Of a stretch of DNA of 64,000 nt, positions 1-64,000 are shown one piece after another. Source of the stretch: Malus domestica (lineage: Eukaryota > Streptophyta > Magnoliopsida > Rosales > Rosaceae); assembly GCF_042453785.1 (NCBI RefSeq), contig NC_091674.1, positions 19,069,001-19,133,000 on the forward strand. Direction: 5' to 3'. The notes under the pieces are model-generated. The model made no database searches and was not told the DNA's origin. It was given only the letters and a program-made list of their open reading frames with translations. The translations under genes and the position numbers were made by a program. Each line of letters opens with the position of its first letter. The stretch's first letter is position 1.

Positions 1-890
1 AAGAATTGAATTTTGGAAGCCAGGAGTGTGTCAATTGTTTTATAATTCGTCCGAATACATATATCAGGTTGCTACTCAACGTAATTTGAAAGTATATCTA
101 GTGCAAGGACTTGTCTTTTTTTGTTGATAAGCAAAGGGTTTGTAGCTTTTTTTGCTAAGCAGTAGAACATATTGTGTTTGTTTAATCTTTAGCATTTGAT
201 CGTTGTCCACAAATATAGGATAGAATGCCCCAAATTAGATTTGGCTCTTAAGTCTTACCTAGTTGGAGTCACAAGTTCACATGTACCAGCCCTCGCAAGT
301 CGCAGCAAAACGTTTTGGTTTCTGTAATCCCACCATTGGCAGAGCTAGAATTTTTGGCGAGGAGGGGCCTCTCATAAAGGTTTTTATTTTTTTTTATTTT
401 TTTAAGCGGATGGTATTTACAAGGCTAATATATATCTCAAAATCAAATATTCAAAACAACATATGCACATATAATATTACATACACACAAAAATTATAAT
501 TGTTCTTGACGAGTTTTTATATTTTAAAATCGTTTATTATAATCCCGCTGCCTATACTATTAAATTCAATGAGATAAATAAAAACTTTACGAACCATAAC
601 TCTCATGTAATATGTAGAATAGAGAAGAAACGATAGAGAAACAAAGAAATTTAAAACTTATTTGTTGAATAGATTTCGAATTTAGGATTATAAAATGTAT
701 GAGATTTCAAAAAGAAAAGGGGAATTTTTTTTTAATTTTCATAATTAAAATTGAATGTTTTCTATTCAAAGAAAGGCGAAATATTGCTTTGATTTTAAAT
801 GCTATTAATTTGTGTTAAGGAGATAGCTAGATAAAATATTAAAGCTAATTGGGAGATGGGTTTATGCTTGAAACTTGGAAAGCAGGACTT
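1..890. other. AT-rich intergenic, no gene seen
   Basis: No open reading frame here resembles a known protein and codon-like structure is absent. The sequence is AT-rich with short poly-T and poly-A runs. Nothing further can be supported. Confidence 0.6.
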
Positions 891-892
891 GA

Positions 893-917
893 AGCAATAG
901 AAAGATGCATAATTCCC

Positions 918-948
<31 letters not shown>

Positions 949-1022
949 TTAGAAAGCAAGCAATAGAAAGATGCATAATTCCCTAATATATATATTTGTT
1001 TTAGCAAGCAATAGAAAGATGC
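893..1022. repeat. Short tandem duplication around AT microsatellite
   Basis: A unit containing AGCAATAGAAAGATGCA recurs about three times (near 895, 960 and 1008), separated by (TA)n tracts and TTTGTTTTAG. It directly precedes the snRNA-type promoters. No coding function is seen. Confidence 0.6.
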
Positions 1023-1054
1023 AATCCCTGGTTCTTTACTCCCTCCGCCAGTGA

Positions 1055-1106
1055 ATCCCACATCGCCCACGCAAGGGCAATGAGCAAGCAAATAGGCCTA
1101 TAAAAG
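1055..1106 (+). promoter_or_regulatory. Plant snRNA promoter, upstream copy
   Basis: ATCCCACATCG at 1055-1065 matches the plant upstream sequence element (RTCCCACATCG) of U-snRNA genes, and TATAAAAG lies at 1099-1106. The start-to-start spacing is 44 bases, about four helical turns, as expected for Pol II plant snRNA promoters. No snRNA sequence follows: the downstream promoter copy begins instead, so this is an orphan duplicate with a 78-bp period. Confidence 0.7.
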
Positions 1107-1132
1107 CCACATTCCCAAGCTTGGTTTCTGTA

Positions 1133-1184
1133 ATCCCACATCGCCTACACAAGGGCAATGAGCAAGCACACATGCCTATAAAAG
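1133..1184 (+). promoter_or_regulatory. Plant snRNA promoter driving U2-like copy
   Basis: ATCCCACATCG at 1133-1143 and TATAAAAG at 1177-1184 are spaced exactly as in the upstream copy. The U2-like sequence begins at about 1209. This puts the upstream element near -75 and the TATA box near -32, the usual geometry for Pol II plant snRNA genes. Confidence 0.75.
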
Positions 1185-1208
1185 CCACATTCCCTAGCTT
1201 GGGAAAGC

Positions 1209-1256
1209 ATGCCTTGCTCGGCCCTTTTGGTTAAGATCAAGTGTAGTTATCTGTTG
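1209..1256 (+). pseudogene. Truncated U2 snRNA-like sequence
   Basis: About the first 46 nt resemble the 5' end of plant U2 snRNA. They include CTCGGCC, TTTTGG and the highly conserved AAGATCAAGTGTAGT block. The branch-point recognition segment GTAGTA reads GTAGTTA here, with an extra base. After TATCTGTT the sequence diverges from U2 (no stem II, Sm site or 3' stem-loops). The promoter is well preserved but the RNA body is not, so a functional U2 is unlikely. Confidence 0.7.
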
Positions 1257-1267
1257 AGACTTCTCAG

Positions 1268-1458
1268 CATTTTTTAAATATTTTTGGGTTTTGATCTCGC
1301 GATATTATCGAAAATATTGCGATAGTTTCGGAAATATCGCGATATTATCGATAATATCGCGATATTTAGACGAAAACCAATTGGATACCTATTAAAATAT
1401 CGTTACCGTGAAAAACCGATAATATCGGCGAAATATCACCGATATTATCGGCATTTTC
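1268..1458. repeat. Palindrome-rich ATATCG repeat block
   Basis: The motif CGATATTATCG and its palindromic relative ATATCGCGATAT recur about eight times in 190 bp, for example around 1300, 1335, 1355 and 1435. The block begins just after the U2-like sequence ends. It looks like a dispersed repeat or degenerate satellite. No ORF is present. Confidence 0.55.
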
Positions 1459-3030
1459 TTCCTTGATCGTAAGTAATGGCTTCTAGCTTCGCGCCTAAAC
1501 TTTCCCACTCCACACCTAACATTTTTCTCAAACTTCTCCCTCTTCCATATATATATTTTTTCTTTTTAAATCTTTTATATTTACAAAGAGATGTGTGCAA
1601 GCATCAGCAATTGCAACATTCTTCTACAAACCCCCCAAAAAAGATAAAAAAAAATTGGCACTAAACAAAAATTCAAAACGACGGTAAAGCCGGCCTTTTT
1701 CCATTTCCTTCTCAAACCTTCCTTGTCTCTTCCGTCTCGCAGACCCCACGAGAATGACACAAACGGTCTCGACTCCATCATCTTACTCCTCATTTCTCTG
1801 TCTCTGGAATCGATCAATCTATTTGAAGAGGATCGACAGTTCTGAAATGGTGTTTAAAGGGGTAGGGGTTGTGCGTGTGCGGTCATGCTTGATGATCATG
1901 GAAGCCATCGTTTCTGCTTCTACGACATAGCCTCGACTCTACTTCTATCTCCATTTTCTCTCCTCGCTTTCTCTCTCAGAAATCACCAATGCCAGCACTG
2001 TGTTGCTAAAAAACCACCAAGTCGTTAGAAATCTCTTCGATTCTCTCTCTCAGAAACTACGAAGCACGTCAACCTCTTGCTGAAAAACGGTGAATTTGGT
2101 CCCAATTCGAAGGAAATTTTAAGCCCATAAAAGCCTTGGTTTCCTGGTGAGTTTTCAGGCTGATTTGGGGTAGGTAATTTTTGTGATTTGCAGTTTATTT
2201 TAGGAAATGATTGATGGGTTGCGGTTCATATTATGATTTATAGAATATTAGTGGGTTTTTTTTTTCATTTTAGGGTTTTTTTTACTATTTAGTTTTTGGG
2301 TTTTGTGTAATTTTTGTGGTCTGCTTTATAGATTGTTCTCTTTGGAAGCTTCTTTCCAGCCCTGAGCTTCTTCTTGCCTTGCTCATTGAGCATTGGAAGA
2401 GAATAAAAACACAGGTGTGTGTGTGTGTGTTTTGTTAACGTAAGAGAGATTTTTGTTGGCCTTTTGAATTTCGACATGGAAAAGTTCACTTATTTGTCTA
2501 ATTAGATTGTGCATGCCTTCGATTCTTTATTTAATTGTTTTGTTTGCGTTCGGGTGTGATGATGTAAATTTTATATGTTTAGAATTATTCACTTAACACC
2601 AAATTGTTACATTCAGGTCTCCACCCCACATTTCATAAGTTCAAATTCCATAGAAGTTGGTTCTGCAGATTGTGTCTGCAATTAGATCAGAGATCAACTG
2701 CTCTTTTGTTATCATGTGAAAGATTTCTTTTGGGAAGGATCTTAAGCAATTCCTCTCTGTATGTTTACTGCCATGTAGCTCTGTCTTTTCTAATTGATAG
2801 TGTTCATGTTACATTGCGATTCATGATGATGATTTAATTGTTTCTCGATTTGTAATTGTTTGTAAATAATGTGGCATATTTGAATTGCAATCTGTGTTTG
2901 TATGAAAGGGATGGCATATCATGTTGCTGACTTAATTGTTTATGTTTTTCATATTTGCGATGGTGTTATGATCGATTAGGTGATTGCTGACATGTGACTT
3001 TGTTTGGAGCTCAAATTTTGAAAGCAATAC
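1459..3030. other. Intergenic or 5'-UTR-like sequence upstream of the retrotransposon
   Basis: CT-rich stretches at 1690-2060 and intron-like T-rich sequence at 2160-2300 resemble a plant 5' leader with intron, but no coding exon follows before the retrotransposon. A (TG)n run sits at 2415-2431. Exon-like sequence resumes on the far side of the element (near 16980), so the element may have split a host transcript. This is a weak inference. Confidence 0.3.
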
Positions 3031-3035
3031 ATTGG

Positions 3036-4082
3036 TGTAAACACGAAATTTTCCTGAAACGAAAGATACAAGAACAACGTGCACAAAATAATATTTGTAT
3101 TTGATGATTTTGGGTTACAATCTCTCTTAAATTTGATCCTCTGATTCAATCTCCGTAAGGCGTTGATTTGTGGATGTGGGATTGATCCAGAGGGCCGTTG
3201 GGCTTGATCTAAGGATGAACGTTCTTCAAGGGCCGTGGACTTGATCTTGAAGGTGGATTTGAGCAGATCTTCAAAGGGGCTTTTGGGCTTGATCTTTGAA
3301 GAACAGTGATGAACGGATCTCCAGGGGCTTTTGGGCTTTGATCTTGAAGAACGATTGGACGTGTGGATTTGTTGATGTTGTTGATCCAAGGGGCCGTCGG
3401 GGCTTGATCTTAGAAGAACGATGAACGAAGAACGAAGAACACTTTCTTCAAGGGCCGTCGGGGCTTGATCTTGAATTTGGTGGAAGTTCTTCACAGGGCC
3501 GTCGGGGCTTGATCTTGAAGGTGGATGATTGTTGATCCAAGGGGCCGTCGGGGCTTGATCTTGGAAGAATGATGAATGAAGAACGAAGAACACTTTCTTC
3601 AAGGGCCGTCGGGGCTTGATCTTGAAGGAGGATAATTGTTGATCCAAGGGGCCGTCGGGGCTTGATCTTGGAAGAATGATGAACGAAGAACGAAGAACAC
3701 TTTCTTCAAGGGCCGTCGGGGCTTGATCTTGAAGGTGGATGATTGTTGATCAAAAAGGGCTTTCTTGATCTTTCGGGAATTGCTTGAGAGCTTCGGAGTT
3801 TCAGAGCTTCAGAGCTTCAAGGTGTAATATGAATTCCTCCCCTCAAATGAATGAATTAGCCTTATATTTATAGAAATTTCCAAGGCCTAATTTTGAATAT
3901 AATATTCCATATGAAATAAGTCGTTTCTGCCAGGTGTTGACACGTGTCCTATTTGATGACTTTTCCAATTTATTTCAATTTTTTGTTTAGACACACGCTA
4001 CGTGTAAAATTTATGTAATACATGAGCGTTGAAACTTTGATTTATCGGTCAACATTTATTTACCGAAATTTCGATGTCTACA
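3036..4082 (-). repeat. 3' LTR, complete
   Basis: The LTR is 1047 bp. In the minus orientation it begins TGTAGACATCG and ends TGTTTACA. It holds an irregular minisatellite with core GGCCGTCGGGGCTTGATCTT (plus-strand reading), with a repeated unit of about 107 bp between about 3450 and 3740. A minus-strand TATA-like box lies near 3868-3876. Over the final ~280 bp shared with the other LTR about five substitutions and a few small indels are visible, suggesting a fairly recent insertion. Confidence 0.9.
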
Positions 4083-4100
4083 AATGCCCCCACTTCAAGG
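4083..4100 (-). other. Polypurine tract
   Basis: Read on the minus strand, GAAGTGGGGGCATT immediately precedes the 3' LTR start TGTAGACA. A G-rich purine run at this exact place is the expected plus-strand primer of reverse transcription. Confidence 0.8.
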
Positions 4101-5600
4101 CGCGTCGTATACATGTGCTTGTCACGTGTAGGAGATGCGTTTTGAAGTCCCTTAATGTAGATGTCGATCCAAGGGCCGTCGAGGCTTGATCTTGAATTGG
4201 GCTGGAGATTTCTTCAATGGCCGTTGAGGCTTGATCTTGAATTGGGTTGGAGATTTCTTCAAGGGCCGTCGAGGCTTGATCTTGAAGGTTGAAATTGGAC
4301 CACAAGGAGCTTCATGTGGTAGATGATCTTTGGCTTTGGTAGTGGATGAATCGGCACGTATTTTGTTGCGCTTGTTGACTTTCCACAGCTTTGATCTTGA
4401 ACTAGGTTAGAGGATTTTCTGGATTCCTCCAATTGTTGATTTTCCACAGCTTATTCTTGAACTGGATTTGATTCAAATATGGTGGACGCTTGATCTTGAA
4501 TCGGACTTGTGATTTCCTCAAGGGCCGTCGAGGCTTGATCTTGAATTTGGCCGGAAACTTCTTCAAGGGCCGTTGAGGCTTGATTCTTGAAGGTTGACTC
4601 GAACACATGGCAAGCAGGCACGAGGTGAAGGTGACGGCTTGTTGCTTTGTTCAATCTTTCTAATTCACACCTGAGCAGTTTGGTCAATGGTATGATCTTC
4701 AAGATTGATGGGTTCTTCTTCCAGTTGGTGACTTGATCTTTAAGGATTTGATCCAAGGATGGTGAAACGGCACATACAGCCCACAACGCCTAGCAAGTCG
4801 ACCCAAGAATTTGAGGGTCAAAACGAGTCCTCCACCCAGAGTGATTGCAAACCTGATGATATGAGATACTTTTGATTTTGAAGAAGTAGCGGATGAATCG
4901 ACACGTGCTTTGTTGTGCTTGTCTCCACATGCTTCAATGTATCATTTTCCCTTGTTTTATCTATTCTTCTGGCAGAATGTAGCATCTTCTCGAGTTCTTC
5001 AGCTCAAACTCCTTCTGCTGAGCTGACTGTGCAGGCTGCATTCTTCTCTGCTTGTTTCTTCAGGCAGATGTGGCAGCTTCTTGAGTTCCTCAGCTCGGAC
5101 TCCTTCTACTGAGTTGACTGTGAAGACTGCATTCTTCTCTGCTTGTTTCTTCTGCACGTTGTCTCCACATGCTGCAAGGTATCATTTTCACTTGCCTTAT
5201 CTGTTCTTCAGGCAAATGTGGCATCCGAGTTTGAGTGGAGGTTCCAGCATATTGTTTTCTTTATCCTTGTCTTTGTAGGTAAGAACAAGGACAAAGGAAA
5301 GGACAGGGAGAACGCATGATATGAGATACTCTTGCTTTCTACCCTGGTGATATGAGATACTTTTGCTTTGGTGTCATTTGTTTGCAGAGGTACCCTAAGG
5401 AATAAGAAACATTGAGTAACTCGAGAGGCTTCGTTGGGAAGGCATTCTCAGAGATGAAGAAAGGTTCTCGGAGATGAAGAAAGGTTATGTATGTCTGCCA
5501 TGCTATGGAGGGTGAAGGTGGACAGTTATAGGAAATTCTTTAGTACCTGTAGAGGTACTATTCTTTTACTCATGTCGGCAACCAATGCGTGATTGATCAG
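4101..5600. other. Non-coding internal spacer with LTR-like minisatellite copies
   Basis: From about 4165 to 4600 the core GGCCGTCGAGGCTTGATCTT recurs, a diverged relative of the minisatellite inside the LTRs. From 4900 to 5260 a CT-rich segment contains an imperfect direct duplication around GCATTCTTCTCTGCTTGTTTC (near 5038 and 5128). Several ORFs span these repeats on both strands, but their composition follows the repeat units and none resembles a protein family. Confidence 0.6.
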
Positions 5601-5639
5601 TATGCCTTCACGTGCTTTCTTCTTTATCAAAAATCTTCG

Positions 5640-5905
5640 ACAAATTGTCCGTAATTTCCGCCAAGCTGAGTGTGCATGTGACAGGTGTTGACGAGGCTGA
5701 AAAAGACTGGCGCCTCTTCGATATCTGGGATCGGCGCTTCGATAAATTGCCCGTGATTTCCGCAAAGCTGAGTTTGCACGTGACGGGTGCTGACGAGGCT
5801 GAAAAAGACTGGCGCCTCTTCGATATCTGGGATTGGTGCTTTAACAAACTGCCCGTGATTTCCGCAAAGCTGAGTTTGCGCGTGACGGGTGCTAACGCGT
5901 CTGGA
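5640..5905. repeat. 102-bp tandem repeat, about 2.6 copies
   Basis: The segment beginning TTTCCGC (positions 5655, 5757 and 5859) repeats with a period of exactly 102 bp and contains GACGAGGCTGAAAAAGACTG. Because 102 is a multiple of three, long ORFs are open on both strands. These are probably by-products. The array lies just upstream of the coiled-coil gene and is a candidate promoter or leader repeat. Confidence 0.85.
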
Positions 5906-5989
5906 AAAGCAAGATGCTTCTCCGATTTCTGAGCTTGCCTCTTCGAATTCTGAGCTCGTTTCTTCAATCTCTGAACTCCCGTCGAGTGT

Positions 5990-6000
5990 TGATTTTTATA
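5990..6000 (+). promoter_or_regulatory. TATA-like box of the coiled-coil cargo gene
   Basis: ATTTTTATAGAG at about 5991 lies roughly 120 bp upstream of the ATG at 6116. This leaves a leader of about 90 bases. The box is weak and its assignment rests on position only. Confidence 0.35.
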
Positions 6001-6115
6001 GAGGCACGCAGTTCGTTTCAAAGCACACTTGAATTTTTTGCTTGTAGAAAACTCCCTTCTTGTACTTCTAAGATCTTGATTTGTCTGACCTCTTCTTTCT
6101 TCAACACCTTTGAAA

Positions 6116-6781
6116 ATGTCTGGACCCTCCGACCATCGTTTTGACTTAAATCTTGGTGAAGAGGCAGTCCCGCCTTCCCCAGACAACATATGGCGCCCAT
6201 CCTTCATATCCCCTACTGGTCCTCTTATCGTTGGGGATTCGGTGGTGAAGAATGATATGACTGCTGCGGTGGTGGCCCGAAACCTTGTCACTCCCAGAGA
6301 TAACAGACTACTTTCCAAACGGTCTGATGAGTTGGCTGTTAAGGATTCTTTGGCTCTCAGTGTGCAGTGTGCAGGTTCTGTGTCTAATATGGCCCAACGC
6401 CTATTTGCTCGAACCCGTCAAGTTGAATCATTGGCAGCTGAGGTGATAAGTCTCAAACAGGAGATTAGAGGGTTCAAGCAAGAGAATAAACAGTTTCATA
6501 AGCTCGCACATAGCTATGCGACAAACATGAAGATGAAGATTGACCAGATGCAGGAATCTGATGGTCAGATTTTACTTGATCATCGGAGGTTTGTGGGTTT
6601 GTTCCAGCAGCATTTGCCTTCGTCTTCTAGGGCTGTACCGCGTAATGAAGCTCCAAATGATCAACCTTCGGTGCCTTCTCCTTCTGGGGTTCCACCGAGT
6701 GATGATGCTCTGAATAATCACCCTCTGGTGCCTCTCCGATCTGGGGCTCCGCCGAGTACTGAGGCACCACCTGATCAATGA
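6116..6781 (+). CDS. Coiled-coil cargo protein of the retrotransposon, antisense to pol
   Basis: This is an uninterrupted 221-residue frame starting MSGPSDHRFDLNL at the ATG in AAAATGTC (an earlier in-frame ATG at 6110 is possible). Residues ~95-140 form heptad-rich helix (ESLAAEVISLKQEI...) consistent with a coiled coil. The C-terminal third is Pro/Ser-rich with two imperfect repeats (SVPSPSGVPPSDDAL, LVPLRSGAPPSTEA). The N-terminus holds FDLNL, which resembles the plant EAR repression motif, although one short match can arise by chance. I do not recognise the family. It lies inside the element between pol and the 3' LTR, in the same direction as the plant-mobile-domain gene. Unlike pol it carries no stop codon. 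Confidence 0.65.
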   Translation: MSGPSDHRFDLNLGEEAVPPSPDNIWRPSFISPTGPLIVGDSVVKNDMTAAVVARNLVTPRDNRLLSKRSDELAVKDSLALSVQCAGSVSNMAQRLFARTRQVESLAAEVISLKQEIRGFKQENKQFHKLAHSYATNMKMKIDQMQESDGQILLDHRRFVGLFQQHLPSSSRAVPRNEAPNDQPSVPSPSGVPPSDDALNNHPLVPLRSGAPPSTEAPPDQ

Positions 6782-6799
6782 AGGCTTTTGTTTGTTTGC

Positions 6800-7400
6800 A
6801 CTTTTCTTTTTTTTTTTTTTTTTTTTTTGGTATGTAAATGTTCCGTCTGTAATTTTTCCAGAGAAATCAATGAAATGGACTTTATTTCTCTCAATGCATT
6901 TGTTTTTTTTTCTTCATGTGGTGCAATCCGCAACATCCTTTTTTTTTTCTTATTTTCTTTTTTTTTTTTTTAATTTATATATTTATTTTTTATTTATTTT
7001 TTTTCTTTTCAGATGGTCCCTCCTTTTTTTTATATTCTTTTTTTATTATTATAATTTTTTTCTTTTCAATGGTGCAATCCGCACCATCCCCTTTTTATTT
7101 TTTTTATTATTTTTTTATTTTATATATATATTTTTTTATATTTTTTTATTATATATTTTTTTTCTTTTCAGATGGTGCAATCCGCACCATCCCCCCCCTT
7201 TTTTTTATATTTTTTTTAAAATTTTTTTTTCTTTTGAGATGGTGCAATCCGCACCATCCCCCCCTTTTTTTAAATTTATTTATTATTTATTATTTATTTA
7301 TTTAATTTTTTTATATTATTTTTTATATTTTTATATTTTTTTCCTTTTTAGATGGTGCAATCCGCACCATCTTTTTTTTTTTTTTTTTTTTTTTAAATCA
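6800..7400. repeat. T-rich tract with repeated GGTGC hairpins
   Basis: Poly-T and TTTA-rich DNA is punctuated by at least five copies of GATGGTGCAATCCGCACCAT (around 6917, 7069, 7173, 7240 and 7352; the first is degenerate). Each copy is an inverted repeat, ATGGTGC-loop-GCACCAT. Several are preceded by TTCTTTTCAG. The apparent Phe-rich ORFs across it are composition artefacts. It separates the two cargo genes. Confidence 0.85.
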
Positions 7401-7419
7401 TCACCCTCTCTTCTTTTTT

Positions 7420-7429
7420 TCCTATAAAT
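7420..7429 (+). promoter_or_regulatory. TATA box for the plant mobile domain gene
   Basis: CCTATAAATACCC near 7419-7431 is a strong plant TATA box and lies downstream of the T-rich block. A likely leader intron follows. The donor is TTTTAG|GTATTT at 7521/7522 and the acceptor TTGCAG at 7918, three bases before the ATG at 7921. Confidence 0.55.
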
Positions 7430-7549
7430 ACCCTCATAGGTTGCTTGGCAATGGGCAAAAGATTGAGCAGAGGGAGGATGCAGACAGGTGACATCGTGGT
7501 GCAGTAACTGCAAGCTTTTAGGTATTTTTTAAGCTTTTTTTTTTTGGAC

Positions 7550-7552
<3 letters not shown>

Positions 7553-7585
<33 letters not shown>

Positions 7586-7686
7586 CTGTTTATGATGCTA
7601 GAATATATATACATTCCTTCAATCGTCCCATCACCATCATTGTGTACACATTATATATATTTGTATATGGAACTTGGTTGTCGTGT

Positions 7687-7736
<50 letters not shown>

Positions 7737-7770
7737 CACACACACCCATATACGCACACACATATAATAC
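7553..7770. repeat. (TA)n and compound (TA)(TG)(CA) microsatellites
   Basis: An uninterrupted (TA)n tract lies at about 7553-7583, and a compound TA-TG-CA microsatellite at about 7690-7768. The TG and CA halves are mutually complementary and could fold back. Both lie inside the inferred leader intron of the mobile domain gene. Confidence 0.9.
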
Positions 7771-7920
7771 CATATAATGTGTCTATTTTTATACACAGTG
7801 TCTTTGTGCCCTCACTGATGGATTTCTTTGCTACTGTAACGTGTTTTGAAGGACCGTCTTGTAGCTGCTCACTTTTGCCGTGCCTATTCAAGCTTTGTGG
7901 CTGACTTTTCCGTTGCAGTC

Positions 7921-10900
7921 ATGGTGCTTCTTAAGTGCTTTAAAAACAACATCATCACCATTCTTGCGAAGGAAGGCGATCCACAAGATAGTGGAACGAC
8001 ATTGAAGCTTTATGTGCCACTGACTGGCCCTAAGGCACTTGTTCTTCCTATAAAAGACAACTCCATGCATATTAAGTCGTGGTCTTCTGAGGTATTTTGA
8101 GAGCTGGTAGACTCCGTTCGACCAACTACAAAGAGGAAGGTGTGCATATCGAGGATTCTTATCTTGAACTCTTCGCACCATGATCGTGCCAACCCTTTGG
8201 TTAAGTCTAAGCTTCTTGGTGATCGTATCCGTAGCGGAGCTATAGCTTGGAATAGCACCCTGTCGACTACTGGAGGAGCCGCCTTCGTTGAGTTTTATTG
8301 GGAATGGCTTGAAGATGTCTTGAGCCGCTCCAAAGATGTACTTACCAACACGGGCCTTTATCATGCTGTATACGCATCTTTGTTTAGTTATGATCGCCAT
8401 CCTTCCGTCATTCGTGCATTCTTTGAGCATTGGTGTTCAGCGACCAACACGCTTCACACGGCTCAAGGGGAGATGTCGATTTCACTTAGGGATCTCCACA
8501 AGCTAAGGGGTCTGCCCATCCAGGGAAAATTTTATGACGAGGTTGTTCCTAGTGTGGAGGAGTTTTCTTGTCGCAACAGTCGAGGATTGCCTGCTAGCTG
8601 CCGCTATTTGTTCTGGGCGTACCATAAGCTTTTCCAAGAGGCCCCCTGTAAGTCAGGCGTGAAGATTTCTTCGTGGATCCGGTTTTGGTATTGGGATGCC
8701 GTGAAGTATAAGAGGCCTTCGAAAAAAAATGGTCGTAACAAAACAACCAGGCCTAAGGGAGATTCTGATCCGTCAGGCGTCATTGGTCTAGCTGGGCGCC
8801 GTACCCCTAACGAGTTAAGGACATTTGAGGATCTTGGCGTGGCGTTAGAGCACTTGGAAGAATCTTACTTAGCTGCATTCTTAGCTTGTTGGCTTTGTAA
8901 GTTTGTCTTCCCTAAAGACGATGTCAACTTGATTCGTCCTGGAGTCTTCAAAGTTGCTAGCAAGATGGCTGCAAGCGAATCTTTTAGCCTTGCTATACCG
9001 GTCTTAGCTAATATTTACGATGGCTTAAGAGTTGTTTCGGACTTGGCAAGCACTGAAGATCGTGATGCGGTACTTCCTTACCATTATGTGTACGGTTGGT
9101 TGGGTGAGTACTTTGGTACTCATTTTTCTTCGTCAACTTTAGACAAGTCTGAGCCTTCCGTAGTCAAGCTAGGACCTTTAATGACGAAGTATTCTGGCGT
9201 GTTTTCTGCGAAGAGTCTCGACGATCAGCAGGCGCAAGCATTATTTAGAAGTTGTGAAGGATTGAAGATGGATCGCCTGGCGAGGTTTGGCACGGTGCGG
9301 CGAGACATCATAGATGATTCACATATCCACTTTTCAGACTTGTCTTACCTTATAAGTCTCCGCTCAGGGTATGTTTCTTTGCGGCAAGAAGACCGATGTA
9401 TTATTCAGCCGTACAGTCCTCATCGCTTTAGTAGGCAATTTGGTTTTGTCCAAAATGTGCCAGGCACATTGAGGGAGAAAGCTCGATCAGAATCCTTGCA
9501 AGCCGTGTATATGCATTGGGAGTCATGTACCTGTGCATGTACAAATGCTTCTATCACCCTGCCGACCAAGGACGAGTTCAAGAGTAATCCAGTAACCCGT
9601 GTTTACGTACGTTGGTGGTCAAAGGTATATTATGAGAATTTAGGGACGACAAGTGGTACCAATTCTTCCCATTCATATCATGATGCGTTAAAAGAGGGTT
9701 GTTCTGTGGTTCCTACACAGTTGGTACCTTTTAATTGTGCGAGTGTCACTCATTTGCGAGATAAACCTGTAGCTTTAGCTCCTCAATGCCTATGTTTGTC
9801 TCCTCGACATTCGGATGCTTCTGAAGAGGCAGGAGATGAAGGTGACTCGCACGAAGATGGATTTATTTTGGAGCAGCGTCAACAAGTTTCAAACAAACGA
9901 CCACTTGAGGATGCTCAGGCTGACAGTGATATCAATTTTCGTCATAAGAAGAAAGAAATGTTTAGACCTCCTCAATTCGATGATCGTGCGCCATTTGAGA
10001 GAGATGTATGTACTTTATTTTCTCTCATGATTTCTTCTGCTTTTATGATTTTGGCTTTTGTTTCTAACATCTTTCTTTGTTGTCTTTAGGTTGGGCCTTC
10101 CCGTCATTTTGATTTGGCAACTGCAGATGTTTATTCCTATACGGAGATGCTATTTATAGGCGGCCTACCTACAGATAGAGAGATCGGGGATCCGCCTGGT
10201 GTAGAGCTTGTTCCAAATCCGCCGAACTTCCTGAGTTTGCCATGTGTAGGTGGAGGTATGCAAGAACTTGTCATGCGTCCAACACCTTTGCCAGCTAGCT
10301 CTGAGATCTCTTTGAGAAGGCCGAACCTTAGCGGTACTGAGCGACTCATCCGTCGTATCAGTCTTGGTGCGGCAATGGAGATCAAGGGCCATATTGAAGC
10401 GAGGATTTCTAAGTGTCCACTGGAAGACCTTACGTTGCTCAATGAGGATTTGTTGAAGTTTGTTTCTGCGATTGACAACCTTAACGTTGATTCCTCATCC
10501 TTGAAGATCAAGATTGTCGAACTTATGGCTGCCTCGATTGAGTATTCTTCCTTGCGTGCTATTTCCTTGGAGAAGTTGAGTCCAGATGTTAGAGCTCATC
10601 AGCTAGCAACGATAAACTCGTCACTGGCTCAAGTCCGGTCTTTTCAGCAAGCTGTTTCAGGAAATTATCAAGTCACGGAGACTTCTTTAACTTCTGTCCA
10701 GGGGCGTCTAGATGCATTGGTGCAAGAGCGGGAGCAGTTGGTAATCGAAGCATCGCAACTTGAAAGTGTTCTTGCGGAGCAGGGAACTGCACTTTCTCAG
10801 TACCAAGAGGAGATTTCGTGCCTAAAACGAGAGAAAGGCATGGCTATGGAGTTGCCCATCTTGTCTCCCATCGAGGTAGAGACTTTGAAGACTTTGGAAG

Positions 10901-10950
10901 GCTCGCTTGAAGAGCGCCTTCGTAGTTTTAAGGACATAGTTTTCAAGTAG
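7921..10950 (+). CDS. Plant mobile domain (PMD) protein, antisense cargo of the retrotransposon
   Basis: Exon 1 runs 7921-10005 and exon 2 10090-10950, with an 84-bp GT-AG intron at 10006-10089 that keeps the frame (phase 0). The product is about 980 residues. The first ~500 residues match the plant mobile domain (aminotransferase-like PMD) seen in MAIN/MAIL proteins and in many transposons, for example HPSVIRAFFEHWCSATNT, LRDLHKLRGLPIQGKFYD, WLGEYFGTHF. A basic patch (RHKKKE) suggests nuclear entry, and the C-terminal ~120 residues are coiled-coil. One in-frame TGA at 8098-8100 interrupts residue ~60. The surrounding frame continues perfectly and CGA to TGA would explain it. A shorter protein could start downstream (ATG at 8473). 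Transcription would converge on pol. Role of the cargo is unknown; mimicry of or interference with host PMD silencing proteins is inference. Confidence 0.82.
8098..8100 (+). other. Premature stop in PMD gene
   Basis: The TGA lies between EVF and ELVDSV in an otherwise continuous frame. Arg (CGA) is the most economical ancestor, a C to T change at a CpG site. Confidence 0.75.
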
Positions 10951-11065
10951 TACCTTATGTTTTTTTCGCCAGTCTTTTTAATAATAAGGCTTTGGAGCCA
11001 ACTCCTTCTTCTAGAGAAATAAAGCACTTATGTTCTTGAATTTGCTCTTCAATCTTCAAAGTGTT

Positions 11066-11088
11066 ATATATATATATATATATATATA
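11066..11088. repeat. (TA)n microsatellite between convergent genes
   Basis: This pure TA run lies in the ~360-bp gap between the PMD stop codon (10950) and the pol stop codon (11307), where convergent transcripts would end. Confidence 0.9.
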
Positions 11089-11306
11089 TTTAGATGGTGT
11101 GACTGTACTTGAAGTTTTGATGCTTCAAGTTGCCTACGTACCCTTTGTTGAGGAGGGATCAAGTCATAACGTAGTTCAAATGAGTGATGAATTTAACAGT
11201 GATTTTGATGATGATTTTACCGTACACAGTTTATGCTCTTGCCGGCCAGGAGCTTTGGCTCATGCAGTTTAGGCTCGTGCGAACAAAGAGCATGAGTTGT
11301 CGCCTT

Positions 11307-14300
11307 TCAGGGGTAGTAGCGCTTCAAGAATCTACCATTGATAGGGCCGATCTTCAAGCCGTCTTCCGCCATGATTAAGTAGGCGCCATTGGTGTAGACT
11401 TCTTGTATTACATATGGTCCATCCCATTTTGACGTGAACTTGCTCTTTGTCTTGTGAGTTGTGATGATAGGCCTATGCAATGAAAGGACGATATCTCCCA
11501 TTTGAAAAGAACGAGGGAAAACTTTCTTGTTGAAGGCCTTGGAGAGTCGTGCTTGATAACACTCCAAGTGTTGTTGGGCTTCGAGTCTTTTCTCATCCAG
11601 GGCTTCCAGCTCTTGAAGGCGCAACTTTGCATTCTCTTCGTCAGTCAAGCCTTCTTGTAGAGCCATCCTTAGCGAGGGGATTTGACTTTCGAGTGGTAGA
11701 ACAGCTTCCACGCCATATACGAGAGAATAAGGTGTAGCTTGGGTAGGCGTTCTATATGTCGTCCTGTATGCCCAAAGTGCTTCGCCTATTCTTTCATGCC
11801 AGTCTTTCTTTGTTCTGCAGATTACCTTCTTCAGGAGGTTGCACAATGTCTTGTTAAATGCTTCTGCAAGACCGTTGGCCGGAGCATGATACATGGAGGA
11901 TTTATGCTGCTTGAACTTGTATTTCTCGCAGAGCTCGTCCACAAGTCGGTTGGAGAACTGTTTTCCGTTGTCAGTGACAATGTAGCGAGGCACGCCATAT
12001 CGGTGGATGATATGTTCCTTGATAAAACGGACGACAGTTTCTTTCTTGACTTCCTTCAGGGGTATGGCTTCAGCCCACTTGGAGAAGTAATCTGTTACAG
12101 CCAGGATGTAAGCTTCTCCTGCAGATGACTTTGGCGCAATTGGTCCTACTACGTCTAATCCCCATGCATCGAATGGCCATGAAGTAGCTGTAGGGTGTAA
12201 TGGTTCAGGCGGTTAATGTATGAAGTTGGCGTGAAATTGGCAGGCTTGGCACCTTTTGGCGTGTTCTAGGCAGTCCTTTACCATGCTTGGCCAGTAGTAA
12301 CCCATTCTTTTGAGCTGGAAATGAAGCTTCGGTCCGGACTGATGCGCTCCACATATTCCTGAGTGTGCTTCTTCCATGGCTTGATTGGCTTCTTCATCGC
12401 CTAAGCATCTCATAAGTACTCCTTAAAAAGATCGCCGGTAGAGTGTCTCTTTGTAATAGAGGAAGCGATGCGCTCGTCGACGTACTTCAGAACGGTGTTT
12501 TGGATCATCTGGGAGTATTCCATGCTCCAAGTAGTTGATCAGCGGCTGTCTCCATTCTTCAACGTTGACCGGAAGTATGGAAATAACATTTGTATCACTT
12601 AGTACCATTTCAGTGACAGGCGGGATTACCCATCTTTGGCAGACTGGCACATTTGTGGCTTCGTCTTCTCCTAACGTTATGCTCGAGGCTAGGTTGGCGA
12701 GAGCGTCTGCCATTTGATTCTCTTTTCTTGGCACGTGTTCTAGTGTTACGGCCTCAAATCTTTGTAGCAATTGCGTTGCCAGCCGGAAGTATGGGATGAG
12801 ATCGTCTTTCCTAACCTCATATTCAGTCAAGAGTTGATTGATTATGAGCTTGGAGTCGCCATATATCTCAAGGGTTATGATTTCCATGTTGATTGCCATT
12901 TGGAGCCCGATGATCAGTGCTTGGTACTCAGCGACGTTGTTGGAGCATAATTCGCTTAGTTGGAATGAATAAGGTAGTATTTACCTTTGTGGCGACATGA
13001 ATACTACTCCTGCCCCCGCTCTGTCTGCTCGTGCAGATCCGTCGAAGAACATCGTCCATGTCGGAAATATGTCGATGTAGAACACCTCTTCGTCAGGCAA
13101 GTTGTCTGAGATTTTCCAATCGGCTGGGATTGGATGGTCGGCAAGGAAGTCTGCTAGCGCTTGTCCCTTGATGGCTTTAGCTGGGACGTAGATGATCTCG
13201 TATTGATTGAGAAGCAATGCCCATTTAGCTAGTCGTCCTGTCAAAACTGGCTTGGACATGACATATTTGACCGGGTCAGCTTTAGCAACCAAGTGGATGG
13301 TGTAAGCATGCATGTAATGTCTGAGCTTTTGGATGGCAAACATCAAGGCAAGGCACATTTTTTCTATTGGGGAGTAGTTCAACTCAGCGCCGGTGAACGT
13401 TCGACTGAGGTAGTAGAACGCTCCTTCTTTCTGGGATTCGTTTTCCTGTGCCAAGAGTGCTCCAACTGAACTTTCCTGAGCAACGATGTACAATATGAGC
13501 GGTTTCCCTGGTACAGGTGCCCCCAGGACAGGTGGACTTGATAAATACTTCTTTATGCTTTCAAAAGCATTGTTGCATGCTTTGTCCCATACGAATGGAA
13601 CATCTTTCTTCATGAGTCGACTGAACGGTTGACAACGCCCTGCAAGGTTGGAGATGAAGCGTCTGATGAAGGCTAGCAGTCCTTGTAGACTTTTCAACTC
13701 GTGCAGGTTTCTTGGCTCGGACATGCTTTGAATGGCCTTGATCTTTGATTGGTCCACTTCAATGCCACGATGCTTGACAATGAAGCCAACGAACTTTCCA
13801 GATGTGACGCCAAATGCACATTTTAACGGGTTCATCTTGAGGTTGTATTTTCGTAACCTTTCGAACACTACTCGCAAATCCTTCAAGTGATCTGGTCTTT
13901 TCTTTGTCTTGACCACCACATCGTCTACATAGCATTCTACATTCTTGTGTAGCATGTCATTGAAGATCTTATGCATTGCGCGTTGATATGTAGCTCCAGC
14001 ATTCTTCAGGCCAAAGGGCATCACCTTGTAGCAGTAGATACCTTTTGGAGTGCGGAAGGCTGTTAGTTCCTCATCTTCAAGAGCCATACGAATTTGATTG
14101 TATCCAGAAGAGCCGTCCATGAATGATAGTGCCTCATGGCCAGTGGTCGCGTCCACCATGATTTCAATGATTGGCAATGGGAAGTCATCCTTTGGGCAAG
14201 CATCATTGAGGTCTCGGAAGTTTACGCAAACACGTATTTATCCAGATTTCTTAAGAACTATGACGATGTTAGAGATCCACTTAGGGTATTGCACCTCTCG

Positions 14301-15170
14301 AATGAAGCCTGCTTCGATCAACTTGTCAATCTCAGCCTCGATTTGTGGGATGAGCTCGGATCGATAACGTCTTTGAGTTTGCTTTATTGGTCGCGTTCCA
14401 GGCTTGACTGCAAGATGATGCATAGCAATGATAGGGTCGAGGCCGGGCATTTCCTTGTAGGTCCAAGTAAAGACGTCCTTGTACTCTAATAGCAGCTGGT
14501 AATACTTCTCTATCTCGTCTGCACTTAGTAATGCACTTACGAAGATAGGCTTTGGTTCCTCACTTGTGCCTAAGTTGAGTTCTTTGAGATCGTCAACTGT
14601 GGCTTGCCCTCCATCTTCGAGTTGTGACGGTGCTGCAATGGCATCTTCCTCGAGGATTTCATCTTCTTCACCTTCTTGGATTGTGATGTGGAAGACGTCT
14701 TGGGCCTCTTCTTCGGTGTTGACCTCTCGAGCTTGTTGGCATGAAGATTGTCCAGTGTGGATGATGGTGCGCCTTTTCACTTTCAATGATCCAACTGTGT
14801 TAACCTCTAAAATTGCTTGGCGCTTTATTCTTGAAGGAATGGAACTTCGAACGTCATCCTTTTCTGCCAGACGATCGATCTTTTCTACTTCTGGTGTTGT
14901 CTTTCCCCTTTTAGAAGGCTCTTTGGCTTCTCCAAGTCTTTCCATAACTGACTGTCGTGGAGGAAAACTAGTCGTATCGCTTTGCTTCTTAGGTTTCGAT
15001 AACCTTTTGAAAACAGAGCTTCGAGATACTGACGTGTTAAGCCTTTTGAAGACGGAAGTTCTGTTTTGACCGCCAATGAGTTTAGGTGCCGAAACTCTGG
15101 TCCTTGAACGATTCATTCTATCAAATACTGACGTCTGAGGGGCAGTTCGAGGCTCCTCTTATCTTGTATA
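11307..15170 (-). pseudogene. Retrotransposon pol: RT, two RNase H-like domains, integrase
   Basis: This is one continuous frame broken by four TAA codons at 14238-14240, 12981-12983, 12423-12425 and 12213-12215. In order: an RT leader (QRRYRSELIPQIEAEIDKLI), the RT palm with YVDD catalytic motif, the Ty3 RNase H region (SRTFTGAELNYSPIEKMCLAL), then a second RNase H-like segment (MFFDGSARADRAGAGVVF) typical of Tat elements. Integrase follows with its HHCC zinc finger (HSGICGAH...CQAC), D (WGLDVVGPI), D (IVTDNGKQF) and E (NGLAEAFNKT). The chromodomain is absent. Family-conserved Gln at several of the stop positions makes CAA to TAA changes likely. A one-base loss near 15160 puts this frame out of register with the upstream protease frame. 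Confidence 0.92.
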
Positions 15171-16348
15171 ATGCTCACGATGATGTGTTGAGCGCTAGCA
15201 TTTTTTGCCTTGCTGGAGATCTTCACCGGTGCATTTGGTGTGAAGCCAAGTCCAGCTTTGTTGTTGTTGACCCCGTAACCATGCTCCTCCAACTTCTTCT
15301 GAGTTTTAGTAAGATCACGTTCTTTGTCTTTGATGGTGTTCAAATCCTTCTTTCCCAAATTTGCAGAGGAGGTGAAGTTGTACCCAGCTTTCGACATGAG
15401 TTTGTAGGCGTTTGGATCAAAACCTTCTTCGGTCCTCTTGGTTGGGAGAAAGCTTGGTTCTACCCCTTTTGGCAGGCCTTTTATGAAGCCTTGTGATGGC
15501 CTTGCAACCTTAATGTCGCTTAGCTGTGTCAGAGGCAAAACTGCATTTGTTTTGAGCAACTTTACATTATCCATGTGCCGCTGTGTATCGGCTTTGCTTA
15601 CTGCAGTTTCAAATGGGGATTGACCATTCTTTCTTCTCGACGTTGGGATGTATCAGAAAACGGGTATGTTTGGACCATTTGAAGGCGTCCTATTCCCTCT
15701 GGTTGTTGCAGGTTTAGCAAGCTCATCGTCGTTTTTGTTTGAAGATGGCATAGCTTCTTCTTCTTGCTTCTTGGGTACGGCTTGCCACTCCTGTTTTTTA
15801 GGTGTTGCTTTACCCATGGATTTGATCTCTTTTGGAAGAGTTTCGGGCACCATGTCTTCATCCATGTAGAACTTGGCATCTGCGAAATGTGATTCGGCTT
15901 CGGTGAATGGCTTGGTGTCGCCATAGATCACCTTTACTCCTTCTCGGTAAAATTTTAAGCATTGGTGAAGGGTGGACGGTACTACTCCATTCGCATGGAT
16001 CCAAGGCCTTCCTAAGAGCAAACTGTAGGAAGTTCTTGCATCAATCACGTGGAATATTGTGCTTGACTTGAGTTCACCAATGGTCATCTCTACTCGGATC
16101 ATGCCCATCGTTCTTTGTCCTCCTTGATTAAAACCTTGGATTAGTAGACGGCTTAGGGATAGTTCATCCACCTTGATGCCGATTGTGGTCATTGTTGACT
16201 TTGGCATGATATTTATGGCTGATCCGCCATCCACAAGCATGCGGCTGACTTTGTGCTCCCTTACGTAACCAGAGATGAAGAGAGGTCGGTTGTGAGGCTT
16301 GGATCCTAGCAGCAAGTCTTCGTCGGTGAAGTGGATTGCATCCTCGGC
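15113..16348 (-). pseudogene. Retrotransposon protease and linker
   Basis: The retroviral-type aspartic protease shows MLVDGGSAINIMP (Asp in a D-G-G context, as common in this branch) and LLGRPWIH. A Lys/Glu-rich linker follows. A TGA at 15653-15655 interrupts it between PVF and YIP; CGA to TGA is the simplest explanation. The frame ends at 15113 overlapping the next, after an inferred single-base deletion. At 16348/16349 the protein code abruptly meets LTR minisatellite DNA, so gag and the protease N-terminal side are gone. Confidence 0.88.
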
Positions 16349-16928
16349 GGGGCTTGATCTTGAAGGAGGATGATTGTTGATCCAAGGGGCCGTCGGGGCT
16401 TGATCTTGGAAGAATGATGAATGAAGAACGAAGAACACTTTCTTCAAGGGCCGTCGGGGCTTGATCTTGAAGGAGGATGATTGTTGATCCAAGGGGCCGT
16501 CGGGGCTTGATCTTGGAAGAATGATGAACGAAGAACGAAGAACACTTTCTTCAAGGGCCGTCGGGGCTTGATCTTGAAGGTGGATGATTGTTGATCAAAA
16601 AGGGCTTTCTTGATCTTTCGGGAATTGCTTGAGAGCTTCGAGTTTCAGAGCTTCAGAGCTTCAAGGTGTAATATGAATTCCTCCCCTCAAATGAATGAAT
16701 TAGCCTTCTATTTATAGAAATTTCCAAGGCCTAATTTTGAATATAATATTCCAGATGAAATAAGTCGTTTCTGCCAGGTGTTGACACGTGTCCTGTTTGA
16801 TGACTTTTCCAATTTATTTCGATTTTTTGTTTAGACACACGCTACGTGTAAAATTTATGTAATACATAAGCGTTGAAACTTTTTGATTTATCGGTCAACA
16901 TTTATTTACCGAAATTTCGATGTCTACA
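16349..16928 (-). repeat. 5' LTR, truncated
   Basis: The right-hand LTR retains 580 bp matching the left LTR from about 3502 to 4082. The remaining ~470 bp, the primer-binding site and gag were removed by a deletion ending inside the minisatellite. A minus-strand TATA-like box (TATAAATAG) lies at about 16708-16716. Because the LTR repeats are open in this frame, they fuse to the protease into a 279-codon chimeric ORF (15653-16492). Confidence 0.88.
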
Positions 16929-16933
16929 ATTGG

Positions 16934-18229
16934 ATTGTATTGCACTTGGTTTGATGTTGTTTTGGCCGACAATGCAGGGATAGGAGAAACAAAGAGGATG
17001 ACACTTACAACTGCTCCTCCCCATCGGCCTTCTTCAAATTTGGATCACAAGAAGGGAGCAACATAGGTATTGATCATGGTGTTTTCCTTCTTCATTTAGA
17101 TATGGTTAATGTAAATAATTGGGCAAAAGAACCAAACAAACCCTTTTCTCTCAAATGGAGGCGATGATGTGGTCGACGGCCACCAGCCCCAACTCAAGAG
17201 TTTGGCCTTCTGTATAATCGGATTATATGATAATTTTATTTTGGTCCATTTCTTTAATCCTTTATGTAAGTGCAGATGTTGTGATATTTTGATTGAAGGG
17301 TGATGAAGGGTGGTTCACACACTTCCTCCTTTCTTAGAGCAAGTGGAGATGACGGTTTGTATAAAAAGAAAAACTTACCAGGTACTTCAATTTTCTATTT
17401 TATTAATTATTGTTTGGTTTTTGAAATGTTGTATTCAGAGAGAGAGAGAGAGACTAATTGTCCTTGAGAAACAAGTTTCTTTGTCTACGTTGTGAGAATT
17501 TGCAGTTTAAAACTTTCATTGGTTATTATATTTGCTTGAGTTAAACTTAGATTTCTGGAATTTGACTTTTTCTTTTGTTTCTCTGTTCAGAGTTGACTTC
17601 ATTTCATTCCAGTAACTCTCTAAATAGGTCCAAGAACTCGCTAAATAGGTAGTCAAGAAGAATTTAGTGTTGCCTTCCTTTTTTGCCTGCTGTTTACTCT
17701 CTTCTTGGTTGCACTCTCACTGTTTCCTGATGTTGAATTTGTAATATATTAAGACCCAAAAACTAGATAAATGGCTAACTTTGATGTAAATTGATAACAG
17801 CAAGCCACTAGGTCAAAAAAACAGTGAGTCTTACCTTAGAGTTTTTGGGGATACCATAACCACATTTTGTATGACAATGATTAGGTTTTCTTTTAGTATC
17901 ACCTTTCTTACTTGATATTAAATGTGTATTTCTAGATTTTTTTTTGCTGCATGCGCTTATGTTTATGCAGATAGAGATAGCAATTAGTGTGGTTCAAGCA
18001 TTAGGAGCAGTATTTCACTCTCAAAGGACTTCGTTTGGAGGTGTTCAAGGAAAAGTGAAGTCTTTCAATACATTTTAACAATATGCATTTATGAAATTTT
18101 GTATTATAGTAAATGTGTAATTTTGTCGATTCTTATATATATATATATATATATATATGTATTGATTAAAAATTAAAATTAAAATAAATGTAAATTACTT
18201 TATGCAAAATCAGCAATAATTGTTTATGC
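16934..18229. other. Intergenic sequence with exon-like islands
   Basis: At ~16978-17067 a segment after TTTTGGCCGACAATGCAG and before GTATTGATC looks like an internal exon by its splice-like borders. At ~17970-18060 another open island lies after TTTATGCAG. Neither gives a recognisable protein. A (GA)n run lies at 17440-17454. This may be the remainder of a host transcript split by the retrotransposon. Confidence 0.3.
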
Positions 18230-18568
18230 TAGTCTATGTACAATGTATGCCGTAATTGCTTTCACAGTATTACGACACTCAACAAACGCCGTATCAAATA
18301 TCAATTACGGCACACATGTATGCCGTAATTGTTTTCACAGTATTACGACACTTCATTAACGCTATATCTAATTTCAATTAAGGCGCGCAAGGCATGCCTT
18401 AAAGAGTATTTACAACGTGTTTTGCTTAAATTATTCACGACTACTAGAGAACGTCATATTTGACAAAACATCTTTTACGACAAAGGCTTTTACTGCTTGG
18501 GGGCTCACGCTGTGAATAATCGTTTACGGCGCTCTTTGTGCGCCACAAAAGACCAATTTTGTTGTAGT
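18230..18568. mobile_element. CACTA-like transposon terminus
   Basis: The right end reads GACCAATTTTGTTGTAGTA. Its complement, TACTACAACAAAATTGGTC, matches the CACTACAA-type terminus of En/Spm (CACTA) elements with one end change. Inside are subterminal repeats of GCCGTAATT / AATTACGGC type on both strands (near 18250, 18295, 18322, 18520). The opposite end was not found. It abuts, and seems to have inserted into, the hAT transposase relic. Confidence 0.6.
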
Positions 18569-19311
18569 AATTTTTTATTGTTTCTCTCTAAATGCATCAC
18601 GGTGCTTACACGAGGATTCAATAATATTAACCAAACTGCTAGCAGTTACGAAGAAAGTGGCAGCATCCTCATTTTTCATTGCTACGGCTATAAAAGCTAG
18701 TTGAAGTTCGTGTGCAAAACAATGAACATAAAATGTTTAAGGATATTTGTTCAAAATATTTGTTTTAAGACCATTTAGCTCACCTCTTATAGTACTACTT
18801 CCATCATAGTCTTGTCCTCGTAACTTGGACATACTCAAATTTATTGTAGCAAGCAATCTCTCAATGACCTCTTCAAGTTTGATACTAGTTGTAGATGAGA
18901 TAAATTGAAGACCCAAAAACCTTTCAATTACTTCTCTTTTGTTCATATAACGAATACCACTGTTGTTCTTGAGTTGAAACAACATGTGATTCATCAACCA
19001 AAAGAGAAAAAATTGTATCGTCCATACCTTTAATGATTGTATCAATAGTTCCAAAGGCACAAGCTTGTACAAGATTTTTTGAAATTGGAAGAAATACACT
19101 TATGATTTTTAAGAGCATTCTCAAACGCAACATTCCTAACTTTCTCATCATGATTGACAAGAAATTGCATAAGCTCCATTTAATTACCCTTACCGCTTGA
19201 TTTCAACGACTCATCAGGGGCACAAATAGGAAGACATTGTGGCAGCAATTATCTAGTGCAATCAAGTGCGCCACTAAAAAAAAATGTGATTAATGCGAGC
19301 TTCATTGGTTT
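18569..19311 (-). pseudogene. hAT / DUF4371 transposase relic, 3' part
   Basis: Broken frames match the DUF4371/TTF-type hAT transposase family: TIFSLLVDESHVVSTQEQ, EVIERFLGLQFISSTTS, LSMSKLRGQDYDGSSTIRGE, then CFAHELQLAFIAVAMKNED further on. Frameshifts separate these pieces. The upstream end, NEARINHIFFSGALDC, is cut at the solo LTR (19312) and continues across it at 24582. The gene is also cut at 18568 by the CACTA-like end. Confidence 0.85.
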
Positions 19312-19437
19312 TGTTAACCCTAAAAACTACCAAGCCTACGTGGCGCGCATGGCGAGTAATTAGTAAGCTAACTACGTCCTTCAGTTTTATGCAGGGCGTG
19401 CCAACTCGTCGGTCGAGGAGTAAAATTTGTTGATGTT

Positions 19438-19797
19438 TGTTTATACCATACTTAGGGCCTCCGTATTTAGACCTCGTATAAATACTCGAGGGACTTAAAT
19501 GTAATTATGTAATAAAGGAATGGGCAAATATGTAATAAGTGAGGAGCTCTTATTCTATAAAAGGACTCATCACCCTCACAATTAGAAAAGGCCATTTCTT
19601 AAGCCATGGGAAGAGTTCTCTCACCCTCAGAAGCTCTCTCCCTCACTCCCCTCACTTCTCAAAGAAATATAATAATCACTGTGGATGTAGCCCAAACCTT
19701 GGGGTGAACCACAATACATCTTGTGTTATTTACTTTCTTGCAGATTCACGGTCGGATTTACGTTGTTCCAAGACCCCTCCGATTTTGTGCATCAACA
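19438..19797 (+). repeat. 5' LTR of the gene-fragment element
   Basis: The LTR is 360 bp with TATAAAAG at about 19556 following GAGGAGCTCTTATTC. The matching 3' LTR has the same length. Confidence 0.93.
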
Positions 19798-19901
19798 TTT
19801 GGCGTCGTCTGTGGGAATCGATACGAAAAGTTATGTCGGTTCTCTTTCATTTTCTCACTTCCACCGTGAATCTCCAAAATCACAAAAAACTCAGAAACCT
19901 T

Positions 19902-19936
<35 letters not shown>

Positions 19937-20119
19937 TCAGTCGTAGTCAGTACTCATCGTTTCCAAGTCAAAGGACAAAACGAAATAGAACCCAACTCAT
20001 TCAATTTCTAAGCTTCTGAAATCAGAACTAGCATAAAATGAAAGAAAGCTGCAGATCCATCCTCATACAAACAAAGCAGCCGACTCGCAAAAAGCAACAA
20101 AGGGGCTGAAGAGAAAGAA

Positions 20120-20670
20120 GTGAGAAATAGGAAGAGAGAGATGACGCAGAAAGGGAAGCTATTCAAAGGGCAGCAGAAAAGGAAAATGATTCCTCCTAAC
20201 CGTCGTGGAAAAATGACTCAAATTCGCAAAGGCAAGCGAGTAATCAAGCATTCGAAGGTCACCGACGAGATGAATTCCAATCCACCCAACCCATTTCAGA
20301 AACGGATCCACCACCACCACGCCTCCGTTCCGAGATCCATCATCAACAACCCCAATGCCTCCGACGCCTCCTCCTGGGTCGGCTGGTGGTCCTCCTCTGC
20401 CTCCATTGCCCTGCCTGAATTCACTCTTTTCGTGCTTAAATCGGCATCGGACTCCGTGACCCGTTCCAACTTCCAGCCTTACCTCGCCTCCGTCTCCGAC
20501 TCACCTTCCAACCACAGCAACAAGGAGATCTTCCTCCGTGAGCTCATCAGCAATTCATCTTATGCTTTGGACAAAATTCGTTTCAAGAGCCTCATGGACA
20601 AAATCAAGTTCGATGCTTAGCCAGAGCTTTTTATCAGGCTGGGGCCTGACAAGGTTAATAAGGGTCTTTC
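20120..20670 (+). pseudogene. Chimeric ORF with HSP90 N-terminal fragment
   Basis: A 166-residue ORF joins a Lys/Arg-rich start ([20 protein letters not shown], resembling a short conserved basic plant protein), a segment I do not recognise, and the HSP90 N-terminal signature [20 protein letters not shown]. An in-frame TAG at 20618-20620 follows FDA, where HSP90 has Gln, and HSP90-like PELFIRLGPDKVNKG continues. Canonical ATPase-site residues of HSP90 beyond this point are absent. It is captured host sequence inside a non-autonomous retrotransposon and not a working chaperone. Confidence 0.8.
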
Positions 20671-20834
20671 CAAGAAAATTCCGGGAAAATCTCGCCTGAA
20701 TTTTCCAAGAAAATTCTAGCTTAACATCCAATACATTCAAAGATCTAGAGAGAGAGAAAAAACAAGAAGCAAGCAGTGAAGGCAATGAAGCTAAATTGGA
20801 TGCACTGGTTTAATCATGAATCTGCCAGATGGGT

Positions 20835-21190
20835 TGAGATGGAAGATGGTCTTCTCATCAAGGTACTTCTCGGGGATCACAAGCTTGATCACGTGCTACT
20901 TGAGATTAGCGGCAATCTCATCGTTTGTCACGGTCTCATCGTGCTGGGTTGAAATCAGGATAGTGTAGACACGAATTGGGACAATGGCACCCTTGTCATT
21001 GACATACTCAATAGTAACTTGGGTCTTGCCATCAGGTCTCAACCAAGCACAAGTCTCGTTCTTGCGAACCTCAGTGAGCTTGGCACCGAGCTTGGTTGCA
21101 AGGATGTGCGTGAGTGGCATGAGCTCGGGGGTCTCACCCGTCGCAACAGAGGCAAGGACTTGAAGCTCACAACCCCAATTCTGGATGCCA
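20835..21190 (-). pseudogene. S-adenosylmethionine synthetase fragment
   Basis: The minus strand reads [60 protein letters not shown] and, after an in-frame stop, [18 protein letters not shown]. These match consecutive segments of plant SAM synthetase (central domain). Both ends of the enzyme are missing. It lies antisense to the HSP90 fragment in the same element, so at least two host loci were captured. Confidence 0.88.
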
Positions 21191-21466
21191 ACTCATCCTC
21201 GACCCACTGCTCGACTCAGCCCCCACTCGCTCCTCTCGACTCACCTACTACGATTCGTGGCTGCATTGATGGATGTTATTATTTGCTCTTTCCCTTTGAT
21301 CTTTCGGCGTGTCTGCACATGCATGACAGCAAAATGGAGAAAAAATGATTACTTACAGTGATGATCTTACTTTAAGGATTTGGAGATTATAAAAAATTAC
21401 GCCTAAAAGATTGCATCAGACAGAGATGGGGAACATAGGTGGGCAAAGAAATGGAGTGGGAGAAAC

Positions 21467-21580
21467 AAAAGCAAAAGCAAAGCAGAAACGAAAGCAAAAG
21501 CAAAGCAGAAACAAAAGCAAAAGCAAAGCAGAAACGAAAGCAAAAGCAAAGCAAGAAACAAAAGCAAAAGCAAAAGCAAA
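21467..21580. repeat. (AAAGCA)n-type microsatellite
   Basis: Imperfect hexamer repeats AAAGCA/AAAGCG/GAAACA fill about 110 bp. The Lys/Gln-rich plus frame and the Phe/Leu-rich minus frame over it are by-products. Confidence 0.85.
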
Positions 21581-21929
21581 CGCACCAACGATCTGAAACT
21601 GTCGAAGCTTTTGTATCGAAACCTTTGTTTTGAATGATGTAATTTATTTTTCTTATCTTTCGCAGACATCTGTATAAACCTCATCAGAGGGTAATAATAA
21701 TAAATAAAAAATTTAAAAAAAAACAGCAAGCCCAAAATAATGGGCTGGAATGTTATATGGAGGACCAAGGCCCATATGCCCAAAAGAGCCAGGCCCTATG
21801 GCCCCAAAATTATTCGGCAACCTGCTGCTATTACCACAAACCAGGTGATCAAAAGTACACCCAGTACTCCAAAATTATTCGGCAACCTGCCGCTATTATC
21901 ACCAACTAGGTGATCAAAAATACGTCCAG

Positions 21930-22345
21930 TACTTCAAGATTATACATGAGCATTACTCATGTCAATCATACATAAACATTCATGAGCATCACTCATGTCA
22001 ATCATACATAAACATTCATGACCATCATTCATGTCAACATTCATAAGCATCACTCATGTCAACATCCATGAGCATCACTCATGTTAGTCAACATAAACAT
22101 TCATGAGCATCACTCATATCAATCAGCTTCAAAAGCTTCATTTACAAAGCTCTAGCTTCAAAAGCTTCATTTACAGAGCTTTAGCTTCAAAAGCTTCATT
22201 TACAAAAGCTCTAGCTTCAAAAGCTTCATTTACAGAGCTCTAGCTTCAAAAGCTTCATCTACAGAGCTCTAGCTTCAAAAGCTTCATTTACAAAGTTCTA
22301 GCTTCAAAGCTTCACTTGCAAAGCTTCACCTACAAAGCTTTAGTG
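21930..22345. repeat. Two adjacent minisatellites
   Basis: From 21930 to 22115 CATGAGCATCACTCATGTCA-type units recur. From about 22127 to 22340 units of about 29-30 bp containing AGCTTCAAAAGCTTCATTTAC recur roughly seven times. AAGCTT and AGCTTCAAAAGCT give each unit internal dyad symmetry. Both lie within the gene-fragment element. Confidence 0.85.
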
Positions 22346-22520
22346 CAGGGTATAGAAATACCGCATCTGAACAACCGTCACTTCGGCCCATACATGGATT
22401 CAATTTGAAGTCTCCAGCCAACAGACTCTATAAACCGAAGACTTGGGGGACTACATTATGTACCATATATTGGGCCTCAACTGGGCCTCATGAAAAATAC
22501 TTGGGGGACTTAGCCCATTA

Positions 22521-22950
22521 TTTATGTACTGAGGAGCGAGCCCTTATTCTATAAAAGGGACTCCTTCACTTTCATTAGAAAGCACCCATCGTTTATGTAT
22601 TGAGGAGCGAGCCCTTATCCTATAAAAATGACTCCATCACCATCATTAGAAGGCATCAACTCTAGCCCATCGTTTATGTATTGAGGAGTGAGCCCTTATT
22701 TTATAAAAGGGATTCCCCCACCTTCATTAGAGAGCAACGCCGCCAGCTGAGCAAACCGCATCGCCGCGAGCATCACTCCTAACCCATCACCTATGTATTG
22801 AGGAGTAAGCCCTTATTCTATAAAAGGAACTCCTTCACCATCATTAGAGAGCATCGCCGTCTACTGAGCAACCGTGTCGCCGCGAGCATCAACTCTAGCC
22901 CATCACTTATGTATTAAGGAGCGAGCCCTTATTCTATATAAGGGACTCCC
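22521..22950 (+). repeat. Five-fold repeat of an LTR promoter-like TATA cassette
   Basis: TTTATGTATTGAGGAGCGAG followed by CCCTTATTCTATAAAAGG recurs five times (TATA boxes at about 22550, 22621, 22702, 22819 and 22935). It resembles the core promoter segment of this element's own LTRs (GAGGAGCTCTTATTCTATAAAAGG). It sits just 5' of the 3' LTR. Confidence 0.85.
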
Positions 22951-23171
22951 TCACCTTTGACGCCACAAGCTGAGCCAACCAAGGCAACATAAGCCACAAA
23001 CCGAGCAGCCTCGCAACATGTGCTACTTCTAGTTGAGCATCATTTCAGATTGGGCACCGCCTCATATTGAGTATCAGTTCTAGACGACATCTAGTTACTT
23101 CGACCCACACATAGACTGAATTTCAAGTTTCTAGCCAAAAGACTCTCTTGACTGAAGACTTGGGGGACTAC

Positions 23172-23531
23172 TGTTTATACCATACTTCGGGCCTCCATAT
23201 TTAGACCTCGTATAAATACTTGGGGGACTTAAATGTAATTACGTAATAAAGGAAGAGGCAAATATGTAATAAGTAAGGAGCCCTTATTCTATAAAAAGAC
23301 TCATCACCCTCACAATTAAAGGAGGTCATTTCTTAGGCTATGGGAAGAGTTCTCTCACCCTCAGAAGCTCTCTCCCTCACTCCCCTCATTTCTTAGAGAA
23401 ATACAATAATCAATGTGGACGTAGCCCAAACCTTGGGGTGAACCACGATACATCTTGTGTTATTTACTTTCTTGCAGATTCACGGTCGGATTTACGTTGT
23501 TCCAAGACCCCTCCGGTTTTGTGCATCAACA
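23172..23531 (+). repeat. 3' LTR of the gene-fragment element
   Basis: The LTR is 360 bp and nearly identical to 19438-19797, with a handful of substitutions and small compensating indels visible. Confidence 0.93.
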
Positions 23532-24581
23532 ATGTTGCATTGGGTGTGCGGCTAACTTCTCGATCTTGCGACTGCAGTCGAGGAAGGAACACGTCTCGGC
23601 CTTCAGGTTCTAGAGCTTGAAGACAAAGCTACTAGTTCTGCGAAGTTCACAAATCGTCGGCGCCGGATTCGGTCACGGTGATTATGTTAGTGAGAGTATA
23701 AGCACGCCGAATCGACACCAAAGTATAGGGACATAAATACTCAAAACAAATGTATGTCTTGATTATGAAAGTGGTTCGGCCATCAAAATGCTGAACTCTA
23801 AAACCTACTTGCGAATAACCAATCATAAACGACTAGGCGTTCAATGTGCCGAGTATAGTAACTTGTAACACCTCGCTTCACCGAGAAGGCTAACGAGATG
23901 ACATTTGCTGATAAGGATTCAAAAATCTTTCTCGACCGAGACTTGAATAGATAACCAGTGGGCCCTGTCGAAGTGCTATTTATCCAAACTGAAGGTGCTC
24001 CACGGTCGGCTGATTCAACGGCAACAATGCTATTTATCCAAACTGAAGATGTTCGCCGGTTACCTTCACAGTGGTGTTTATCCAAATTGAAGATGTGTTG
24101 GCGAAAAAAGAAAACAAAAATCTCAAGGTTGTTGAGAGGTTTCGCGTAGAGCGAGGGTATACGCAGGGCAATTTATGTGTTGAATTGGAGAGGCTTGTTT
24201 TGATGTCTTCCCTCCCTATTTATAGTAGCCAACCTGTATTGAATCCTAATCACTCCCGGATTAAAACTCCTTTCCCTTATCCAACTTTATCTCAGCCAAT
24301 CCTACTCCTACTAGGACTTTGAACATAACTTGTTATCAGGCAGTATTCAATTCCAGCATCATGATCCTGTCGAAACTTCTTCTCATAACAGGACTCATCC
24401 ACATCCCCAATTCCCCAATGGGATATGGCCAACTTCGACCGCATGGTCCATGAGCTAGATAACCCCCAACGACACCTGTACACGGCCTCTAGGCCGAGAA
24501 GAATTCTAAACTCGGCCCAACCAACACTGGGCCGAGAACAATTCTAAAATCGGTCAAAAACAATATTTTTGGGCCCAAACA

Positions 24582-25144
24582 GGTTTGTTTGATCACAAAG
24601 GTTTCAATATGTTGCTTTTGTGTCACCAAATCTCTACCTTGTTGTGAAGATTTACTATGAAGACTTTCAACACCTACCTCCCTTATGAAGATTTACTATG
24701 AAGACTTCAACCTTCTCAGTGATGGCATCCCTACCAGCATTTCCCACTTTATCAAAATCACATTTGAAAAGATAGTAATAAACGACATCATTTGTTATAC
24801 TTTATTTCAACCACCCAAAATTATCAAACCAGCGAGTGATAGATCATCAATTGCCCTTCCCTATAACTTTTCTTGGCATTTTTTATGGGTTTTAAGTTGA
24901 CAATGATCCTTTTGTAGATAGTGTCTTTGATTTTTTTGCGATAATTAGGCTCATAATCGATCATTCAAGGTTTAAGTCTAGGTTTTGCATAAATATTAAC
25001 CAATATTTCATCTAATTCAGTTACATCACTTTGTTGTTAAATACCCAGAATATTCGAAGGAGGACTACCAGGAACATTCTGAGAAGGAATACCTGAAATA
25101 TTTGAAGGAGGATTTAAGCATGGTTTCTTAAAGTATCGTTCCAT
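24582..25144 (-). pseudogene. hAT / DUF4371 transposase relic, 5' part
   Basis: From an ATG at about 25144 the minus strand reads MERYFKKPCLNPPSN, then broken frames giving VTELDEILVNIYAKPRL, WFDNFGWLK and VYYYLFKCDF, as in TTF-type hAT transposases. It ends with HIETFVIKQT at the solo LTR, continuous with NEARINHIFF on the other side. Several in-frame stops are present. Confidence 0.75.
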
Positions 25145-25263
25145 TATGTAACTGTATAATGAAAAAAGGTCTTAGACTTTTAATCCTAGAGACTACTGTG
25201 ACTAATAACTAAGTAAAACAACAATTAAATTGATCAATAAAAAATAATCATATAAAAAATTAA

Positions 25264-25412
25264 GGAAAACTAATGAAAAGGGCTTGAAAACTTTGAGTTT
25301 TAACGACAATGACAAAATAAAGGGTAAAGTGAATAGTACCATGACTTTTTAGTGTAAAAATGTGGTTTTTCGTTAAAGTGAACATTACCAGAAGCTTTTC
25401 GTTAAAGTTTCC
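25264..25412. mobile_element. Small MITE-like repeat
   Basis: About 150 bp begins GGAAAACTAATGAAAAGGGC and ends GTTAAAGTTTCC, with internal repeats of TTCGTTAAAG and GTGAATAGTACC / GTGAACATTACC. The terminal GGAAA / TTTCC match is short and no clear target duplication was found. Confidence 0.45.
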
Positions 25413-26040
25413 TATAAATTATTCAATAATCACCAATTCAATTAAATCAACAGTCAACAATCAACAATTCAATTCATCAATAATCAATAACCTTATTACA
25501 CTGTAAGTCTATATAATTAAACAAAATTTCATATTGCATTATCATAGTGGTTTAATTTAAAAAAATTGGGATTTACCTCAAAATTGGTTGTGCCCGGTGG
25601 TGGGGATTGGCGGCTGACGGCGGCGTGGAGGACGATGGCTCGTGGAGGAGGGCGAAGGCTGCTGGCTGCTGCTTGGATGGAGCTTGGACCAATGGCAGAA
25701 GGTTCTGCCTGCCTTCTTTTTGTCTAGAGTCTGTCTCCAATTCGATCGTGGATTATAGGAAACGAGTGGTCCCACTTTCATTATGGGCACAACTATGCCG
25801 CTTGCTTATTCTTCTTTTTAGCCATCCTATCAACCCACTTGTTTTCTGCCTCTAATTTTTCCGTTACCACCTCGTTTATTATTCCCATAACGATCAACCT
25901 CATCATCGTCGTCATGCAAGTCAAGAGCATTGTCATCACTTCCTCCTGTTTCGGCAGATCGAACGCGACAATTTTCGGTGGTCGTTGCCACTTTTGCTAC
26001 TCTTACCAAGAACCATGTTACTGGACTTTTCACTAAGATT
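25413..26040. other. Intergenic, no gene supported
   Basis: Short ORFs occur on both strands (for example 25578-25855 and 25830-26063) but have skewed composition and no recognisable motifs. The right part probably overlaps the 3' flank of the BTB gene. Confidence 0.4.
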
Positions 26041-26361
26041 TGGAGCTCCCAAATTCTCCGCATTTACTTTCTTTAACTTGTTAATCTCCGAGATAACATA
26101 ACTAAATAAATGAAAAGATGGTTTAAACTTTAAAGAGCAGATAATAACAACAGAAACTACATTTCCCGTAACCCTACATATTTTTCATTTCCTTGGGATA
26201 AACACTTCAAACATATGAGGCAACTCGACCGGGGATCCATTAAACGAGTATCCACTATCCAGTCACTGGTGCCAAAATGTACCTAAAGCCTTCCAGACAT
26301 CTAAACTACTGTTAGACAAGCATTTACTTAAAGCTTCTTCCAAACCATTCCTATAAAGGAC

Positions 26362-29300
26362 TCAATGCCTGATGGTGAGCTCAGCATTGAGATGGAGTAC
26401 GGAATTGATGAAATAGATGCTGTCATCGGCCATGAATGCCGTCCAGGGTACGCCAAGCAAGTTTCGATACCCAACAGCCTTGCCTCCGGTGAAAGTGTAA
26501 CTGCCTTTGAATTTAGACAAAAACTCCTCTCCGGGCTTTGATCTTGCTGAGAACTCATAGTCAACTGTAAAACTAGCCGATCCCTTCTCTTGCATCCCCA
26601 AAAACAGCCCAAAGCAATGAAATGAGCTTTGTTGGTCCATGTTACAATGTGCTGACAAGAAAAATCCCTGCCCACCAAGGAAAAAAGCCTGTGAGTACAC
26701 CCGGCCTGCTGGGAACAAACATGCACACTCTTCGCGCTTTAGGTCCAGGAACACACTACACTGTAAGCGGGGTTCTACAAATTCCACCAGCTTGACTGGC
26801 CGGTACTTGTAAGACCGATCCACAAAGCGACGAAAGGCAGCATTGGCATCCGCTGCAGCTAGGGTGCGCTGCCTGTGCGGTGTCTCAGACTTAAAAAACA
26901 AAGCCTCCAGCACTATCTTTGTTGCAAGTCCAGGATCAAAGTCACCGCAGGTTAGGACCTTCTTAAGCTTTCGGCAAGACATGTGTGGAAAACGAATGAG
27001 CCGACCAAGGCGTTGGCCAAGGACTTTGCGTCGTTCTTCTCGTTTTGGGTAATGGGTCCGAGACCACTTTAGAACAAAATCATAAATACTATCCTCTGAC
27101 ACCGCCTGGATATCATTACTAGACAGTACAGCCTCAATACCGACCAGGGGCAAGCTCAGCACCTCATCCTGGAACCTGGACATATATTTGACAATTCAAG
27201 AATTATACTCTAGAATATGCAATTTACGTTATAAAGATAACATACATAAATCACTTAACATTGATTTAATCTAGCGAAACGGAAGGAAAATGCTTTCCAA
27301 GAATTCAGACCATCTTAGTAAATATCAGTATTGGAAAACAGGGAAGAAAAGGTGGTTACAAGTCGAGGAAATAAAAAGCTCCATCAACTTATTTAAAGAA
27401 ACATTACACAAACAAGAGAGCCTTCACAAACAGGTGGAAACTGACAAGGATCATAAGACTTAAAAACTTCAGTAAAAGAAACTAGAGTTCTATAAAAGAA
27501 GCTCACTTGGTTATCTCTTTGTAGTGTCCAGCAAGAAACTGCTTTGCTGCATCTGTCAGTGGCTGAACTGCATCGGACATCAAAATACTAGATGGAAGGT
27601 CCAAATATAGCAAAGCAGACTCGCAAGTCATAGGCAACTTTAGTAGTGACCTACTGCAATATCTCATGCAAGATGCCACCTCAAATTTGTCAGCAACCTT
27701 GAACACGTCCAACAAAGCAGTAGGTGTCATCGCAGATAAGGTGTTACTATATATGAAATTAAGAACTTTCATAAGGGGCGCTTCTTCTGCAGTTGTATTA
27801 AAGAAAGAAAGTGTATTTACTGTTAGAGAAGGCTAAGATATAGCATAACTACAGTATCCAATTTCCTTATAAAGATGGTCCAATATTTTCAACTAGCTGA
27901 TAATATAATTCAGGAGAAAATACCAGATTCATGAATTCTTAGAGATACTTGGCGTTGCCCTGACTCTCTCATCCCATTTGAAAACAACTAGCCAAGCAAA
28001 AAAAGAGCAAGTGAGCACGTGTAGATAGCCACTGATCAAAAGCAGCAATCATCATGACAGGATCCTCACCTTATAGAAAAATGGACTCTTTGCTGCCAAG
28101 ATTGGAGAACTGACATGTAAGGTTCTAACCTTAACAACCGTATGACAGTCCGGGTTCCAGGCCAAGTCGTCTCCTACAAAATTTTCTAGTAAATTGTCAA
28201 AATCCTACTGTAACCGGTTAACAAATGCAACAGCGACCAAGAAATAACACAAGCCACATACGTAGTCCAAATGCAATAATTGCGTGCTATTTCACATTGA
28301 ATAAAGTAGAATTGCATGTCTTCTAAAAAAGATAGATTTGTATGTAAAATCACTAAGCAGTCTAGGAAGCAAACAAACTTTATGTTCTGTATATCTTATA
28401 GGAGTGTTTGCTTAGTTTTTAACTTTTTATTAAAGAAAAAAAGGTTCATACAATTATTCCAGTTCAGGCAGATTGGAGAGTATATACTAACAACAGAGAC
28501 CAAAAGAATGTTTTACTCCCACAGTGGAAGGAAACTCACTCACTGCCGTAGCTTCGTCGTCTTGATTTTCAAATACCACATTATCCTCTGTATCTGGCAT
28601 GTCACAATTTAAGACCTGCTCCACACAGTGCACAGGAATGTCCTCAGCTAAGGGCAAAAGAGCAATTACACCCCAAATCAGTAACATGCATATTCACATT
28701 GAATCTAAGAACTAAACTATGCTTTTTCCGATAACTTATAAACTCAAACAATCATGATAGGTGTGCTGAGTGCGCATACGATTAGAAACTCAGAATGTAA
28801 AGGCATACAACAGGGGTAAAAAGGAAAAAAGAAACCTAGAAATAAAAAAGGAATACTTGTTAAACAGAGGCAACTGTAGAAAGCCATTACACCACCAACT
28901 TATCATTATACGTTAACAAATAAGTTACTGCCAAACCCCTATAATTAGGTAGGACCAATTCCATAACTGGCTTTAGGCATTCAAACCATTACTCCTTTCT
29001 TCAGCAACATCATCCTCTTAACAAAAATTAACTTGTTAAACAATCATGAATCCAACAAAAAACAATCACGAAAAAACAAAGCGGTATAATGTAACAATCT
29101 TTAACCAATAAAGCATTACAAAACCCATGCTATTAGACACCAGTCGCACCACCCATCCTAATGGTCGTAAATAATTAAACTGTTACCCCATTCTTCAACA
29201 CTATCAAACTCTTAACTAAAAGTACATAAACTCCCATTTTCTCCAAATTAACAAAACCACGCTTCATGTCGTTCTTCGGAAACTATCGAATACTTCATAT

Positions 29301-29821
29301 TTCGCAAACCCTAAAATCTATCAATCAAAATTAAGCCAATTCCCAATACACCCACCTGAGCACTGTCAAGGCACACACTAACCATCAGCTAGACTCGAAA
29401 TTTTCGGAAAGAAAACACTAAAGACCAAATGTCTCCTTCAATTTCCAATTTTCTTCACAGATACCAAACAAACCTAACTCCATCCAGACCACCACCAACC
29501 AAGCACCGAAAAAATTCAAAATTTGAAGGGCAAAATTAAATACATACCATTGTCTCTCTTAATCTCCGCCCTCCGTCGCTTTCTGTTACGCGCCCAATCG
29601 GAGACGGCAGAGCATCCGACGACTTCCAATTTGCCCTCCGGCGAATCGGGTACGATTTCGATCAACATAACCCGATCGGAAAATTTTCTATCGTTAAACG
29701 CGAACGCGAAGTCTTGGACCTCGTTGTCGGAGCCGACCGACTCGCCGGCGAGCCCACTCGGCGATGCGTCCGAGTCCGTAATCATCCGAGGACGGGAGAG
29801 ATCGACGTTCGCTTTCCTCAT
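26362..29821 (-). CDS. POB1: BTB-BACK protein, POB1/LRB type
   Basis: Six exons read as 29548-29821, 28501-28647, 28070-28173, 27924-27987, 27507-27786 and 26362-27175. All have GT-AG introns and join in frame to 560 residues, close to the Arabidopsis LRB proteins. Exon 1 contains [16 protein letters not shown], the start of the BTB fold. Exon 2 carries [12 protein letters not shown], typical of this family. Exons 3-5 hold the BTB core ([40 protein letters not shown]) and the BACK domain begins at [12 protein letters not shown]. The last exon holds the family-specific C-terminal domain ([39 protein letters not shown]). Family members are CUL3 adaptors that ubiquitinate phytochrome B and PIF3 in light signalling. 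The exon 2 donor (TTTTG|GTCTCT) was chosen because it keeps frame; GGA|GTAAAA would not. Confidence 0.93.
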
Positions 29822-29929
29822 GGTGCCCCTTCCCCAATGTGTAAACAAGTTGTAATTTTTCCAAAGGCATTTTAGTTTTAAAATGGTTTGATGGGATTTG
29901 TATAACTCATTTTTTAGATTTGAAATCAA

Positions 29930-30184
29930 TAGAATTTGTACTGAATTTGTCTAGTGTTAATTATTTTGATCATTTCTTGAAAAATCATCATTAAATAAGA
30001 ATAGTTTGACCAAAATACACTTAATTTTTCCAAATCATTTTGGCCATTGTTTATTACGTTAAGGGTATATTTGTTATTTTGATTTTTATTTAACATAATT
30101 TTGTACGGAATGATCAAAATGATTAATGTGGACAATCTCAGGTCTATTTTTATTGATTTCAAATCTCGAAGATTAAAATGATGT
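29930..30184. other. AT-rich spacer upstream of the BTB gene
   Basis: About 250 bp of AT-rich DNA between the BTB gene and the second solo LTR. It probably contains the promoter, but no clear TATA box was singled out. Confidence 0.4.
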
Positions 30185-31361
30185 GTTATTGTTGACCCTA
30201 GAAACTACAAAGCCTACGTGGCGCACAGGCCGAGTAATTAATGAGCTAACTACGTCCTTCGGTGAATGCGGGGCGTGCCAACTCGTCGGCCGAGCTCGGC
30301 CGAGGAGTAAATTTGTTCATGTTGCGTTGGGTCGCGCTACTGACTTCTGCGTCTTGCGATTGCGGCCGAGAAAGGAACACGTCTCGGCCTCTTGGGCTCT
30401 CGAACCTAAAGACAAGGTTACTATTCTTACGAAGTTCAATATCAAATTCGGCTTTCAATGTGCCGAATGTAATAACTGTAACACCTCACTTCGCCGAGAA
30501 GGCTGATGAGATGACCTCGACCAATAAGGATTTAGAAACCCTTCTCGACCGAGACTTGGATAGGTAATCAATCGTTCTCGCCGCAGTGCTGTTGATGCCA
30601 ACGGAAGATACTGCGAGACCAACTGACTCTACGGTGACAGAGCTATCTATGCCGACTTAAGATATCACCGGTTGCTTCCACAGTGCTGTTGATGCCAACG
30701 GAAGATGTGTCAGCGAAAAAGGAAAAAGAAAAATCACAAGTTGTGAGAGTTTGCGCAGGGCAATTTTGTATTGATTTTGTGCGGGCCGCGAATGTTGCTT
30801 GCGACTCTCTATTTATAGCATCCATATTTCCCTGGCACGGCCTGATAACTTGTAGAGTCCCACTGCAATTCATACTTTGCGGAACCCAAATTAATCCTCA
30901 GAGACCAAAGGATATCTTTCAGATACTTTCGTGATTTTCTAAACCTCATAAAAACATATTCAAATAAGTCTTCTTATCATCATTGCCGAGTCCACCTAGG
31001 CTTGTCATCATTATCCAAGACTACCATTTCCCAAAAATGTTGCATGCATCCTGACCACATGAATATTAAATTAATTTTTAATTGTGTTTTACTCAAACCC
31101 ACCTGGATGCATTCCGTATCTTGGTATCCCATCCATGCACCTTGAATCTGATAGAAGGAAACCCAAGTTCACTCGAACTGTCCATGTTTGAAGATATACT
31201 GATCGGATAATTAAAAGATAAATAATATGTCTAAACCATAATATTATCCTTTAACAATAACAAAAATATTTTCACTTTTCCATCCGACGGTTGAGAACTA
31301 TGTTTACCTAACGGCCTTGATTACACGGGCCGATAGTGTAAATTTGGATCCAAACAGTTAT
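30185..31361 (-). mobile_element. Second solo LTR of the same family, with TSD
   Basis: TGTTGACCC at 30190 to CCAAACA at 31356 (1167 bp) is flanked by GTTAT at 30185-30189 and 31357-31361. It aligns with the interrupted solo LTR at 19312-24581: both share GCCTACGTGGCGC, GGGCGTGCCAACTCGTCGG and AGGAACACGTCTCGGCC. A minus-strand TATA box (CTATAAATAGAG) lies near 30807-30818. It lies about 360 bp upstream of the BTB gene start. Confidence 0.93.
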
Positions 31362-31683
31362 AGAAACCTCAAAGACCATTTTAGTTAAAAAGTCTTTTTT
31401 AAATTAAATTAATTTCCAACAAACATAAATAAATAATTTTTTTTTTAAAGCACTTTAGAATTCTAGATGTGCACTTACAAAATAAATTTTAATACTACGG
31501 TTAGTGTTAAGTAAGGTTTTGGAGTGACTCAAACAGATCAAATAGGTGCGGTTAGGTTTAGAATAAACACTCAAATGTGTGGCGGCACATACCTACATTG
31601 TTGAATTTCTAAAAAATAATACTTGTGCAATTTTTTCCTTGATAAATAAAAGGACCTAAAAATACAAAATAAATCTAAATCTT

Positions 31684-32655
31684 GGGACGTGTTTACGTAA
31701 CCGTAATCGGAATCAAAACAAAGAATTGAATTTCGATTATGAAGTATTGAAGCATTTACAAACTCTTGGAAAATAAAAAGAGTGGTGGAGCCCACACATA
31801 AGAAGTAATCCAACTTCCCAAATTGGAGGAATTGGACTCCTTAGATGGGTGAGGTATTTGGATTCCGGAAGAGTGACGCTATCAAGAATGTATTTTTTCT
31901 ACCTATTATGACCCTAGAATTATTTCCAAAATTTCAAGTTTGCCACTCAACCCAACAAGCCCACCACTCCCTGCGCAGCTTGCCTTCATACGTTTCCACC
32001 TCCCCATGCGACCATGTTTCACTTCCAAACCCAGCCCAAGAACCCCAGCCACGTCTCCCCCAAACCGGATTCGAAAATCAGCCACCCAAACCCAGAAAAT
32101 AAACAATTCAAATCCAAATCCAAAACCCACCAATCCGTGGAATCACTAAAAAAACCGAGAAATCATGAAATACTTCACAGGTAGAAGAGGTGGTTGCTAT
32201 GGGGTACGGTGCGTCGGGAAGATCGAGGTGAGGGCTAGGAGAGAAAATGTATGCAGACTTGCAAAGAGGGGATGAGTGTTTTATTCAACTGGGTTTGAAT
32301 AAGAGCAAATTAAAGTGTTGAATGTTTTAATATTGGTAATACAATAAATTTGTATACAAATTTAATTTTTTGGAATAAGGGCATGAAATAAAACGAATTA
32401 AAATGTTATTAAAAATAAATATACGAAAGAAATAAAGCAAAAAAAGAACAAGGATATTTTAATAATTATATTGATTTTTATTCCGATTCAGGTGAATTAG
32501 TAAACAACTTATATTAATCCATTTTCATTCCTATTCTGATTCCAAAACATTTAAGTAAACAACTTCAATTGGAATCCAATTATGACTCCTCCTGATTCCA
32601 ATTCCTCCACAATCCAATTTTTTTTATTTTGATTACAGTTACGTAAATGGGCCAT
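31684..32655. mobile_element. Terminal-inverted-repeat element, unclassified
   Basis: The left end GGGACGTGTTTACGTAACCG... and right end ...CAGTTACGTAAATGGGCC are inverted complements with interruptions (TTTACGTAAC and GTAATC..ATCAAAA shared over ~27 bp). Subterminal copies of GGAATC / GATTCC occur near both ends. The interior has no transposase; the plus ORF 31845-32102 is Pro-rich and unrecognised. The flanking duplication is unclear. Confidence 0.55.
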
Positions 32656-34188
32656 TGAAGTTTTGCAAAGCGTTTGTAAGACAAATTGACTCACTCACGC
32701 GTCGAAGTGTTGTATAAATAATGAGTACAATTATTCGGCCTCATATTTCAAATCCATAACTTACATTTACATTTATTTCTTACATTTGGGACTAGATATC
32801 AAATTACTCACATTTATTTCTAAACTTAACAACACTAATGATATCAAGCTAGTGCCTTTTAGAACCATGTTCACCCTATAGACTCAAACATGTATCGTAA
32901 GACCGACCACAATTTTACCATAAAAGTCACCACTTTCTAGAGGTTCATGTATCTGATTTATTTGTTTTTGTCTTCCACTCATCTGTTAGTTTGAGAGTCC
33001 TCCTAGACTTAAAGCCTCTCTTCACTCCTTTTTGTCTTCCTCCTTTTACTAATCTCTCAAATCCCTAACCTCCATTCCCTTTGATTTTCTTAGACCTTAT
33101 ATCACCCAGTCTCTAATTTCTCAAGAGAAATGCTTTATATATTCTTTTTTTACCTCTTATGTATTTTCGTTCTTTTAGTCACTGAATTGAATAAATCAAG
33201 AATACCAATGTTTAAAATTAAGAGGGGATGTATAAAAAGTAAAAAAGTTGCGCATAAGTGATTTTCTTTCTCAAATGGTTTAAGTAAGGCACTTGCCCCA
33301 TTGTCATATGTTTTACCGTTTTATTTTTTTGTTACGTTGCATGTTATATGGGCGTTGCTTATAAAAATGTTATTTGGACTTTGTGTTATTGGGTTTGGTT
33401 CCGCATATTTTGTTGGCCCAATCTTTCTTTATGTTGTGTTTTGTAGGCCCAATAAACAGGGCTTGTGGATTTGGGTTTTGTAATTTTATCAATTTCTAAC
33501 AAATTTTATCTTTTGTAATCACGATATATTTTCTTACTTTTTATCTTGTGTTTTAATTTTAAACCAGATAGTCTAAGAAGAAGAAAAAAGAAAAAACAAG
33601 GAGAGGTTTGGATGCCAAATAAAGTCTTGTGTAGTCAAATGCATTACAAAATTAGTACAAAGTCAAACTATGAACATAACAATCAAGTATGAGGTCCAAT
33701 CCATCATTCCATAGCTTTTATATTTTTCCTAAATCATTACTCCCTAGCAGAAATCAGCCTAAATCACCACCATTTTAGCATAGGAGAGCAATCAACGCAT
33801 GTCGTTTATGCTAATAAGTGCTATTCCCACCAGCATTCAATTGACCTAGATTTTCTTTCTTCTTTCCACATAATCCACATTCAATTAGTTCTCAAAAGCA
33901 CTTAACTTGGATTGGATTCTCCTCTGTGAACTGCCACGGTATCGTTGTTGTTCGATCTGACAAAAGTCAAAAAGAAACGTTTGGTGAAAGCTGTTCAAAA
34001 AAGTCCTTCCCCTCAGGGACCACTTAAGCATGCTGACCCTCTTTTGCAGAAAACACATAATCATACACCCACAAAAGCACTTTCTCCAAAAGCCAAATTC
34101 TAATTAAGAATCCCTTCAAGTAGTACAACTCCTGATAGAAAGAAGGCTAAAACATATTTTCAGCTGCATTGTTTAGAGAATCCGAAAA
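32656..34188. other. Intergenic, no gene supported
   Basis: AT-rich sequence with only short ORFs of hydrophobic or low-complexity composition. The last ~100 bp should contain the promoter and leader of the DUF1191 gene. Confidence 0.5.
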
Positions 34189-35085
34189 ATGAGCACAAAT
34201 TCAATGTGCTTTTGCTTCTTCACATTTGTACTTTTTTCATGTGTGTGCTGCTTGAGCAACTCTACTACTGAGTCTTTGGATGTGTTTAGTCGAGATTTGG
34301 CCTTCAAGGCGCTTGCAGAGCGCCGGGCTCGCACCGGCTTTCTGTACAAGGCTGTCCTCCCCGCTAACCTATCCGGCATGGAAGTCTCCGTCGTGAGGCT
34401 CCTAACCCGGCGGTTGTGGAATAGAGGTGCTACTAATTTCAGCTGCTTCAAAATTCCATCAAGGACCATCCCAATGCCTCATGTGAAGAGACTGGCTTTT
34501 GTGCATCAAAATTTGGGCAACTGGTCATCTTACTACTACCCTCTTCCAGGTTACTCACTAGTCTCTTCTGTTGTTGGTTTTACGGTTTATGATGCTTCGA
34601 ATACCAGCTCGAAAAGCACCACAAAGCTCGGCCTCAACACGATGGGGAAACCTATACTGGTTCAGTTTCCGAATCTCACATTGGACAGAAGAACAAGCGC
34701 AAGGGCAAAATGTGCATCATTTTCTGCCAAAGGGACGGTTTCCCTCAGCGAAATGAGATCACCTGGTGTGTGTTACACCACAGAGCAAGGTCATTTTTTG
34801 ATTGTTGTTCCGTCCAAGAGAAAAGGAAGCATGAAGCATTTGTGGGTTATAGGGTTCGTGCTTGGATTTCCCCTGATAGTTGTGGCGGGTTATGTTGGGA
34901 TTGTATTGTTGAAGCGTCTAAGGACAAAGAAGATTGAAACAATGGAGAAACAAGCTGAAGAGGATTTGGTTCTCGAAAACAGATGGGTTTACGGTAGTAA
35001 AATGCCTTCTGCTGCATTTACAAGAACAATGCCGGCTCTTGAGAATGGTTATCCATGCCGCGGTTCATCGGATCACTTCATCTGA
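34189..35085 (+). CDS. DUF1191 plant membrane protein
   Basis: Single-exon gene of 298 residues. The N-terminus (FCFFTFVLFSCVCCLSNS) is a signal peptide. The ectodomain carries family motifs LDVFSRDLAFKALAERRART, NLSGMEVSVVRLLTRRLWNR, FVHQNLGNWSSYYYPLPGYS and VGFTVYDASN. One transmembrane helix follows at about residues 212-238 (LWVIGFVLGFPLIVVAGYVG), then a basic and acidic cytoplasmic tail. The family is plant-specific with no established biochemical function; a plasma-membrane type I topology is inferred. Several Asn-X-Ser/Thr sites fit a secretory route. The ATG is the first in frame and the frame is clean. Confidence 0.93.
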   Translation: MSTNSMCFCFFTFVLFSCVCCLSNSTTESLDVFSRDLAFKALAERRARTGFLYKAVLPANLSGMEVSVVRLLTRRLWNRGATNFSCFKIPSRTIPMPHVKRLAFVHQNLGNWSSYYYPLPGYSLVSSVVGFTVYDASNTSSKSTTKLGLNTMGKPILVQFPNLTLDRRTSARAKCASFSAKGTVSLSEMRSPGVCYTTEQGHFLIVVPSKRKGSMKHLWVIGFVLGFPLIVVAGYVGIVLLKRLRTKKIETMEKQAEEDLVLENRWVYGSKMPSAAFTRTMPALENGYPCRGSSDHFI

Positions 35086-35349
35086 AGGTAAATCAGAAGG
35101 TACTTGTTTGAACAAAGGCAATAAGTATTGAATGGAATTGTAAATTTGGATGATTGGCATGAAAAAATAAGCATTAAGATTTGATCTCCATTATCTCTGC
35201 TTGACATGTTCCAGAAAGTGTAGCTTCACCTTCACATCATTCTCCTACAGTTTACGAATGATTGCATTTATTTCCGAATATTACTGAGATACCTAATGTG
35301 GCCTGCACTGTCCAAACATATGTCGTGTGTTACAGAATCTGAATTGTAA

Positions 35350-35890
35350 ATAAAATTGCAACGCCTCCATACGTGGGAGGGGCACTCCTCTCCCAAGTTT
35401 TTCTTGAAGCGTTACAGTTTACGCAATAACACATTCATCCCTCTCCTCTTCTCCCTCTGCATCAACCCTTCCATCTCAGTTTCCACCTCACTCTCCATCT
35501 CCATGCACAATAACATGTCCATCCCCCTCCCTTTCTTCCTCTCAATCGGCCCTTCCAACTCAATATCCAACATCATCTCCCTCTCCAGCTCCCACTTTCT
35601 CTTCATCTCCCTCTTTCTCACCATCTCCCTCTTTCTCACCATCTCCCTCTCCCTCTCCCTCTCCCTCTCCCTCTCCCTCTCCTTGAGCAATTACATCTCC
35701 ATATCATATAGAGTGGTCTCCGTTCTCCTCCTCTCCCATTCCCTTTCCATCTCGTTCTCCCACTCCATCTCCTTTTCCCACTCTTTCCTTGTCCTGCCAT
35801 TCTCCTCCAACCAAACGGAAAGGGACGCCCTCCGGGGAAGAGAAATAATCCGAGTATCATCATCATCTTCGGCATCTCCATGATCATGAC
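35350..35890. repeat. CT-rich low-complexity region with (CTCCCT)n
   Basis: Strongly strand-skewed pyrimidine DNA contains an almost pure (CTCCCT)n tract at about 35633-35684. Open frames on both strands (Ser/Leu-rich plus, Arg/Glu-rich minus) follow from the repeat and are not credible genes. Confidence 0.75.
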
Positions 35891-36009
35891 TGGACTTCTG
35901 GAATAAGTTGAATCAAATTTGTCGTTAGAAAATGTTTACTAGAGGCCCAACATTTGATTATATCACTTGCCGGTTTGCAATTGGGTTTGAAATCATCACA
36001 TATCAACAA

Positions 36010-36385
36010 TTTCTTGTTTGAATCATCATATCATACTCGAAAGCATACCACTCGTCATGATAACCTTCAGCTACCAAATAGACCTTCCCATAGGAAGCTT
36101 CAACCAAGTAAAAATTGCATGGTGCGTAGTTCGTCTGGTTAGTTGGGATGGTAGAGCAATCCAAGACTTGGAGTTCAACATTAAAGGAACTCGGTAAGCA
36201 GGTGCATGAACTTCTCGAACGGAATATACAAAATCATCTAGTAGAAAAGCATCAAATCTTCTACGTAGTAAGCGAGATGTAATTACCCGGCTCTCTGCAA
36301 ATTGACGCCCAAACTCTACTTCTTGTGGGACCTCTGGTGCAACAGATGAAGGGCACTCCTGAAATACTGCTGCATTTTTGAACAT
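36010..36385 (-). pseudogene. DUF295 / F-box fragment, copy 1
   Basis: Segments matching the neighbouring copy (around TTCAGCTACCAAATAGACCT and AGCTTCAACCAAGTAAAA) show a second, more decayed DUF295 C-terminus. An ORF at 36071-36385 overlaps it but is frame-mixed. It is a tandem partial duplicate. Confidence 0.55.
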
Positions 36386-36421
36386 CTCTATGAAGCTTTC
36401 GATCTGAACCCATTTCTTGTT

Positions 36422-36844
36422 TCAACCATTATACTCGAAAGCATGCCAACTATCATGTGTTTCTTCAGCTATCAAATAGACTTTTCCATTGGAAACTTCA
36501 ACCAAGTAAAACTCGCATGATCTGTTGCTCGTATTGTTAATGGGGATGGTGGAGCAATCCATCATGTCCCAGACTTGGAGTGCAACATTGAAAGCACCGA
36601 TTAGGGAGCTCCAATGGAAAATACAAAACAAAGTTTCATCCATATAGGCCAACTCCCTTGCTTCCTTGTCAGTAGGATCAGTTGTATAAATCTCATTCCA
36701 TGTTCTATCCCCATCGTTATCGGAGCTTAGGATATGAACATCAGTGAGTCTTCTGGCCAGGACAAAAATAACACAATCGCCATTGTAGTGGTTGGAGCAG
36801 AGGTGAATGTGGCTACATGTCTGGGTTTTGTACTTCAGTTCCAA
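36422..36844 (-). pseudogene. DUF295 / F-box C-terminal fragment, copy 2
   Basis: A 140-residue frame (CVIFVLARRLTDVHILSSDN, YMDETLFCIFHWSSLIGAFN, EFYLVEVSNGKVYLIAEE) resembles the C-terminal part of plant DUF295 domain proteins. These usually follow an F-box. The F-box itself is missing here and the frame begins without a family-like start, so it is a fragment. Confidence 0.6.
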
Positions 36845-36898
36845 AGGAGAAGACTAATAATCTTGTTCCGAAAGGGATTATCGAACCAGAATATATAT

Positions 36899-37000
36899 AA
36901 AGGTCGTACCCAGTGCACAAGGCTCCCGCTTTACGCAGGGTCTGGGAGAGGTGAATGTCGGCTAGCCTTACCCCCATTTTATGGAGAGGCTGCTCCCAAG
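36899..37000 (-). mobile_element. Au SINE, 5'-truncated
   Basis: The sequence matches the 3' part of the full copy at 62837-62972 (GTCGTACCCAGTGCACAAGG, GGTGAATGTCGGCTAGCC) in reverse orientation. It is flanked by a perfect 17-bp duplication CGAACCAGAATATATAT at 36882-36898 and 37001-37017. The first ~35 bp with the Pol III B box are missing, a typical 5' truncation by target-primed reverse transcription. Confidence 0.9.
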
Positions 37001-37017
37001 CGAACCAGAATATATAT

Positions 37018-38071
37018 GAACTACCATATTGATGTACATCTACTTTTACCTTTCTTGAGAGAAGCAGCCAACCATATTTCAAGGTGCAGACTTTCGCGTT
37101 CATGAACAACTTTCTTGCAGCTCCTCTGATGTTGTTTCGGACTGATTACGTTCGTGTATTCAAAAGATCAGAGAGCTCCATTACGTTGAAAAGTTCTCCC
37201 TTGTGCTTGATGCAACCATGGTTCATTAGCCATGGCGCATGGCTCTCTGGTCGACCCTGAACTAATTCATCAAGAAAAGCTTGCTGCCTAAGTCTTGCAT
37301 ACTGCCATGTTTCGTGTATTCATATAGTAATTCCCTTCGCCTTTGATTTAGGCCTTCGATTTAGGGGTAGAGTTGGCGGCTTCTTATCAGTTCAGAACTC
37401 TCCGTGATACCCGGTTTCGTTTTCTGCCCGAAGTAAAAATCCACAGCGCACAATCTTTTAGCTGTTTTACTCGTCTGTAATTGGATTCATTAAAGGAGCA
37501 CGGTAGCTCCTTGTGCTTTGAAAAAAAAATCAGTTTTCCAAAGCTGCAAGTAGCAGCATCAGCTTTTTCCTTTGATTTCAGCTTATTCTCACAGCAGCTT
37601 CCAAAATAAGCCCTTTTTTTTTCAGTTTACCAAACACCTAAAACCCTCACAGCTTTTTTTCATGGGTGGTTTTTTTTTAAGCACCTCACTCCCAAACGAG
37701 GGCTAGGTCAGTACTTAACCATCTTCTGACTAGAGAAATAGTTAGCTGTAATCTACCAGTTGCAAGTCCAAGCAGCATGATTGCCATTTACACAAGAAAG
37801 TGAAAGCTTCTATCTTATAAACCTAAATGTTCTCTCCATTTCTCATTTCTGGATTCAAAAAACACGAAAATACGTGAACAATGGAGGCAAATCAAATCAT
37901 AAGCTCATTGAACTCAAAAAAGGCACATGCAGTTCTTATTAATCAAGGGTAAAGCAATGATCGCTAAGCCTAAGCAAACAAGCCTCCAACCCTGAGAGAC
38001 GTACACAATTCAAATTTGTTTATCAAAACAACCACCATCCAATCCAAATCAAACTAGCAAACAACACCACC
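37018..38071. other. Intergenic and 3' flank of 6PGDH
   Basis: No gene is seen at 37018-37880. Around 37490-37710 repeated AGCAGCTTT / AAAAGCTG-like motifs and poly-A/T runs resemble a short MITE, but ends and target duplication are not resolved. The last ~190 bp are probably the 3' UTR of 6PGDH. Confidence 0.4.
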
Positions 38072-39559
38072 TCAATTGAGTGCACCGACGCCAGAACCGC
38101 TCTTCTGAGCGAGCTTCGTCCACTCGGTGTGAAAGGCCCCGGGGCGATCCACTCTCTCATAGGTATGAGCCCCAAACAAGTCCCTCTGAGCCTGAACAAG
38201 GTTGGCCGGAAGCCTACCCCGCCGATAAGTGTCAAAATATGACAAACTGGCACACATTCCGGGAGTGCTAATCCCGGCTGCCACTGCCACCCCGACAACC
38301 CTCCTCCACGCAGCCTGCCTCTGCACCATTTCTTTAGCAAAATCGGGATCAACAATCAAGTTGGGCAAACTCTGATTCCTCTGGTAAGCATTCTTGATCC
38401 GATCCAAGAACACCGCTCTGATAATGCAACCGCCTTTCCAAATACGAGCCAACTCCCCCAAATTCAAATTCCAACCCTTCTCCACACTCTTGGCCCTCAA
38501 CAAGTTCATCCCTTGAGCATAACTGCATATCTTCGAAGCGTACAATGCCTGCCTCACATCATCAATCAACCGCTTCTTATCAATGCCGCTCGTCACGCTG
38601 CCAATCTCCTCTTTAAACCCTGCCTGCTTCAGAGCCTCCTCGGCCTTCTCTCTCTCCTCCTTCAACCCACTTAAGTACCTGCAGTCCAAGGAAGCAGCAA
38701 TGGTGGGCGCAGCTACTGACAGCTCCGCCGCCTGCTGCACCGTCCATTTCCCGGTCCCCTTCATCCCCGTCTTGTCGAGCAGCTTATCCACCAAAAACCC
38801 ATCCGCTAAATTATCCTTAACCCTAAAAATGTCGGCCGTAATCTCAATCAGGAAGCTCTCCAGCTCTCCCCTGTTCCACTCCGAAAAAATCTCCCCCAAT
38901 TCCTGATTCGTCAGCCCTCCGACGTTCTTCAGAACGTCGTACGCCTCCGAAATCAGCTGCATATCGCCGTATTCGATTCCGTTGTGGACCATCTTGACGA
39001 AATTACCAGAACCCCCTTCGCCGATGTAGGTGACGCAGGGGCCATCCTCCACTTGGGCGGCGACCTTGTGGAGGATGTCCTGGACGTTCGTGTATGCCTG
39101 GTGGGACCCGCCGGGCATGAGGCTGGGCCCGTGGCGCGCCCCCTCCTCACCGCCGGAGACTCCCATCCCGAGGTACAGAAGCCCCCTACCGTTGGCCTCG
39201 GCGATTCGGCGCTCGGTATTCTCGTACCACTCGTTGCCGCCGTCGATGATGGCGTCGCCGGGCTCCATGTGGGCGGAGAGGGCGGCGATGGTCTGGTCAA
39301 CCGGAGCTCCAGCTTTGACGAGGATAATAACGGATCTGGGCCGTTCGATAGAGAGCACAAAATCGCGAGGGTTGTACTGCCCAAACAAAGGGAGGTTCCC
39401 CTCGTTGTGGGCCCGGTCTACGGTCTCGTCGACCTTGGAGGTGGTGCGGTTGTAGACGGAGATCGGAAACCCTTTCTCGGCGATGTTGAGGGCGAGGTTT
39501 TGCCCCATGACGGCGAGGCCTGCCAGGCCTATGCGCGACAGAGCTGGTGAAGCTTCCAT
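38072..39559 (-). CDS. PGD: 6-phosphogluconate dehydrogenase, decarboxylating
   Basis: A single-exon gene of 495 residues starting MEASPALSRIGLAGLAVMGQ. Upstream in-frame codons lack family similarity, so this ATG is preferred. It oxidatively decarboxylates 6-phosphogluconate to ribulose 5-phosphate with NADP+ in the oxidative pentose phosphate pathway. Visible motifs are the Rossmann GLAVMGQNLALN, IIDGGNEWYENTERR, GVSGGEEGARHGPSLMPGG and the signature GGSGNFVKMVHNGIEYGDMQ with the catalytic Lys. The C-terminal helical region (LARIWKGGCIIRAVFLDRI, RRGRLPANLVQAQRDLFGAH) is complete. No transit peptide is apparent and the C-terminus GALN is not a peroxisomal signal, so a cytosolic form is likely. 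The lack of introns is usual for this plant family. Confidence 0.97.
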   Translation of the reverse strand: MEASPALSRIGLAGLAVMGQNLALNIAEKGFPISVYNRTTSKVDETVDRAHNEGNLPLFGQYNPRDFVLSIERPRSVIILVKAGAPVDQTIAALSAHMEPGDAIIDGGNEWYENTERRIAEANGRGLLYLGMGVSGGEEGARHGPSLMPGGSHQAYTNVQDILHKVAAQVEDGPCVTYIGEGGSGNFVKMVHNGIEYGDMQLISEAYDVLKNVGGLTNQELGEIFSEWNRGELESFLIEITADIFRVKDNLADGFLVDKLLDKTGMKGTGKWTVQQAAELSVAAPTIAASLDCRYLSGLKEEREKAEEALKQAGFKEEIGSVTSGIDKKRLIDDVRQALYASKICSYAQGMNLLRAKSVEKGWNLNLGELARIWKGGCIIRAVFLDRIKNAYQRNQSLPNLIVDPDFAKEMVQRQAAWRRVVGVAVAAGISTPGMCASLSYFDTYRRGRLPANLVQAQRDLFGAHTYERVDRPGAFHTEWTKLAQKSGSGVGALN

Positions 39560-39889
39560 GGCTGCTGCTGTTCTAGAGAGAGAGTGGAGCGAGAAAGAGA
39601 GCGAGAGGAGAAATGGAGGGTTGGTGAATGAGGGGGTGGGGAGAGAGATATAATAAGGGGATAATTGGGTTGGGGGTATTTTGGTGACGGACTCGTCGAG
39701 GGAGTGAAGGGACACCAGCGAGAGGGGGTGCCGTAAGACGTCGATGACTACGAGGTTGCTGCACGAAACGCAACGTTTGTGTTTGCTCAACAAGCATGAG
39801 AAGTCGTCGACTTGTTTTTGCTGATTTTTTATTTTTCATCCTAGTAATTTAACCCTTGCAGTGAGAGTGAAAATTCAAATTCCCCTCTC

Positions 39890-41075
39890 CTTTTACATTT
39901 TTATTTTATTTTTATTTTAATGGAGATGAAATACTTCTAATACAACGGTTTCTCATGCAATCAAAATCAAAAGCCTCTATAGCCGAATCAGAAGACAATA
40001 ACCCCAAAAATGAGGGTTGGCAACAGTAAGATCCATATGAGTTAATGTGTTCACCACGAAATTAGTCTCCCTATGAATATGCTTCCAACTAATAAGCTAG
40101 AACCCAGAAGCCAACCATTTGATATTCTCTATGATAGGTTTACGATGTCAAGGGGAATCCAAACATCTGGCACCACCTGAATGACTATCTTAGAATCACC
40201 TTCCATCGTCAACTTCTTCACACATTTGAGCCTGGCGAACAAAACTCCTTCCTTTAAAGCAACGACCTTTACAATTGAAATGGTGGCGCCATCAAGGTTC
40301 AACGCCCCAGCACCCACAAGTTGCCCTTCCTCTTTTCTAAGAACAAAAGCAGTTGCAGAGCGATCCAAACTAACTGACCCATCAAAATTTCATTTCACAT
40401 AACCATGAGGAGGAGGATGCCAATAAATAGGGTGTTGGTGGCAAGGGTCACCTTGAGATATCTTCTTACAATTAACATTAAAAAAAAAAGGATAAGCCTA
40501 TACTTGCGGCAATGGAGATACTCCTAGCCAAACTAGGAATCATACTTCTAAAAACTTTATTATTTCTATCATTCTACATTTGCCAACAATTTAGAAGAAC
40601 TGTACTAAGATCACTCAAATCATTGCATTCAGCATTGTCAATTAATTCTATTCAATCTAACACATTATTAAATTGAGTCAAACTATTCTTCCAAGGACTT
40701 CCTAGAGAAAGGTTCCATATTTCTTTAGCATGCTCGCAATTAAGAAAAATGTGATTTTGAGTCTCATCCTCATTGCCACACATGGGGCACAATTGGTTAA
40801 TATTTTGAATGAATTTACACAATCTCATCCTAATATGAAGTTTTTCATAAGTAAGAAGTCAAGCAAAGATTTTTACCTTGGGAGGTATCATTAACTTCCA
40901 TATCTTCTTAAGAAGCTTCTGCCTTTTAACTTCTTGGTTATTATTACTCTGAATCCAAGTCGACGACTTAATTGAGAACTCACCGGTAGAGAAGTGTTCC
41001 CACACGAAATTATCACTTTCATTTTGAAGGGAAATATGCACCACACAATTTTTTTCTCACATCATCCATGTCCAA
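39890..41075 (-). pseudogene. LINE 3' part: zinc-binding RT tail and RNase H
   Basis: Broken minus-strand frames give the zf-RVT segment of plant LINE ORF2 (FVWEHFSTGEFSIKSSTWIQ, LCPMCGNEDETQNHIFLNC) followed by an RNase H-like domain (GALNLDGATISIVKVVALKE, LTMEGDSKIVIQVV) and VANPHFW. An A-rich 3' end (AAAATAAAAATAAAATAAAA, near 39899-39921) closes it. Many stops and shifts are present. Confidence 0.75.
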
Positions 41076-43095
41076 TGACACACCCTGATCCCAACATTCG
41101 AGGGAAAATGGGATGGCCACATGTTCGTCGACACCCAAGGGAGACGCAAGCCATTTAATGAATGCATATGCCGAGAACATGTGAAACATGCATATAAATT
41201 TCCCGCATAAATACGTAATGTAGTATTCAAATACAACCTTAACAAAATAATATAATAATATTCAGCCATCAATAAAATGATAGTGATAATGCATGACATG
41301 TTCAGAGCATACATCTAATTTAGAATACAAGCGAAATGTGTATAGAAAGTGCTATTACAAGTGATGTCAAAAGCAGAGAGGAGGACACGATATCACTGGT
41401 AGGGGAATGTCTCGTAACTCGGATCGTATGCCTCGTTCCTATGTCCGAAGGGGGAGCAAAACAAACATGAGTGAACCAAATTGATATATAAGTAGTACAA
41501 ACATAGTTATTCAACAACGTACTAACCCCCAAAGTTTATGAAAACTCATATAGCATAATATGTAATAGGTTTTCTGAAAACCCTAGCATGCCATAAAACT
41601 TCATAAATCATATATTATATATAGTGTGCTTAGTAGTGGTATCAAAATCACTCGAAGGCTCTCCTTCACGTGCCCATAGGCAGAACAGTGACCATTAGAC
41701 AAGCACAAAAACATTGTATATAATATTTCCAACATAAATACATATATCTCAACGGAGCTCAGTAACTCAAACATCATATCTCAAAACATATTCATAGTAT
41801 ATAGTCATCCATCATATATACTACAAAGAACATGTAATCGATAAAGCATGGTATTCCAAAATATTCTTAGTACAACATGATATCTCATAAAAAGTAAAAT
41901 CTAATTTACTCATAAAACATAACCATTAAATCATGTTTTTCATGTATGCATTTCTAATAGCAAAATTATGCATTTTGGAAGGGATCCACTCACAGATACT
42001 CCATCATCGAAGAGTCGTGTGAAATAGAAAGGACTGAAACGCCGCTAACAAACGCACCTAAGCACATAAAGGATCAAATTAATAAAACTCTACCATAACG
42101 ATTGAATTTTGGAAAACGGATTCAGAACATCAAAAAACATAAGGGGGACCACAGGTACCCCCACGCGATGCCACAAGATAACGGCCCCAATAGCCATGTG
42201 CCGAGATAGGCCGTTGGAAAGTTTGCTGAAAAAGTCATTGGCGCCGCTATCAGTACCTCCGATGGAGGTGCTTGTGCTCTATGCGCTAGCACAGGTGGCC
42301 CTTCACTGGCGCCCACGTGCCACTTACGCACAGCATGGGTTTTGGGGTCTGATTGGCTCTAGGTTGGATTCGGGTCGAGTTTGGGCTTGGTTCTTGGGCT
42401 TGGGTTCAACGATCCAAAGGCCCAAAGGCTTAGGTTGAAAGAGTCCGGGCCTAGAGTTTGGGCTTTAAGGTTTTGGGCTTGTAACCTGGCCCAAAAGATT
42501 GGATTTGAGTTAGGCTCAGTGGGCCGAATGCCCTGGTTTTGGGTTAAAGGGTTTGGGCCTGGTAGCCCTGCCCAATGTTTTAGGTTTTGGGTTGGGTTTC
42601 GATCCGAGTCTTAGGATCTCGAGTCGGGTCTGACTCGATTTCGAAGAGGGAGAAGATCAGAGCTTCTCGAGCCTCGATCGACTCCGCTTCTCAACCCTAA
42701 GGTGCAATCTAACTACCAAATTGAAGTTTAAAATGAAGGGAAGAGATTTATACCTAAGACATGTCGTATGGTGGCCGGAGCTGGTTGAAGTTTGGCTCGT
42801 GAGCCCCGATCGACTCCGCTTCTCAACCTTAAGGTGCAATCTAACTACCAAATTGAAGTTTAAAATGAAGGGAAGAGATTTATACCTAAAACATGCCGTA
42901 TGGTGGCCGGAGCTCGTTGAAGTTTGGCTCGAAAGCCACGAGACTCGCCGGAGAAGCTTCTTGAGTTTTCTGTGCTTCACAGAGGAGAAGAGAAATAACA
43001 AGACTCAACACGGTGGGCGTGGTGGTGCCATCATTGATAGGAGCATATTTATGCGACTGAGTTAGCTTGTTCTCATGCATTTATGTTGTCAATAC
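41076..43095. repeat. Unclassified repeat block between the LINE halves
   Basis: The 2-kb block has no ORF of interest. It contains a 132-bp tandem repeat (about 2.2 copies, 42665-42955, unit with AAATTGAAGTTTAAAATGAA) and a GGGCTT/GGGCC-rich stretch at 42330-42620. It separates two LINE parts and may be an inserted element or the result of RT-domain loss plus insertion. Its borders show no clear target duplication by eye. Confidence 0.45.
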
Positions 43096-44340
43096 ACCAA
43101 TGCTTTTAACTACATCCCATATTTCAATATCCTTAATAGGCTCGAGTAAAAGTTCATTGTGATGGTTGTCAATACAAGGATTAACAATATGTACAATAGA
43201 AGAGATATTCGCGAGAGCTGGGGGCTATCACAACAAAAATCGCAGTTTAAAGTCCTACACAAAAACAAGTTCCAAACCCTTAGCCTCATTCCACCAAAAA
43301 TCCAAACTATCCTTAATCTTTTAATTTCATTTCTCTCTCTCTTTTTTTTTTCTTTTTGAACAGTTGCCACCATGTGGAAATACCTTATGTTCTTATCACC
43401 TAATTGCAACCGATTTACTTTAGCTTTATGTGTCCACATGATTTCTTCTTGTCTTAGAATTGAATTAAGTTCCTCACTGAGCTTTATTAACACTCCATTG
43501 TATCGCCAGAATTCTTAACAAAACCCTTAAAATCAGGATGAAGAAGCCACATAGCTTCAAATCTAAAGGGATTATTATTCTTATAACAATTTTTTAAGGT
43601 GTAAGTTAAGAGAATAGATCCATGGTCCGACCCATAAATTGGGTAGTTAATAGTTATGTAGGTTATAATCCAGGTTCTCATTTAACCAATACGAATTAGC
43701 TATAGCCCTATGAAATCTCTCATATATTCTGTTGTTATCAGCTTGGTTGTTGCACCAAGTAAAAGGGGCACCATAAGCATTTAGAGATAAACAATTTCCT
43801 TTGTTTAAGAAATTGATGAACTTGGTCACATACGACGTCGTAGATTGGCAACCACCTTTCTTCTCGGTTATGTTCACTATATTATTGAAATCACTCATTA
43901 AGCACCACGGTTTATCTTTTGGATCTAGTATAAGGATATCCTCCCATAATTCCAACTGTAACTGTTTTTAAAGAAAAGCATACACAAATGTAAAAAACTA
44001 ATCTTGATTAGAAAAGGATCATTCACTAAACAATGCAAATAACGAGCAGTCAAGGTGATAACATTAACTACAACCTTGGAAGAGTTCTAAACTAAACATA
44101 GACCATCAGCAGGGCTACGACTAACCATCTTATCAAAAACCTTCCATAAAAGTTTCCCTGGACCTTCTTCACATCTATTTTAGTTTCCATTAAACAAAAA
44201 AGGTCCACCTTAAAACTAGCACACAAAAGATTAAAATTACTTTTAAACTTAGGTCTTGAGACCCCTGCAATTCCACATCATGCACTTTATTAATCTATTT
44301 CTTTAAGCAGACTATTGTAGCTCGATCTTGCTTCTACAAT
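43096..44340 (-). pseudogene. LINE 5' part of ORF2: endonuclease
   Basis: Broken frames give the endonuclease/exonuclease/phosphatase-type domain of L1-like plant LINEs: KPWCLMSDFNNIV, NAYGAPFTWCNN, YPIYGSDHGSILL (the conserved S-D-H), then FRFEAMWLLHPDF and QEEIMWTHKAKVNRLQLGDK. The reverse transcriptase core that should follow is absent here. Confidence 0.75.
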
Positions 44341-44609
44341 CTCCTCAAAGACTCTTTTACGTGGACTTAACATTTCGTTACTTAACCTAAGGGAAGACAT
44401 AACAGCTCCTGCTGCCATAATGGATGCCACGACATCCCCCACAAGCCTACTTCCCTTTCCCACATTCCCACTACTCCTACGTGAATCCCTACATCCTGGT
44501 GATTAAGCATACAATTACTAGCAAACATATTCAGACAAGCCAAGTTGCAGCTCATATAATTCTCTTCAGCCTAACAGAGGTTTATACGCCGCCATCTACA
44601 TGTAGCCAC

Positions 44610-46243
44610 TATAGAAAATGAAGAACAGTAGGGTAGGAAACGTAAACCAGATAAAGAGAGATTGTTGGAATTTTCACTTCATTCATTATCGTATGGTGGT
44701 TATATAATACATTATCAACAAAAGTCCTATGTAGGATTAGATTACATGAGAGAATATTCTAAGTATACAAGTAACAAACTAATAGTATACGTGATCTAGG
44801 ACTGACATTGGATATAAACCATCTTTACATGGGCCCTGAAAGAGTAGTGAACCAGAACGTAAATCATAGATGCGGAAAAAATTTGGAAAGAAACATATAA
44901 CAACATTGTTATCAGCGGTAAATCTAGCCACATATAAGAGATTTTGCCAAAGATATGGAACAAGAAAAACGTTTTTAAGTGTGAAAGGAAGAGAATTAAG
45001 AGAGATGGGAATAATACCAGTGGACGTTATGTTAAGATGGTCACCATTACCCAATTGAACCGAATTATTACCATTGTAATGTTGCGGGTATTTGAGGGTG
45101 CTGGGATCATCGGTCATGTGATGAGTGGCACCGCTGTCTGGGTACCATGTGGGGTCTGGGTACTGCACGACTTAGGAGCCAGCAAATGGTGAAAAAGAAT
45201 CAGGTCCATTATAACGATGAGGACACTGTTGGGCTGAGTGGTGATTTGTGGAATAGTTAGGGCACCAAGGGCTAGGGCCCGAGCCCAATAAGCCTTACAA
45301 TTTCTACGGGGATGGTGTTGGGGTTGTTGGTTGGTGGTGATGAGAGCCGTCTGTGTAGTAGTGGAAGAGGTAGAGTCGTTGGGGTTCTGAAGATCAAAGG
45401 CAAGAATCCGTGCGTGTAATTCGATGAAGGATGGCAAGGGTTTCGAGTTAATGATGGCTGTAAGGAGCATACAATAGTCAGGACCTAACCCCTGAAGCAC
45501 AATGAGAACCAAGTCATTGTTAGAGACAGGTTGTCTAATATGAGTGAGTTCATCAGCGAGATTCTTCTGGGAGAAATGTTCCTCCAGGCAGTCCTAAACG
45601 GCTTTGGCTGTGTCATGGCCAATCGTTAAAGCATGAACAGGTTTAGATAAAGTGGAGGTTATGCGACTTATGATAAGTTGATCGTGCTGGTACCACGTGA
45701 GGTATTCGGGGTTGGGGACCACAGAGGAGAGAGTAGTCTGTGTAACATCAGTAGAAGAACCATCAGAGTTGATGATGGTGCGTGGAGGAGCAGAAGTGGT
45801 GGTGGTGATTGTACGCGGCGGTGGAGGAAAAGAGCCATCGATGAATTTTCATAAATCATGCCCAATAAGGAACGAACAAAGTTGACACAGCCAGTTAAGA
45901 TAATTGGTCCCTGTTAGTTTCAGAAATTAAGCAACATTTGGGCCAGGTAGGTGAGGCGAAGAAGCACCAGAGATTGACATAGCGGAAGGTGATGATCGGT
46001 TATGAAGCAGTAAAACCAGAAATGGATGATACCATGTAAAAAATGAGGAACAGTAGGGTAGGAAACGTAAACCAGATAAAGAGAGATTGATGGAATTTTC
46101 ACTTCATTCATTATCATATGGTGGTTATATAATATATTACCAACAAGAGTCCTATGTGGGATTAGATTACATGAGAAAATATTCTAAGTATACAAGTAAC
46201 AAACTAATAGTATACGCGATCTAGGACTTTAGATTAACAGACA
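44610..46243 (-). mobile_element. Copia retrotransposon deletion derivative
   Basis: Two ~200-bp direct repeats (about 44610-44807 and 46036-46232 or 46243) share GGTAGGAAACGTAAACCAGA and GGAATTTTCACTTCATTCAT. Next to the right one, TGGTATCATCC on the minus strand follows the LTR end TTTTTTACA, a primer site for initiator tRNA-Met. The interior (minus) holds gag-like UBN2 frames (VLQGLGPDYCMLLTAIINSK) and the protease/GAG-pre-integrase start (WYPDSGATHHMTDD), then ends. Integrase, RT and RNase H are missing. Several frameshifts are present. Confidence 0.8.
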
Positions 46244-46394
46244 CGTTCATGGAGAACTCATCTCCTTAACGCCTTGCCATAAGCTATCCGTCAAGGATGG
46301 TTCACGATGTCTTGCACATCATACCATTCTTTCTTAGAGCTACACCTGTGGTTTGATTCTCCTTCCCCTAGGTATGTAGGTACACCCCACTGCG

Positions 46395-46421
46395 CCCCCC
46401 CCCCCCCCCCCCCCCCCCCCC
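46395..46421. repeat. Homopolymer C27
   Basis: 27 consecutive C residues follow CTGCG. Such tracts are rare in plant DNA and error-prone in sequencing. Confidence 0.95.
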
Positions 46422-47038
46422 AAAATCAACTCCATTTTCCCCTCATTGGAGACCATGGGCAACTCAGACTGAATTTTACCTCCATTTGTGGATATGCGCA
46501 AATATGGTTCTAACAGTTGCTTTATGTGGTAAAGTGGTTGACTGGTTTAAGCCTAACCAAACCAAATTGATATGTTCTCTATTAAGGATGGTGTTATCGA
46601 CACACTATTTTTATCATTAACACATCCTTTCAATTTTCGGACATTAGATTGAATGAACTGAAGAAGATCAATTGACAAAAGTTAACAAGGGGTGTGTGAG
46701 ATATACAAATGGGTGTGTCTATAGCACCACATATACTAGTTGGTTTGGTTGTCGATCATATTAACTAGTTAGTACTCTGACTAGATAGTTCCATATCTAT
46801 CTGATGGGCTTGGAATGATTTTACAGGTTTAAATAATAGGAATTGGATCCTCTCCGAGGCAAAGCCTCGGGATCCTCCTGACCCACTAACACGACAGTTG
46901 GATTTTGATCTAACGGTTACAATTATTATAACTTTTGCACCCAACAGGAAATTTTTTTGATCCACCATTGAGTTTGGTACATGTTACATGTATATAGAGT
47001 GTGGATGTAGAGCCAATTTGAAAAGACCATCCCTATAT
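46422..47038. other. Spacer, no gene seen
   Basis: Sequence between the poly-C tract and the SINE at 47047. No supported ORF, RNA or element boundary was recognised. Confidence 0.45.
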
Positions 47039-47046
47039 GTTAATTA

Positions 47047-47287
47047 ATAGCTTTTATTTTTTTATTTTTTTATTTATTTTTTATTTTTAAAAAGGGGGAC
47101 AACTAATGACAAGCCACGGTCATCCACCATTTTTTTGGGCCGGGAAGACTCACAAAGGCAATTCAGACTCTCCCTGACCACAAGTTTGGCTTCCAGACCA
47201 ACAACGTGTTTCGAACTCGAGACCTCCAGTTTTTAGTTTTAAGGAAGCCTCGTAATCCGCTATTTACCATTGGACCATCAGCTCGTG
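47047..47287 (-). mobile_element. tRNA-derived SINE
   Basis: The minus strand starts with an A-box-like TGGTCCAATGG and has a B-box-like GGTCTCGAGTTCGAAAC about 50 bp on. It ends in an A/T-rich tail of AAATAAA repeats. It is flanked by GTTAATTA at 47039-47046 and 47288-47295. The body differs from the Au SINEs in this window, so it belongs to another family. Confidence 0.75.
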
Positions 47288-47369
47288 GTTAATTAGTAAC
47301 ATATTAACTGCACTACATAATCAAGATCATCACCCCAATTACCTTGGTTGCTAAACTTTCCTCGGTAAT

Positions 47370-48870
47370 GATTTCCACTGTAATACCTTTCCCTATCAAT
47401 TGTCTGGGACGATGCTGGCCTTCGCAGTACGAGACCAATATTCCTTGACAAGTTGCCCAAAAAGTGACCCTTCATTTTTCATTAGCTTCATTGGCTACTC
47501 ATACTCTACTAATCTCACTGCCATTGTAAATTTCGCTAAATAAATTAACTAAAACCACATAAATGAGAGATTTGTAGCATAATGCAATGCTTACAATCAC
47601 TAATAGAAAGAACTTTAGTACAGTCCATCACGGTAGGCATCCTATGAGCCACGGTTATTACAGAGTGCAGTCTGTTCTTATAGTCTTCTGCAGAATAGAG
47701 TCTGTTGTATTGTCCATTGACGCAGTAGCTTCATCGAGGACTACTATCCGACTCCTTTTCAACAACGCGAGTCCCAAACAAAGTCGCTGTCCCATGCTCC
47801 AGTTTGTTCCATCTTGTACAACTGCAATCTAGTTTGTTAGTTGTTTTATTGACACTGAAATAACTCGTACGAAACGTAGTTTTCTTACCTAACAATCCAG
47901 GCCCTCTTCTTTTTCTTCAATGGCCTCGCGTAACTGGCATTTCTCAAGATTGATCAGAAGATAAAAGATTATGGACATGATAGATGGCTTAATGGACGAG
48001 TCTTCTTCCTCCCTTCTATTCAATTGCTTCATAAATATTAAGTACCACGTTCGTGCTGGATCACACTGTCTCAGTTGTGGAATATCTTGCTTACCTTTCG
48101 TCATTAATGGATTTAACCACCAAAATGACATTGAGCTAAATAAATAACATTGCTTTTGTGAAAGGAGTCACGTTGTCATTTGAACTGACTTTACCATTGA
48201 TATCCGATTCTACGCAGTGAAAAGGTGCTCAGAAGGCGTAATTGTGGATTTTTGAATTGCCTTTCAAACAATCGCTTCCCTGAAATGCACTAAATAGCAA
48301 AAGAATTGATCCAGGGACATAAAAACTGTTTCAAACAATCTTTAACCGATACTTCCTCATCAACAATAGCTTTGCAAATTGATCAACTGCAAAGAAAAAC
48401 TGCAGTCAAGAAGGCTAGTATCGAACAAGATTTCGTTATCACAATATGTTGCAGCTGTGGGTTGTTTAGGCTTATGGTAAAAGCCATACGAAACCATGTG
48501 AACCTTGAAATAGTAAAACTAGCTATTCATGGTGGGGAAAACTCAGCATTTACTTTCTCGAAGACTGTCCATATCCCAAAACCAAAAGAGGCCAAAGCCA
48601 AACCAGAATTGAAGGCTGCCGAGATTATAGACAAGACTGAGATGGCACCATAACCTTCTTTGATGATATTTTGCATATGACCATACATAACAAGATAAAC
48701 AGAAGCAAAATATCAGCTGCAATGACCAAAATATGGTTGATACATGAATCTTGATTGGTAATGGCTAAAATTCCAGAGCTGCCTTCATTTATGGCCTCAG
48801 TTGAACAATCGGAACTACTGCATGTCAACAAGGTCCAGAAAACATCTCCAATTGTTGCGTCTCAGTGAGG
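47370..48870 (-). pseudogene. ABCC10-like pseudogene with internal deletion
   Basis: Pieces of an ABCC10 paralogue occur in the right order but with a gap. The N-terminal membrane region lies at about 48300-48830 and a SFWWLNPLMTKGKQDIPQL segment at 47970-48131. This runs directly into [18 protein letters not shown], the exon 9 equivalent, at about 47890-47945. Then follow the NBD2 exon ([28 protein letters not shown]) at about 47590-47830 and the last exon ([19 protein letters not shown]) at about 47390-47510. Both nucleotide-binding Walker A exons and most membrane helices are deleted. Stops interrupt the rest. Confidence 0.85.
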
Positions 48871-50272
48871 TCGAAAGTCTGCAGTCCTACACTACTACAA
48901 GGGAAAAGTGTTTCAAAGAAAAAATGGATGTGCATCTAACATTCAGGGTTTTGAATGGCATAAGATGAAGGGCTCGAAAACATGAAGTACGGCAGCAATT
49001 CATGTTGTTCAACACTGGGATAATAATATTCCAAATCTTGTAAGTTGGAGATCAAAAAGCACACACAGGGAACAAATATGAACTGCCATGTATAACTAAA
49101 AAATTATTTGTAGAGTTGGTGCAGATAAACAACCTGAACCATCTCCCTCCACATATATAGAGATTGTTTTTTTCCTGAAAATTCTGTGCTGAATATTGCA
49201 GATGAAGCTGCATGGGATCATATTGGAAAGAACTAATAGGAGTTGAAAACGAAACTTATCAAACATTTAGCAAAATAAGATTGCAGCGTTTTATATCACT
49301 TGAAAAACATGCATTACATTAGATAAGCTCAGTAGCAAAACCACTCTCCTGCTCTAACTTGCTCTTGAATCAGATATAGGACACGAAAACACGAAAATAT
49401 CACAATCCATGTTGTTCAAACAACTGAGATAATACACCAAATCTAGTTCAAGGTCACTCTATATCCTATTTTACCTTAATGACCCCACATGCGAAATTAT
49501 AAAAGAGACCGTTTAAGATTAAACAATTCCATCGAATTCAGGCTGATTGTTCGTATGACAGCATCTACTGTATGAGGAATGTCAATGTATGTTACTTACA
49601 CATCCCTTGGGGCTTTGAATCAGTAAGTTGGAGACAACATAAAGCATAGAGTACAAATATTTCACCACAAGAAAAAGCTTCTGGAAATTGATAACCTTAA
49701 TTGATAACCTTGAAGCTAAAACCAAAACTAATTGATAACCTTGAAGCTAAAACCAAAACTAATTGGTCCAGTTGAACGCTCTTCCCTGATGTAAACAGAC
49801 AATTGAGCAAGAAAACATGTGATACACAAGACAAAGTAATAATATAATAGACACCAAGAAGAATCAAGACTAGTGGCTTGAGAAAATCTAGCATTTTAAT
49901 CTGCTCTTGTAGGAAAGTTGAAATCATTTTAATTTGCTTTTTCAAAAGTTGGAATCAACAACACAATACAATCCCCACTCTCCAACATAAGGGGAATATC
50001 ATTGATTGAACAGAAAGCTGACATTTTCTTTCCTCTTTTATCTAGACTAGTTGTCTTCAAAAAGAAATGTTCTTAGGCAATTTTCAGGATAAAAAATAAA
50101 TGCTCTTAGGCATGTTCTTTAAATGCTGCAAGGAGATACTTCTGCAATCTCAGCTCCTTGATCATACAAACTTATAACAAAATCACATATTAAGAATTTA
50201 AAGTCGAATTCCAATGGTGCAAACAAGGCGATACTTTCTTCGGCACCTTTTACGCAATAATACCTTTCCTTA
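48871..50272. other. Duplicated 5' flank and spacer between ABCC copies
   Basis: 48880-49260 resembles the 5' flank of the intact ABCC gene (55660-56020), for example TGCAGATGAAGCTG followed by TTGGAAAGAACTA. 49790-49880 resembles 57750-57830 (GAAAACATGTGAT). A 31-bp unit (TTGATAACCTTGAAGCTAAA...) is duplicated at 49698-49760. No ORF is supported. Confidence 0.6.
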
Positions 50273-53200
50273 TTAGTCGTCTGAGTGGATGCCGGCAATG
50301 GCAGCGCGAGACCAGTATTCTTTGACTAGCTGCCCAAACAATGAGCCCTCATTCTTCATCAGCTTCATTGGCTCATCATACTCTACTATTCTCCCTGTGA
50401 ACATAAATTTTGCTAATTAACAACTAAATCAACATAAATAAGAGTTTTATAACTTAATGCAATGCTTACCATCACTAATAGCAAGTACTTTAGTGCAGTC
50501 CATCACGGTTGGTATCCTATGAGCCACGGTTATTACAGTGCAGTTAGCAAATTCTGTTCTTATAGTTTTCTGCAGAATAGAGTCTGTTGCATTGTCCATT
50601 GACGCAGTAGCTTCATCAAGGACTAGTATCCGGCTCCTCTTCAACAAAGCGCGTCCCAAACAAAATAGTTGTCGCTGTCCCATGCTCCAGTTTGTTCCAT
50701 CTTGTACAACTGCAATCCAGGTTTTTAGTTTTTGTTTTATTGACACCGAAAATAACTCCTACAAGACATTTTTCTTACCTAAAGAATCCAGGCCCTCTTC
50801 TTTTTCCTCAATGACCTCGCGTAACTGACATTTCTCTAAAACCTTTCACACATGGATCGGAAGATCAGTAAAATACAGTTACAGTAAGAAGCATGAATAT
50901 GTTTACTTGTAGGCATGTTCTGATGAAAAATTATCAGCAAGTATTAAATTTAAACAAAAACTTTACCTCCCATATTTCATGATCAGTATGTTCTGATAAG
51001 GGGTCTAGATTGAATCTCACAGATCCATTGAACAGTGTTGGATCTTGTGGTATGATCCCAAAACGCGATCTTAAATCATGAAGCCCGATTTTGCAAATGT
51101 CATAGTCATCGACAATGACCCTTCCCTCCGTAGGCTCCACCAAACGAAACAAAACGCTGATAAGAGTAGTCTTCCCACTTCCAGTCCGGCCAACAATCCC
51201 AATTTTGTACCCTCCTTCAATTATGCAGTTTATCCCACGAAGAACTAGCGGAGCATTTGGCCTATATCGTACCTGCATAAATTCATAAGCTATCATATTG
51301 AAGTACCATTGTTCTTAGGGCTACAGTCTTTAGTATATCTTTGGACACTAACCTTTAAATCATGTATTTCCACTTTACCAACAGTTGGCCAACTGTGCAC
51401 AGGTCGGTTTTCTTCTATTATTTCTGGAGCCTCACTGGGAATATGCATGTATTGCTCTACTCTTTCTACTGATATCATTGAATTCTCTAGCATGCATTGG
51501 AATTGGACTGAAACTACGAGGTATAAATTTAAGGACAGACCAAAAGATAGTGCCATCCCAATAAAACCTGTAAAAAGTTGAAGCGAAATGTTAGACAGTA
51601 TATCATATATATGGCTAAATAAAATCCATTTGACACACCAAAGGTGATACACTGGAATGTTTACGAACCAGAGGAAGATGCGTCAAACTGAATCAAAGTG
51701 ATTGCAAGTGCTGAGGCTGAGAGAATAATCGCACATAGCAATTCAAGACGTTCGATCAACCACTCATTCACTGAAAACCTATTGAAGTCAGCACTTGCAT
51801 TTGCATCAATAAATTCCAAGTTTTTCGAGAAGAACCGATCCTCCTCTCCAAAAGCTCTGATTGTCAAGGATCCAGCAATAGATTCGGCAAGGTGGCTTGC
51901 AAGCGCAGACTTAGTCGTGCCATTCATCCGCATTAACTCTTTTGCAGAAGCAAAGTAGTAATTCTGTTTGCAGCAAAGAAAATCAAGTACAGATTTGCTG
52001 CTCAGAAAAGGCAAAAATTTAGGAAATCATTCAAGTGCTTCAATCTCAAGGGTATACCTGAAGTAGTACAGTAACATAAATCGTGGGTATAATCAGAAGC
52101 ACGATTGGCCAAGTAATCAAAACCAAAACTATATAAACGCTGTATGTCATCAAAGTTGAACCAACAGAAATCCCCAACTTGAAAGCTACTTCAAGGTCGA
52201 CAATGTTCATATCATTAGAGACCTGCACAAAATGGACAGTGCAAATGTAAGTTCCATTTGGTACTCTGCATTAGAACATTTCAAGCTTTGTTCTTTCAAA
52301 GAACTTAAGTCTTACCCGACTAAGTATCCTTCCCACTGGTGTCGAGTCATAGAACAGCATTGGTGCTCGGAAAAGAGAGTTGAGTAGTGTGTCGAAAATG
52401 GATTTTGATGTTCCACATCCTAATTCAACTAAGCAGAAGACTCTAAGAAGCACACCAAATGACATGATGCACATTATCATTGTATACACAATGAATAGTT
52501 TGACTCTTGATACGCTATAATCCTGAAGCTTGGAAGCCAACCAATAGGATTGAATTAATTGGCCGACTATGAATATCAAATGAAAAAAGATTGACAAGGA
52601 GAAGTACAAAAATCCCTTGCGTTGTTTCAAGTACTGAATGTATGGTTTGAAACCAGTGTCCCCGGTCTCCCTCTCTTCTTTCTTAATTAATTGATCTCCT
52701 GAAGATTCCGTTTGCTGTACTACAGTTTTAACTTTCACAATCTCCTCCCCAGATGATTTATGTTGTCTAGTAGAAGCGTACTCCACTTGCCTCTCGCAAC
52801 CAGCAGTGCTGTGGTGTGCATGGACAAGGCCTTGGAATTCGTCACAAGAAGCGAGTAACTCTCCGTAAGAAGCTGATCTAAAGATTTTCCCCGAAGATAT
52901 CAACTGTGAAGAAAAACAGATATTACTAAGAAAACTTGCAGATCACTGGACAGAGTAAGAAAAACTGATATCAACCTTCTGAAATGTTTACTTACCAAGA
53001 TAGAATTAAAAGCTGGAAGGAAATCCACTTGGTGTGTCACAAGTAAAACCGTCTTCCCTGACAGAGCTCCCATGATATATTCCTGACAAATTTTCAAATT
53101 AGATTTAAATAGGAAAAAGAGGGGGTTTCAATTACCTTCAGGTGCAAGTTACGACTTACATTGAAAAGGTGTGTCGCCGTATGGGCATCAACTGCGCTGA

Positions 53201-55639
53201 AAGGATCATCCAAGAGATAGACATCAGCATTTTGATAGAGTGCACGCGCAAGTTGGATGCGCTGCTTCTGCCCACCACTTAGATTGACACCTTTTTCTCC
53301 TATCTGAGTTAGATCGCGGAACGGAAGCATCTCAAGGTCCTTCACTAGAGAACACTTCTCAAGTGTTTCTTGGTACCTAACATGATCCATAACAGACCCA
53401 AACAGAATGTTTTCTTGAATAGTTCCGGTTTGAATCCATGCAGACTGAGAAACATACGCTATCTTCCCATATACTTGAACCTGTAAATTTGGGCAGACAG
53501 AAGCTTTACGAGATAGACTTTCCCATCTAAATAATTAAAAAAAATTCTAGAAGTGAAATGATTGCTTACAATGCCATTGATGCGTGGAACTTCTCCAAGA
53601 ATTGCAGCCAAAAGGGTTGATTTACCGGAGCCAACCTCTCCACAAATTGCTACCTTCTCACCCGGTTTCACCACCAAATTTATGTTCCTTAATGTAGCCT
53701 TTAAAGGATTAGCGCCCCATGAAATTTCAGGACTTCTAAATACAATGGAATGCTCAACATCTGCGGCACAGCTCTCTTTCCTTGTATGTCTGTTCTCCAA
53801 CTCTGGTGCATCGAGAAACTTCTCAATCCGAGAAAATGAAACCTTTGCTTCAATAAATGCTCCAAAAACATCCGCAGTCAACCTAATAGGCTCCTGAACA
53901 AGGCGTAAAGTTGCTAAAAATGTGAAAACATTACTAGGAGAGAGTGTAAACCCAAGGAAGTAGCATGTCCAAAAAGTGACTGCCGATACGAAAAGAGGAG
54001 ATGCCCAGAATAGAGCCATATTATATCCCTTTTGTGACAACACTTGATATACCAATTTTAATTCTTCCGTTCGTAAACCTTCTATCACATTCCTAAAATT
54101 TGTCTCCCAGGAATACAATTTCAAGATTTTCATATTTGAAAGTGCTTCTGTTATGGCCTTCAACCTTCTGTTTTGTGCTACCATGAGCTTCGTTTGATAC
54201 TCATGCTGCAACTTCACTAATGGTGAGCTTGCTAGTGCACTCAATAAGAGTACAGCTAGAGCTGCAGCAATTGCCAGACCCACAGAGAAGTAAACGATAA
54301 GTAATGAAAGGCACAGCTGAAGGCTTGTGGTCCATATCTGATGAAACCAGTATGGAAACTCGCCGATTCTGTAAGCATCCACCGTCACATAATTCACTAT
54401 CTCACCAGGAGAATGTGTCATCTTGGCAGCATTCGAGAGTCGTAGTTGCTTCTGATATATGGCTGCTGACACCAATGATCTCACTTGAAGCCCCATCAGT
54501 CTAGTTTTAAAATACCATTGCCTCTCCGACAGTGACTCAATGATTTTCACAACAAAGAGGCCAAAAGTCAGTGCATAACCTTCATATTTCAAAGCTGCAT
54601 TGCCTTCAATAATCTTAATGAAGGCCATGAGAAACAGTGGACTGGTTGACGTGGTGAGAGTCTTGATCAGAGCAAATAATCCCGAAATCAAAATAGCTTT
54701 CCTCTGGCAATGAAAAATAATGGACAAGATAGAAGGTTGAACAGACGGATCTGCTTCCTTCCTTTTGTTCAATTGCTCCATAAATATGAAGTACCACGTT
54801 CTTGCTTGATCATCCTGCCGCAGCTGTGGAATATCTTCATTCTCGAGAACCTTTTGCTTACCTTTCTTCATTAACGAATTCAACCACCAAAATGACATTG
54901 AGCTGCATAACCCTGCTTTTGCAAAAGGTGTTACATTGTCATCTGAACTGATTTCACCTATTTTATCAGACTCTGCACCTTGTAATGGTTTGTAGAAGGC
55001 GTCACCGTCGATCTCTGAATCGCCTTTTGCAAAATTGCTTCCCTGAAATGCACTAAATAGCAAAAGAATTGATCCAGGGAAGTAGAAAATGTTTAAAACA
55101 ATCTTAACCGATACTGCCTCCTCCACAATAGCTTTCCAAATTGATGAACTTGAAAGAAAAACTGCAATCAAGAAGCCAAGTATTGAACAAGATTTTGTTA
55201 TCACAGTTTCTTGTGGTTGTGGCTTGTTGAGGCTTATGAAAAAAGCTAGAAGCAACCATGTGAACCCTTGGAAGAGCAAAGCTAGCCATCCATGGAGGGG
55301 AAAAACGGTCTGGTCTGCATTTACTTTCTTGACGATTGTCCATATCCCAAAACCAAAGTAAGCTAAAGCCAAACCAGCATTGAAGGTGGCCGAGATTATT
55401 GACGCTGAAGAGATGGTATGAGACTGTGACGGTGCCATAACCTTCCTTGATGATAATTTGCATGTGAACATACATAACAAGATAAACAGAAGTAAAACAT
55501 CAGCTGCAATGACCAAAATGTTGTTGATACATGAATCTGGATTGGTAATGGCTGAATTGCCAGAACTGCATTCATTTCCGGCCTCAGTTGAACACTCAGA
55601 ATTACTGCAAATATATAAGCTCCAGAAATGCTCCCCCAT
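50273..55639 (-). CDS. ABCC10: ABC transporter C family, ABCC10-like
   Basis: Eleven exons: 53570-55639, 53160-53480, 52996-53082, 52316-52903, 52058-52222, 51669-51963, 51353-51567, 50967-51272, 50779-50842, 50470-50709 and 50273-50394. Joined length is 4473 nt (1490 residues) with no stop. Order: N-terminal TMD0 helices (residues ~30-200), TMD1 (~300-600), NBD1 with Walker [12 protein letters not shown], signature [15 protein letters not shown] and Walker [16 protein letters not shown]2 (~890-1190), NBD2 with Walker [12 protein letters not shown], the degenerate signature [16 protein letters not shown] and [13 protein letters not shown]. This is a full-length MRP-type exporter. ABCC proteins move glutathione or other conjugates, mostly into the vacuole; the substrate here is unknown. 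The start MGEHFWSLY is the first ATG of the TMD0 frame. Paralogues lie on both sides in the same direction. Confidence 0.96.
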
Positions 55640-56130
55640 TGTTGCGTCTCAGTAAGGTCGAAAATCTACACGATTACAAGAAAAGCGTTTGAAAGAAGAA
55701 AAAGATCTGCATCTAAAATTCATGTTTTTGAAATGCATGAGATGAAGGACTCAAAAACTCGAAAGTACTGCAGTTCATGTTGTTCAACAACTGAGATAAT
55801 ATTAAGTTAAAGATGAAACAGGACACATACGGCACAAATACGAACTGCCATGTATGAATAAAACGTTAATGTAACTGCCATGTATGATAAACAATTTGAA
55901 CCATTCCCACCACATATTTAAAAACTTTTTTGTTTCTTCTAAAAATTGCAGAATCTGCAGATGAAGCTGTATATCATGCACCACAAGTTGGAAAGAACTA
56001 GGAGCATCGGAAAACGAAAAATAGAAACATTTAGCAAAATAAGATTGCTGTGGTCTATACTCTATATCGCTCAAGAAACATGCATAAGAAAACTTACAGT
56101 AGATTAAGCTGAAGTGCAAATCAGCCTTCC
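55640..56130 (-). promoter_or_regulatory. Presumed 5' flank of the intact ABCC gene
   Basis: The ~490 bp upstream of the start codon is shared, with divergence, with the flank of the 47-48 kb pseudogene copy. A duplication unit therefore included the promoter. Specific elements are not assigned with confidence. Confidence 0.45.
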
Positions 56131-56139
56131 GGTCTAGCT

Positions 56140-56740
56140 TGCTCTTGAAGTCTCAGAGTTTAGTTTGTCATGCATAAAACCCGAGTTCGAATCTCTCTTC
56201 CCGCATTGATTTTAAAACCCGTCTTCAAAAGGCACGTGAAACATCTTGTAGGACAGTGTCATTGCATTATGTATGGCATGCCAAATTCATAACTTCTTTT
56301 TGGGTAAGATGTCACATCAGTGGACCTTTCGGCTTCATAATACATGGTGGCTTAACCTTTGGAAAAAAAGAGGAAATTACAATGTTTTTTAGCCTTTTGC
56401 TTTCACACTATCCAACTGTCTAAAGAAATGTTTTTCCCATCATGTTTTCCTGGCTCCAGTATTCACTGGCAGACATTGCAATTAGGGCTTGTGTGGTGTC
56501 TAGGATTAAATTAAAATTAATAACCCCTTAGGTTCAAAGTATATTGAAGGTAAGAAGATAGTGGTTTTTGGGATCAGAAGAGGATTAGACATAAGGGAAG
56601 CTTCTCCCTTCTAATCCTCCCATTTTAGAGAGGATTGGAATGGATAAGTTTTCTTCTTAAGTAATCCATCTCCAATATCCAAGTTAGCCACAACTTTACC
56701 ATTTCTTTGTTAGTGGCTTATCCATTCCAATCCAAACCTC
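56140..56740. other. Spacer with a tRNA B-box-like site
   Basis: CCCGAGTTCGAATCTC near 56180-56195 resembles a Pol III B box and may belong to an old SINE, but the A box and ends are not clear. The remainder is AT-rich with no gene. Confidence 0.4.
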
Positions 56741-56756
56741 TATACCGAACGAGAGG

Positions 56757-56960
56757 GATTCGCGTTAGCCCAGTTGGTGATGAGCGTATGAGCTCATAAA
56801 AGTGCCACCGGATGGTACGATTCCTTCTACTGCAATAACAAATAAATACACACCCATGTCGCGGGTGATATCACCTTATGATGAGTGTATAAGCTCACAA
56901 AAGTGCACCAGACAAAAGCTGAGGTGCAACCGGGTGTTGACGCCCTTTTGCTCGTCTCCC
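56757..56960 (+). mobile_element. Candidate tRNA-derived SINE
   Basis: TTAGCCCAGTTGGTGATGAG (about 56765-56784) is an A-box-like segment, and GGTACGATTCC (about 56815-56825) is a B-box-like segment at a suitable distance. The part with TATGAGCTCATAAAAGTGCC and the partial repeat GTATAAGCTCACAAAAGTGC follow. No target duplication was established. Confidence 0.45.
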
Positions 56961-57540
56961 TCCTTCCACATCGCATCAGTCTTTTGCTTTTCTTAATGAC
57001 TGTCATTTCCTATTTTCTTTTGCTAGTGACGGTCATTTTTCATTCTCACACATTGAGTTATAGGCAATTTAGTGAGTGAAAATCATTTCCTATTTTCTTT
57101 TGTGAGAGTTAAGATGAACAATTTTGAAAGAAGAAAACAGGAAAAATCAAAGCTAGGATATTTAGCATGGATAACTTTGGATTAATATGTAGTATATTTC
57201 TATATACTTAAACTCAGTCGGGTGGGTGTTGTGGATGACCAATGGGCGGACGGTTTTGTATCTCCATATGACATTATCTGCTAATTTTTTGTATCTGAAT
57301 ATGATCCTTCTGATCCAAAGATGGTTGCAACTGCTGTGATCCAATCGATAACTGTCATGTTTGTCTCTATCTTCTCTGAATTCAGCCTTTTCTCTATAAA
57401 GCTTTTCCAATTTTCTGTTATTAGTGTTGTTGCTGCTTTGCAGCTTTGCAGAACCATTTTTCAAGTCTTCAAAATAGTGTTTCATCCTAAAGTACTGTAA
57501 GCCGGTCTTATGAAAAAAAGGTTCTAGCCGTGAACTAACA

Positions 57541-57590
57541 TGGTATCAGAGCAAGTTTAGAGCCGGACTTGAGGGGGAGTGTCAGCATAA
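57541..57590 (+). other. Copia primer site next to polypurine tract
   Basis: GAACTAACA|TGGTATCAGAGC at 57541-57552 is a perfect initiator-tRNA-Met primer site after an LTR-like ACA end. Only 18 bases later GAGGGGGAG (57571-57579) precedes TGTCAGCATAAG, a polypurine tract and LTR-like start. The interior is thus just 39 bp, as in a TRIM or an extreme deletion derivative. Matching LTR bodies could not be identified by eye. Confidence 0.55.
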
Positions 57591-57954
57591 GTCTGCACAC
57601 ATCTCCCAAATACATTTCGAATATGTAGTATATGGGCACCATTTATACACGTTTCACACAGCCAAATAATATGCTGCTTTTTTTTTTTCTTTTTTTTTTT
57701 TGATCAACTAAATAATATGCTTCAACTTGGTAAAAGTAATACACTTGAGTGAGCAGGAAAACATGTGATTGCAAAGAATAACCAAAGGTAGTGGCCATTT
57801 GAATCTAATGCCATATCTACCACACAACACAAGAAGTTGCAAACATTAATCTTCTTTTTCAGAAAGTTGAAATATTTCTGTGGGTCTGTACTTGAAGTTG
57901 CTTGCTAAACTTTAAACTTTATTCGGAACTTTTTACACATCGAATGCCTTTCCT

Positions 57955-59036
57955 TATCATCCGTCTGAGTAGATGCCAGGATTGGCAGCGAAAGATCAGT
58001 ATTTAGGGATCGGCAACGATTATGGTATGACTGCGATTATTTACTCTTAACCGTTAATGCTTTTATTCGTATAATCCTTTACCTGTTAGATAATTGTCTA
58101 AACGGTTATACTCATACTTATATCCATAACTGTTTATAAACGGTTAACCATACCCATAAATGCGTACCCATTTAACCGTAATCGTATATCTGTTTATCCA
58201 TTTTTAAACTTGTTTAACTTTTTTTTACCCATTTACCCATTTTTCAAATTTTTTTATTCAACTTCCAAAGTTGAATAAGATAAAGAGATGAGACTTTGGT
58301 GTTTATTTTGCAGTTCCTAATTGTTTAGGAATATGATCGTGTAAATCCTATTATATCTTGGAATATGCTTGTGAGATTCGATGTTATTCTATTATAGTTG
58401 TAATTAGAGTATGGAATTTACCTTCATACTATTATAAATAAAGGCGCAATATGATAAAATAAGATAAAGCTCACAATCACACGTCTCTTTTCTTTTTGCC
58501 GTGCCGCACCCTTTCTCTCTTTGCCGTGCCGCACCCCCTCTCTCTTTGTCCTTTATATTATTCAGTTAAATAGGCCTACACCAGATTAATGATAATTATC
58601 ATGAGTATTGTGATGATTGCTTACAATGCAGCTATTACCAATTGCAGCAAGTAATTTAACTTGTTTCGAAGTTCTTTTGGAGCATGGAATATAGATCATC
58701 CAAATTATATATCTTGGAAGAAAAACCAAGACGTATAGTAAATAATTGAAGATATATATAAACACACACACGATATGATGGCAGCGAGGTGAGGTCGACA
58801 ATTTAAGGTTTTTAGTTTTTAGTTTTTTTATTTTTTTTATTTTTTATTTTACATATATTAAAAATAAACAGCAAATGAGTACTCATTTATAACCTCACTA
58901 CTCATTTAAATTTCACAGATATACCCAACCGTAATCGTGAGTTGTTTTAAATGGTTGGGTTACTGCGGTTACCCATACCTGTGGTATTTTGCCCATCCCT
59001 ACGTATTCCTTGACTAGCTGTCCAAATAATGAAGCT
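57955..59036 (-). pseudogene. ABCC last-exon relic split by an insertion
   Basis: 57955-58004 and 59001-59036 together match the last exon and 3' flank of the intact ABCC gene ([10 protein letters not shown] on the right, then ...AANPGIYSD on the left, minus strand). The 996 bp between them are a TIR element. No other exon of this copy remains nearby. Confidence 0.75.
58005..59000. mobile_element. hAT-like TIR element inside the ABCC relic
   Basis: The ends AGGGATCGGCAA (58005) and TTGCCCATCCCT (59000) are inverted complements with one mismatch, a hAT-type terminus. The flanks CAGTATTT and ACGTATTC (8 bp) share GTATT and fit a decayed 8-bp target duplication. Subterminal ACGGTTA / TAACCGT motifs are frequent near 58050-58190. 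No transposase ORF is present, so it is non-autonomous. Confidence 0.7.
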
Positions 59037-59037
59037 C

Positions 59038-59400
59038 CTGATACCACTTGTGGTAAATAAACCAAACAATCAAGCAATAAACAAATACACAACACACAAA
59101 TTTAGAGTTCCTCTAATATAAGAATACCTCTCTAACAACGAAAGTTTTATAACATTCAAACGAATACAAGATAACTCCCAAACTCAAAGTGCTCTCAACT
59201 ATACAAACTTATGCCCTTCAAACTCTCATGCAAAACCTCTCCCAAAGCCATCTGTTTATACTAATGGATGCTGTGTATTTGACACGAAATCACCTAAAAC
59301 TGAATCCAAACCAAACTAGGAAGTTGTACATAATGATACCTTGCTTCCAAGATATCCCAACCCTACACCTTTCCTGATTCTTGTTTTATTTTAGGCATGC
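59038..59400 (-). mobile_element. Copia LTR-like fragment
   Basis: On the minus strand TTTATTTACCACA is followed after two bases by TGGTATCAG (plus 59038-59046), the start of an initiator-tRNA-Met primer site. This suggests the 3' end of a copia LTR running from 59049 upward. The other end and a target duplication were not identified. It lies against the 3' end of the second ABCC gene. Confidence 0.4.
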
Positions 59401-59501
59401 TGATAATACTGAATCTCCTTCTTTGACATTGTCGGTTGTTTCGGAGTCGAGGGATCCACATTTTGAAGTTATGTTGTTCATCAAAATTTTGATTTTTCGA
59501 T

Positions 59502-62500
59502 TTAATTGATTCTGTCTTCTGAGTGGATGCCGGCATTCGCAGCACGAGACCAATATTCCTTGACTAGCTGCCCAAAAAGCGAGCCCTCGTTCTTCATCAG
59601 CTCCGTTGGCTCATCATACTCCACCAGTCTCCCTGTCATTGTACATTTCGCCAATCAATTAACAAGTAAAACAACATAAGTAAGAGATTACTAGCAAAAG
59701 CATTGCTTACCATCACTAATAGCAAGCACTTTCGTACAGTCCATCACGGTTGGGATCCTATGAGCCACGGTTATTACGGTGCAGTCTGCAAATTCTGTTC
59801 TTATAGTTTTCTGCAGAATAGAGTCCGTTGTATTGTCCATTGATGCAGTGGCTTCATCGAGCACCAGTATCCGGCTCCTCTTCAACAAGGCACGTCCCAA
59901 ACAGAACAGTTGTCGCTGCCCCATGCTCCAGTTTGCTCCATCTTGTACAACTGCAGTCCATGTTTTTATTTACTTCTTCATTTATACACTTTCAGATAAT
60001 AATATTGTTTGATTCATTGACACCGAAAAGCACTCCTGCAAGAAATAGTTTCTTACCTAAAGAATCCAGGCCGTCTTCTTTTTGTTGAATGGCTTCTCGC
60101 AACTGACATTTGTCAAGAACCTTTTACGCATTGAGATGGAAGATAAATGAAGTTAGGCAAAAGGAAGGTTACAGTGTATCAAATGGTTGTTCTGAAATGT
60201 CGAATTTTACTGCCAGACGTAATTTCAACAAGTGATATCAATCATCACATAAGAAAAAAAACTTACCTCCCATATTTGGTTATCAGTATGCTTAGATAAG
60301 GGGTCTAGATTGAATCTCACAGACCCACTGAATAATGTCGGATCTTGTGGGATGATCCCGAGGCGTGATCTTAAATCATGAAGTCCAATTGTACAAATGT
60401 CATAGTCATCTACAAAAACCTTTCCTTCTGTAGGCTCTACCAGACGAAACAGAACACTGATAAGAGTAGTCTTTCCACTTCCAGTCCGGCCAACAATCCC
60501 AATTTTGTCCCCTCCTTCAATTGTGCAATCTATCCCATGAAGAACTAGTGGAGCATTTGGCCTGTACCTTACCTGCACAAGTTTGAGTCTATGTCACAGT
60601 CATATACAAGTCTCATTGTTCTTACAGTTCAACATTATTTCTTTTGTAACACAAACCTTTAAATCGCATACTTCCACTTTACCAACAGTAGGCCAATTGT
60701 GCACAGGTCGATTGTCTTCTATTATTTCTGGAGCTTCACTAGGAATATGCATGTATTGTTCTACCCTTTCCACAGAAATGATTGCATTTGCAAGCATGCA
60801 CTGATATTGGACAGCATGTACGACATATACATTCAATGAGAGACCATAGGATAGCGTCATGCCAACAAATCCTGTGAAACAATTAAGAAAAATGGTTTAT
60901 TAGGGGCTAGGGCACATGAAATGCAAACGATGGCAAACTGAATTTTGTAAAGTTATGAGGTCAAATCTGATGGTGGAAGCTAGTGTTTACTAACCAGACG
61001 AAGAAGCCTTGAATCGAATCAAAGTAATGGCAAATGCTGAGGCTGAGAGAACAATAGCGCATACCAACTCAAGACGTCCTCTCAACCACTCATTTGCAGA
61101 AAAACTATTGAAGTCCATGCTAGCATTTGCATCAATAAGCTCCAACGTTTTTGAGAGGAACCGATCCTCCTCTCCAAACGCTCTGATAGTCAGGGCTCCA
61201 GCATTAGATTCGGCAAGGTGGCTTACAAGGGCAGACTTGGTTGTACCATTCATTCGTATCAACTCTTTTGCCGAAGCAAAGTAGTAATTCTGTTTGTAGA
61301 AAAGAAAATCAAATAGCACATTCTTTGTTTAGAGAAGGCAAATCAAAGGTAAGGAAATTATTGAAGGACTAAACAAGAGTGTTTCTCTTAAGTACCTGTA
61401 AGACTATAGTAACACAAATTGTGGGAATAATCAGAAACACGACTGGCCAAGTACGAAAAACCAATACTAAAAATATGCTATATGTGTTCAAAGTTCCCCC
61501 AACCGCAATGATAAACTTGAAAGCCACTTCAAGGTCAATGATATTCATATCAGTAGATACCTAAACAAAATAGCCAATCCAAATGTTAGTTCCATTAGCT
61601 TACTGTAAAGAATATCATTTCAAATCTGTTTTTTTGAATCTTACCCGACTAAGTATCCTTCCCACGGGTGTTGAGTCATAAAACAGTATTGGTGCTCGGA
61701 AAAGAGAGTTCAATAGGGTTTCAAAAATGGATCTTGATGCCCCGCATCCTAAGTAGACTATAAAGAAAGATCGAATGAACAAAGCAAGTGCCATGATACA
61801 CATGATCACAGAATAAACAGTGAAGAGTTTTACTCTTGACATGCTTGAATCCTGAAGTTTCGAAGCCAACCAATAATATTGAATTAGTTGCCCAACTATG
61901 AACATTGAGTAGAGAAGGATGCACACAGAGAAGTACAAAAATCCCTTGCTCGGCTTCAAATACTGGATGTATGGCTTAAAACCAGTGTCTCCTGTTTCTC
62001 TCTCTTCTTGCTTAATCAATTGGTCTCCTGAAGATTCCCTTAGAGGTAACTCAGTGTTAACTTTCTCAATCTCCTCCGTGGCTAATTTATGTTTTCCGGT
62101 AGAAGCATGTTCAACTTGCGTCTCAGAAACAGCAGTGTCATCGTGTGCATTGATGAGGTCTTGGAACTCTGGACAAGACGCTAGCAACTCTTCGTAAGGA
62201 GCTGCTCTTAAAATTTGCCCTGAATTCATCAACTGTGAAGTAAAATACATATTACATGATGTTCTTGCTTGATATACGAGACTTAAGTACCAGATTATTG
62301 AACGCATTAAGAAGAATGATCAGTAAACCATGAAAAAATATAAACAATGGAGATATTAACAGTATTCAAATTAATAAATACCAATATCGAATTAAATGCT
62401 GGAAGGAAGTCAACTTGGTGTGTCACTAGCAAAACAGTCTTCTTAGCAAGCGCTCCCATGACATATTCCTGGAAAATTATCACATTATGTTTCACAGGAC

Positions 62501-64000
62501 AGAGAGAAAAGAAAAATGGCAATACCTTCATTCATTACTAGTTTGAGAGGCAAATAAATAAAGAATTACTACATTGAATAGGCTGGTCGCAGTATGAGCG
62601 TCAACTGCACTGAAAGGGTCATCCAAGAGGTAGACATCAGCATTTTGATAGAGTGCACGTGCAAGTTGAATGCGCTGCTTCTGCCCACCACTTAGATTGA
62701 CACCTCTCTCTCCTATCTGAGTTAGATCACCAAACGAAAGCATTTCAAGATCCTTTACTAGGGAACACTTCTCAAGCGTTTGTTGGTATCTAATGTGATC
62801 CATGGTGGATCCAAAAAGAATATTTTCCTGTAGAGTCCTTCGCCCATGAGCGGTAGGTCTCGGGTTCGAGACTTGGGAGCAGCCTCTCCATAAATGGGGG
62901 TAAGGCTAGCCGACATTCACCTCTCCCAGACCCTGCGTAAAGCGGGAGCCTTGTGCACTGGGTACGACCTTTTAGAGTTCCTGTTTGGATCCATGCAGAC
63001 TGAGAAACATATGCTATCTTCCCATATACTTGAACCTGTAAAATTAGGCAGTCAGAAGCTATAGTAAGGCTTTACCATCCATAATAATTGAAACAATACT
63101 TCCAAGTGAATCGATTGCTTACAGTGCCATTGATGCGTGGAACTTCTCCAAGAATTGCAGCTAAAATGGTTGATTTACCGGAGCCAACCTCTCCACAAAT
63201 TGCTACTTTGTCTCCGGGTTCAACCACCAAATTTATGTTCCTTAATGTAGGCCTTGTATAACTAGACCTATCCCATGAAATTTCGGAGGATATAATGTAA
63301 ATGGAATGCTCAACCACTCTTCCATTGCTGTATTTCCTTGTATGTCTGTTCTCCAACTCCGGTTCATCAAGAAACTTCACAATCCGAGATAATGAAATTT
63401 TTGCTTCAATAAATGCTCCAAAAACATCTGGGATCACCCTAATGGGCTCCTGAACAATACGCATCGTTGCTAGAAAAGTAAAAACATTAACAGATGAGAG
63501 TGTAAATCCAAGGAAGTAGCATGTCCAGAAAGTAACTGCAGCGACCAAAATAGGAGATGACCAAAACAAAACTGTATAATACCCCTTTTGTCTCAATACT
63601 TGAGTTAACCATTTCATTTCTTCTGTTCTTAACCCTTCAATAACCTTCTTGAAATTTGTCTCCCAAGAATACAGCTTCAAGATCTTCATATTCGTAAGTG
63701 CTTCGGTAATAGCCTTGAGCCTCCTATTTTGTGCTGCCATGAGCTTTTTTTGGTACTTGTGCTGCAACTTCGTTAAGGGACAGCTTGCCACCACAGTCAA
63801 TATAAGTACAGTTAGAGCTGCAACGGTTGCCAGCCCGACAGAAAAGTAAACAATAAGTAATGAAAGACACAGCTGAAGGCTTGTGGACCATAACTGATGA
63901 AACCAGAATGGAAAATCGCCAATTTTGTAAGCATCCACCGTTACATAATTCACTATCTCACCAGGAGAGTAAGTCATCTTGGCCGAATTTGAGAGTCGTA
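59502..64000 (-). pseudogene. ABCC10-like tandem copy, exon 2 broken by SINE (partial at window end)
   Basis: Exons from the window edge: 63123-64000+, 62573-63035, 62382-62468, 61645-62232, 61396-61560, 60995-61289, 60657-60871, 60267-60572, 60057-60120, 59711-59950 and 59502-59632. Internal exon lengths equal those of the intact paralogue (87, 588, 165, 295, 215, 306, 64, 240), except exon 2, which is 142 bp longer owing to a SINE with its target duplication. 142 is not a multiple of three, so the frame shifts and meets TAG soon after the SINE. All other motifs are kept: [50 protein letters not shown]. The C-terminus (HSEDRIN) differs because the 3' flank was replaced. The break seems young. 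Splicing around exon 2 would drop 463 nt and not keep frame. Confidence 0.9.
62837..62972 (+). mobile_element. Au SINE inserted in ABCC exon 2
   Basis: The segment contains a Pol III B-box GGGTTCGAGAC and the conserved Au body (GTAAGGCTAGCCGACATTCA, CCCTGCGTAAAGCGGGAGCC) and ends GGTACGACCTTT. It is flanked by TAGAGT(CC) at 62831 and TAGAGT(TCC) at 62973, 142 bp apart. It lies antisense to the ABCC gene. Confidence 0.93.

Follow-up and report, generated by a model that had tools for sequence, protein, structure and literature searches.

A plant mobile domain gene retained by an apple Tat retrotransposon family, and its possible role in element-specific anti-silencing

What does a plant mobile domain (PMD) protein do for a retrotransposon that carries its gene? 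The question is raised by positions 3036-16928 of a 64,000-nucleotide stretch of the Malus domestica genome (the whole stretch is hereafter called the window), where a first, sequence-only reading had recognized a Tat-like element with pol on the minus strand and two genes on the plus strand, one of them encoding a PMD protein. Published work already reports PMD genes in Ty3 elements and antisense ORFs in Tat elements, and proposes that TE-encoded PMD proteins counter silencing; the element type, too, is known, and the interest of the locus lies in a testable mechanism for a domain whose function is called unknown in passages of two papers (PMC5418596, PMC8616336).

ORFs, Pfam matches, the LTR alignment and a protein alignment bear out that description. 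A single Ty3 LTR retrotransposon of the Tat branch, in minus orientation, fills the interval, and the ATTGG target site duplication that had been claimed for it brackets 3036-16928 exactly (Table 1). Its LTRs are identical at 577 of 586 aligned bases (the 3' LTR against the remaining piece of the 5' LTR), so the insertion is recent; at 1.3e-8 substitutions per site per year, the plant rate in common use, its age would be about 0.6 million years. The purine-rich tract adjoining the 3' LTR is presumably the PPT. Extra ORFs in Ogre and Retand Ty3 elements of the Tat clade were reportedly described by Steinbauerova in 2011. Pol runs in the order protease, reverse transcriptase with RNase H, second RNase H and integrase (Pfam, the protease and integrase pieces scoring below cut-offs), and protease and reverse transcriptase lie in different frames of what is a broken copy. 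The second RNase H is of the archaeal type (E 1.6e-11) and separate from the PF17917 match, which places the element in the Tat clade. Its position between RNase H and integrase is the one that parts of PMC6317226 give as the mark of the angiosperm Tat lineages Ogre and Retand. Ogre appears more likely than Retand, because the same paper reports PMD in 57% of Ogre elements and because TRP28 (PF04195), a Retand feature, gave no match at E <=0.1 in the three plus-strand ORFs of this copy; TRP28 is reported in 23% of Retand elements (PMC6317226) and, as an antisense ORF, in 97% of Retand clusters, being absent from 2 of 63 (PMC11963269). As in the Ogre and Retand elements described in sections of these two papers, we find the archaeal-type RNase H before the integrase, a long region between pol and the 3' LTR, antisense ORFs and tandem repeats. 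The cassette had been called unusual, a description that needs narrowing, since PMD is frequent in Ogre and antisense ORFs are reported for all Retand cluster representatives (PMC11963269); what sets the element apart is the pairing of two selected antisense genes, PMD and coiled-coil, with a palindrome array between them, together with the loss of gag in this copy.

Table 1 Features of the element in window coordinates
Feature	Position	Strand	Basis or remark
Target site duplication ATTGG, 3' side of element	3031..3035	.	sequence
3' LTR, 1,047 bp, internal 107-bp repeats	3036..4082	-	sequence and repeat analysis
Purine-rich tract adjoining 3' LTR	4083..4100	-	sequence
45-bp-spaced repeats, kin to LTR repeats	4133..4629	.	
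102-bp tandem repeats, three, upstream of coiled-coil gene	5635..5940	.	
Coiled-coil cargo gene, 221 aa, open, N-terminal FDLN motif	6116..6778	+	
Palindrome array GATGGTGC-AATCC-GCACCATC	6916..7370	.	four with both GGTGC/GCACC arms, one imperfect
TATAAATA, candidate promoter box of PMD gene	7423..7430	+	
PMD gene exon 1, PF10536 domain, in-frame stop 8098-8100	7921..10005	+	Pfam and protein alignment
PMD gene intron, 84 bp, GT..AG	10006..10089	+	protein alignment and copy comparison
PMD gene exon 2, C-terminal long-helix (coiled-coil) region	10090..10950	+	
Integrase, C-terminal ORF piece, below Pfam cut-off	11307..11993	-	ORFs and Pfam
Second (archaeal-type) RNase H, PF13456, between RNase H and integrase	12423..12899	-	Pfam
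Reverse transcriptase and RNase H ORF piece, PF00078, PF17917	12981..14177	-	Pfam
Pol ORF piece, linker and reverse transcriptase start	14238..15116	-	ORFs
Aspartic protease, Pfam matches under curated cut-offs, N-terminal side fused to truncated LTR	15653..16330	-	
5' LTR, truncated, 584 of 1,047 bp	16345..16928	-	sequence
Target site duplication ATTGG, 5' side	16929..16933	.	sequence

Judged from its sequence, the window copy is a young, dead (i.e., transposition-defective) member of a many-copy family. Compared with the related C5 copy, it has no gag or primer site and retains only the outer part of the 5' LTR, and the frame ahead of its protease continues directly into LTR sequence, where the C5 copy has ~2.3 kb between LTR end and protease, including a gag domain (PF03732, E 5.8e-13). 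The frame from reverse transcriptase to integrase contains four in-frame stops, and apple homologs read through the position of the stop in the PMD gene; the coiled-coil ORF is still open. These losses and stops, in pol as well as in the PMD gene, had escaped the sequence-only reading.

The two cargo genes lie in tandem between integrase and 3' LTR, and the convergent layout suggested earlier applies to the PMD gene and pol, which do not overlap (the PMD stop is at 10950, the end of the integrase ORF at 11307). The profile match (E 1.7e-32 on 8140-10089, 113.4 bits against a curated cut-off of 34.9, profile positions 1-347 of 347) makes the product a member of the PMD family. An intron-containing protein of some 900 or more residues had been expected, and two apple predicted proteins (P0002, P0005) align full-length to 7921-10947 in a two-exon model of approximately 981 aa; this putative exon-intron structure rests on such predicted proteins and on copy comparison, the intron ending in GT and AG in all 13 copies, with the acceptor of L035 out of register. 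In three other predicted proteins (P0001, P0003, P0004) the predicted reading continues into the intron. A disordered, acidic linker joins the PMD domain of the product to a C-terminal region of long helices; a Malus domestica protein matches it at 96% over 69% of its length, and among the best 120 of 289 matches there are relatives in Rosa, Prunus, Rhododendron and other eudicots. The coiled-coil protein gave no Pfam family at cut-off in a Pfam scan. It has 2,046 relatives in the database, and the best 120 of these all carry the name Malus, 113 of them with FDLN near the N-terminus; diverged family copies have LNLN, LDLI, LDLN or LDLS at this position. We take the N-terminal FDLN to resemble EAR-type corepressor-binding motifs.

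In the 651-Mb assembly of the same genome, in which the window lies at C14:19069001-19133000, the window PMD has 71 scored matches (from 830 candidates). Every one of these covers 571 or more of 622 residues, and 28 contain no stop in the match. Twelve other copies (L029-L040) were compared; they are not a random sample, since 10 are the lowest-ranked of the 71 and the other two were stop-free. All 12 have both PMD exons, exon 2 being shortened in some (e.g., L030, L032); the coiled-coil gene lies upstream on the same strand in 11 (absent from L035; the stretches of L034 and L040 cover it only in part), and an integrase faces the PMD gene in 10, the stretches of L030 and L031 containing none. 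A general lack of the cargo in other family members, which the first reading had named as refuting it, is thus not seen; based on these counts, the cargo is a fixed part of the family, not a later insertion; nor did we find inverted repeats of at least 40 bp marking a separate insertion of the cargo, a possibility that had been raised for the PMD gene. Two further proposals fared less well. The candidate box TATAAATA, offered as evidence of an own promoter for the PMD gene, recurs in context in only one of the 12 other copies, the close L039. A leader intron is not established: AG stands directly before TCATG (or TCAAG) in the window and in three of eight other copies compared (L032, L034, L039), is shifted by one base in L033 and L040, and does not occur there in L029, L031 and L037. 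Of the eight copies whose stretch extends that far, six have the 5' leader of the coiled-coil gene.

In a tree of 24 PMD sequences the window family clusters with proteins from Rosa, Rhododendron and other eudicots. The unrooted tree separates it with support 1.000 from the host-type PMDs L001-L003 of the same genome, which are probably genic by their profile scores, and it also stands apart from two single-ORF PMDs (L021, L025). It is likewise distinct from another, second Tat family of apple with a PMD gene, in which integrase is found antisense to PMD at 17 of 18 loci. Identity of the window PMD is 26-27% to L001-L003 and 20% to L004. It shares a Pfam domain with the host PMD-C proteins MAIN, MAIL1 and MAIL2, but it groups away from these host-type PMDs and has a coiled-coil tail. 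PMD-A proteins are described as exclusively Gypsy-encoded across angiosperms (Ikeda 2017, PMC5418596); ours resembles them as a PF10536 protein of a Ty3 element with relatives across eudicots, and differs from their description in being a two-exon protein of ~981 aa with a coiled-coil C-terminal region. A further parallel comes from predicted structure. The predicted fold of the PMD domain is common, over 310 of 362 residues, to that of VANC21 (PDB 9lnj), which ranked first in the PDB search and is reported as the anti-silencing protein of the transposon VANDAL21 (PMC5735166, PMC10398659). Both are TE-encoded, and in both cases short repeats lie in rapidly changing non-coding DNA of the element. 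Unlike VANC21, the window PMD is carried by an LTR retrotransposon, and its DNA binding and anti-silencing are putative; nor do the two share detectable sequence similarity or DUF1985, as a Pfam scan of the window PMD domain up to E 10 listed PF10536 only and 9lnj was absent among the matches listed by PDB sequence searches. The link between PMD and VANC21 folds was not found in one open literature library, and the VANC21 structure paper may already make it.

The repeats in question occupy the spacer that separates the stop of the coiled-coil gene from the start of the PMD gene, with GGTGC arms at 7071, 7174, 7241 and 7354 and an imperfect palindrome at 6920. In the matching spacers of 13 copies the pattern GGTGC-n(0-12)-GCACC was counted 21 times (shuffles give an expectation of 0.15 and a maximum of 2 in 200), against 0 times in 70,864 other bases of 12 copies, 0 elsewhere in the window element and 0 in the 50.1 kb of the window outside the element. 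It is seen in seven of the 13 copies and absent from others, including L031 and L040. The inner spacer varies, i.e., AATCC in the window and at most L039 sites, and other sequences elsewhere. A different palindrome, GTTAAAGCT-TTTCCC-AGCTTTAAC, has one perfect occurrence each in L040 and L033, with near-copies in L040. Among diverged copies this spacer is otherwise alignable in patches only, and the flanking genes are conserved. Symmetric, fast-changing repeats next to the gene for a basic, VANC21-like protein with a coiled coil suggest, post hoc, a protein that binds DNA as a dimer, together with the target that belongs to it.

We tentatively postulate, with somewhat less than even confidence, that the PMD protein, a selected cargo of the Tat family, serves as an anti-silencing factor specific to its element and works like the VANC proteins of VANDAL transposons. 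The targets of its basic PMD domain, for which a VANC21-like fold is predicted, would be short repeats in the fast-changing non-coding region of the element, the best candidates being the palindromes between the two cargo genes. Dimerisation through the C-terminal coiled coil would match sites of two-fold symmetry, and the bound protein would lift DNA methylation, so that the element can be transcribed. The earlier suggestion that the cassette could act on host silencing gains indirectly from the predicted fold match and the palindrome array, though as an idea it is in print already, as a proposal (PMC8616336). A wider generalization is more doubtful still, namely that PMD and VANC domains may form one superfamily of sequence-specific DNA-binding modules, which Tat elements would use for self-directed anti-silencing on fast-evolving palindromic repeats beside the gene, and MAIN/MAIL1 with the opposite sign.

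The two proteins could instead regulate the life cycle of the element (transcription, RNA export, packaging or integration), as some retroviral antisense genes do, the spacer repeats then being cis elements, a terminator or parts of promoters. Such a role has been proposed for Retand antisense ORFs (PMC11963269), and the convergence with pol and the selection on both genes speak for it; we nevertheless regard it as rather unlikely, as the predicted VANC21-like fold would point to silencing, not RNA handling. Also unlikely, in our judgement, is a PMD protein that acts as decoy or dominant-negative partner of the host silencing complex of MAIN/MAIL1 with PP7L, without binding element DNA. Host MAIN/MAIL1 are reported to silence TEs and to bind PP7L (PMC7156037), and both the published counter-silencing proposal (PMC8616336) and the occurrence of PMD-A in Gypsy elements (PMC5418596) would suit a decoy. 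Against it, the window PMD and the host-type PMDs of this genome lie in separate clades and share little sequence identity, the predicted fold of the window PMD matches a DNA-bound anti-silencer, and repeats adjoin its gene.

Coding constraint on both cargo ORFs, a further point on which the first reading can be followed, bears on whether the proteins matter at all. For PMD exon 1, dN/dS is 0.16-0.29 between the window and 11 diverged copies and 0.57 (confidence interval up to 1.02) against the close L039; all 78 pairs together have a median of 0.30, and the upper confidence bound lies below 1 in 76. The coiled-coil gene has a median of 0.28 over 21 pairs (upper bound below 1 in 20), the integrase is stricter (median 0.12, upper bound below 1 in 21 of 21) and PMD exon 2 weaker (median 0.41, upper bound below 1 in 17 of 21), with a value of 1.03 (interval 0.57-2.16) between the window and L034. 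By these ratios both cargo genes are under purifying selection, and active copies are probably more tightly constrained than measured, as most copies are decayed, which pushes dN/dS towards 1. It is thus very unlikely that the antisense genes act chiefly via antisense RNA over pol or via phased small RNAs, even though by its anatomy the PMD gene is transcribed towards pol and phased siRNAs from PMD genes are reported in tea (PMC10673657). Passive cargo, i.e., an unrelated later insertion or a functionless transduced gene, could be read from the broken window copy but is barely credible, and we reject it at the family level based on retention of the genes among copies, dN/dS far below 1 against diverged copies, and relatives in Rosa, Prunus, Rhododendron and other eudicots.

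Divergence along the element is uneven. Against L034 and L040, respectively, dS of the window is 0.55 and 0.71 in PMD exon 1, 0.07 and 0.20 in exon 2, and 0.10 and 0.26 in the integrase, and near 9900 the window becomes abruptly more similar to every diverged copy compared. Given that L034 and L040 are ~90% alike, evenly along the whole stretch, it is the first exon of the window copy and L039 that has a separate history, as if swapped between subfamilies.

In exon 1 of the plant mobile domain (PMD) gene, the window element and its close copy L039 diverge from the other copies of the family (L034, L040 and others) far more than they do in exon 2 or in the integrase, and this excess of divergence suggests, from sequence comparison, that the exon was exchanged between subfamilies. 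The coiled-coil protein starts with the motif FDLN, which is present in 113 of 120 relatives among the matches listed, varies in diverged copies, and is similar to EAR-type corepressor-binding motifs.

A second apple Tat family (L009-L020, L022-L024, L026-L028) also carries a PMD gene, divergent and antisense to the integrase (located in 17 of the 18 loci), with a longest open piece of 448-719 aa; many copies harbor additional ORFs, of ~276 and ~210 aa, that are co-oriented with this gene. Two further loci, L021 on C8 and L025 on C10, encode PMD proteins in single ORFs, of 941 aa and 960 aa respectively, with profile scores between those of the window family and host-type PMDs.

Elsewhere in the window, a pair of direct repeats possibly represents the LTRs of a small element, and the ORFs of the repeated blocks look, by their motifs, like tandemly duplicated ABC transporter genes.

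Positions of features in the window
Feature	Position	Description
Coiled-coil protein start	6116-6160	FDLN
PMD gene and integrase region compared among copies	7921-11993	
Direct repeat pair	19438-19797 and 23172-23531	360 bp, 93% identity
Repeated blocks	47381-64000	78-87% identity, long minus-strand ORFs
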